This document shows positions 1-64,000 of a DNA stretch of 64,000 nt, in pieces. Where the stretch lies: the NCBI GenBank assembly GCA_037043015.1, contig CM073328.1, forward strand, positions 16,279,495 to 16,343,494, in the 5' to 3' direction. Under the pieces are notes generated by a model, which was not told the origin of the DNA, did not search any database, and worked only from the letters and a program-made list of their open reading frames with translations. The translations under genes and the position numbers were made by a program. This stretch comes from Bryum argenteum. Taxonomy: Eukaryota > Streptophyta > Bryopsida > Bryales > Bryaceae. Every line of letters starts with the position of its first letter. The stretch's first letter is position 1.

Positions 1-22
1 ATTCGGTTGACCTCTACACCTG

Positions 23-3000
23 GTGAGCGATCAAGGCGGGCATTTCATCAACGAGACCATCCATACGCTGACGGAGCACTTTCTGCTTCGACATACAACA
101 TCGACAACCTATTATCCTCAGGGAAACGGTCAAGCGGAGTCGACCAACAAAGTTATCGTTAGGATGCTCCAGAAATTGGTGAATGAGAATCGAACGGACT
201 GGGACATACAGCTACACACGGTACTCTTTGCGTATCAAACAGCATATAAAGTGGTGACCGGTCATATTCCTTTCCAGCTCGTTTACGGGCTAACGCCACT
301 TATACCCACTGAATACATTATCCCGACCCAGAAATCGACTGGCTCTCTCGATTACGACACCAGGCGTGTTCTAGCAGCGCGGGTCACTGACCTGGAAAAA
401 TTGGACGAGCATCGACTGGAGGCTGCAATACAACACGGCGCCCGACAGTGGAACCGAGCTCAATGGGCCCAAACCCAAGGTCCCTCAACCCAATTCAACG
501 TCGGTGATTATGTCCTATGGCATCCAAAAGGTACAAACGATCGACCTGGCAAGCTGCGAAGCAAATGGTTCGGACCTTACCGCGTCCAATACATACTTCC
601 CAACAACACCGTTCTGCTGGTCGGTATCCAACACTTCGACCCTGATCCTATCATCGTCAACGTCAACAAATTGAAACCCTACCGAGTTTTAAACTCCGAC
701 GCCTTGGACGGAATCCTACGCCCAACCCTCAGCAAATCCAGCATCAAGACCATGCACATAGAAAACGAAGACGAAACGGGCAAAGCCCCAGTCGACAGTT
801 GCATTCCCGTCGCCAGCATTAACAGGTCCACGACCAGTCAACCACTGCTACCAACCTCCATTACCGCGCGCGGGAGTCCACATTCGAAAAGGCACCAACC
901 ACTATTAGGTCAGCTCTTTATGATGATGGCAGCCCCTATATCTTCACTCGCTCGCCATCCCTCGACTACCGCTCATTCCCTCGAGCACGAGGCAGTCGCC
1001 ATCGCCATTTCTGTGCTGCAGGATCACTTCCGTGTGCACCACCAATCTAGGCGACCTCGACGTAAGCCGCTCGGCCCCCTTCACGACAGTATACACCGCT
1101 CCTCCAGGCGATCGCGCACACCACCAATTCGAGCCGCACCTGCGATAGCATCGAAGGAGCAGCGACGGCCAGTGCTGCGTTTTTTACCAAGTCTCGAAGA
1201 CTTGCGTTTGCCTCCTCGTGTGAATACACAGCTGCCGTTTACAGAGAGCGAGGAGAGGCGCCTTAGTTTTTTAGGGTTCGAGGCTCCACCATCATTCGCA
1301 CCACCACCGACACAGACCGAGCCGCGGCGATCCAGCAGACTGCTATCCGAGGTACTCCCAGGCGACCAGCCTTCTGCTATACACAGCACGAGTGTAGACG
1401 CCAACTCGCCGTTCTTCGCACGACGGGAGGGACACAGCAGCATCGATCGAGCGGAGGAGCAGCAGCCGACATCGCTAGGATTTCAAACACCCTCGCTCGA
1501 AACCCTCGCCCAGCCAGTTTGTGTCAATTCTTGTGTGTGCAGCGAAGCTTCTACACGGCGCATGGTCCGCAGGAAGTCGACTGACCCACACTCGCGACGA
1601 GAGATGTCGAGATCTCCAGCTCCTCGACCGGTGCCGATCCGGACAAAAGATGGCCTCTATCACTGCTTTCAGTCGACCTTGCTGCCGCCGCTGAAGGCAT
1701 GGCGGGAGTACGCAAAGGAGCATCCGGAGGAGGACGCCTTCATCACCAGCCTCGGCCTACAGCAGTTCCTCGCACTCGATTGGGACAACACCGAGCGAGC
1801 CCCACGCATGGCACTGATCGAGGAATTCGCCAACGCTGCAACATACACCGAGACGACCATCACCGCGACAGTTCGATCGAAAGAAGTCGTCATCACACCT
1901 CAGATTGTAAGTGACAAACTACACCTTCCCATCGGTGTGCTGCATCGCAAGGAGGTCTTGCAGGAATCCGATTACCCTCCCGGTCGACTTGAGGAGTACT
2001 TGATCCACAGCAAGAAGGGCGAAGGCTACCTGATCGACGAGTGCCTGCCGAAGCATCAGCCTCGACTGTCTGCTCTCGTCCTCGGTCTGGGATTCAAACG
2101 CAAGCCGAAGTACATCGGCGACTACGGCTTTAATGTGATGTGCTCGGCGGAGGCCCTAGCGATTCAAGGAATCCACTACGGCTGGGCATCATACATGTTC
2201 GCATCGCTGGTCGACGAGGTCGGCAAAATGCAGCTCGGTAGCAAGCATTGTCCAGCGGGAGAGATTTTCGATCGACTACTCGAGGACTACTTCCCCAGCA
2301 CTGAACCGGGTTATGAGCACATTCCACTGTGGAAGCAAGACATTCGCGATCGCAAGCGTGCTGCGCAGAACAGCAGGAACAACTACCTCGGGCCGCGGCA
2401 TCTCCGGTGGCAGGGCGGGTTAGGTGTCGATCGCGGTTCGAAGATGCCTTCAGCTCCGGGATCGCTAATCGAACCCGGCGTGTCCAATTCCGATTCGGAG
2501 GCAGAACCGGAGCCGAGGGAGACACCGAAGGGCAAATCTCCCCTCAAGGGTGGATCGAGTCGCAAAGGGAAGGCACCGAAGCGCCACACGTCTCCTTCGC
2601 CCACGAAGCCTCCAACGACACGGAGGGAGACTCGATCCTCGCACAAGCGGACCCGTGAGATAACCCCACCATTCAAATCGAGCCGGGGTAAACTCACGAC
2701 ATTAGGTAACCTTCACCACTCATCAGAGGCATCCGCCACCGACTCCGAGGCCGCGACCACACCACCGCCATCACCAGCTCGTGCTCCACCCAGTGGATCC
2801 CTACAGGACGACTCGCCTCTGATGTCCAACGAGCCATTTACAGACATGCCATCGCAGGAGACACCCACACCACAGACAGAGTTTCGGGCGCCCCCACCAG
2901 TCACACCAACACCTCCAAGCCAAGGCGGCCCTTCGACTTCTGCTTCACCTTCATCCTCTGCCCCAGGACCATCGCTCTCACAGAATGAGGGATTGCGCGC

Positions 3001-4105
3001 GAAGATGTTGGCGGCTCGATCGACCTTCGAGGCCCTGGAGCTGGAAACGGCCAAGGTCGACTCCCTACTCGAGGAGAGGTCCCAATACATCACCAACCTC
3101 CGCGAACAGGTCCAGAAGCAGCAGTTCGAGCTCCAGCGGTACATCAGCGATCTATCGGTAGAATGCCAACGACTCAAACGGACCGAAGACCGATTGGCCC
3201 TGAAGGAGAAGGATGTCTTGGACGCCATGGCTGATTTCACAAAGTTGAAGAAGGACAAAGCCGCACTCCAGCAGAAGATCGAGGATCTGACCCAGGAGCT
3301 CAGGGTGGCCCAGCACGGTTACAACGCAGTCAAGCACGAGGCTCAACAGAACGCCCAGAACTACCGCCTGAATCTCGAGGCTGCTCAAGAGGACGCGCGC
3401 CAGAAAGCCGAAGCTGCTGCACAGGCGGATCGACGCGTGACGGAAACGAATGGCCGCCTCGACTCGCTGCTGAAGGAATTCGAGGATCGAGGCGTCCAGC
3501 TCAAGAAACGCGACGACCAAGTCCATCACCTCCGACACCGTAAACATCGTCTTCGTGACAAGGCACGCCAACGCATCCAGGTACTTCATCGCATCCTCAA
3601 AGCCGAACGTGCGAGCTCGCGCATGTACCAGGCACAGCTTGACAAGTTACAGGAGGCGCAACCGACTCTCGAGATCCCACTCATCGATGATGAGGAGGAT
3701 TCAGAGACAGAAGAACGCATCAACCTCCACCTCTGGGAAAACCAGGAGACATCTAGCGATGAATCCTTGACGACAGACGTAGAGCTGTCCGACTCCGACT
3801 CACTGTACGAGGCTTCCGATGACGACGACACCCCGCCCGACAACCCGCCAGACGACTCGAAAGGTGACCCCACAGTGGAACCCAGGGACGACACCACGCC
3901 TGATCCAGCGCCGGCCCCGTCGACTGAACCTGCGGGTGGTACACAGGAGTCGACAACAGAGGCACCAGAAAACGCCCAACCCCCGAATCTGCGAACCGAC
4001 ACCGCACTTTCTGACTCAAAGATACAAAGAACAAGCGAGACGCAGACGCAGACTGCAACCGACGTACCTCAAAGGAGCCCAAAGAATGAAAGCGGCGAAG
4101 AATGA
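23..4105 (+). CDS. Ty3/gypsy integrase end fused to a long plant-transposon-like and coiled-coil extension
   Basis: Residues 1-100 carry the end of an RNase H-fold integrase core: the SDQGGHF aspartate and the glutamate of PQGNGQAES are 35 residues apart, the normal D35E spacing. Residues ~170-225 form a GPY/F-like module (KWFGPYRV). About 1,130 further residues follow, unusual for a gypsy pol. Residues ~225-550 are Arg/Pro/Ser-rich. Residues ~553-775 form a folded domain resembling the 'putative plant transposon protein' type (motif VRSKEVVITPQIVSDKL). Residues ~790-990 are Pro/Ser-rich, ~990-1210 are predicted coiled coil, and an acidic tail follows. Extra ORFs after integrase occur in Athila and similar plant retroelements, but kinship here is inference. 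Treated as a fossil; the 5' end is outside the window. Confidence 0.75.
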   Translation: MSDQGGHFINETIHTLTEHFLLRHTTSTTYYPQGNGQAESTNKVIVRMLQKLVNENRTDWDIQLHTVLFAYQTAYKVVTGHIPFQLVYGLTPLIPTEYIIPTQKSTGSLDYDTRRVLAARVTDLEKLDEHRLEAAIQHGARQWNRAQWAQTQGPSTQFNVGDYVLWHPKGTNDRPGKLRSKWFGPYRVQYILPNNTVLLVGIQHFDPDPIIVNVNKLKPYRVLNSDALDGILRPTLSKSSIKTMHIENEDETGKAPVDSCIPVASINRSTTSQPLLPTSITARGSPHSKRHQPLLGQLFMMMAAPISSLARHPSTTAHSLEHEAVAIAISVLQDHFRVHHQSRRPRRKPLGPLHDSIHRSSRRSRTPPIRAAPAIASKEQRRPVLRFLPSLEDLRLPPRVNTQLPFTESEERRLSFLGFEAPPSFAPPPTQTEPRRSSRLLSEVLPGDQPSAIHSTSVDANSPFFARREGHSSIDRAEEQQPTSLGFQTPSLETLAQPVCVNSCVCSEASTRRMVRRKSTDPHSRREMSRSPAPRPVPIRTKDGLYHCFQSTLLPPLKAWREYAKEHPEEDAFITSLGLQQFLALDWDNTERAPRMALIEEFANAATYTETTITATVRSKEVVITPQIVSDKLHLPIGVLHRKEVLQESDYPPGRLEEYLIHSKKGEGYLIDECLPKHQPRLSALVLGLGFKRKPKYIGDYGFNVMCSAEALAIQGIHYGWASYMFASLVDEVGKMQLGSKHCPAGEIFDRLLEDYFPSTEPGYEHIPLWKQDIRDRKRAAQNSRNNYLGPRHLRWQGGLGVDRGSKMPSAPGSLIEPGVSNSDSEAEPEPRETPKGKSPLKGGSSRKGKAPKRHTSPSPTKPPTTRRETRSSHKRTREITPPFKSSRGKLTTLGNLHHSSEASATDSEAATTPPPSPARAPPSGSLQDDSPLMSNEPFTDMPSQETPTPQTEFRAPPPVTPTPPSQGGPSTSASPSSSAPGPSLSQNEGLRAKMLAARSTFEALELETAKVDSLLEERSQYITNLREQVQKQQFELQRYISDLSVECQRLKRTEDRLALKEKDVLDAMADFTKLKKDKAALQQKIEDLTQELRVAQHGYNAVKHEAQQNAQNYRLNLEAAQEDARQKAEAAAQADRRVTETNGRLDSLLKEFEDRGVQLKKRDDQVHHLRHRKHRLRDKARQRIQVLHRILKAERASSRMYQAQLDKLQEAQPTLEIPLIDDEEDSETEERINLHLWENQETSSDESLTTDVELSDSDSLYEASDDDDTPPDNPPDDSKGDPTVEPRDDTTPDPAPAPSTEPAGGTQESTTEAPENAQPPNLRTDTALSDSKIQRTSETQTQTATDVPQRSPKNESGEE

Positions 4106-5200
4106 CTAAGCGGCCCCAACGATCCCCGAGGCAACCCCAACTACGCGTTCAGACGACACTCCACCGCCTCTCAACCAGGATGATTTTCCATCGTTCAAAC
4201 TTAGTGCTGACATTTTGCCACCGCAGGGCCATCGCCATAATCGGCTCGACCCAGACGTTTTCTCCTTCCTAAGCTCACCGGAGAGACCTCGACAGACCGA
4301 TTCACTGCCCCACCAGCGTCAACTCCCACCTCGGCGGGCCTACACGCCCCTCCATCGTCCCCATCGACTGAGTCCGTTGAGCACCCGACAAGTTCAGAGT
4401 CCCCAGGCGACGACATTGACTACGCCCACAAGCCCCCTCGCAAGCTGGCGAAGGAGTTGTTTGGAGCAACGTCTCGTCTCCACATCCCATCCTAGTTTGC
4501 AGTCCACAGGAGTGTACTTAGTGCAGAGGAAGGACAATGTTAACCGAATATTCCCTATATTCCCTAGGCTAAGTGTTAGGCTGGTCGATACCCCGCTGGT
4601 ATCAACAAGGAGGTGTGTCAGCAGGCAGGAACAGTAGCTTCATCGAGTCCATCGACTCTGTCGAAGTCGACAGACTCTGTGGATTGACTGGTCGACCCAA
4701 TCGACCAATTGACCTGGAGGATAGGTCAGACCTCTCGGTCGACCTTCCACCTATATGTACCCCCTTCTCACTTGGAGAAGGTGCTGTTGTTTTGTATGAA
4801 GTCTTTTTCTGCCTTATTCCAGCCTCTCTTGTATATCTGTCTTGGTATCGATTGTATCCGGATCCTTTTTCTGCTGTTAGCGATTGGTTCCTAAGTCTAG
4901 TCGATGGGAGTAGAGGAATTATTTGTCTCTTGATCTAGTCGATGGAAGCTAGGAGTCCAACGTGCTAATCGATTTGTATCTAAATCGTTTAGTTATTGAA
5001 GGTGATGAGTCGATTCCTTCTCCCATCGATCAGACACTACCTCTTACGGATCGATCAGAAGGTGTGATGCATCGGCCCCACAGTAGACAGTTGATTTAAA
5101 TGAGATTCGTTAGACTGTGGAAAGCACAGCTAACAAAAATAAACGTGACGCATTACAAGGTCAGCAACTTCAATGAAAGTGGCCACGATGGTTTATCTCG
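4106..5200 (+). other. non-coding 3' region of the retroelement, possible 3' LTR
   Basis: After the long ORF there is no convincing coding sequence. A purine-rich stretch near 4,523-4,535 is followed by TGTTAACC at 4,539, a plausible polypurine tract and LTR start. A TATATGTA box (~4,751) and an AATAAA-like signal (~5,138) lie downstream. The LTR end cannot be fixed because the partner LTR is outside the window. Confidence 0.3.
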
Positions 5201-6313
5201 TAATATCACGATGTTCAAAGGCAAACACCTCTCGCTCAGGCATGTACGTTGAAATGAGATAAATGAAGAAAGAAAGAAAAGGGGCTTCTGCTGCAGAGGA
5301 TCACGTTATGAGAAGGACATGCTTGACAACTTCATGGCATGAAACTACAATTCCTGGCGATGGCACAGCACCACCGATGCGAAGCCCGACTCCCACAAAC
5401 AACCCACGCATTCCTCCTCAATCGTCTGCACGACAAAGTCCACAGTCACCATGATTCATGATCCATGATTTTCACCACTGGTCTTTGCTTACGGTCGAAC
5501 CTTTCTTCGTCATTCTCATTGTTTGTTTGTTTCTATGCCATAATTAGTTTGATACGGACTTAATCGAGAAAGCTGAATTCACAGAGATTTTGAATTTTTC
5601 CAATTTTGTGAAGTGGCTACTGAGTGTGTTGATTGAACATTGACTTCGGCAGATCTGAGTATCATTATTTGATTCTGTATGGTCTTGTGGAATCTCTAAA
5701 TTTGAAATGGAATTTCTATTTCAATTGGTTTATTCTGTATTCACGTAACCATGGGGAGCCTCTTATGTCTTTCTTCTAAACCGCTTTTAGTCTAGTAGTA
5801 GTTTACTGAAACAAAAGTTACTCAATATTGTAAAAATGAGAAATACAACCAAATGAGAAATGCAACCACATGTAATTGGGATTCTACGTAGGACAATGAT
5901 TATTCGTTCTTCTCACTAACTTTGAGTAGATGTATATAACCCTTAGACGCCCAAGGAAGCCAGAGGGGCTTGTTCCCACCAGAATCTCCTCTGTAGCTCT
6001 CATTATACTCAACTTTTCACTTATATTTTGATGTCAAATTGAACACTTTCGTATGATGCATTCAAATTGTGAAATTTTACATTTCAAATCTCAAATTTGT
6101 ATGAGTGATTTAATTTGTACTCTGAAAGGATTGTGGTAGGTAGGTTGGGTTGTACATAACCTTGTAGGAAATTAACAATTCTTTGCCTCAAAAAAGAGCC
6201 TAGAGATATTCCGAGTATCACCATATAATTACTCTTAACCCCAAGGTGATAAAGCGGACAAAAGTGTCCACAAGCTTTTCTCTTTATTGGTAGTACGTTT
6301 TGGATGATTATAC
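5201..6313. other. intergenic, nothing recognised
   Basis: This is moderately AT-rich sequence with only short chance reading frames. It forms the left flank of the large transposon. The last four bases before that element (6,314-6,317) are AAAT, repeated directly after its right end. Confidence 0.5.
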
Positions 6314-6317
6314 AAAT

Positions 6318-6341
6318 AACCTCGTATTCGTTATATTGGGA
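6318..6341 (+). repeat. left terminal inverted repeat of the large transposon
   Basis: The 24 bases starting AACCTCGTATTCGTTATA match the reverse complement of 25,963-25,986 with one mismatch (position 19). The preceding AAAT is the candidate target duplication. Confidence 0.8.
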
Positions 6342-6651
6342 AATATGCAGGATTTTGGGAGATTGAAAGGGATTTATGAGGCCTAAAAGCTGTACAATTG
6401 GCGCGTAAATTGTACAATTTAAATGACTTGATAACCAAAATATGATAGGGAGATGCTATAAACGTGAGTTTCGCACATGTATTGAATGCGAGGTGTTGTT
6501 GGAAAGTGCAAATCGACACAAAAGCCATAGTATAAGAGGGGAGTTTGAGAATATTATTGAAATCTCCGAACTTTATAAATGATAAATTACTCAAAGAGTA
6601 ATTAATACATAGTTTATTCATTGTATTCAAAAGTAATTCAGCTATCACTAC

Positions 6652-7457
6652 CTAAGGCGTTCCACCATATGCGATGATACGAGACTTTATGAACGCACGT
6701 TGACGCTGACGTGTCCATCCGTAATCATTATCTTGCATCATAGGGCTATCCAGCAGTCGTTGCAACCGTCGTCTTCGATTATCCTCGATGCTTGATTTAG
6801 GAAGTGAGTGGCGGCGCGTTTCGGAAAGGCTCCTAGTCGCTTCTTTTACATCTGTCGAGAAACCAAGAGGGGACTGGGGCTCTGAAGGTCCTTCCTGCAC
6901 ATAATGAATTCAACTCCGTCTTAGATATCAATTCCGCAAATTAAGGAGATTACAATCGTGTAACATACCTATTCATGTATCTTGCGCGGACATCGAAGTT
7001 AGCTCGACTCGAGCTAAAATAAGCTCTCGTAACAAAAGCATTGTACTTCATACTTTAGGAACCTAAAACCATTTTCATAGCACAGACATAAAATAAATCG
7101 GAAACAATGCTTCGAAAGAGAGAAGAAAACTAACCTTTGGTGACAAATCTTGAGTAACGTCGACCTCGTCATACAACACGCGATTGGTTCGCCCACATCT
7201 ATTCTCGATCTGTTTAACATTATGACCTACTGAAAGTGACCTCACGGGCGAAGGCGACTTATCCAAGTCACGTACTTGACAGGTCGCCACGGGACTGTTT
7301 ACCACTCCATCGTCCACAGCCATGGTGGAGAAATCCATGGTTGACTGAGCCGTTGCAGCTGACTGCATTAATAGACCTCTACTCCGGAGTATTGGCCCTA
7401 CTCCCTCCCCATTGATAAACGAATCTACCGAAGCACGACAACCCCCCTGCGGAACCT
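6652..7457 (-). CDS. small spliced gene of unknown function inside the large transposon
   Basis: Two minus-strand reading segments join with good splice signals. An upstream exon (about 7,450 to 7,135) ends in SPK before a GTTAGT donor. A downstream exon begins after the acceptor TTATGTGCAG and runs to a stop at 6,652. The product is polar and Ser/Arg-rich with no recognisable domain; the C-terminal exon has a basic run (NRRRRLQRLL) that could be a nuclear localisation signal. The true start is not identified, since the first exon opens at an acceptor-like site near 7,457. The ~240-bp intron contains one copy of the element's palindrome. It may be the 3' end of the neighbouring HAD gene or a separate gene. 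Confidence 0.35.
6998..7018. repeat. solo palindrome (TTTAGCTCGA family) in an intron
   Basis: Half-site GTTAGCTCGA, a central C and the inverted half-site TCGAGCTAAA; one half-site base differs from consensus. It lies in the intron of the small gene, far from the dense arrays but inside the transposon. Confidence 0.85.
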
Positions 7458-7702
7458 ATTATAAATGATTGACACGATAATCGACAGATAAACAGTTGTC
7501 AGTTGAGCTCATTCAGAACATACAATATTCAAAATTAGACTCCTAATCACACTTCACTCTGATCTATACAGTTAACAAAACTTGTTAATTACAATGTAGG
7601 AAAAACGAAACCAGGGTGAAAAAATACAAAACTAAAACAAAACTGGATGTACAGCACTCAGTAGGCAAGAAGAATAGAATCGTTGCTAATCTGACATGGC
7701 CC

Positions 7703-8403
7703 TTAGGATGTCGGATATATAGAACAAGTTGTTCTATCATCGTAAAACATAGGACGCCCAAAAAGATGGGAAGTGCGGTACTCCTTGAGTGATCCTGGGA
7801 ACTCGTGTAGCTCTATGAGATATGGCAAAATCTCGTCTAGTAAAACGGAGTCCTCTTCAGCCCTATTGACCTTGGAAGTCCACGAAGGCAGTAAAAGAAC
7901 ATTCTCACTAAGATTTAACATGTGCTTAATCGGACTATCGTCAATAAAGAGAGTATTGGCCTCTGTATATAGACCATCATAGCTATTAAAAAGGTGGGCA
8001 GACATGGTCTTAAGGAAAATATCTTTTTGGGTTCCTGGTTCCTTCATGAAGATAGTTCGGCCCCCAACATTCCGCACGGGCACTCTATCACAGTCTTCTT
8101 GACCGAGAATTCGTAATGGCTTAATAGGTTTTATCGGACCAAAGAGATAATCACAAATTGCTTGAGTCGTTGTTGTCATCATAGAACTCCAAACCGTGAT
8201 AGTGGCGAACGCTGCCAACCCGGAGAGGAAGTCTTTACAACCGGGCCTTACCCACACAAGTTTCTTCCCCACCTCAGTTGGCACCGCGGCGAGTGTACTT
8301 GGATGTCACGGTTTGGATCCCTTAGCTTCCCAAGTTGGGGAACAATAACAGAGGATCCCATTGAGGTCGATGACAACATTTAACCAAGCTTTGCCTCGAC
8401 TCT
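7703..8403 (-). pseudogene. FCP1/SCP-like HAD phosphatase domain gene (one in-frame stop)
   Basis: The frame reads VVIDLNGILCYC near 8,365, then after one in-frame TGA (8,306-8,308) continues RPGCKDFL, TITVWSSMM, GTQKDIFLK and FIDDSPIKHMLNLSENVLLLPSW, ending with the stop at 7,703. These are the HAD motifs of the FCP1/NLI-interacting-factor family: the nucleophile loop, the motif-II region around VWSS, the Lys motif III and the acidic IDDS motif IV. The loop reads DLNG instead of DLDE(T/G), as in the plant FCP1-like subfamily, so phosphatase activity is uncertain. The stop replaces what could have been a CGA arginine codon, typical of C-to-T decay. The 5' part begins at an acceptor-like site (TTTTATTCCAAG) near 8,404, so an upstream exon is missing from this reading. 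It is cargo inside the large transposon. Confidence 0.65.
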
Positions 8404-8913
8404 CTTGGAATAAAACCTATTTCTTCACTAGAATTTTCGTGACCGTGGCGTTCCTAACCTGGATAGCAAGCACGTCGCGCAGGACAACATTATCGAGGTT
8501 TCTCTCACGAGAGGTTTAATAAATTCAAAGACAACATCTTGTAGTACAAATATTCGATGATCTCTAAAGATAAGAATGGATTGATGAAAAGTACCGGATA
8601 TCGTCATTGCTCATCTCGTCATCATCGTGAAGGCCCATTGATCCTAGCGATCGTTGGGTGCAATCTACATCATCACCCAATGTAGGATCATTGCCGGAAG
8701 CGATGCTTCATGTAATTGGGAGTGTCCTCGGAAGGATGCGAGTCATGGCGAACAAGATCAACAAATACATCTTCCATGACCGAGATATCGATATCTTCAT
8801 GCTCATCCTCTACATCCATTCAACGCAATATAAGGTCATTGAAATCGGGCAAACACGTGTGGTGGAAGGAGGAGTGTGAATCCGAATGTAATGCCTATGT
8901 GGTCGATTGGCAA

Positions 8914-8934
8914 TTTAGCTCGAGTCGAGCTAAA
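8914..8934. repeat. solo palindrome (TTTAGCTCGA family) between two genes
   Basis: Perfect 10+1+10 palindrome with a central G. It lies between the 3' end of the ParB/methyltransferase-like gene and the HAD gene. Confidence 0.9.
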
Positions 8935-9950
8935 ATGAACGTGGTAACGCCCGTATTAATTACAAAAAATGTTTGAGAGTTTGTATCAAAAAAAGTGTTC
9001 TACCGGTTTTTACAACTCAATAACTATACAGTATACCCATTATCTAAGAAGAAGTGGGACCTGTGGTATTCTCTTGCACCTCAGCCTCAGAGTCAGTATT
9101 CCGCGGAATTGACGTAGGTGGATGCGCTGCTGGCTCGACGATAGCAGTGGCTGGAGGTGCAGTGTCAGGAAGAGGGCGTTGCCCCCCATGGAAAGTACCT
9201 GCATCTAAACTTTGAGTACTAGGCACTGCAATTGCAGAAGGCAGAGGAGGAGGAGGAAGTGCAGATGGATTTAAGCCACTTAGTGCTCTACTAAACATAT
9301 CCATCATATCCAGGTGTCTTCTCCTTGCCTCCTCATCGCTACCGAGCGTCGCGAGCCCGAAACTCATCGCCCATTCGACAATCGCGGCTTGCTCTTCCTC
9401 AAGTTTCTTCTGCGCTTCAAAATCACCGCAGCCGGAGAACCTTGACTTCGCGATTCCTTGGCCATTCTTGCCGAGCCTTTCCGCTTTCGACTTGCGGAAC
9501 CCCTGCCACGCTACCGAACCGCTACGCGATTCCGGGGTATTGCGCAGATTGTCGAGCCGTCCCGCGGGAGGTTAAAAATCGGGCCGCCGGATCCGCACAG
9601 GAGAGGCGTCTACCTCAGCCGACCCTGCTAGGCGCGCATTGCCTTCGTCTTCCCCGGCGCTAGAGGCAACTTCTTCCACATCATCATCATCTTCTTCTCC
9701 TTCACCGTCATCGCCCTTCATACTATCGTCATCAGCTTCCACCTTAGCTTTCCCCTTCAGGAGGGCTCTGCCGATGATAGGGAAGGTATTAGCATCGACA
9801 GGATATCCGTTGATGCTGAAGTCATTCGGATCAAGATTAACACCGATGTGATATGCCTGGTGTATGTCAACGGAGTCGTCCTTGTCGGCTATGACGAACG
9901 ATTCAGAAGCTACCATCTGCAGGACGACGATGAGAAGTCAGACAAAGGCA

Positions 9951-10309
9951 TTTAGCTCGATTCGAGCTAAACTACATGCTACGAAGGAAATGAACGAGTT
10001 CATAACTTAGAAGGAAATCAGAAGTATCAGAGGTATCACTTAGTTTAGCTCGACTCGAGCTAAACTACATGTGCAGGAATCCATGTGCAGGAAGCATGCA
10101 ACTGATTGAGTTTAGCTCGATTCGAGCTAAACTTCATTCTCAAGAAAGCAATCAAGGTATGGAATAAATAAGGCTACAAGGACATGGAATGACATAGTTT
10201 AGCTCGACTCGAGCTAAACTATATTACGAGCAGAGCAGACCGAACTGGATTTCAATGATGTCAGGGAAGGGAAGGGTAATGACCCCGTTTAGCTCGAGTC
10301 GAGCTAAAC
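9951..10309. repeat. palindrome array A1, five copies in an intron
   Basis: Five 21-23 bp palindromes (half-site TTTAGCTCGA, often flanked by G and C) start at 9,951, 10,043, 10,110, 10,197 and 10,287. They fill the 408-bp intron (9,917-10,324) of the ParB/methyltransferase-like gene; spacers are 44-69 bp and unrelated. Central bases include T, C and G. Confidence 0.9.
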
Positions 10310-11744
10310 TGGGTTGTATCTTACCATGCTTGCTGTAACGGCTTTTGATCCGGAATAGACAAGGCAGATAGACTCATTGGGGCCGCAGAAAAGCTTGATG
10401 ACTTGGAGGTAGAATTCCATTCTCAGCTCGTTGGGGAACATGCTGTACTCCACCTCATTGTACTTTCGGGGCTTCTCGTACAGAATGTGTTTGGGGGCTG
10501 TGTAGATAGATTTTATTTCCCCGCGGATCCTCACGGATGTGTGCTTGAGGAAGAGAAGTCGCACGGGCTCCAGTGCCTGCCTACTCTTTGCGGCAAACCC
10601 TCCAAGACGCTCGTTGGCGACAGGCTCGTAAATGGACTGGATCAACTCGTATTCCACACCTTCGAAGAAGGAACTGGTCTTGGCGAAGTGCTGTACATGC
10701 TCAAGGTCCTTCTCATCCCCGCATATGAACAGCCAGACAGGAACAGCCTTGAGAGAAGGCTTATCTTGTCCTCCGAGAACGTTCATGAAAATCTCAAAGA
10801 ACGGTTTCTCGATAGTAGACTTCGCCTTTCCAGCAGCTCCAGGAACGAGTCTGAAGTCGATGATCCCGAAATTGATGTCCTCGCCGTCATTACTCCAGGA
10901 AGCTGCTTCCCAGTCATGAAGCTTCATCGGGTTCTCCCTTTGGAAGAACCGAGTATGAGCAATTCCAGCAGTAGGTTCGAATTTCTTCCGGACTTCAAGG
11001 AATACGCGGAAGAACTCTTTGGCGTATGGCGAGAGAACCTCGCAGCTGTTATTCCGGTGCATAGTCGCCTTCTGGTTGGCGTAGTATGACTCCGGAACAC
11101 CCCACTCGAGAAGCACTCGCTTCGACGCTTTTGTGACGTGGTAGTCCTGCTTAAACTTCTTCCACGCCTGAACGTCAAGTTCGTCGCCCTTGAAAATACC
11201 GAGCGTAGGATCGATCTTGTGAAGCTGGAGCTGGGCGATAGCTTTGCGCTTCAATCGTTCTACGTAATCCTTCCATACGTAGCAGTCCTCGAGATGAGAC
11301 TTAGGCTGCTTGAGCACAACCTTCGGGTATTTCAGTTTCCTTGATGGCCCTGACTCGTTCAAGATGTGCCTGCAGAGCTTCTCGTGGTCCTTCTCGGAGA
11401 GGTTGCCAAGGAATTTAAAAAACCCTCGATTGAGAGTTGTATCTTTGTCCGGAATAAAGCCCTCCTTGTCCTTGAACTTGGATCCGTCCATGGACTCGGG
11501 GTCGACGAGGTCTCCTTGGGCTGCGCAAGTAATCACAGATTCCCAGAGCTTATACAGGTTCTCTGGTGCAGTGATGATCTTGATCTCGTTAGTAAGGGTA
11601 AGCAATTTCTTGCCGCCCTTCTTGTTTAGTTCCCTTTGATGATTGACAACGTCGATCATTGAGAACCTCTCGCTTACAGCCGCGAAGAATTTCTGCAAAA
11701 TCGAGTACAGGTAATTCGAGTAAGTATCGACGGTGGCTATACAA

Positions 11745-12012
11745 TTTAGCTCGAATCGAGCTAAACCAAAGGGATCCATGTTCACAATAATGCATTTTAA
11801 GTTTAGCTCGAATCGAGCTAAACTGCAGATGCAGTAGTGTTTAGCTCGATTCGAGCTAAACTGAACTGCATCTGCAGTTTAGCTCGATTCGAGCTAAACA
11901 GTACTGCATGTGCAGTTTAGCTCGATTCGAGCTAAACTTAACTGCATCTTCAGTTTAGCTCGATTCGAGCTAAACTTAACTGCATCTTCAGTTTAGCTCG
12001 ACTCGAGCTAAA
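11745..12012. repeat. palindrome array A2, seven copies making up an intron
   Basis: Seven palindromes occupy the intron 11,693-12,042. The last five are head-to-tail units of exactly 38 bp, each a 23-bp palindrome plus a 15-bp spacer resembling TGAACTGCATCTGCA, so they arose by local tandem duplication. The intron is bounded by GTAAGC and a CTGTACTCGATTTTGCAG acceptor, with phase 0 on both sides. Confidence 0.9.
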
Positions 12013-13519
12013 CATTTGACACAGTGGATCAGAAATGCTTACATCGTAAGCGATTGCTTGGCTTGCAGCGCGCTTTGGCTTTATTCGTTGCCCTGCCACC
12101 CCGGTTGCATCGCGTTTTGGTGGAGGACACCCGAACTCAACCCACACTTTCCGAGCAGCAAGGATATTCGTTGCCCACGTTGGCTTAAACTGAGCGAAGT
12201 GATTCACTCTGTTATAAAAAGCCGAAATTTTGCGCAGCTTGTCCACATCTTTAGTCCAGACTATGTACGCATTCCAAGTCCGGAAGTCCTTCTTGATAGG
12301 TTCGGGGACGGTGTCTTTTTGAATCATCTCCTTCGACGCAGCCACGTTGTGCTGGCCGTTAATGATGTAGAATTCGCAGTCCGTCATATCCCGTTCGTCC
12401 TTGGGCTTGAACTTCAAGTCGGGCATGACGCACAGAGTCTGCTTGTGTGACCGGTCCGGCAAATTGATGAGGTAGTTCAGGAGGCTGGTTTGCCCCCTCT
12501 TCTCGAAGGCCCGGATTGTCCACGACGCTGGTGCTTCCTTCATCTTCATGGTGTCAATCTCCAATTTCACCGGGGATTATTTTCAAGACAAATGCGTCTT
12601 GGCGGTCAGAAGAATTTCTGGTATATGACATTGCAGTTGGTGTAGTCAATGTCTTCTACCTTGTCGACAATCATAGGGATCTCTGAGACGGCGTCGTTGA
12701 TAGCGTTTGCCAAATCCTCTTCTGAGACGAGCTTGTTGCGCCTCGCGTCATCAGCTAGCTTCCTCGACCGTCTCTTTTGAGGCGATGACAATCCAGGGGT
12801 TCCAGAACTATTCGCCCCTGTGGATGTTACCCTGGGGTTGATGGTCGGACTCGTGTGGTAGTCCTGCTATCTATGGGACTCCCCTGTCCGGTAAGGCTGA
12901 ACGCTCGAAGAGAGGTCGCCGAGCTACTTGTTTTGCTTTTTGCCGCAACCGATGCCTCGAATGATGGAGTTGACGACGTTCCGAGAGCTTGAAGGACGAG
13001 CTTTAGCTTTGAGCGGCCCATCGTTCTTCGACCTCCACTTCCCATCAAGGATCTCAGCTCTGAGAGTGGATTTGACTTCGTCGAAATGTGATGCCTCTAA
13101 ACTCTCGACCATTGCTACAGAATCGAAGGGCGTCGCTACTGTGTTGACGGCGATGGTGAAATTATAAGGCGTCACCCCTGGAGAAGAGCAAATGATCTTG
13201 ATCACCTCCGGTGACTCGCAATCAAGCTCTGTGATTTTCGTGTCGACATCGATCGTCATCGGCTCAGCGATACGCCCCTCGTAGCTTACAGCGACCGTAA
13301 GGTGTGACGTATGCGCAGCCCAAAGCGCTGTCCAGCTTTTGACCTTGGTTGCGTCCTTGAATTCGTAGCAATCAAGGTTCATGGTATCATCGCCATCATC
13401 GTCATCAACCACCGGTGCCCTTGGCTTGAAGAAGTGGCCGAGCAAGCCCTTCATCCTCAGCTCGCTGCAGTAGTCATGAGATTTTTGAGATTAGTAATGT
13501 GAGCGAGTTCGATGCCATA

Positions 13520-15296
13520 GTTTAGCTCGACTCGAGCTAAACTGGATAGAAATCATTTGTCTCTTATGTTAACGTTTAGTTTAGCTCGAGTCGAGCTAAT
13601 CTACATAGTCGAGGGTCTGAAATATGAATATTGTATCTCGTTCCTCTGAACATTATATCTAGTTTCATAGGGTCACGTCTAAACTGAGCTTACAGGATGT
13701 GCGAGTTAGTGCCTTGTAATTGTCTCATGTGAACATTTAGTTTAGCTCGAATCGAGCTAAACTTACTAGACTTTTGTTCGATGTTAATGTTAGTATTAGC
13801 TAACTATACTAAGGGTCAATGTTTAGCTCGAGTCGAGCTAAACGAGAGTAGAGAATGAGCGGGATATTACCTTAACAATGGCTACCTATTAAGGGTTGCA
13901 GTTTAGCTCGATTCGAGCTAAACTGAGTTACAGTTATTTTAAGTTCGGAACTTAGTTTAGCTCGACTCGAGCTAAACTCAACAGGTAGCAGTTGAGTCAT
14001 TTGAACATGACGTTTAGCTCGATGCGAGCTGAACTTACTAGACTTTGGTTTTATGTTAATGCTAATGTTAGCGTACTTTTTAAGGGTCACAGTTTAGCTC
14101 GAATCGAGCTAAACAAGAGTACAGTCTGTGCGCGAGATTACGTTAGTTTATCTCGACTTCTGTTAAACTCAATAACTAGCAATCGTCTTATATGAACAAT
14201 AGGTTTAGCTTGATTCGAGCTAAACTAATTTACAGAGGTTTGCTCTTTAGTTATTTTGTTATGTAAATCCAGACTTACTTAGGGTCAAAGTTTAGCTCGA
14301 ATCGAGCTAAACTGAGGAACATATTGGCCGAAGATGATATCTTAGTTTAGCTCGACTCGAGAGCAAAACTTAATAGATTTCAGAAGTCTGTACTGTAATC
14401 GTATATTTTAGCTCGAATCGAGCTAAAGTTCACCGATCAAGGATATTAACATCAACCCTCTTCTTTTTTGTATATTCTTACTTACTTAAGGTCTCAGTTT
14501 AGCTCGAATCGAGCTAAACTTTAGAGTTTGAGGACTGGACTATTTACATTACCTCACTCTTATTTTTAAGTGATTTCAGACTTACTTAGGGTCCAAGTTT
14601 AGCTCGAATCGAGCTAAACTGAGGAACATATTGACCGAAGATGTTATCTTAGTTTAGCTCGACTCGAGCTAAACTTAATAGATTTCAGAAGTCTGTACTG
14701 TAATCGTTTTTTTAGCTCGAACTTTACTTACTTAAGATCTCAGTTTAGCTCGATTCGAGCTAAACTTAGTTTCATATTGGGCGAGTTCGGTGCTTTAGTT
14801 TAGCTTAAGTCGAGCTTAACTGAATAGATATCCCGTTTCTCTCTAATGTAAACGAATAGTTTAGCTCGAAACGAGCTAAACTGAGGCACACTTTGTGCCA
14901 GTTGGATTCCGAAGTTTATCTCTATTGGTCTCGTTTTTACAATCTCTACTGAACGTGTAGTTTAGCTCGATTCGAGCTAAACTTTTATGTGTATGGTTAG
15001 TCAGAGTCTTAGTACTATTAGTATTCGTTATGTAAATTCTAAATAATAGGGTCACAGTTTAGCTCGAGTCGAGCTAAACTTACTTACAAACGGACCAAGT
15101 TGGATGCCTAAGTTTAGCTCGACTCGAGCTAAACCGAATAGACTTCGGTAATCTTTCATGTGAACGGGAAGTTTAGCTTGATTCGAGCTAAACTTCTTAT
15201 CCTAAGGTTGAATATAGTTACGTTTTTTAGTTCATTCCCACCACGGTTCATTCTACTTACTCTAAGGTGCTTAGTTTAGCTCGACTCGAGCTAAAC
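13520..15296. repeat. palindrome array B, about 25 copies upstream of the ParB/methyltransferase-like gene
   Basis: Palindromes recur every 55-100 bp from 13,520 to 15,296, mostly perfect, some with one or two changes or only a half-site (for example near 14,709). Spacers also repeat: a block reading 'TTACTTAGGGTC..' palindrome 'GAGGAACATATTG..' palindrome 'TTAATAGATTTCAGAAG' occurs near 14,275-14,400 and again near 14,580-14,705, a tandem duplication of ~300 bp. The array begins ~65 bp upstream of the first coding exon, where promoter and 5' UTR should lie. No coding sequence is seen in it. Confidence 0.9.
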
Positions 15297-16468
15297 TTTT
15301 AGCATCACCATATCCATTTCTACAGAGTTAGAGGTGGTTTCAGTTTTGCGAGTTATTTGACTTAGCACCTTTCTCCCATTCCAGCCATTCCTGTAAGTTA
15401 GAGTCCAATTTCCGGATGATCTTCTTCTGCCTTGTCGTTTATCTGCACAACATACGATCGTAGAGTTGAATAACAAAAGCAATAACAATGTTCAAACTCA
15501 ACTGCGATTCCAATATCCTTTTGTGATTACATACTTCGCTGTCAATACTAACAGCCCTGTGAATTCAATATCTGGAAATTCTGCTGGCAAAGGAAACTAC
15601 AAACTCTCATGTTACTGTATTGCAAATTACAAAGCTTCTAAACTTCTTTTCATATGTTTTATCATTCAAACTATTGATCATGAACTCAATCTAGAATCAC
15701 ACGTCTGTGCATGACACAATTCTGCTACATGGAAAAATGTGAGAAATGCATACTGCAATCTAGTCCACTTACATTGGAAATGCTATCTCACGACAAAAAT
15801 TAAACGTGAATGCCGATGCGCTTCGAGCAGGAAGAGTCAATACTTTCAGCTCATTCAATTCGCAATTCCGTATCCTGTAAGCATGAGTTATAAAACTAGT
15901 GAACCACAAACACATGTACCTCAAACCCTACTGCAAATCCTTCACAAGCAAGGAAGAGATCAAAAGCAACTAATTTCAATTCGAACAAGCATTCCAATGT
16001 GAAATGTCAATGCCCTCAGCATGCAGAAAGCAGAGTCTGTGATCTCTAGTCAAAAGCATAGTGAAGATGATTTAGTCAACTAGGTAGGGGCCACAGTCAC
16101 ATAGCAGTGTGTCGCTCAAGCATGCGGTTTCTACTTCAAACAATGGAGCTCGTAGGAATTCTTCAACAATGAACGAAAAAAAAATGCGCTACAACCACTA
16201 AGAACCGGTGTGGACTCTCCAAATCATGCGCAAGCCGGAGGGACGAGGGAATTTTTGCAAAGTGCTTCGAAGTGAAATCGAAGATACAGAAATTAAATCG
16301 GAATTACGGAAATGAATTCCTACAAAAACCCAAAAATCAAATCGAAAAGCTGGTAATCGTACCCAGCTTGGTCGAAAAACCGCACCTGTCGAGGCTCCGC
16401 GACTCTTCCTCCGGCACAGCGAGTCTCCTCGTAAATCAGGACCTCCTCCAACAGCGACGCTCCTCCCC
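15297..16468. other. transposon interior without palindromes; nothing recognised
   Basis: There are short open frames on both strands (for example 15,466-15,714 plus) but none has a recognisable domain, a good start context or a neighbour that would support it. The palindromes stop abruptly at the left edge. Confidence 0.4.
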
Positions 16469-16618
16469 TCGGAATGCGACACACCTCCCCTCGGACTGCG
16501 CCGCACCTCCTGTGCAACGTCAACGGACCTCCCCTCCAACTCCTCGGAATGCGACACACCTTCCCTCGGACTGCGCCGCACCTCCTGTGCAACGTCGACG
16601 CACCTCCCCTCCAACGTC
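16469..16618. repeat. 75-bp tandem duplication, C-rich
   Basis: Two adjacent 75-bp units start with TCGGAATGCGACACACC and differ at only a few bases. They lie in a C-rich stretch (16,380-16,700) that is open in several frames on both strands, an effect of composition rather than evidence of a gene. Confidence 0.8.
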
Positions 16619-17009
16619 GACGCACGTACTTTCTAGGGCAACTACTCTCTAGAATAAGCGCTCTTCGAACAACGCCTTCTCACTCGCGGCACTGCAAACC
16701 CCACTGCACCTCCTACAACCGAATCACCGAAACCCCGAAACTTACAAAACTACTCTACGTCACTAACTTACAGCAACCACACGCACGAAAAAACACACAC
16801 AACCCAATTCTAAGTGCTACTCGCAGGGCTACGCAAAGCGCGAAAATGCGAAAAAACGGAAGCGAAAAGCTGCAAGGAAGCAAAAAGCGCGAAAATGCGG
16901 GAGCGACAGTGCGAAGTGAAAATTAGAGAAGTGAAAAGGTGGGAGAAAGAGAGGGGGAGGTGAAAGGCGGCGGTGGTACATTCATGATTTGTATACAATC
17001 ATCATGATT

Positions 17010-17062
17010 ACTACCGAGGCCATCATTTTTACTGCCGAGGCTTTCATTACTGCCGAGGGAAT
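17010..17062. repeat. short direct repeats of TACTGCCGAGG
   Basis: Three copies of (T)ACTGCCGAGG or its variant TACTACCGAGG, separated by short variable stretches containing ATCATT or TTCATT, lie at the boundary between the GC-rich block and the AT-rich interior. Confidence 0.7.
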
Positions 17063-17159
17063 CATTTTTTAAAATTTTGGTTTATTCCACCATTTTCCAC
17101 ATTAATTTAGTACTTGTATTTATGTTTTCTATCTCGTAAATTTTATTTCTTTCACTTTC

Positions 17160-17700
17160 AGTACTCGTCTTTTTTTGAGCAACATTAGAATCTCAATTCA
17201 AATAGGCTAAGTTTAATTCGAAGTGTAATAATATTAGTTTCCATTCACTTTTATTACTCATCTTTTTTAGAGCAACATTAGAATGATAATTCAAATAATC
17301 TAAGTTTAATTCAAAGTGTAATAACATTAGTTTTTATTCACTTCTATTACTCATCTTTTTTAGAGCAACATTAGAATGATAATTCAAATAGGCTAAGTTT
17401 AATTCGAATTGTAATAATATTAGTTTCCATTCACTTTTATTACTCATCTTTTTTAGAGCAACATTAGAATGATAATTCAAATAATCTAAGTTTAATTCAA
17501 AGTGTAATAACATTAGTTTTTATTCACTTCTATTACTCATCTTTTTTAGAGCAACATTAGAATGCTAATTCAAATAGGCTAAGTTTAATTCGAATTGTAA
17601 TAATATTAGTTTCCATTCACTTTTATTACTCATCTTTTTTGGAGCAACATTAGAATGCTAATTCAAATAGGCTAAGTTTAATTCTAATTCTTGTATTAAT
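17160..17700. repeat. 93-bp tandem repeat array, about six units with two alternating variants
   Basis: The unit contains GAGCAACATTAGAAT, TCTAAGTTTAATTC and CACTTTTATTACTCATC. Units alternate between a version with AATAGGCTAAG and one with AATAATCTAAG, so the array also has a 186-bp higher-order period and grew by duplication of a dimer. No coding potential is seen. Confidence 0.85.
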
Positions 17701-17957
17701 ATTAGTTTTCTATTTAGTCTTGTCAATTTGTTGGAACTAATTTGATGTTTAATATTGTGTACTCTATTTTTAGTATGTGAAATTTACATTGCGATTCTAG
17801 TCATCAATTTCAACCATGTTCATTTCCAACCATGTTAATTTAAGACGCGTCTATTTGCCAAGTGCTTCGAAGTGCCGTGTGAAACACCGTGGGGAAACCG
17901 TATCCATGACGAGCTTGCTCAAGCACCGTGCGCAATGTAGTTACCGCAATTGATTAA

Positions 17958-18134
17958 GTGGGAGCGGAATTACTTTAACCCTAATTACACGTAAAGAGTC
18001 AGGAGTCACACCTAGAATTGGCCCCTGCGTAGCAAATCGAGCACTTGGAGGCTGCTCCCCTCCGCGGAGTTGGTGCTACAATCGTTTCATCGATAGATCA
18101 TTGTAGGATTGATCACCGTGATTCCGCTCCCACT
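17958..18134. repeat. short inverted repeat pair, possible hairpin or small MITE-like insert
   Basis: AGTGGGAGCGGAAT near 17,958 is the reverse complement of ATTCCGCTCCCACT near 18,121, with ~150 bp between. No flanking duplication could be confirmed. Confidence 0.35.
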
Positions 18135-18179
18135 TGGTTCCTCCATTGAGTCAATCAGGTAGTTGCTACTGTAGACTTT

Positions 18180-20980
18180 CGGCTAAAGGCACAACAAGTT
18201 TTTTATGGATATTTTTTAAATAATGCTATAAGAAATACGTTGATATTTGAATTTTAAAAAATTGGTAGTGGTTTAAATTTTAAATTTCGTTATTCCTTGA
18301 CATGTGCCTGGTTTTCCCTAGCAGAATATTTAATATGTGAAATCATTATTACTTTTTAATTAGTATATGCTATACATACGTAGTATTCTTTAATAAAGAT
18401 TCAAGTGTTTAATTTCCAAGATTTGTTCAATCATTTTAATGTACATAAGTATCACTCTTGAATTCAAATCTTCGTACGTGGTTTATTTTCCAAAGTTTGG
18501 AAATCACAAGGTACAAAAGTATTGCATTCAAGTATAATAGGTTTTATTGGTTTCTAACTTTTGTCCATAAGTAATCACTACACATTTCCAAATAATGCCA
18601 TGTATTCCAAACATACCTTTACATAGAAATTACATGTACAAGTATAGGATTTATTACAAATATATAATATTTCCTATATTGGTAATTATGCCTATTTAAT
18701 ACATTATTATAGGAATACATTATGTATAGTAATTTATAGTACGTTATTTAACATCATTATGAATATAGTGCAAAATTTAATTATAATTTTGAATGTTATC
18801 ATCTTATAGCATGGGTATAGTTAACTACAATTATAATGATATTATTATTTATTACTAATAACTATTTCCGTTCGTATATAATTTAAACTAAATAGCTTAG
18901 ATGAGGATAAAGTACTTAAAATATTAATTTGGAATAATGGGCACATTTCACATTAAAGGGTGATCATAGTACATTAATGTCCGTTATAAATGTAACGATC
19001 TATTTCACTTAAGATGATTATTTCGTTTCAATTTCTTTATTAGAAATCATTGACATAAGGTCACCTATAATTGACCAAATATTTTGATTTATGCTTTGAT
19101 GTAACATAGCAAGGTATTCTAACTATTTGCACACAAATTGATAGATAATTTAAGAATTTCTATCAAAGTTACTTAACTTGGAGCATAAAATCTAGCATAA
19201 ATAATTAAGAATATAGACTTGCTCTCGCAAGATGATTAGATGAACAAAAGCCTAAAATTATGAGTGCTAGCAACCGTACAAATTAAAGTTTTCGTAATGC
19301 TGTAGATGTTGTATGTGATGCTTACAATAGCAATCCAAGTTAAGTATTGAGGATTCACAGTATAGTGTTTCGGATTTAGAGTTTTGGAGTTTAGGATATA
19401 GGGGTTAGGTTTTAGGGTTTAGGGTTTAGGGTTTAGGGTTTAGGATTCAGGGTTTAGGGTTTAGGGTTTAGGGTTTATGTTGTGTGCAGAATGGTGCAAT
19501 TTAGTTATTTTTCTATGTTGTTATACCTTAAGCTAACAATTTTGCTAAAATTCTGGTTTACGGTTTTCAGAATATTACTTGTTGAATACATTATATTCCA
19601 TACATTCATACCTTGATTTTGATGTAATAATATATGATTTATATTATTTGTTGCAAAGCAAGTTGAAGGCCTTTTATGAAGTTGCATATTTATTTGGAGT
19701 TTTACAGTTTGATACAATTTTTTATGCACTTAAGTTAATATTGCGTTGAGATTGGTAGTCAAATTGTTTCAGTTTGTTATTTTTGAGAATTCAATATTTC
19801 TATGTTTTTGAGGAAACTCTTTCATATTGACAATGAATCATATATAAAACCAAATTTTTTACGAAACATGACACACTATGATTAATACTCATATTAAATG
19901 GACTTTGAAATGCCACAAAACGCTTAAAAAACACCCAAGTGAAGACTAAAGATGAATAATTACAATCCATTATATACAATATATCCATTGAAGTTGACAT
20001 GTGAAACATACTATAGCTACATGCAATAGAACCCCATGTAGTGAGACTAATAAAGAATCCAATCACATTAAGCAATACACATAATCCTCAATGTCCATAA
20101 AAACAATTAAATTACTCGTTTCTCTATTCATTGAATAGAACATTGTAAATTTATTTCCTAACTACGGTGAAAATGAGTATTACTAACTTAGAAGATTATA
20201 ACTTTCAAACTTAGAGTATTTGAGTATGCCTAACTTTTAATCGCATGGTCAATAATGGCATGATAACTTTGAAATGCATGCTTTCATTGGAAGCCTATTT
20301 CGGCCAATGAGTGTAATATTACGATTGATCTTGTAGCAGGAATGTACAGAATTCGTCGAAGTAGGCAGGAATGGCGGGTGGATTCCCGCTTGAATTCGCG
20401 GATGCTACTTCTATGTAGAAATATAGGGAGAAGAAATTTTCCCGCCGGAATCTCACCACCGATTTTCCTGACAAATCGCATTTGTATTTCCCGCCTCATC
20501 TCGAGATAAGGTGGAGCGCGGGAAAGGCCAGACGAATCTGAATGACCTCTGAGAACGTGGCCATGTTGATTCCTTTTTCCTCATTTTCTGAAGGTGATGC
20601 TCCTCCTTCGCGCTTTCGGGCTCCGTCGGCGTTTTAGATTCCAGCACGCTGCACGTAGGGATCAAGATGTACTCCACACAAGCGTCAAGGTAAGACTCCA
20701 CGCATATGGCAGTTTATTGAATTGTGTCTCTGGTATCGTACGTGCTTCTTGCATTTTACAATTCAACTTCGGCGTCATAAACCCTAAACCCGAGAAGTTC
20801 CACATGCGTCGTCGACGCCTTTGCTGTGATGCTTAAGATTGTGTGTTTTCAATGTAAGTGCAGGCAAGCCTTCATTTTCAATGCATCCGTCTCGAGTGCA
20901 AACCTATTGCTTTCAGAGAATTAGGAGAAGCGGTACTCCGAAATATGCGCCGTGATTATCGGGAGAGAAAGAGTGCAGAC
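18180..20980. other. AT-rich transposon interior, no gene recognised
   Basis: The stretch up to ~20,280 is very AT-rich with no convincing ORF. From ~20,290 to 20,980 base composition rises and ORFs of ~80 codons occur on both strands (20,453-20,701 minus; 20,594-20,836 plus). These could be leader exons of the DUF7869 gene but match nothing I know. Confidence 0.4.
19395..19479 (+). repeat. interstitial telomeric repeat tract, TTTAGGG type
   Basis: About ten consecutive perfect or near-perfect copies of the plant telomere heptamer TTTAGGG (GGTTTAGGGTTTAGGG) lie inside the large transposon. It is an internal tract, not a chromosome end, since unique sequence continues on both sides. Confidence 0.9.
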
Positions 20981-20981
20981 A

Positions 20982-22370
20982 TTTAGCTAGAGTCGAGCTA
21001 AATACCAGGAGTACCACAGTGACGCAGTTTAGCTCGAATTGAGCTAAATTGCGGGGCTTGTATAGTCGAGTAATTTAGCTCGACTCGAGCTAAACTTCAG
21101 GACTTTGAAAAGTTGAGAGATTTAGCTCGACTCGAGCTAAGCTATGACTAATTGTAGACATAAAAGTTTAGCTCGATTCGAGCTAAACTCCAAGTTCAAT
21201 AGAGTTTGTTGAAAGCTAACCAGTTTAGCTCGAGTCGAGCTAAACTACATATACTAGTCGCGCAAAATCGTAAGTCGGTTTAGCTCGACTCGAGGTCAAT
21301 TAGACGTTTACTTTTGAGAAAATTGAAGCCCATTCAGTTTAGCTCGAGTCGAGCTAAACTAAGGCACCCCACTCGCCCAATATGTAACTCAGTTTAGCTC
21401 GACTCGAGCTAAACTGTGACCCTAAGTATGTCTGAATTTACCTAAATAGAAGAGTGAGCTAATGAAAACATTCTAATCCTCATACTATAAAGTTTAGCTC
21501 GAGTCGAGCTAAACTCAACTGTTTCATTACAATCATTTGGTATCTAGTAAGTTTAGCTCGTGTCGAGATAAACTGAGGTATCAACCTCGCCCAATATGTA
21601 ACTAAGTTTAGCTCGATTCGAGCTAAACTGTGACCCTAAGTGTGTCTGAATTTACAAAAAGGAAGAGTGAGTTGATGTATATATTCTAGTTCTCCAAGTA
21701 CGAAGTTTAGCTCGATTCGAGCTAAACTTCACGATTTCATTACAAGCCTTTGAAATCTGGTAAGTTTAGCTCGAGTCGAGCTAATCTAAAGATTCAATGT
21801 CTCCCAGTATGTAACTCAGTTTTGCTTAAGTCAAGCTAAACTGTGACTCTAAGAAAGTCAGAATTTACCGATATAGAAAAGAGAACTGATGTAATTAGTG
21901 AAATCCTTAGACTCTGAAGTTTAGCTCGATTCGAGCTAAACTGACTGATTTCATTACAGACTCTTGAAAGCTGAGACTTAGCAAACTCGAGCAATTTAGC
22001 TCGATTCGAGCTGAAGTATACGACCTCTGAAAGTCGAACACTTAAGCTCGAGTCGAGGTGAATAATCCAAATTATCTATTCCAAGAATTAAATTTGGACT
22101 TGATTTATATAAGGTGGTTTGCCCACTCGACTCGAGCTAAAGCTAAGATATATTGTAGTTGATAAGTTTAGCTCGAGTCGAGGTAAAGTGTAAGGCATCC
22201 GATACTACGTCGGTTTAGCTCGATTCGAGCTAAATTGCAGCATAATCGATACTGAAAGTGTTTGCTCCATTCTAGCTGAACTGTCGAACTCATTTTCGCA
22301 AGGATGTTTACTTGGAGTCCAACTATTCTTTTTATCAATCAATTCTTCGAGGCGTTTAGCTCGATTGGAA
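20982..22370. repeat. palindrome array C, about 22 copies upstream of DUF7869 copy 1
   Basis: It has the same TTTAGCTCGA palindrome as arrays A and B, with the last full copy at 22,213-22,235 and degraded or half copies to 22,370. The spacers are homologous to those of array B but inverted: here the order is palindrome then GTGACCCTAAGTATGTCTGAATT, whereas B has the reverse complement before its palindromes. B and C are therefore arms of a large imperfect inverted repeat, each pointing at a gene. Divergence of many copies suggests age. Confidence 0.9.
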
Positions 22371-22680
22371 CTATTTAGCATTACATGTCAATATCTAAGG
22401 TTTACCTCGTCTTCAGCTAAGACCTTGGACTCTATTAACTATGGTGGATGTGATGACATACACTTCTTCAAAAATCGACGTTAAGTTTGTGACACTCCAA
22501 TTTGTAACATTCATTTTCATTAAATCCGTTTCAAACTACATGTGCTCGCTTTCTAAAAGGCGTTGGTTAGATCAACTGAGCTATACTATAGAAGGAGTCG
22601 TTATATCAATATTGTCGTGACTTTCTTTGTGATCAATAGCCTTTCCTATAACTTGTTTCTATGTTCTTGTGTATCTGCAG

Positions 22681-25563
22681 ATGGACACCTCATCCGGCCG
22701 GAGAGAGTCCGTTGTTCCACCAAATGAATCCGGATATTCCAGAGTTTGAGGTTGTTCCACCTCGGCTCTGGTCGGGAAGAACTGTGGCGTTACTTGACAG
22801 CGATGGTCTCAAAATTGCTGAAGGTTTACCTCGGAATTTACGATCCAGTGCCCTTACTGATACTTCTGGACCCCTCGGTAAATCGGTTATTGTTGTGCAA
22901 ATTTCAACTTTGTTTGTGCCTGTGGACGATCCTGACGACTGGATTTACTCCTTCAAGTCGTGGCCCATTGATCGAGTTCTTTTGGACGGTGTAAGTCTGT
23001 TGCACCATACCCAGCGGGATGTGTACAACCGATGGGTTAAAGAACAGGGTCGGGTCAATGGTAGACACACTCGTACGTATGACAATTCCAAAAGGAATGT
23101 TCCTACTCCAGCACCTCGCAGAGCAAAAAACTTGTTGACTCAGCAGTCAATCAACGAAGTCGCATCGAATACCTGTTGTAGCCGAAACTGTGTCCAACAC
23201 TACCCTAGAGACAAGATAAAGGTTCTTAGGTCTCGCATGTATGAAAACACAACGGTGCAGTTCAGAAATCACATCAAATTAGATGTTCATCGACAATTTC
23301 ATACCAATGCTAATGGGCGGAATGTGGTGATACTTGAAGGCATAGACGTATGTCCGTTAGCGTGGATGCAAATTATGGGTGTTAGTTCTAGCGTCTTTTA
23401 TCGCAACGCTTTGAACGCAGCTGCTGGGTTCGAAGCCCAACATCATGGGAATACTGGAAAACGAAAGCCCAGGGGTCATACTTTGTTGTAAGCTTCATTG
23501 TCTTGGGCGCATTACTTGCTAGGCATGTCGACCACATGCCTCACAAGTCTCATAGCCTCTCCTCGGGGAGAAGGTTGTAACGAAGATACTTCCCGCAAGT
23601 TTTAAGTGGAAAAATCAGATTCCGCCTATATGCGAACATCTTGCTGAATGCGGGCTTCCACCAGTGTCAGCTTCAAGCATTAGCAAAATCCGCCGACTTA
23701 GCTATCCTGAGTACTACGCGAAGAGGGCAGGAGACAATTTCGCACGGTGCTCAAAGTGTGATGAATTTGACTCCTTGATGAAGCTCACCTTACCAGGAAG
23801 TCAATCTGCACTTTTATGGTCGAGGAAACTAAGTGCGCACTTGGACTCGGCGTTTGCTCATAGGGATTTGTATTACCTCAATCGTTTTAGGTCGAAGACA
23901 ATGCCTCATGAGGTTCTTACTATTATGCATGACAAGATGGACCACTCGAAGACAGCCTCCCCTGCCTTATCCCACAAGGTGAAGAACTTAGATGGTCTCA
24001 TGAAATTGCCTATAGCGGTAACAGGCATTTTAGCTCATGGACATGTAGATCAGCGCTATGCGCATTTTGGATTAGATATTTTCTCACATGATGCAAATTA
24101 CACTGTGGGGTCATTTGCGAAGCTGCTACGCGATCTGGAGGCTCCGCCGAAATCCTCCTCCAAGACAACTTTTTTCAGAGGCATCTTCGCATCCTCTTTA
24201 CGCAGCTCTTCTTCATGGTTCAGAGATGTGTTTGGATCCACTTGGCCCGATTCCAGACATTTTGGTTCCACCTAGGCCATTGCCCCCTATATTAAATGTA
24301 CAAATGGACAATGCTGTTAGTGACAACAAAAATAGGTTTGTCTTCAGCTTCTGGTCCCTTCTCGTAGCCAAACGGGTATTTCGAGAAGTATATGTTAATT
24401 TTATGCTAGTTGGTCACACTCATGATGACATAGATGCATTATTTGGTCGTTGGAGCATGGCTTTGCATAAGGAGGATTATCCTACTATCCCTCTTCTCAT
24501 GAAATCTTTCATGAAGCTAGAGTCACTTCCTGTCATTCCTCACCTCGTTCAAGAGGTTCCTAACTTCAAATCTTTCATTCAAGAGTGGTTGCTGGAGGGT
24601 GATGAAGCATTGGTTGGACATACAAAAGCGCATCAGTTCAAGTTCTTCCTCGATGCACGTGGGTGCCCGGTTATGAAGTACAAAATTTTTTGCCATGACG
24701 ATGAATGGCTTCCTAGAGGTGATGAGGGGGGCATTAAGTTATGGAAGGAGGATTCAGAGGGTAGATCGCTATGGCCTAGGGGGTACCACAAGTGCGCGAC
24801 AATGCGGATCGTCATTTGCCGGAGATTGTGAAAGGAGTTTCAGGATTTGTTGACCATTGGGAGCGATTATCACGTGAGTCAATCGAATCAAGGCGACTGT
24901 ATGAGCCTCTCTCATACTATTGGAGCAACGTAAAGGATGCTCTTTGTATACCTATGGATACACTAATATCACAGCAGCCTGGTATCCCGTCAACTCTTGA
25001 AGAAGCTCCGGAGTTGGAACATGGGTTTTGGCCATCAACTCGTCTCGCGCATGCTGTAGAAGATGAGTTTACATTGGAGGGGACACTTCGTGAAGAGTAC
25101 GGCGAGGACGACGACTTTTTGTAGGTCAAAGACGTAATCGACCACGACTCGTCATTCCGAGTTGGACGAGACCTTTACAAGGGATATTTTGTTGCACTAC
25201 GTCCATGTGGCACGAGATGGCCGTCCATTTTGGATAGGGCGTGCTATGTCGATCCAAATTCAAACCCAGACTTACCTAATACCGTAGAAATCCGGTTTCT
25301 TTCGTCCCATATCACGGGATAGGGATGTTCAAAAGTATTATACAAGTTGGGATGTAAACAAAAAGCTACGTTGGACGGTGGAGAGAGGCGTCGACGTTTC
25401 ATCTCAAAGTACGGATGCCATTTTCACAGCATGGAAATCTAGAACAAGGCAACCTAGGGGGGACGACGGAATGGGGCAAGATATGACTATTTCAATACCT
25501 GAAATTCAAATCAATATCATAAAGGCCTCTTTGGGAGAACTTGCCACATCTTCAGAAGAGTAG
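22681..25563 (+). pseudogene. DUF7869-type probable DDE transposase, decayed copy 1
   Basis: Homologous along its length to the intact gene at 59,644-62,460 but spread over three frames, with about four or five frame breaks, so not functional. Recognisable segments in order: ATG directly after the acceptor GTATCTGCAG at 22,680; a Cys motif CCSRNCVQHYPRDKIKVL; NFARCSKCDEF; IMHDKMDHSKTASP; AHGHVDQRYAHFGLDI; VQMDNAVSDNKN; VGHTHDDIDALFGRWS; and a C-terminal IPEIQINIIKASL just before the stop. The acidic residues in HDKMDH, QMDN and THDDID are the likely RNase H-fold triad. Divergence from copy 2 is large, so the two are separate lineages rather than recent duplicates. It sits between palindrome array C and the right TIR, the expected place for the element's transposase. 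Confidence 0.75.
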
Positions 25564-25962
25564 TATTCCATCAATGATGCTCTACGCATCCGATAGCCGA
25601 CTCTTAGACCCTTTAGTTTGTATTCTAATATGTAGTCGTAAGTGAATTACATATTATACTGTATTTTGTTCATTTCCTACTATATATTCAAATTATGGGT
25701 TGATGCAATCCAATTCTTCATATTACGATGTTGATCCAATCTACGACAAGTGCTTATCATATTGCTATCACAAGGGTCTTAAACACTCTGTTTTATTTTC
25801 TTCATCTCATGACATGCTTTCTACATAATGTTTTGATCTAAGTGGACCTCCCAATTTAATGGAAATTTTATTTTCATAATACATATGCTTACGGTGTGGC
25901 CAATAACTGAGTGAATTTTAGCTCGATTGAACTCCATGTATTAATTTGGGAGATTGTTCTTC
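25564..25962. other. 3' flank of DUF7869 copy 1 up to the TIR
   Basis: AT-rich non-coding DNA that would contain the 3' UTR. One half-palindrome (TTTAGCTCGATTGAAC) survives at ~25,918, consistent with still being inside the transposon. Confidence 0.5.
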
Positions 25963-25986
25963 TCCCATTATAACGAATACGAGGTT
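25963..25986 (-). repeat. right terminal inverted repeat of the large transposon
   Basis: Read on the minus strand it begins AACCTCGTATTCGTTATA and matches the left end at 23 of 24 bases. AAAT follows at 25,987-25,990. Confidence 0.8.
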
Positions 25987-25990
25987 AAAT

Positions 25991-28900
25991 TATTACAAGA
26001 TTGATTAGTTGAGGAATATGAACCCTTTTCTAGGGAGTTTGTACAAAAATTACATCGAGAATTTTTGTGATTATTGGATTTCAAAGTATCTCCCGAGATA
26101 CTCAAGTGAAGAAAACATCAACTTTTGTGCACTTTTTCATTCCACTCGAGAGTACATTATGAGCTGTCAAAAGTCAAGAAAAGTACTTACTTTTACTAAA
26201 CGAAAAACGAAAAGTATAAATCTAATCCAAGGGTGCTTAAAATCATATAAAATGACCCTTAAAGTTTCAAGAAAGTCAAAATGGTGTTTTGCCACTTTGA
26301 ATAGTTTAGATGTAAGATCTAATTTTATTTTTTTGAGTTACATTTTAGTGGAGATTTGGCAATACATACAAGATTTATGTGGTAATATTTGCAAAGGCAA
26401 ATTCCAATGTTTGATTCTTACACCCAAATTTTGGTTTCAAGTCCTTGTAGGGCCAAAAAAAACTTCTGGTTTGTGATTCCCTTTTCTTTTCTTTTGAATC
26501 TTGTTTCTTAGTTGGTTCCTACTCTAATATTAAAGTGACCCAAATTGAAAATCCGACAAATTGCACAAGGGTAGCCTTCAAAATTTATAAGAACAAGCTT
26601 CAACATGTTTGGTATTTTTACATTTTTTATCTTTCGAAATTATCAAATTTTGAGATTTAGGGGTTTCTAAAAAAAAGATTGGGTAAATTTACAAACTTAA
26701 CCCCTAAAGGCCCGAGGGGTTTGAAGAAAAACTTAGATGTGTTATAAAATATGAATTCGGTAACCCTTATGAAGTAGCGCTCCAAAGATAGTATAAAGAC
26801 CTTAAACCCTAATTTAGATCTATACGGTTAAATTTCCTAAAATAAGTAAGATTTTTTTAATAATTAAATAAAGAGAGTAAAACTTTGAAGATCAATATAA
26901 AATGTAATTTCTATTATTAGTGATTGGAAATTGCTATGATTGGTTAAAATCACATATTATATGATAACATGAAGAGAGGCCACAAGTAACCTATGAGGAA
27001 CCTTATTAGTTTCCCAAAATAGTAAGTTTTCTTACACTAACAAAACTTTGCCCTGTTTGTGTTTGAAGGCTTATTATGAACAATCTATAAATCCAAACAG
27101 AGTTCTGTAAATTGGATGTGGTTCCCAACTTACCAAACTTCTGGAATGTTAAAAAAAATTCCAAAAAAAATCTTTTTTTATCCAGGTACAGCTCCTCAAA
27201 AATCGGGATCGACCATAAAATGGTCGATTGGGCTCTTAGGGGTTAAAGAAGTACCTAGTCACGAGTTTTTCCTTAACCAGGAAATGTTTGACTTCATGCG
27301 TGGTTTACTATGTTTTTGTTTATATACCTCCTTTTGAAAAACTATAGGGATAGAGAGTGAACAAGAATAATGAGTCTTTAAATCTTGCATGTGCATACCC
27401 AACTTAGGTGTCTACATTGAACAGAAATATGAGCAAAGTATACACATTGTCCAATATTAAGCTCCCTTTAGCATAATTCAAATGATCTCTCCCAAGCATT
27501 GCTAAAAGGAAATCTCCACAAACTTTGAATATTATAATCTTACAAATAGTCTACATTCAGAGGTTGTAAAATACTTTCATATTAGATAAGGTACAAGATC
27601 CTTCGGTTGGAGGTCTTAAAAAAGTAGACACAACTGGTCTATACATACCCCCATCCATGCACATAGGTAGAAAATTGCATGGTATTTGGATTTTCAACCC
27701 TCAAATATTTTCAAGAACCAAAGTGACTTTTTGTGGGTTGGAGCACCTCTGTTGCATGGGTTAACAATAATATCTAGGATTAAAATGTCTACAACATATG
27801 AGTTAGACTATAAAGTAGGCATGGTAAAAATTCAAAATTCCAGATATAGAATTATTTATAGCATATTGTAGTTTCAAACCCCAACTAAGGCAACACAACT
27901 TGCCTTCTAAGCCAATACCAATATGGGTTGTATAAGAGACAAACATCATGGTTAGTGCCATACATTAGCATAGGGCAAGGGATGTTGAATAGGGATTTCA
28001 TTATATCAGCCACCCACATTGACATGCATGTTAGCAAGTATCATAGAGCCAAGCAACCCCTATTTTCATGCCATGGACTCCCAATTAGCTTTGTCTTATT
28101 TAATTCAATTCCTTATGACACCTTTCAATTGTGGCAGAAAGACCTTGCAAGATATTGGACCCATCCTCCTAAAGTTCAAGCCCAACATTACATTGCTACC
28201 CCTCCCTTTTTACCGCAATTTAAATATTTTTCCTTTCCAATTTTACCATAATAAGAGATTCTGTTACGTTTCAAAAAATTGTTTCCAAAATTATCACAAG
28301 GTAAAAGCCTTGCTCTCACTGTTGGACTTCTCCGAATACCTCAAATCCTTTACAAAACAAGCATGTTTGAAACCATCTGAAAGAAAAAAAATTAAATGAA
28401 GGCCCTAAAATCATTTGCCGCAGCTAAAATTGAATTGCCATTACGATAGTCATTGGTACTTCTACACTTGGGTGGAGTGTTGTTGTACATGACAAACTTT
28501 CAGTTATGTCTCTCTAAAATGTCATCTTCAACATGTTTGTCTACATCGAGTTCGACGGGAAAGTTCAACTATACAAGAAAATGCATAGTAAAAACAAGAA
28601 CACTTGCATCTTCGATGTCCTCTCGCTCCTCGGAGGGTAAATGTCGGTTTGATTGTCGTGTCTGTGTCTGTATGACGTTCGACAATGTCAAATAAGACAA
28701 CCATGTTTGCCTATCTTGTATACTTGAATGGAAACCCATTCCAATACATTTTACTGATGAGATAAGTTGTACAACAAGTTGTTATAAACCCTTATTTTTA
28801 GGTTAGATACTCATTCAGAGTAGGTAGTGCCTCGCTTACAATTATTTAAGTTTGTATTGAATCTAAAGTATAGATTCTTCTGATACAACCATCTTATTGT

Positions 28901-29919
28901 AACAATTCTACCAAAGTAACCTTTGTGATACAAAATAAAAAATGACCAAAATTGTAAGAGCTCTCACCATGACCATGTATTATTATTGTTGAAGTACATA
29001 TTGTCATAGCCAAAGTGCGGAACTCATGATTATTGTCGTATACTATAGTTGATTCAAATTCTACAACATGACAAACCTATCTTTCTGTTGATTTTGAGTT
29101 TGAAAGGAAGAATATTATTTACATTATAGGATAAAAATTCCTAAAGAATTATTTTCTAGAATTTAGTACAATTTTATTAATCTAGCGAGATAACTATGGT
29201 TAAAATTGATTCAAATTTGCGAACTTGTATTTGTTGTTTGGTAAGTTTCTATACCAAAATGCACAGTGACAAGAGGACAACTCTCTTTAAAGTCAAAATT
29301 GAAGAGGTATTTGTTCACCATAATCATAAGGAATTGAACCTTTAGTTGATATCATATGCTAATTTTGAGCCTGCAGGATTGTAATGGTATTACACTTGGC
29401 CAAGTGTAATTTTACTTAGTTGTGTAGTTGAGGAGAGAAAACAGATCACTATTGAGAATAGCACCTAGAATAGTCAACGGAATGTCGTACGCTCTCGGCA
29501 CAAAATAGAAAGAGCCCTTAGGGATGTGAAAAGGCCTTAACTAGGTAAGTCAAAAAGTGCAAATTAGGAAGTCAAGTTAGCATAGCATAAAACAAAATAA
29601 AATAAAACTATGGCCTACCCAAGTTGTGATGCATTTAAAAAATGCAAACATTAAATTCCAACAACTTGTACCTATAAACAACAGTTTAAAACAAGTCATC
29701 TGAGAGGCCTAAGGAAAAAGTTAAAGTAAGAAACTTAACAAGAGACAAAGCAAAAAAGTTAAACTATAAAAAGTACAAATTTTGCATGGATCTCAAAGTG
29801 CCGTTAATACAAGAAACTTTTTGACTTACTTAGTTAAAGCCTTTTTGGCTTAGTTAGAGGCTTTACTGCCTCAACAAAAATCTATAGTATCTCCTTACAA
29901 CCTAATTGTCATTACGTTG
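25991..29919. other. intergenic, repeat-derived, no gene recognised
   Basis: AT-rich sequence with fragments of the dispersed repeat family that dominates 44-50 kb (for example a GTGGTAAtATTTGCAAAGGC-like stretch at ~26,380 and a CATACCCAACTT stretch at ~27,396). Open frames of 60-155 codons occur but carry no recognisable domain. Confidence 0.45.
26690..27250 (+). repeat. dispersed repeat copy, inverted partner of 43,376-43,945
   Basis: About 560 bp running from a CTAAAGGCCCGAGGGGTTT motif to GGGCTCTTAGGGGTTAA. The reverse complement with roughly 90% visible identity is at 43,376-43,945. Both ends carry the short motif TTAACCCCTAAANGCCC or its complement, so the repeat is delimited by that motif. 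Confidence 0.75.
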
Positions 29920-42777
<12,858 letters not shown>

Positions 42778-43375
42778 GTGGCCGGATCAGCTGCTTGCAA
42801 ACGGTCGACTTCAAACCCCGGGTGGCAGAAATCACTGCGAGTACCGCGGGGTATCACCACAGCACCAAACTTCAAATCCGAAGTGAGGGACTAATGCGAG
42901 GACTTGTGCTGATAAGCGGCGGGGACAGCGATCGCAACACCTTCTTCGGAGGAAGAGAGTGTACCGATTCCAGTGTTTGGTTGAAGCAGTACAGACTCTC
43001 ATGTCGCGTCAGCTGCTGCTCCAGCATTAGGTAGGCAATAAATGTATAGTGGGTCTAGCGCATGGGTGTATTAACATCTCTTGTCGTATTCTCTTGAATT
43101 TTAATCTAGAAAATGAAGACATTCGTAGGTGAGTCTACCCTTGAGTGATATGGGAGACGGAAACCTCGATTCTTTTAGTGTTTACGTAATGACTAAAATT
43201 CAACACATTGAATTTCCCCTGTCAGATGTCAGTGCAGGAGAATCGTACAGATGGTTTAATTTCCGTACAGAAATTGGAATACCTTCGATGTTGCAACTTG
43301 CTGCAGCACATGATGTGATCAAGGAAAGTGGAACTTTACATGCGAGTGCAAATTTTTGGGGACTGCCCTTGTAAA
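42778..43375. promoter_or_regulatory. 5' flank of the LRR receptor kinase
   Basis: About 600 bp between the start codon and the inverted dispersed repeat. No clear TATA box or other motif can be singled out; open frames here on the plus strand are shadows. Confidence 0.3.
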
Positions 43376-43945
43376 ATCGGTAAACTCCTTGATTAACCCC
43401 TAAGAGCCCAATCAACCATTTTATGGTCGATCCCGAATTTTGAGGAGCTGTACCTGGATAGAAAAAGATTTTTTTTTGAATTTTTTTTAACATTCTAGAA
43501 GTTTGGTAAGTTGGGAACCACATCCAATTTACAGAACCTTGTTTGGATTCATAGATTGTTCAGAATAAGCCTTCAAACACAAACAGGGCAAAGTTTTGTT
43601 AGTGTAAGAAAACTTACTATTTTGGGAAACTAATAAGGTTCCTCATAGGTTACTTGTGGCCTCTCTCCATTTTATCATATAATATGTGATTTTAGCCAAT
43701 CATAGCAATTTCCAATTACTAACAATAGAAATTACATTTTATATTGATTTTCAAAGTTTTACTCTCTTTAATTGATTTTGAAACAAATCTTACTTATTTT
43801 AGGAAATGTAACCGTATAGATCTAATTTAGGGTTTAAGGTCTTTAAACTATCTTTGGAGCGCTACTTGATAAGGGTTACCGAATCCATATTTTATAACCC
43901 ATCTAAGTTTTGCTTCAAACCCCTCGGGCCTTTAGGGGTTAAGGT
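43376..43945 (-). repeat. dispersed repeat copy, inverted partner of 26,690-27,250
   Basis: Reverse-complement copy of the left repeat, with the same boundary motifs (TTAACCCCTAAGAGCCC at 43,393 and CGGGCCTTTAGGGGTTAA near 43,925). The two copies bracket the LRR receptor kinase gene. Confidence 0.75.
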
Positions 43946-45295
43946 CACCTTGCAACTTAAGCAGTGATTTTGCAATGAACATAAAATTCTGCAAAAAAAG
44001 TTCTAAAAATGAAGAATATAAAACAATACAAGATTTAGCTCCCATTTTACTTCAAAGTTGAAACCATAAATTTCAAGATGAAGGTTCTTACAATAATATT
44101 TGCCTTTGCAAATTTTACCACATATACCTTGCACCTTAGCCCCTAAACGCCCGAGCCTATTTTTAGCAGAAAAACACATTTCCATAGAAATCGTCATAGA
44201 TGAAAATCAAGAGAAGCTATTAAGATCTCAACCGTACAAACTTGTAATAAACTTATCGAAGATCATGTGGACCAAAATTTGAGTCATGAGGCCTTATAGA
44301 TCGGGAGATCATAACATATTAATATCAAAAACAAACTGCAAAATTTCATCATTTTCACTTTGAGGTGGAAATGCTACCAATATACCTATTGCAATGAAAA
44401 AATCACCAACTAGAAAGATGTTCACCTTCATCTTAATGAGTCCTTTACCCAACAAAAATTCATCAAAAAAAATTTCTTGGCTCAAATAAAAGCCATGCAA
44501 TGGTAAAAACTACCGAACATTTTACAAAGGAAAAATAGTCCAAAACTAGACCCTTTGCATTCAATTTCATGCCTTATCTTCAAAACATCTTCGATCTTGT
44601 TAAGTTTTCTACCACTTAGACTAGACTCTAATTGGAGGCCATCCCAAAAAATTAAGTTGAAATCCAACGATGGATGAGGGAGATATAGCTCCTCAAATAT
44701 CATCCATTTTCTCACTTTTTCTGTTGACAAAACATCATTGCAAATCCAATAGAAAAATCATTTGGATCAAAAAACTTCTCACTACAAAGTTGTTAAGAAT
44801 CACCTTAAGATCATGACAATGAAAAAAAAAAGTCATGAAAAACTACTTTTAATTTCACATAACTGGCTTGCAATGGTAATACATGCCCCATGCTTGGAAA
44901 CCCAAAAACAAGAGCTGGCTTCACTAAAGTGTATTCCATTAATTCATACTTTATTGTATGGGCTTGCAAATTTTACAACACAAACTAGACTTGATTTGGA
45001 ACCTAACCCAAGTGATTTCATCCAAAACGGACCTCGGATGAAGAAGATATGGCTCCTCAAAGTTTCTGGATGTACATCCAAAATGTCGTTTTTCGACATC
45101 GTGGGCGTTTAAGGGTTAGGGATTACGCAATAAAAACTTTAGGCAACATCAATACTTTTAACCCTTTCATCTACAATGCCAAATTCTCAAAAAGTGGATT
45201 TTGTGTTAACCCCTAAAGATCCACGGCCACCAAAGTGGAGGTTTCCTATTTCGGACAGCCTAGATGAAGGGGTTAAAAGTAATATTTTTTCCTAA

Positions 45296-45405
45296 AATTT
45301 TTACAGGGTGCTCCTTACACTGCAAAGTGCATGTGGTAAAATTTGCAAAATTTTTACAGGGTGCTCCTTACACTGCAAAGTGCATGTGGCAAAATTTGCA
45401 AAATT
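45296..45405. repeat. ~54-bp tandem duplication
   Basis: Two nearly identical head-to-tail units of about 54 bp containing ACAGGGTGCTCCTTACACTG differ at essentially one base (GTGGTAAA versus GTGGCAAA). They lie within the dispersed repeat block. Confidence 0.85.
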
Positions 45406-48305
45406 TACAATTTTAGAACCTTCATCTAGAAATTTGGGGTTTGATGTCCAAAAAGGGCAGTTTAAATTTAGTCTTTATTTTAATTTATTTTTTTTGGAAA
45501 TATGTTCAGGAACAAATCACTACTTGAGTTCCAAAGTGACCCAAGTCAAAAAGTTTGTCAATTTTACAAGGGCAGCCCTCAAAAATTACAAAAACAATCT
45601 TCACAATTTCTAGTAATTTCTGAATTAACTCTTACAAAATTTGTCAGAATTTAAGGTTTTGGAATTTTCCCAAATTTTTTTTTCTCAAATTTCAAAAGGC
45701 ACCTACTCGCCGTTGGGATCTTTCATTGAGCCAAATATATGGAATGAAATGCATGTTTTACTATATCGTTGTTTTTAGACCTTCTTTTCCGAAACAATTT
45801 GCATGAAGGTCACAAAAATGGAATTAGTTTTCAAAATTTTGCATGAGCATACCCAACTTGATTACCCATATGAAAAAAATATGGGAATTATGTTTGGGGT
45901 AACAATCTTTAATTTTCTCTTTGCTCCATGGAAACAATGTCTCACAAGCAATCCCCGAAAAAACTTTTGCACCAACTTTGAATGTTATGATCTCACAAAT
46001 GATAAAGATCCAATGATTGAAATTTCACATGGTAGTAGTGATAGTAGGTAGGTTTGAGATCTTACGGTTGAAAGTATAGATAAACAATAAAAAATTTGAC
46101 CATGTCTCAATTCGAACAAGGTGGTAGAAAATTGCAGTTTTTGGTTTTGGAAGTCCAAAAAACGCTTGGATTTTTAGGGGTTAAAAGAGGTTTAGGGTTT
46201 GACCCCTTAAAGGCCCAAGCATGTTTGTGGCCTTCAAAACCAAAAACTGCAATTATTGACCACTTTGTGTACATAAGTTGAGGTATGGTTCAATATTTTT
46301 ACTTTCTTGGTCATTTCCAACCATAAGATCTTCAAAATGACTACTTGCACAACACCATGTCAAATTTCAACTGTTGAATCTTTACCATTTGTGAGATCAT
46401 AACGTTCAAAGTTGATGTGTCAAGAATTTTTGCAAACTTTGAATCTTGCTCTTTGTAAATTTCAAAGGTTGCCCTTGTAAAGTTGGCATGTGGATTTCTT
46501 GAAAGTTTGAGTAGAAGTATCATCATAGACATGTTTCCAATAAATAATATAAAAAGGGACTAAATTTAAAGCTCCCATGCCCTATTTGGGCTTGAAAACT
46601 AAAATTTGCGTTAAAAATTCTTAGTTTCAATTGAAATTTGACTTTGCAAATTCTCACAAACGTACCTTGTAGTAAAGCAAACATCTCATAAGAATTTCAA
46701 ACAAAAATATTGATCTTAACCCCTAAACGCCCAAGGGGGGGTAAAGCTCCTAAAAGTTGGTTATAACGCTGATTTTTTCAGAACTGCGTAAAAACAAATA
46801 AAAGATGAAAATGGAAAATCCAACCGTAGGATCTTCTTTGGAGCATGGCATTTACCGTGCCTACCAAGTTGCATGCCATTTGGAGCTATGGATTTCAAGA
46901 TCCATGCAAAAAAGGGGTGGAGATCACACCACCAAAACTTTCATGAAAAATCTCTTTGGCTCACTCTCACAAATTGAGGATCAAGGTTTTTACTATTTAC
47001 CCAAGGAGGGAGTAGAGTAAACCCGCCGAGGAGTTGGCAAAAAAAAAAGGCGGATGAAAAATCGATGGGATGAAAGCGAGGCTGTGCACCAAAGACGGAG
47101 CCTCACATCCAGAATGTCGAAAAACGACACTGTAGGCGCTTGAGGGTTAAATCCTTCATTGAGGCTTCCGGAAACAGCAAAAGCCCATTTTGGGTTGCTC
47201 GGGCCTTTAGAAGTTAAACAATAAGCTGAAACGGATGTAGTGGTTATTGATGGTCGCGCTATTTTAAAACATAAACTCCAAAAGCTTTTGTAAGGTTTTG
47301 AACAACATGATTAATTTTAAAATCATATAGAATGATGAATCAATTATTAGTATGTGTTAGAGTGCAATTCAGATGAATGAGGGTCCCTACAAGCAATCCT
47401 TTAATTAAAAATTGATCAAAAATTTGCCCTATTTTTCATCTTTTTTACAAAGTGATGTGTTTTGTGCACCCTTCGTATTTGCAAGCCTCTTAGATGATAT
47501 ACTAGATCTCCAGTGCTCAAATGATGATTAAATAAATGGTAAATGACTCTATAGCATATGTTTAAGGGACGCCTTGTTGTTGTCTAAATATATTGTTGTT
47601 GACTCAATATATTGTTGTTGTACTTCGTCAAAGACAATTGCTTAATACATTTTAAACCAGAATGATTTCTATGAACTGCATGATTTTTGAAGTGACCCAA
47701 AAGTGTTACGTTTTTAATAAATCTAAAAAATTGCAAATTACATTGTTCTTCACATGAAGTAGGCCCTGGTAGGGTCAACCACAATACCACTCTCTTGTAG
47801 AAAACTAGAAATCTAAAAAAATATGGTACTTAAGTGATTTTTGTGTTATTGGCTATATAACTTCCATAAGCACCTCTAAGTCACAGTGGACACATCACCT
47901 CCAACACTATTCTAGGTGTGATAATGCAATGACAACTTCGAAGGTAAGAAACTTCTTCTTTTCATGCATTTGTCAAGGTTGCAATGATATAGTGCTTTGA
48001 ATCTTATTGCTAGATTCACATAGATGCTACTCATCTACTATAGCTTGCTCATCATCCAAACACTATAATTCCTAAAGAAGAGTAAAGTCGGTGTAAGGTC
48101 GTTGGGACTTTGGTAAAGGCTCTCAACTACATTTAATATGCTTCAAGATTTTTCTTACTTTTAGTAATATTTACTCTTAAAGTTTGAAACCACCTCTACG
48201 ACATGCTAAACTTTGCGCAAAAACTACGATATCTCCTCAGAAATTCTCAAAATGTGCCCAAAAGCTATTAAAATGTGATATTCAAGATTTCACGAGAAAT
48301 TGCTA

Positions 48306-48342
48306 AATTTTGTTTTTTTTTTTTTTTTAAAAAAAAAAATTT
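48306..48342. repeat. poly-T/poly-A hairpin tract
   Basis: A long T run is followed directly by a run of A, forming a self-complementary simple sequence within non-coding DNA. Confidence 0.8.
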
Positions 48343-49979
48343 ATTTAGTTTTATTTATTGTACACGTAAAAGGGGTATTAGGGTATCATCACTTGGAATT
48401 TCAAGTTAAAGATCTATACATGCTTTTTCTTGTTGTAAACTTGCCTTTGTATTTGAATTCAGGCACCCATGTAAAAATTGGAGCATCTCTATAGGTTTTA
48501 TAAGTCCTATGAGGGTAAAAACAATGTTGACAAGTACCTAAGTCACTAAGGAACAAGAATTTGAAGAGCCTCACCTCAAATTCTCTTCTCAAATTGGGTC
48601 TTTTTGCTCACAAGAAACTTTAATCATTTTTGCAACAAGGAAAGGATCCTTATTTTTTCAACTTTGAGTGTTACGGTCTCACAAATGGTAAGGAGTCTAA
48701 ATCTAAGATATGGTGTACATGTACATATTCAAGTTACTAGATACTAAATCCTAAAATCTACGCAAACCATAATTTTGATTCTACACCACCTCGAACAATA
48801 TATGAATACAAAAAAAGAAAGTTGCTTCTTCAAAATTTAGCAAAGATGGTTCATGAAAATTGATTGGTCCATGATAGGCATTACAACTAAGGTGTTTGAT
48901 AATGTATAACTACTGCTCTTAGTACATCTAATCGACCAAGCCATGTTTTACTTTGTGGTCATTTCTATCCATAAGAGATGCTTTACATGGGGAGTCAAGC
49001 CGTACATGGGGCCGATGGAGAGCAAAAATCCTCTCAATCAGTTATTGGTACATTTTTTTAACAACATGTTATGAACAAATTACATTTAGAGAATTTTTTT
49101 CCTCCTTCGGCCCCATTCACCTTGACTCGACAGGTAATAATGAATACCTTTGACCTTTAAAGTCCATGAGCCTTAATTCTTTGTTGTACCCCCAAATATT
49201 GCCTTTATGTAAATTATGGTGAAAATTCTCATTTCAGGACATTTTTTGTGAAGCAATTTGATCTAATGATATATACATTAAAAAAATTTAAAGGTGCCAA
49301 GGGAGACTTGATGATTGTTACTCCAAACATTTTGCTCATATTTTCTTCCATGTAGGTGATCAAGTTGGGTATGCTCGTGCAAAGTTTTAGAGACTCATTC
49401 CTCTTTTTTGACCTTCATGCAAATTATTTTCTAGAAGGAGGACCAAAAACAACAAAATAGTCAAACATGCATAATATTAGATATATCTAGTCTAAGAAAA
49501 AATTGAACCACAAGTAGGTTCCTTTATGAGTTTCTAAATTTTGAGGATATTTTTTAGAGAATTCTTCAAAATCTCAAAGTTTGAAAATTTTTATAATAAG
49601 TTATTCAAAAATTACTAGAAATTGTGAAGATTGTTTCTGTAATCTTTGGAGGCTGCCCATGTGAAATTGCCAAACTTTGTGACTTAGTTGACTTAGGAAC
49701 TTAAATTATAATTTGGTTCTGAAACTACTTTTTTTTTAAATAATCAAAATTAAAATGCACTTTTGGACTTGAAACCTAGAATTTCTAAATGAAGGCTTCA
49801 GAATTAGACTTTGGCCTTGGAAATTTTACCACATTCCCTTTGCACTATAAGGAGCACCCTGTAAAAATCTTGAAATATAATATTACTTCGAACCGTTTCA
49901 TCTAGGCTGCTCAAAATCACAAAAACCCATTTGGGGTTTTCGAGACCTTTAGGGGTTAAGCTATTGCAAACCACAGTTT

Positions 49980-51806
49980 TATAAATAGTATGATTTTTAA
50001 GAAGAAAAATGAAAATTCACCATAGAAAAAAGTAGATAGCTTCTTTCATAGACTTTACTAAAGGGAAATATAGTAAGCGAGTACCCACATATGATTTTTG
50101 TCAGTATGATCAGTATTTTTTGTTGATAATGATTTATGGCTTTTGAGACCACCAATGATAAATGACCAAATTTTTGAAGTAATAACCTCATGATGTTAAA
50201 ATGAACTCTATGCAACTATGCAAGCCATAACTTTGATATTACACCACCTCTATGACTAAAACGAGCATATGGATGGAATACAAAATAGAAAAGGTTGTTC
50301 ATTCAAAATTTAACAACTATGGTTTATGGAACTTACAAACAAAGGAGGTCTTGCAAAAAAAATTTGGAGTTATCCGAATGTAGAAAGTGGATGCCGATTA
50401 AATCATTTTTAGATACATCCAACCCTAATGTTGAGAGTCAAGTACCAATAGGCATTGATTCATTGAAATGGTTACTTTGAAGAACTCTACATGCAAAGAA
50501 CGAGAGCATTTTTGTAACCAATACCAACAATAAATTACGAGAGCAAATTTACAACCAAATTAGCAAGATGAACTTAATCTTACATCGTAACGTAATTTTA
50601 ACTATTATGAGCCATTTGTAGTCCAAAATGTTCAAGTTTATGGGTAAATTTAGTGACTTCAAGTTAATGGAGTTGTTTTAATATCTCTACCTTAGCAACC
50701 AATTAGGGTTAGCAAACTTGTCTACATTCATGGAGGAGCTATTTCTTTACAACTAATACTACCTCTAATCTTCTTGTAATCTTTTGTAACACTTCAAAGA
50801 AACTAAGATTGCAGAGATAAGAGAAATCTATGAAGCAAACAGAGATATAGAGAATGCATTTAAAGAAATGAAACTACTCATTGAAAGTGACATTTGGAAG
50901 TTCTCTATTTCTTTTGTACCAGCTCTCTCCTATTTTATGATTAAAAGATACAAAAGTCTCCCTATAAGTGAGACTATCCATGCAATAAAAGACTATTCCC
51001 TTTTGCTAAGTTTCTCAATGTGATTGACGAATACAATCATAGCCTCAATTACATAAACTATCTTAGTTATGGAAAATAGTCTTATTAATATATAGAATGA
51101 CTTTAGCCCTTACTTACAAAGAGTCGCCTCAGTTTTTCGAAACATCCTATATTAAATGGAATAGTCTCAACAAGAAACAATAGATTCATTAACATGGAAT
51201 AGCCTTGGTTTTAACAGATTAAAACGACTCCAAGGACGGCAATCTCTTATCGATATTGGCACTATAAGGAGCAACGCCCTAGTTCATTTATATTTCAAAA
51301 TTCAACAGAACAGGTCACTAAATATAAAAATTTAAACATATTACTATTATTTTTATGTAGGGGTGTTTTATATTTCGTTCAATCTCTTCAGTTTATAATG
51401 GCATTGTCGGAAAGCTTTTTCTATCTCAATGTAAATGAACATAAGTCATCTATCTAAAATTCTCCATAATTAATAAGTATATTTAATACATACAATCGCA
51501 TTATAAGGCAAGAGTGTACAATGAACATCTAAGCTTGACTTGTAGCTGACGTCTCTATATGTAAGTATTGTTATCCAACATGCATTAGCTTGAAACGGAA
51601 AATCATTGCAATTAAAATCATGACACTCTACTAATAGTCACAACTTAATATGGGCATTAGTGAATGTACAGTCGTCATCATCATCTTATGTGAAGTCGAG
51701 TTGGCAGTTTGTGGTGAGCACGTGTGAAGGTAGACTTCCGCTTAAAGAGTTGTTAAGCAACCCTCTGCAGCAACCAGAGCAGCAATAAGAGCATTGTTAA
51801 TACTTA
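49980..51806 (-). pseudogene. decayed second copy of the LRR receptor kinase (upstream part)
   Basis: This sequence follows the order of the intact-looking gene. 49,980-50,230 resembles its intron at 37,540-37,770 (ACCCACATATRMT.., ATTACACCACCT). 50,390-50,510 resembles exon 9 (CCAATAGGCATTGATTCATTGAAATGGTTACTT). 51,530-51,670 resembles the intron after exon 7, and 51,700-51,770 resembles exon 7 (GAAGGTAGACTTCCGCTTAAAGAGTTGTT). Reading frames are not maintained. The copy is interrupted at 51,806 by the PIF/Harbinger transposon and resumes at 57,698. It is a truncated tandem duplicate on the same strand as the main gene. Confidence 0.65.
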
Positions 51807-51924
51807 GGGCGCACTCACATGTGAGACCCGACCCCATAATTTCACTGTAGCCACCCATAATTTTTGAAGGGTCACTTTTCAGGGTGAACATTACGGGTCA
51901 CTTCCATGTTCATTCATGATGTTA

Positions 51925-52948
51925 TAAATTAGTGTGTTCTTTTGTGGCTTATTCCCTGACAATGTAAAGTTAGCATGGGCCCATTCACTACTTCCCATGT
52001 TCCCATAGCCCCAAAATACATTTCTTTCGTCTTCTTCTTTCTAGATCTAGATTCAACTTTTTTCTTTCCCTACAACCTCTCCACTCAATAAATAAGTATG
52101 GACGAGTGACATTAACTCCTTTTTGGAGCTTTGTTGGAGCCAGTATTGTTGGAGCATTATTTGTTGGAGCATTATTTGTTGGAGCATTATTTAGCCTTGC
52201 TTGGAAGATTACCCAAGTGTAAGTATTTGATCTCAGATCTTGCCTTCTTATCTTTTGCTTGGGATCAAGCTTGTCTGGAAGATTATTCAAGCATGAGTAG
52301 ATTGTTAATTTTCTCATGACACTTTTGCTGAGGGAGTACACAAATCATTCCCATTTCATTATATATAAGGAGGTGTCCTGCCGAGTAGCTTCAAAAATGG
52401 CATTTAGGAACCAAACTTGTGGTAGTAGTCCTCACAGGACATGGCCGGCTCTGTCAACTTGGCCGACCACGAGGACATGGCCGGCTTCATGCATTCAACC
52501 AATGCTAATGGATTTCTAATCTTTAATGATTGTCAATTGGTTTTTTATTTCAACTTGCATGGTAATGGCACTCGGTTTGAGTATTGAAAATTTACAGTGA
52601 ACTTAAAGTTTGGTAGTATGCAAAGGCAAAGTAAATAAAAGTCTATTATGCAGTGGAGTTAATGATTGGTAAGATGTGTGCATGGGCAAAGTAAATAAAA
52701 GTCAAGAACTATGATTTATTTGGTTAACCCCTATGTGAGGATTACATTGTGATATTTTTCAATTAGATCATCAGTTATGCCTCAAATTTGAATGCTTCAT
52801 TATTTTATCCAATGCTAATGGATTCCTAATCTTTCATGATTGTCAATTGGATTTTGATTTCATTTTGCATGGTAATGGCAATTCGTTTAAATATAAGAAA
52901 TTTGTAGTGAAGTTAATGATTGGTAAGATGTGTGCATGGGCAAAGTAA
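51925..52948 (+). repeat. left ~1-kb subterminal inverted arm of the Harbinger element
   Basis: Nearly identical to the reverse complement of ~56,512-57,528; for example a 117-codon open frame is shared with a single residue change. It contains TATATATAAGGAGG at ~52,364, a plausible TATA box about 710 bp before the transposase start, and triplicated GGAGCATTATTTGTT units (~52,149-52,192). A ~105-bp outer stretch between TIR and arm is not conserved between ends. Confidence 0.88.
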
Positions 52949-53076
52949 TTAAATGGATGGAGCTAATTGTTTGTAAGTGAGCACTTTATGGTTTATTAGT
53001 GGTTTATTCTATCTATATTATTACGAACTCAAATACGTATTTAGATTCTAAATATCAATCTGTCATGAATTTGTAG

Positions 53077-54465
53077 ATGGCTATAGAAAATACAACGCGG
53101 TTTAGCCATTTGGCTGGTGCTGCCATTTCTATTGGATGGGCATTGAAACTAAATTCAGATGCCAAAAACAATGACCAAACCAAGGCCATCTGTTTACCTA
53201 CGGGTTGTGAGAATTTTTCATGTTCAACTACGTTTGGAATGTCTCAAGAAAATGTAACCAAGAAATATATCATTCAAGCAATATTTGACGAAGAAGACAT
53301 GTATTGTTTTATGGCTTCTAATAAGTTGAGCAACCGTGAGCTCAACGGTATAAATTGGGGCCCGTGGTATATTAAGCCAAGAAGTACTCATTGGTGGGAC
53401 CAATTTTTTGGGCATATAATGAGAGATGATCCAGTGAGGTTCAAGAGTTTCTTTCGAGTTTCTGTTTCAACATTTCAATATATCACTGAGTTGGTTTATA
53501 TGGATCTCGACACAAAACCACCTCGAGGTCTAGAAAATTTGCCAAATCGGAAATTAGAGGTTACTCGACAAGTGGCTCTAGCCATTCGTAGATTAGCCAC
53601 GGGAGATTCTCTTAAGACAATAGGAGAGATGTTTGGTGTTGCAGATTCTACAGTAATAAAGGTAGTATCAAATTTTGTGCACTCAATTATTCGTCGTGGG
53701 CGTCATCATTTAACATGGCCTAATGTAGAGGACTTAGAAATTGTGAAAAAAAAGTTTGAAGCAAAACACGGATTACCACAAGTATGCGGAGCTATTGATT
53801 GCACTCATGTGCAAGTTGACCTACCAAGAAATGAACGCGCCACGGATTTTTTTGACAAGGACAAAAACTACAGTGTCACTTTACAAGCTATTGTGGATTC
53901 GGACATAAAATTTTTAGACATATTTGCTGGATTTCCCGGAGTGGTACACGATGCAAGGGTTTTTTCAAATTCAGGCTTTAAATTTGCAGTGGATGGTGGA
54001 GATCGCTTGAATGGACAACCTCGAGTTATTCGTGGCGTTCCTATTCCAGAGTTACTTATCGGAGATGCAGGTTATGCACAAAGTTTATGGATGCTTATAC
54101 CAATACCTGGTTATAATTTGACTCCCATATATGATCAATTTAATTTTAAGCATTCAAGTACAAGAATGTGTGTTGAGCGATCTTTTGGCATTTTGAAGGG
54201 AGTTTGGCGTATATTAAAGAGAACTATGCATTCGGTTGATATGAAAATGGTGCCACATATTATTTATTGTTGTTGTATTTTGCACAACATCATGCTTGAT
54301 AGGGCAGATGTTGTTAATGACGACCTCCCACTTTTGGGCCATCATGATGAAGGGCTCACAAGGTTGAGGAATCTTAGAGTTATAGCAGATGAAGCATTGG
54401 CTATTAGAAATGCTATAGCTGAACATTTATGGAATATTGAAAGGCACTCCGTATTAAGTAACTAG
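53077..54465 (+). CDS. PIF/Harbinger transposase (HARBI1-like DDE nuclease)
   Basis: A 462-aa protein that cuts and joins the transposon ends. Catalytic motifs of the DDE_Tnp_4 family are present in order: AIDCTHV (Asp ~240), IGDAGYAQS (Asp ~330) and VERSFGILKGVWRIL (Glu ~366). A helix-turn-helix-like region (TIGEMFGVADSTVIKVVSNFV, split here as TIGEMFGV / ADSTVIK, residues ~185-205) precedes them, as in plant PIF transposases. The length is normal for the family. The ATG follows an acceptor-like ATTTGTAG directly, so a 5' UTR intron reaching back to the inverted arm is likely. The partner MYB-like gene lies convergently downstream. Confidence 0.93.
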   Translation: MAIENTTRFSHLAGAAISIGWALKLNSDAKNNDQTKAICLPTGCENFSCSTTFGMSQENVTKKYIIQAIFDEEDMYCFMASNKLSNRELNGINWGPWYIKPRSTHWWDQFFGHIMRDDPVRFKSFFRVSVSTFQYITELVYMDLDTKPPRGLENLPNRKLEVTRQVALAIRRLATGDSLKTIGEMFGVADSTVIKVVSNFVHSIIRRGRHHLTWPNVEDLEIVKKKFEAKHGLPQVCGAIDCTHVQVDLPRNERATDFFDKDKNYSVTLQAIVDSDIKFLDIFAGFPGVVHDARVFSNSGFKFAVDGGDRLNGQPRVIRGVPIPELLIGDAGYAQSLWMLIPIPGYNLTPIYDQFNFKHSSTRMCVERSFGILKGVWRILKRTMHSVDMKMVPHIIYCCCILHNIMLDRADVVNDDLPLLGHHDEGLTRLRNLRVIADEALAIRNAIAEHLWNIERHSVLSN

Positions 54466-55034
54466 TGACATTTGGTATGTAGACACTATATTTATTGAGG
54501 AATGAGCTTATAAGTTTTGAGGTTTTATTATTATTATTATTATTATAACTTATATCCTTTGTTGTACAAGAATTTCTTTTGGTCGTTGATGTATCTTGTA
54601 ATAATTTATTATATTCTTATTTATAAAATATAAACTTTCTTAATCATTTCTCTATATACTATGGTTGAATGCAACTTACATGGAACTTCTTACACTTTGA
54701 AGTAATTCAAAGTTTATCAATGTATGCTAGATATTTTTATGTGATGGTTAAAGTGATGATGACAAGATCAATACAAATGTCTAGAATTTTGCGTGATAGA
54801 TAGAACAAATTGCAACAAAACCCAAATCAGTGTTAAAAAAATAATGAGTTCCATTTTCTATGAAAAAACTGTACCAAAATATTTCGTAACGATTGTATTG
54901 AGTAATCTCAAACTTAACAATATCAGGAATAATGACATAACAATTAGTCAAGTTCCATATTTTAAAAAAGAACATTGTAAACTAGAAACCCTGGTAGTAA
55001 CGAGCAAAATGATTAACCGCAAAACATAAGCATC
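54466..55034. other. convergent 3' region between the two Harbinger genes
   Basis: AT-rich sequence containing the microsatellite and presumably the two 3' UTRs and polyadenylation signals. No additional gene is seen. Confidence 0.5.
54524..54546. repeat. (ATT)n microsatellite
   Basis: About seven ATT trinucleotides lie in the 3' flank of the transposase gene. Confidence 0.9.
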
Positions 55035-56299
55035 CTAGCTTATTATTATACCAACTAAGAAAACTACTATAACATATATAAATGTAATGATGAACATTCT
55101 ATAGGTTCTCGCGGATCCCCCCGCCATTGCTTTACTAATAGATAGTAAAGCATGGATAAAACCCTCATTCGCTTCTTTGGTGGCCGCCATTTTTTCCTTT
55201 TCAATCTCATGCATTTTCTCGTGAGATTTGATTTGCATATCCAATGCCTCACGATGTAAAATCATATTGTCTTCATGTTTTTTAACCTCAAATGCCAAAA
55301 CTTCCTTATGGCGCTTATCTGCCCTTTCTTCCCCATCCGCCATGGCTTGAATAGTTCGCTTTCTACTTGTTTCCATAGCTACGGCCAATGAGTCACTGTT
55401 TGGCAAGGATCGACGGCGCTTACCAGTACTTGAAGGATTAGATGTCCTAGTGGCACCATCGCCGGCTTGGTCTTCCAAGTGATCATCTTATAGACATTCC
55501 AAACAAAAACACATCACTTTTTAGGCCTTTAACAAGATAAATACTGAATCCCAACTTAATTCAAATACAATATAAGAAGTTAAGCTTCAAAAATTCTAAA
55601 ACCTTTATAGCTTCTATAAAAGTTTACTGAATCTTATTAACTTAAAACTTGTTATAAAAAAAAAAAAAACGTTATATATTGCATACCATGGTTTGAGGTA
55701 TCTATAATCTCCACTGGTTCAGTGGAACGCGATGATGAAGGCAACCAAGATGCGACGTTGTCAAAAACCTCCCTTTGCATATTTGTCTTAACCCTCAAAG
55801 CTTTTTTTCCGCCAGAATCCATCTCCCAAAAACTTTTCCTTCCACTTGGAATGTTTTTCTCATAGTCCCATATTTTCTGCCAATCGGACCGTATTCCCTC
55901 CCACTTATCATTGCATTGTTGAGGAGACCGTTCAACCCCTTGTGCCCACAATTTATCCGCAATTGCAACCCAACGTTGATGATGGGGCATATGAAGTGCT
56001 TTGGAGCCTACAAACCCGGGACCAAATTTGAGCCAATCATGTTTTCTTGCATCGAGTAGTATCAAAACCTCCGACAAGCTCCACATGCTCTTCTTATATA
56101 CCCGTGTTTGCTCCATCATATGACAAATTTCATCTGCAACTTGTGTTTCTCCCACCTCATTGCTACCATAAATTTCTGCTTCATCGTCCATTTGAGAATC
56201 CATATTTAAATCAAAAGCTGGTTGAGATGAAGAAGATGGAAGGTCGGAGCTTCCGGAATTGGTGAGGTTATTGAGCCACCTTGGATTGAAAGAAGACAT
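55035..56299 (-). CDS. MYB/SANT-like (trihelix) accessory protein of the Harbinger element
   Basis: Two exons: 56,299-55,687 and 55,486-55,035, separated by a 200-bp intron (donor CATG|GTATGC, acceptor TATAAG|AT, phase 1 on both sides), giving 354 aa. Residues ~65-165 form a trihelix/MYB-like DNA-binding domain with the Trp-rich pattern (SMWSLSEVLILLDARKHDW ... RWVAIADKLW ... CNDKWEGIRSDWQKIWDYE). A charged helical region (KKHEDNMILHREALDMQIKSHEKM, in shorter pieces KKHEDNMIL and KSHEKMHEIEKEKM) follows and probably dimerises. The C-terminus is hydrophobic (FIITFIYVIVVFLVGIIIS), unusual, and perhaps a tail anchor or read into non-coding sequence. In this superfamily the MYB-like protein binds transposon ends and brings the transposase to the nucleus. 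Confidence 0.85.
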
Positions 56300-56511
56300 G
56301 GTGAAATAAATTGTGATCTACTTCAAGAAACAAATTGACTAATTAGATGGTGCACATCAATTATAACAAACTTTAGTGATCTCACCTTCTATAATACAAT
56401 TAGATCACCTTCTATAATACAATTACACAAATGAATCTAATTGAAAAATATCACAATCTAATCCTCACGTAGGGGTTAACCAAATAAATCATAGTTCTTG
56501 ACTTTTATTTA

Positions 56512-57528
56512 CTTTGCCCATGCACACATCTTACCAATCATTAACTTCACTACAAATTTCTTATATTTAAACGAATTGCCATTACCATGCAAAATGAAAT
56601 CAAAATCCAATTGACAATCATGAAAGATTAGGAATCCATTAGCATTGGATAAAATAATGAAGCATTCAAATTTGAGGCATAACTGATGATCTAATTGAAA
56701 AATATCACAATGTAATCCTCACATAGGGGTTAACCAAATAAATCATAGTTCTTGACTTTTATTTACTTTGCCCATGCACACATCTTACCAATCATTAACT
56801 CCACTGCATAATAGACTTTTATTTACTTTGCCTTTGCATACTACCAAACTTTAAGTTCATCAAATTTTCAATACTCAAACCGAGTGCCATTACCATGCAA
56901 GTTGAAATAAAAAACCAATTGACAATCATTAAAGATTAGAAATCCATTAGCATTGGTTGAATGCATGAAGCCGGCCATGTCCTGTGTCGGCCAAGTTGAC
57001 AGAGCCGGCCATGTCCTGTGAGGACTACTACCACAAGTTTGGTTCCTAAATGCCATTTTTGAAGCTACTCGGCAGGACACCTCCTTATATATAATGAAAT
57101 GGGAATGATTTGTGTACTCCCTCAGCAAAAGTGTCATGAGAAAATTAACAATCTACTCATGCTTGAATAATCTTCCAGACAAGCTTGATCCCAAGCAAAA
57201 GATAAGAAGGCAAGATCTGAGATCAAATACTTACACTTGGGTAATCTTCCAAGCAAGGCTAAATAATGCTCCAACAAATAATGCTCCAACAAATAATGCT
57301 CCAACAATACTGGCTCCAACAAAGCTCCAAAAAGGAGTTAATGTCACTCGTCCATACTCATTTATTGAGTGGAGAGGTTGTAGGGAAAGAAAAAAGTTGA
57401 ATCTAGATCTAGAAAGAAGAAGACGAAAGAAATGTATTTTGGGGCTATGGGAACATGGGAAGTAGTGAATGGGCCCATGCTAACTTTACATTGTCAGGGA
57501 ATAAGCCACAAAAGAACACACTAATTTA
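56512..57528 (-). repeat. right ~1-kb subterminal inverted arm of the Harbinger element
   Basis: Reverse-complement partner of 51,925-52,948. It lies upstream of the MYB-like gene and carries the same TATA-like sequence in mirror position (~57,085). A segment of ~85 bp (CCTCACRTAGGGGTTAACC ... TTACCAATCATTAAC) occurs both at 56,463-56,545 and 56,716-56,800, so the arm itself contains an internal duplication. Confidence 0.88.
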
Positions 57529-57697
57529 GAATACGGGTTCTATATTAATTTCAAGGGCTTGCCACCTTCCCTTGGCAAGCCCGAATAATAATACGGGAGC
57601 CCGTAATTATTATGTTGGGTTGGGGAGCATGTGAGTGGCTTATTTTTCTGAGACCCGATCCATTTTACGGGGTCGGGTCTCACATGTGACTGCGCCC

Positions 57698-57900
57698 TTA
57701 ATACTGCAGCAACAAGAGCTTTGCAATCAACGGCATGCTGATGTACAGTTGCAGGTCCGTTGCAATCGATCTCGGTGTTCGCGGAGTTCGAGGTGCCTGA
57801 ACAACTGAACACAATCAAACAGAAAATCTCTTTTGATGCATCCCATGCAGGATTGGCTGGGTGAGTTGAAACCCGGCCAGCGAGCTGGTCACGGAGCCTC
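57698..57900 (-). pseudogene. continuation of the decayed LRR receptor kinase copy
   Basis: From ATACTGCAGCAACAAGAGC onward this matches the intron 4 and exon 4 region of the main gene (40,790-40,970), including GGAGTTCGAGGTGCCTGAACA. Similarity fades near 57,860-57,900. Confidence 0.6.
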
Positions 57901-57963
57901 GTGGGCAGGGCGAGGTCGCTCGGGCAGGGGGACGCATTTGACGATACATCCCAACACTGTTCA

Positions 57964-58299
57964 CTACGATTCAGTTACCCTAAACCTCGACAGGTGGGCC
58001 TCGCAGTTTCGGCTGCTCGTTTCGCCGCCGCGATTCTGGTATCCTGCTGCTGCTCTCCTCGGCTTTCCCATCAATGGAATGTCGACCCTGCGTCGAATGC
58101 CATGCGTCACTCCGAATACTCCCAAGAGGACTGACGTTGTTAAGTTTCGCATGTGAATGTTGACAAGCTCTAATGTATCGCCGGTTACCTTCACACACCG
58201 CATTGTGAAGCTCTTCATCATCGGCATGGCCTCGAGCTCCGTTGAGTCGATGAACATATTTCGTAAATCCAACGTCTTCAGCACTTTGCCTGGTACCAA
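57964..58299 (-). pseudogene. LRR-like fragment, gene not recognised
   Basis: The minus-strand frame contains VLKTLDLRNMFIDSTELEAM, with the LxxLDL pattern of a leucine-rich repeat, then KSFTMRCVKVTGDTLELVNI. It could be an exon of an NBS-LRR, F-box/LRR or similar protein, or the far 5' part of the decayed receptor kinase. There is no start, partner exon or second domain, so it is best treated as a remnant. Confidence 0.3.
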
Positions 58300-59643
58300 G
58301 CACAGAGAGTGACCGATTCACTCCACCATTTAAAACTGGTGCATGGTTACAGCAGATATTGATTTTTACACTGGTGTTTGAACCGAAAATGGGTTGATTG
58401 AAATTGAAGTCTTACAGCAGAGATTGATTAATCCACTGGTGTCACTACAAGAAAACCGAGAATTTTTCCAAATTTTTCATGTATTTGCTTTTGTTTCCTG
58501 ATTTTGTCGTAGTATGATTGAACCGGAGATGGGTTGATTGAAGGTTTACAGTTCTGAGATAAGATTTTGAGAATGCTCGTCCGGCGCATGATCGCTTGCT
58601 GTCCATAATCCACGATGCAAAGATGTTGGAGAGAAGCTTGAACAGAAGGTATTCATCGAATGACGTGAAAAGGGTCGCTCAGCCAGAAATCTGTTCGTCT
58701 TCGCTCGGCTTCAGGGAAGGTCTTCGATCTAGAGCAAAAAAGAGAATAACGAAGCTTTGATGCCTTGGTTGCAGCTAACATCTAGGAGACAAGATGAAAC
58801 TGAAGTGACCGCACATGAAAAGAGAATCGGCAGTCTTTCAGATCTGGAATCCTTTTCATTCAACGAGATTTGTAGGCTTGCACTTTTCGAAATATTTATG
58901 CAAAGCTAAGACTTCCAGGTCAAGCGAAAACTTTCTGTCTTCTATCTATCAAGGTAGGGGTATATACTACCTACTACTTATTGAGCCCTACTGATATCAG
59001 GTCTTACAACGGAAAACTAAACGATCACCGCATGTACAAAGACAAAATAATGGAATTGGCTGGGTCGGTCTTGTGGGGCTTGTAAGGGGATATTAAGTAT
59101 TTTGAGAGAATTTGCAATCTCAATTTAAATCAGTGGTTAAAAATAGTAAATCTGGTGTCAAGTAAAATGAGACTTAATTGAAAATGAGAATCGAATGAAC
59201 CCAACAAAAGAATGTAATTTGAACCCTCGATACCAAAAATTCTATTAATATATTTGTTGATCATTAATATTCATTATTTTGAGACGTAAAGTATATTGAG
59301 ACTACTTCACATCTCATTACTTGAGTCATAGATTGCAAGCTTGAAGGACCAAAAAGTATTATGCATGATGAATATTCTTACTTTAAAGAAAAATATATAT
59401 AAGAAGTAATCCGATCTAAGGACATATTAATATCTATAGAGAAATAAAATTATCACAACACTAATGGAAGGAAATAATCCCATGGAAATACATTGAAATG
59501 GATATACCATCTTACTATAAATAGATAAATCATCTCTAGAAGTAGTGTCATACTACTCTAATTTGCATTGGCTACATTGCGATGAGAAAGAATGTACCAT
59601 TGTAACTAATATAATCTAATATAACTATCTATTAATATGAAAA
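58300..59643. other. intergenic flank left of DUF7869 copy 2, nothing firm
   Basis: No gene recognised. If copy 2 belongs to a transposon built like the first one, the element's left end should lie within the last few hundred bases here. I found no sequence resembling the AACCTCG terminus, and the other end would be beyond the window. Confidence 0.4.
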
Positions 59644-62460
59644 CTACTCATCAAACTCAATAATTGAGTCCTTAATAATTGAAATTTGTAGCTCCGGTAT
59701 GCACATCTTGGGATTAACGGTTTCAAGACGAAATCTTGGCTTCCAAGCTCCCATGATCGATGTTGTAGCCACCCAAGTTCGATCATAATCCATATCTTTA
59801 CACCAAGAGTTACCTCTTCTTGTATCCCACCCTTCGTAAGTGTCAGGATTGACATGTTTAGAAGATACTGGCTTCCAATACTCAATGTGGATTTCTTGAG
59901 GATGCTCTACACTAGCATTTGGGTTGCTCAAAGCACGAGCTATCCAAAATTTCTTAAGATCTCCATCAGCCGGACGTAGCACAAGTAGGTATCCCTCATA
60001 AACATCCCGTCCAACTCTGAATGATGCTTGTGGACGATCTCGTATTTGTCCTACGAACGGAGGATCAACAGCAAATTCCTCGCGCAATTCTCCGTTATCT
60101 TCAAATCGATCCTCTTCACTTGGAGAGTACCTAGAAGTAGGCCAAAATCCATCCCTAAACGTTGATGGAGCAGGGACGGGTAAATCTAAAGCCTCACGAA
60201 CTGCTTTCCAATAGTAAATGAATTGTTCATGATGTCTACGATAGTCGCCTGTTGGATCAGCATCCGCCAAGGACTCCCACAAGCTCACGAAACCACTAAT
60301 TCCCTTTCGAATATCTTCTATATTCTTCATTTTGTTTGGAACTAGTAACGTAGGATCTCCAAGAGGAACCTGAGGTTGACCATTTGGCAAAACTTTCCAC
60401 AACCTAACCCCTGCACTATCTTGAGGAAGCCACTCGCTATCCGTACACAGAATTTTGTACTGCATCAAAGGCCAGCCGGAAGCATCTCTAAAAAACCTAA
60501 ATTGTTGGGCACTAGTATGCCCAGATAACGCCTCGTCGCCATCACAAAGGTAACCTTTGATGAACGTCTTAAAATCCGGAACTTCCTCAATTAAGTGAGG
60601 AATTACCGGCTTATCCTCTGTGTCCATGAAAGATCTCATGAGAAGGGGAACAGTAGGGTAGCTGTTGGTCTTGAGCTTACTACTCCATCGCCCGAAAAGA
60701 GCATCAATATCTTCATGAGTGTGACCCACAATAAGGAAGTTCAAGTAAATCTCTCTAAAAACGCCCTTGTACACGAGCAGTGAAAAGAATGCAAAAACAA
60801 ATCGATTCTTATTATCCCCGCAAGCATTATCTAGCTGCATGTGTAGCACCGGAGGAAGAGTCTTTCCCGGGATTGGAGCCTCTGGGAGAAGACCAAGCGA
60901 ATCCAAGCACATGTCCGCCCCATCCAAAACAGCCTCAGAGAGAGGGCTACTTCTACCACCACAAAACAACTGCCTGGAAGAGCACTTCGGAGGAGATTCC
61001 AAATCTCTTAGCAGTTGAGCAAAAGAACCGATAGTATGATTAGAATCCGTGGGATATATATCGAGGCCGTAATGTGCGTAACGTACATCTCCTTGTCCAT
61101 GAGCAATCATGCCTGTGATGGAAACCGGCAATTTCATGAAGGAATCGGTCGATTTACTCTTGTGTGAGAATTGCGGAGAGGCTGTCTTGGAATGATCCAT
61201 TTTGTCATGAATAATACACAAAGAAGATTCGGGCCGTGTCTCAGACTCTGAGTGGTTACTATAATAGAGCAACCTATGTGCCATTTGAGAAGTATTATGG
61301 CGTTTGAATTTGGCATCATGAAGAGCCCATGCGCGACTGCCTCGCGTACTGGATGCTCGAAGTTGTTTGATTTTGTCACATTCACCACAACGAGCAAATG
61401 TGTCACCCTTTTGCTTGGAAAAGTACTCTTGGAATGATTCTTGCCGGATCCTACTTAGAGCAGATTTTGATATAGGAGGAAGACCGTGGACGACATTGAT
61501 GGCATTCACCTCTGGTAAATTGTCCCTCCAGCGGAAGGAAGAGGGCAAGCACTTAGACACAACCTTCTCGCCCGTATCAACAGTCTTTGTTCGATGCGGC
61601 ATGAGATCCGCAGCATTTTCCACAATGGCTTGAAGGGATGCTGTGGCTTGCAATGTTTGGATACGAGGTTTCTTTGAACCACAGTTTCCATGGTCCTCCG
61701 CTTGCTGTCCGTCTTGATAGGCATACCTCCACCGGAAGAATGTGGCACGTGACACGCCCATAATCAGGTACCACGCCACGCAACACACCTCAATACCCTC
61801 CAACATAATCATGTCATTTCCGTCCGCCGCTTCGTGGACTTGACCATGCACACTAAGGAGACAATGTTTTCTGAAGTAAACATCACCGCGAACATAGAAC
61901 TGGAACCTCAAATCTTTAATTTTGCCTCGAGGGATAGGGTGCACACAGTTCTTTGGACAACAATAAGTTGTTGAAACAAAGTTGATGGACTCCGGTGTAA
62001 GAAAGTACTCCTTCTTAGGTGGTGAATCCCGAAGACGCCTTTGACGTTTGCTCTCGTACTGGCGTAGACCAACTCGTGGTGGCCGACCAAAAACCTTGCA
62101 AGCCGCATTGAAGATGGCGCGTTGGTCGTGGTCGTAGAGGCTTGCTCCGTTGAGAAGGACATGCGTGATTGGCCATGCACGCAAAGAGTAGATCCAACTG
62201 AAAGGAACCTCTGCTTCTAGTAATGACTCTGCTATCTGTACGCAGACAAAGTCGGATCCAAGAGGCCGACTACCAGTCTCTGGGACGACGCTAGAGTCAA
62301 CGGATTGACAGACAGCTTTTGCAACTTCAACACCGGCGTCATTCAGAAGAGTGACTCGTTTCGACACCCATGATGAACGGCTAAAACCCTCGCACTGTGC
62401 AACTCCTTCAGGTAGAACTGGTGGACGGAAATCGACACCGTTGACAACGAAAGTCTCCAT
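59644..62460 (-). CDS. DUF7869-type probable DDE transposase, intact copy 2 (938 aa)
   Basis: One uninterrupted exon. I start at METFVVNG because a pyrimidine tract ending TTTTTTGTAG|G lies directly before this ATG; the open frame continues 32 codons further upstream into that intron. Residues ~160-185 carry CCPKNCVHPIPRGKIKDL, probably zinc-binding with the later CGECDKI (~355). The likely RNase H-fold catalytic region is IIHDKMDHSKTASP (~418), then GDVRYAHYGLDIYPTD, LHMQLDNACGDNKN (~541) and VGHTHEDIDALFGRWS (~578), giving a D...D...E/D series. The C-terminal 250 residues include tryptophan-rich segments resembling a chromatin-reader or DNA-contact module, but no family is assigned. DUF7869 proteins are widespread and mostly uncharacterised; the transposase role is inference from the acidic motifs and from copy 1. 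A palindrome array lies ~100 bp upstream. Confidence 0.8.
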   Translation of the reverse strand: METFVVNGVDFRPPVLPEGVAQCEGFSRSSWVSKRVTLLNDAGVEVAKAVCQSVDSSVVPETGSRPLGSDFVCVQIAESLLEAEVPFSWIYSLRAWPITHVLLNGASLYDHDQRAIFNAACKVFGRPPRVGLRQYESKRQRRLRDSPPKKEYFLTPESINFVSTTYCCPKNCVHPIPRGKIKDLRFQFYVRGDVYFRKHCLLSVHGQVHEAADGNDMIMLEGIEVCCVAWYLIMGVSRATFFRWRYAYQDGQQAEDHGNCGSKKPRIQTLQATASLQAIVENAADLMPHRTKTVDTGEKVVSKCLPSSFRWRDNLPEVNAINVVHGLPPISKSALSRIRQESFQEYFSKQKGDTFARCGECDKIKQLRASSTRGSRAWALHDAKFKRHNTSQMAHRLLYYSNHSESETRPESSLCIIHDKMDHSKTASPQFSHKSKSTDSFMKLPVSITGMIAHGQGDVRYAHYGLDIYPTDSNHTIGSFAQLLRDLESPPKCSSRQLFCGGRSSPLSEAVLDGADMCLDSLGLLPEAPIPGKTLPPVLHMQLDNACGDNKNRFVFAFFSLLVYKGVFREIYLNFLIVGHTHEDIDALFGRWSSKLKTNSYPTVPLLMRSFMDTEDKPVIPHLIEEVPDFKTFIKGYLCDGDEALSGHTSAQQFRFFRDASGWPLMQYKILCTDSEWLPQDSAGVRLWKVLPNGQPQVPLGDPTLLVPNKMKNIEDIRKGISGFVSLWESLADADPTGDYRRHHEQFIYYWKAVREALDLPVPAPSTFRDGFWPTSRYSPSEEDRFEDNGELREEFAVDPPFVGQIRDRPQASFRVGRDVYEGYLLVLRPADGDLKKFWIARALSNPNASVEHPQEIHIEYWKPVSSKHVNPDTYEGWDTRRGNSWCKDMDYDRTWVATTSIMGAWKPRFRLETVNPKMCIPELQISIIKDSIIEFDE

Positions 62461-62558
62461 CCTACAAAAAAGAAGAAGATTAAAAACATAACTTAGTGCT
62501 TGTTTAATAGCATACAAGATGATCGAATATGAAAACCGAGCCAAAAATTCCGCCACAA
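62461..62558 (-). promoter_or_regulatory. probable 5' UTR intron end of DUF7869 copy 2
   Basis: TTCTTCTTTTTTGTAG immediately before GATGGAG is a strong plant 3' splice site. Copy 1 has GTATCTGCAG directly before its ATG, so both lineages appear to splice a leader onto the start codon, with the palindrome array in or upstream of that leader. Confidence 0.5.
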
Positions 62559-63495
62559 TTATCCCTGGCCCGTGGATACCAGACTATGGTTGGATATTAT
62601 CCACGCACCGGGTACAATAACGAACTCTACGTGTTAATGTAAATTATCTGTGACCCGGGGATAATGCTTTTTCTTGGGCCGATGCAAGGTTATCTCCGGC
62701 CCGGGGATAACTGTGTAACCGCCCACAAAAAACAGTAATCCCCGGGCCGGGGATAACCTTGCATCGGCCCACAAATTATATTTTCCCCGGGTCGGTGATA
62801 ACTGTTTTTGTGGGCGGATACATAGTTATCCCCGGGCCGGGGATAACCTTGCGTCCTCCCACAAAAAATATTATCTCCGGGCCGGGGATAATATTTTTTT
62901 GGTGGTAACAAAGTTATCCCCAGACAGGGGGTAACCTTGCATCCTCCCAAAAAAATATTATCCCGGCCCGGGGATAATATTTTTGTGGGCGGATACATAG
63001 TTATTCTCGGGCCTGGGATAACCTCGCAACAACCCACCAAAAAAAATATCCCCGGCCCGGGGATAATATTTTTGGCGGTAACAAAGTTATCCCCGGACAG
63101 GGGATAACCTTGCATGTTACCGCCAAAAATATTATCCCTGGGCCGGGGATAATTTTTTTGGTGGATTGTTGCGAGGTTATCCCCGGCCCGGGGATAATGT
63201 TATTATCGTGGGCAGCAGAAATATTATCCCCGGGCCGGGGATAACTGTTTTTGTGGGCGGTTACATAGTTATCCCCGGCCCGGGGATAACCATGCAACTG
63301 CCCACCAAAAATATTATCCCGGCCCGGGATAATATTTCTCGCCGCCCAATAATAATAATATTATCCCCGGGCCGGGGATAATGGTTTTCTTGGGTTGATG
63401 CTAGGATATCCCCGGGGCGTGGATAACCATAATAGCATAGATTCCAGGAATAATCCCTACAGACAGTAGAAGTTATCCCCGGCCCGGGGATAACT
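62559..63495. repeat. GC-rich palindrome array D, about 20 copies upstream of DUF7869 copy 2
   Basis: Each copy is half-site TTATCCCCGG, one central G or C, then the inverted half-site; about half are perfect. Spacing is about 43 bp. Spacers alternate between TTTTTGTGGGCGGATACATAG and, reversed, forms such as CCTTGCATCGGCCCACAAA, so neighbouring units are inverted relative to one another. Outer copies on both sides are degraded (62,559-62,610 and 63,405-63,450). The array is open in several minus-strand frames only because the repeat lacks stops; those frames are not genes. Confidence 0.93.
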
Positions 63496-64000
63496 TGCAT
63501 TCTATTAATAGTAAGTGCTGAACACTGTCATTCATGCCTTGAACTCAATTTGCGAACATCGCTCACCTGCGAATTGCAGAATTCGAAAGGAAAAGAAGGG
63601 CTCGCAACTAAAAAAACCAAGCACAAAAATTAGTACCGAATATAGAAGTCGAGAAATACATGACGAGCAATAGTCTTAACTTGAATCATTATCAAACTAA
63701 TGCAACAATACTGAAACCTCTAAATGCGAAACTACATCAGACGCACTGAGCACCAACTGAAACTTCTTCGACACACACGCAACCTTGAACCTACACACCG
63801 GAACGCAATATGAAATGGAGCGCACCTTGAGAACAAGAACGAGGGAGAGAGGAAAATGAAAGGACACTTGAGAGACAGAGTATGCAACCCGAGCCCGACC
63901 TCAACGGTTACATCGTGAGAGTATCTTTACGCCCGAAATCGTGCAAAAAGCCGACAAATTTTGTCGCAATATGGATCTTGTCTTGATTAGGATTCTAAAA
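63496..64000. other. right edge of the window, nothing recognised
   Basis: No ORF, repeat or motif could be supported. If the element of copy 2 mirrors the first one, its other genes would lie further right, outside the window. Confidence 0.4.

Follow-up and report, generated by a model that had tools for sequence, protein, structure and literature searches.

The 64-kb window, by which we mean the whole 64,000-nucleotide stretch of Bryum argenteum DNA analyzed here, carries two families of arrayed odd-length palindromes, and we hold with moderate confidence, on sequence evidence, that these arrays would be bound, in a lineage-specific manner, by a dimeric DNA-binding protein that the carrier element itself encodes. 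The carrier would be a large transposon, about 19.7 kb long in the case of copy 1, bounded by terminal inverted repeats and containing a DUF7869 gene, a gene here called GQHN, and a NIF-phosphatase-like gene. Each of the two protomers would read the half-site on its side of a free central base, and their occupancy of leaders and introns would keep the element expressed or unsilenced in a VANC-like manner. With changes in both the reading domain and the site, each lineage would acquire its own address. Regulation is favored over end recognition because the sites are internal, in leaders, introns, and gene junctions, and not at the ends. As far as the sequence can tell, the arrays are a property of whole mobile elements and not of DUF7869 alone.

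Arrays and carrier elements

The type B motif (TTATCCCCGG-N-CCGGGGATAA) was found at 17 places in the window with up to three mismatches (expected 0.00), all within the array at 62559–63493 (no strand), and at 20 places with up to four, with a spacing of about 45 bp. At three mismatches, the type A motif (TTTAGCTCGA-N-TCGAGCTAAA) gave 56 sites between 6998 and 22234 (expected 0.01). The arrays of the original prediction are real by these counts, and array A and array B each lie 5′ of a PF25273 (DUF7869) gene. Palindromes of the 10+1+10 form and of any sequence, with at most one bad pair, numbered 52 in element 1 (1.0 in five shuffles) and 13 in 59214–64000 (0.1 in 20 shuffles), compared with six (3.4 in five shuffles) in the 33 kb between the two elements and one (0.3) in 1–6316, so odd palindromes are not equally common elsewhere within the window.

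The two families had been described as sharing an identical 10+1+10 geometry with a free central base. Their geometry is similar, but type A is effectively 12+1+12 (the next pair is G in 49/59 on the left and C in 47/59 on the right, followed by A in 49/59 and T in 50/59), and type B extends by a purine/pyrimidine pair, with a purine on the left and a pyrimidine on the right in 17/17. The central base is free in type A (T20, C17, G15, and A10 in 62 sites), whereas it is mostly C or G in type B (G9, C8, and A3 in 20 sites). The type B site at 63309–63337 is one base shorter in each arm, which leaves a 9+1+9 core, and the one at 62957 has a single shortened arm. Fixed helical phasing of type A was ruled out by its irregular spacing.

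All 56 type A sites are enclosed by 25-bp terminal inverted repeats at 6317–6341 (+) and 25963–25987 (−), identical at 24/25 positions, and 6317–25987 was therefore taken as one mobile element of about 19.7 kb (element 1). The repeats, of sequence (T)AACCTCGTATTCGTTATA... and with ends reading (T)AACCTCG, have an E value of 4e-4 and a score of 21, where 200 shuffles reached at most 16; a possible 4-bp target duplication, AAAT, is weak and AT-rich. The array 5′ of DUF7869 copy 1 (20982–22234, no strand) contains 19 sites with up to three mismatches and lies in what is predicted to be a leader intron, with CTGCAG/ATGGAC at its end; the gene itself (22682–25563, +) is broken by frameshifts and stops. 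The array 5′ of the GQHN gene (13521–15295, no strand) contains 23 sites at the same threshold and is an imperfect inverted repeat of the array at 20982–22234. GQHN is our label for a second, divergent minus-strand gene, taken from its INGQHNVAAS motif; it spans 9047–13490 (−), its frame is apparently broken near 12.6–12.9 kb, and it had no significant Pfam or NCBIfam match. Its GT-AG introns 1 (11693–12042, −) and 2 (9917–10324, −) hold seven and five type A sites, respectively. The remaining two surround part of a NIF-phosphatase-like gene (7706–8305, −; PF03031, E 1.2e-11), one at 8914–8934 (no strand) between the GQHN and NIF genes and one at 6998–7018 (no strand; one mismatch) located 3′ of the latter. 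Arrays thus precede both DUF7869 copies as predicted, but type A is not confined there, with 37/56 sites located at the GQHN gene (5′ side or introns) or the NIF gene.

In element 1, the first type A site is about 660 bp from the left inverted repeat, and the two large arrays are set back about 7–9 kb from the left end and 3.8–5 kb from the right end of the element. A lone exact type A half-site (25917–25926, +) is found just inside the right end. A NIF/FCP1-type phosphatase-like gene accompanies these elements and follows GQHN in both the window and a related contig (L027:1368–2219). The center of element 1 between the A arrays (15300–20975, 5.7 kb) has no recognized frame; it contains a 93-bp tandem array at 17151–17708, a GC-rich 75-bp repeat at 16467–16615, and degenerate TTTAGGG telomere-like repeats at 19363–19477.

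DUF7869 copy 2 (59647–62460, −) is an intact 938-aa frame (P0001; PF25273, E 4.5e-43), and copies 1 and 2 are 40.0, 51.9, 59.4, and 34.3% identical over four main segments. For the left end of element 2, a AACCCTCGATACC stretch near 59220 was a candidate, being about as far from the gene, but AACCTCG alone was found at 11 places in the window and no end was therefore assigned.

The arrays had been placed just upstream of the coding region, and a better description is that they lie within a predicted 5′-leader intron defined by consensus splice sites only. For copy 2, this predicted intron (62464–63566, −) would hold array B, with a donor-like CAG/GTGAGC beyond the array and an acceptor, TTGTAG/GATGG, just before the ATG. 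A splice-acceptor-like sequence ends at the ATG or one base upstream of it in 3/3 DUF7869 genes read, and because of this and the donor-like sequence beyond the copy 2 array, the arrays probably sit inside leader introns. None of the 73 window sites (56 A and 17 B) falls within the coding intervals, which were set by the analyst, though these intervals make up 37% of element 1.

The window as a whole is plant-like and eukaryotic, with interstitial TTTAGGG repeats, and it includes one reading frame that we take to be integrase-like. A PIF/Harbinger-like element at 51922–57531 encodes DDE_Tnp_4 (53077–54465, +) and Myb/SANT (55652–56317, −) and has nearly perfect inverted repeats of about 1 kb (blocks of 546, 122, and 356 nt at 100%) with a 15-bp minisatellite inside; no clear target duplication was seen for it. 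The CpG observed/expected ratio is 0.47 at 26000–51900, against 0.63–1.26 in parts of element 1 and 0.79–0.81 in the parts of copy 2 measured, and the low value may reflect older methylated sequence.

Motif types and protein lineages

Related loci came from scanning a collection of prokaryote genomes for the coding pattern GHTHxDID, which matched 14 contigs. Three of them, L007, L012, and L014, encode relatives (E < 1e-12), and the matches in the remaining 11 (E 0.011 or weaker) were taken as chance. L007, a 4.3-kb contig with an intact DUF7869 gene (963-residue frame), belongs to the cyanobacterial bin Synechococcales AVDCRST_MAG81 (a MAG, G001) and is most likely a eukaryote contaminant there. 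GQHN genes were found on three further contigs of this bin, L027, L028, and L038; all four are eukaryote-like, intron-bearing transposon contigs and most likely contamination. PF25273 was found in that bin only among 386 genomes of its phylum, as was P0003 among 49 genomes (relatives and the bin itself). The viral contigs scanned yielded neither relatives of the proteins nor the motif, and tblastn against phages gave no match for P0001 and two weak matches for GQHN (E 0.4–0.8).

Upstream of its DUF7869 gene, L007 has type A sites at 3819, 4194, and 4274 with zero, one, and one mismatch, and two more with three mismatches lie downstream. L027 and L028 carry a variant, type A′ (TTCAGCTCGA-N-TCGAGCTGAA), at nine places each with up to five mismatches, and L038 carries type D (TTATCCTCGA-N-TCGAGGATAA) at five places with up to three mismatches. 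The sites are located within GQHN introns 1 and 2 in the window, L027, and L028, and within intron 1 in L038. Across the 4.8-Mb bin, the window A motif (up to two mismatches) occurred at 10 places on three contigs, all of which encode DUF7869 or GQHN, while its reversed control gave 0. A general palindrome, TTNNNCYCGRNYCGRGNNNAA (TTnnnCYCGR), which was built only after the A, A′, D, and B motifs were known, occurred at 12 places on four contigs (control, 2); 4/4 of these contigs encode DUF7869 or GQHN, and 4/4 DUF7869/GQHN contigs found in the bin have sites.

Comparing the half-sites of A (TTTAGCTCGA), A′ (TTCAGCTCGA), D (TTATCCTCGA), and B (TTATCCCCGG), it becomes apparent that the two window motifs, considered unrelated in the original prediction, are not so: all four follow the pattern TTnnnCYCGR, with columns 1, 2, 6, 8, and 9 invariant. 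Over 10 bases, A and A′ share 9, D and B 8, A and D 7, and A and B 5, so that type D bridges A and B. The motif types differ from one another in both arms, and a symmetric dimer site would be expected to change in this way.

Protein similarity follows a parallel order. DUF7869 copy 1 and the L007 protein, both associated with type A, are 60, 74, 80, and 65% identical over four segments, and copy 2, associated with type B, is 48% identical to the L007 protein. Likewise, the GQHN proteins of L027 and L028 (76–78% identical) both have type A′; the window GQHN is 38–46% identical to L028 and has type A, one base from A′, and the L038 GQHN (26–32% identical) has type D, three bases from A. Motif type therefore tracks protein similarity, as had been proposed, in three DUF7869 and four GQHN genes, a sample that fits co-divergence of site and protein yet is too small to test it; DUF7869 and GQHN were seen together on one sequence for type A only. 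The other DUF7869 genes divide with respect to arrays. While L007 has type A sites, the contigs of the distant genes L012 and L014 (25–27% identical), 5.2 and 6.4 kb long, contain 0 such palindromes, and GQHN was not found in their bins. In this small sample, the palindrome system appears to belong to this transposon lineage and not to DUF7869 at large.

Candidate readers and alternative explanations

The DUF7869 protein had been proposed as the protein that recognizes the palindromes. This assignment is not borne out as it stood, since the same sites surround a second conserved gene and 0 such palindromes were found on two distant DUF7869 contigs. As the reader, DUF7869 is about as likely as GQHN, each with somewhat less than an even chance. 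No significant DNA-binding domain was detected in P0001 (at best HTH_23 at residues 234–252, which is non-significant with E 0.066) or in P0003. Across five aligned proteins, DUF7869 conserves HDKM/SDGM, Q-x-D-N/G, and GHTH[ED]DID, and its acidic positions fall in the order strand-D, strand-D, helix-D in a low-confidence model of the core (seven rows, pLDDT 45.6). The pattern may be compatible with a DDE/D transposase, although the structure model is poor; Foldseek with this model returned nothing below E 1.7. An AlphaFold2 model of P0001 (four rows, pLDDT 31.9) was discarded, PDB sequence searches gave one match each (E 0.73 and 2.3) that were counted as nothing, and a limited literature search found no publication on DUF7869.

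The INGQH motif of the GQHN protein is, in our judgment, reminiscent of ParB, and ParB–parS also uses palindromic sites. Profile comparison did not support this likeness: there was no Pfam match, and hhalign against 11 ParB proteins gave a probability of 0.1 of 100, equal to the cross controls. A match of PF01555 (N6/N4 DNA methyltransferase) to GQHN, seen in L027 only, fell below the cut-off (E 0.033), and profile tests lent the methyltransferase assignment no support (hhalign probability 0.6 of 100 for alignment A4 against the methyltransferases and 0.1 for the other three pairs).

Conservation within the arrays bears on how the sites could act. When the two inverted A arrays were aligned and the best alignment was scored without its 170 gap and 69 mixed columns, 334/375 columns were identical in sites versus 512/753 in spacers (Fisher 8e-16, with columns that are not independent), a contrast inflated to an uncertain degree because the alignment was anchored on the sites. 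Inert tandem repeats without a reader, spread by slippage and palindrome-templated correction, would agree with the local tandem structure, and correction of imperfect palindromes could account for the two-armed change; yet the more conserved site columns, the isolated sites in equivalent introns of related genes, and the irregular spacing of type A make this the least probable explanation of those considered. Moreover, changed core pairs were uncompensated in 27 cases in A and 20 in B and compensated in 0, so that sequence is kept rather than pairing, which speaks for sequence-specific DNA reading over a hairpin. Intron hairpins in pre-mRNA that affect splicing or yield double-stranded RNA are improbable for the same reason (47/47 changed A and B core pair positions uncompensated) and because the letters, beyond mere pairing, are kept between loci. 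Sites in leaders and GQHN introns would nevertheless be transcribed, and outermost pairs are compensated in five cases, four in A′ and one in D. These compensated pairs, together with weak joint covariation of the flanks (p = 0.022 in A′, 0.04 in D, 0.073 in B, and 0.318 in A), count against our preferred reading, as a pure protein-site model needs neither.

Another view is that the palindromes are transposase assembly sites that bring the ends together in transposition, a role played by subterminal repeats in CACTA elements, and do not act on expression. The acidic pattern of DUF7869 in the low-confidence model makes a transposase role plausible, and the lone half-site near the right end points the same way, but the arrays are internal, and we consider this reading unlikely, though it carries more weight than the other alternatives. 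The element might also exploit a host transcription factor whose sites these would be, in keeping with the placement in leaders and introns; against this, two motif types occur in one window, the motif changes with the element lineage, and the window has no A or B site beyond the elements of the two arrays, which leaves host control marginally less probable than an effect at the RNA level. Sites for a dimeric protein of the element itself thus remain the reading we prefer.

Relation to known transposon systems

The CACTA (En/Spm) transposons carry subterminal repeats for TnpA, with many copies of a short motif per transposon, and TnpA also affects methylation. The window elements likewise repeat a short motif many times, whereas the arrays here are internal and intronic and the ends read (T)AACCTCG and not CACTA.

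A closer likeness is to the VANDAL transposons of Arabidopsis, whose VANC anti-silencing proteins bind the element's motif and remove DNA methylation. In its own transposons, VANC21 binds a motif that varies by lineage and is placed in introns, between genes, and in terminal noncoding DNA; the motifs of related VANDAL families differ, and tandem repeats give rise to them (PMC5735166). The systems (PMC5735166, PMC10398659) share noncoding motif arrays, in introns and upstream regions, in a multi-gene transposon, fast-changing repeats, and a family-specific motif, and the motif reader there is an element-encoded protein. Of the VANDAL-type features, noncoding motif arrays and a motif that differs between related families (A, A′, D, and B) were found here. 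However, the motif is a 21–25-bp palindrome here and the 9-base YAGTATTAY there, and the genes here are DUF7869, GQHN, and NIF. The VANC domains DUF1985 and DUF287 had no Pfam match in P0001, P0003, or the GQHN exons, and no MULE transposase was matched among the frames scanned. By domain matches, the element protein here is not a VANC.

A more specific version of our preferred reading is possible but doubtful. The elements might form an undescribed family of eukaryotic DNA transposons of about 20 kb with DUF7869, GQHN, and NIF-like genes, in which a dimer encoded by the element would coat its own element through leader and intron palindromes against host silencing. Lineages in the same genome would be separated by half-site positions 3–5, 7, and 10 on both arms, a private address code convergent with VANC through an unrelated protein.

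If sites and reader are as we propose, these elements would be an independent natural case, outside the Arabidopsis VANDALs, of transposon families each with their own noncoding motif arrays. Because the motif is long, palindromic, and changes stepwise via a visible intermediate, it would be directly testable here how a DNA word evolves together with the protein that reads it. Our reading would also give a role to the uncharacterized DUF7869 or to a second protein without a named family, and could yield new sequence-specific DNA-binding proteins.
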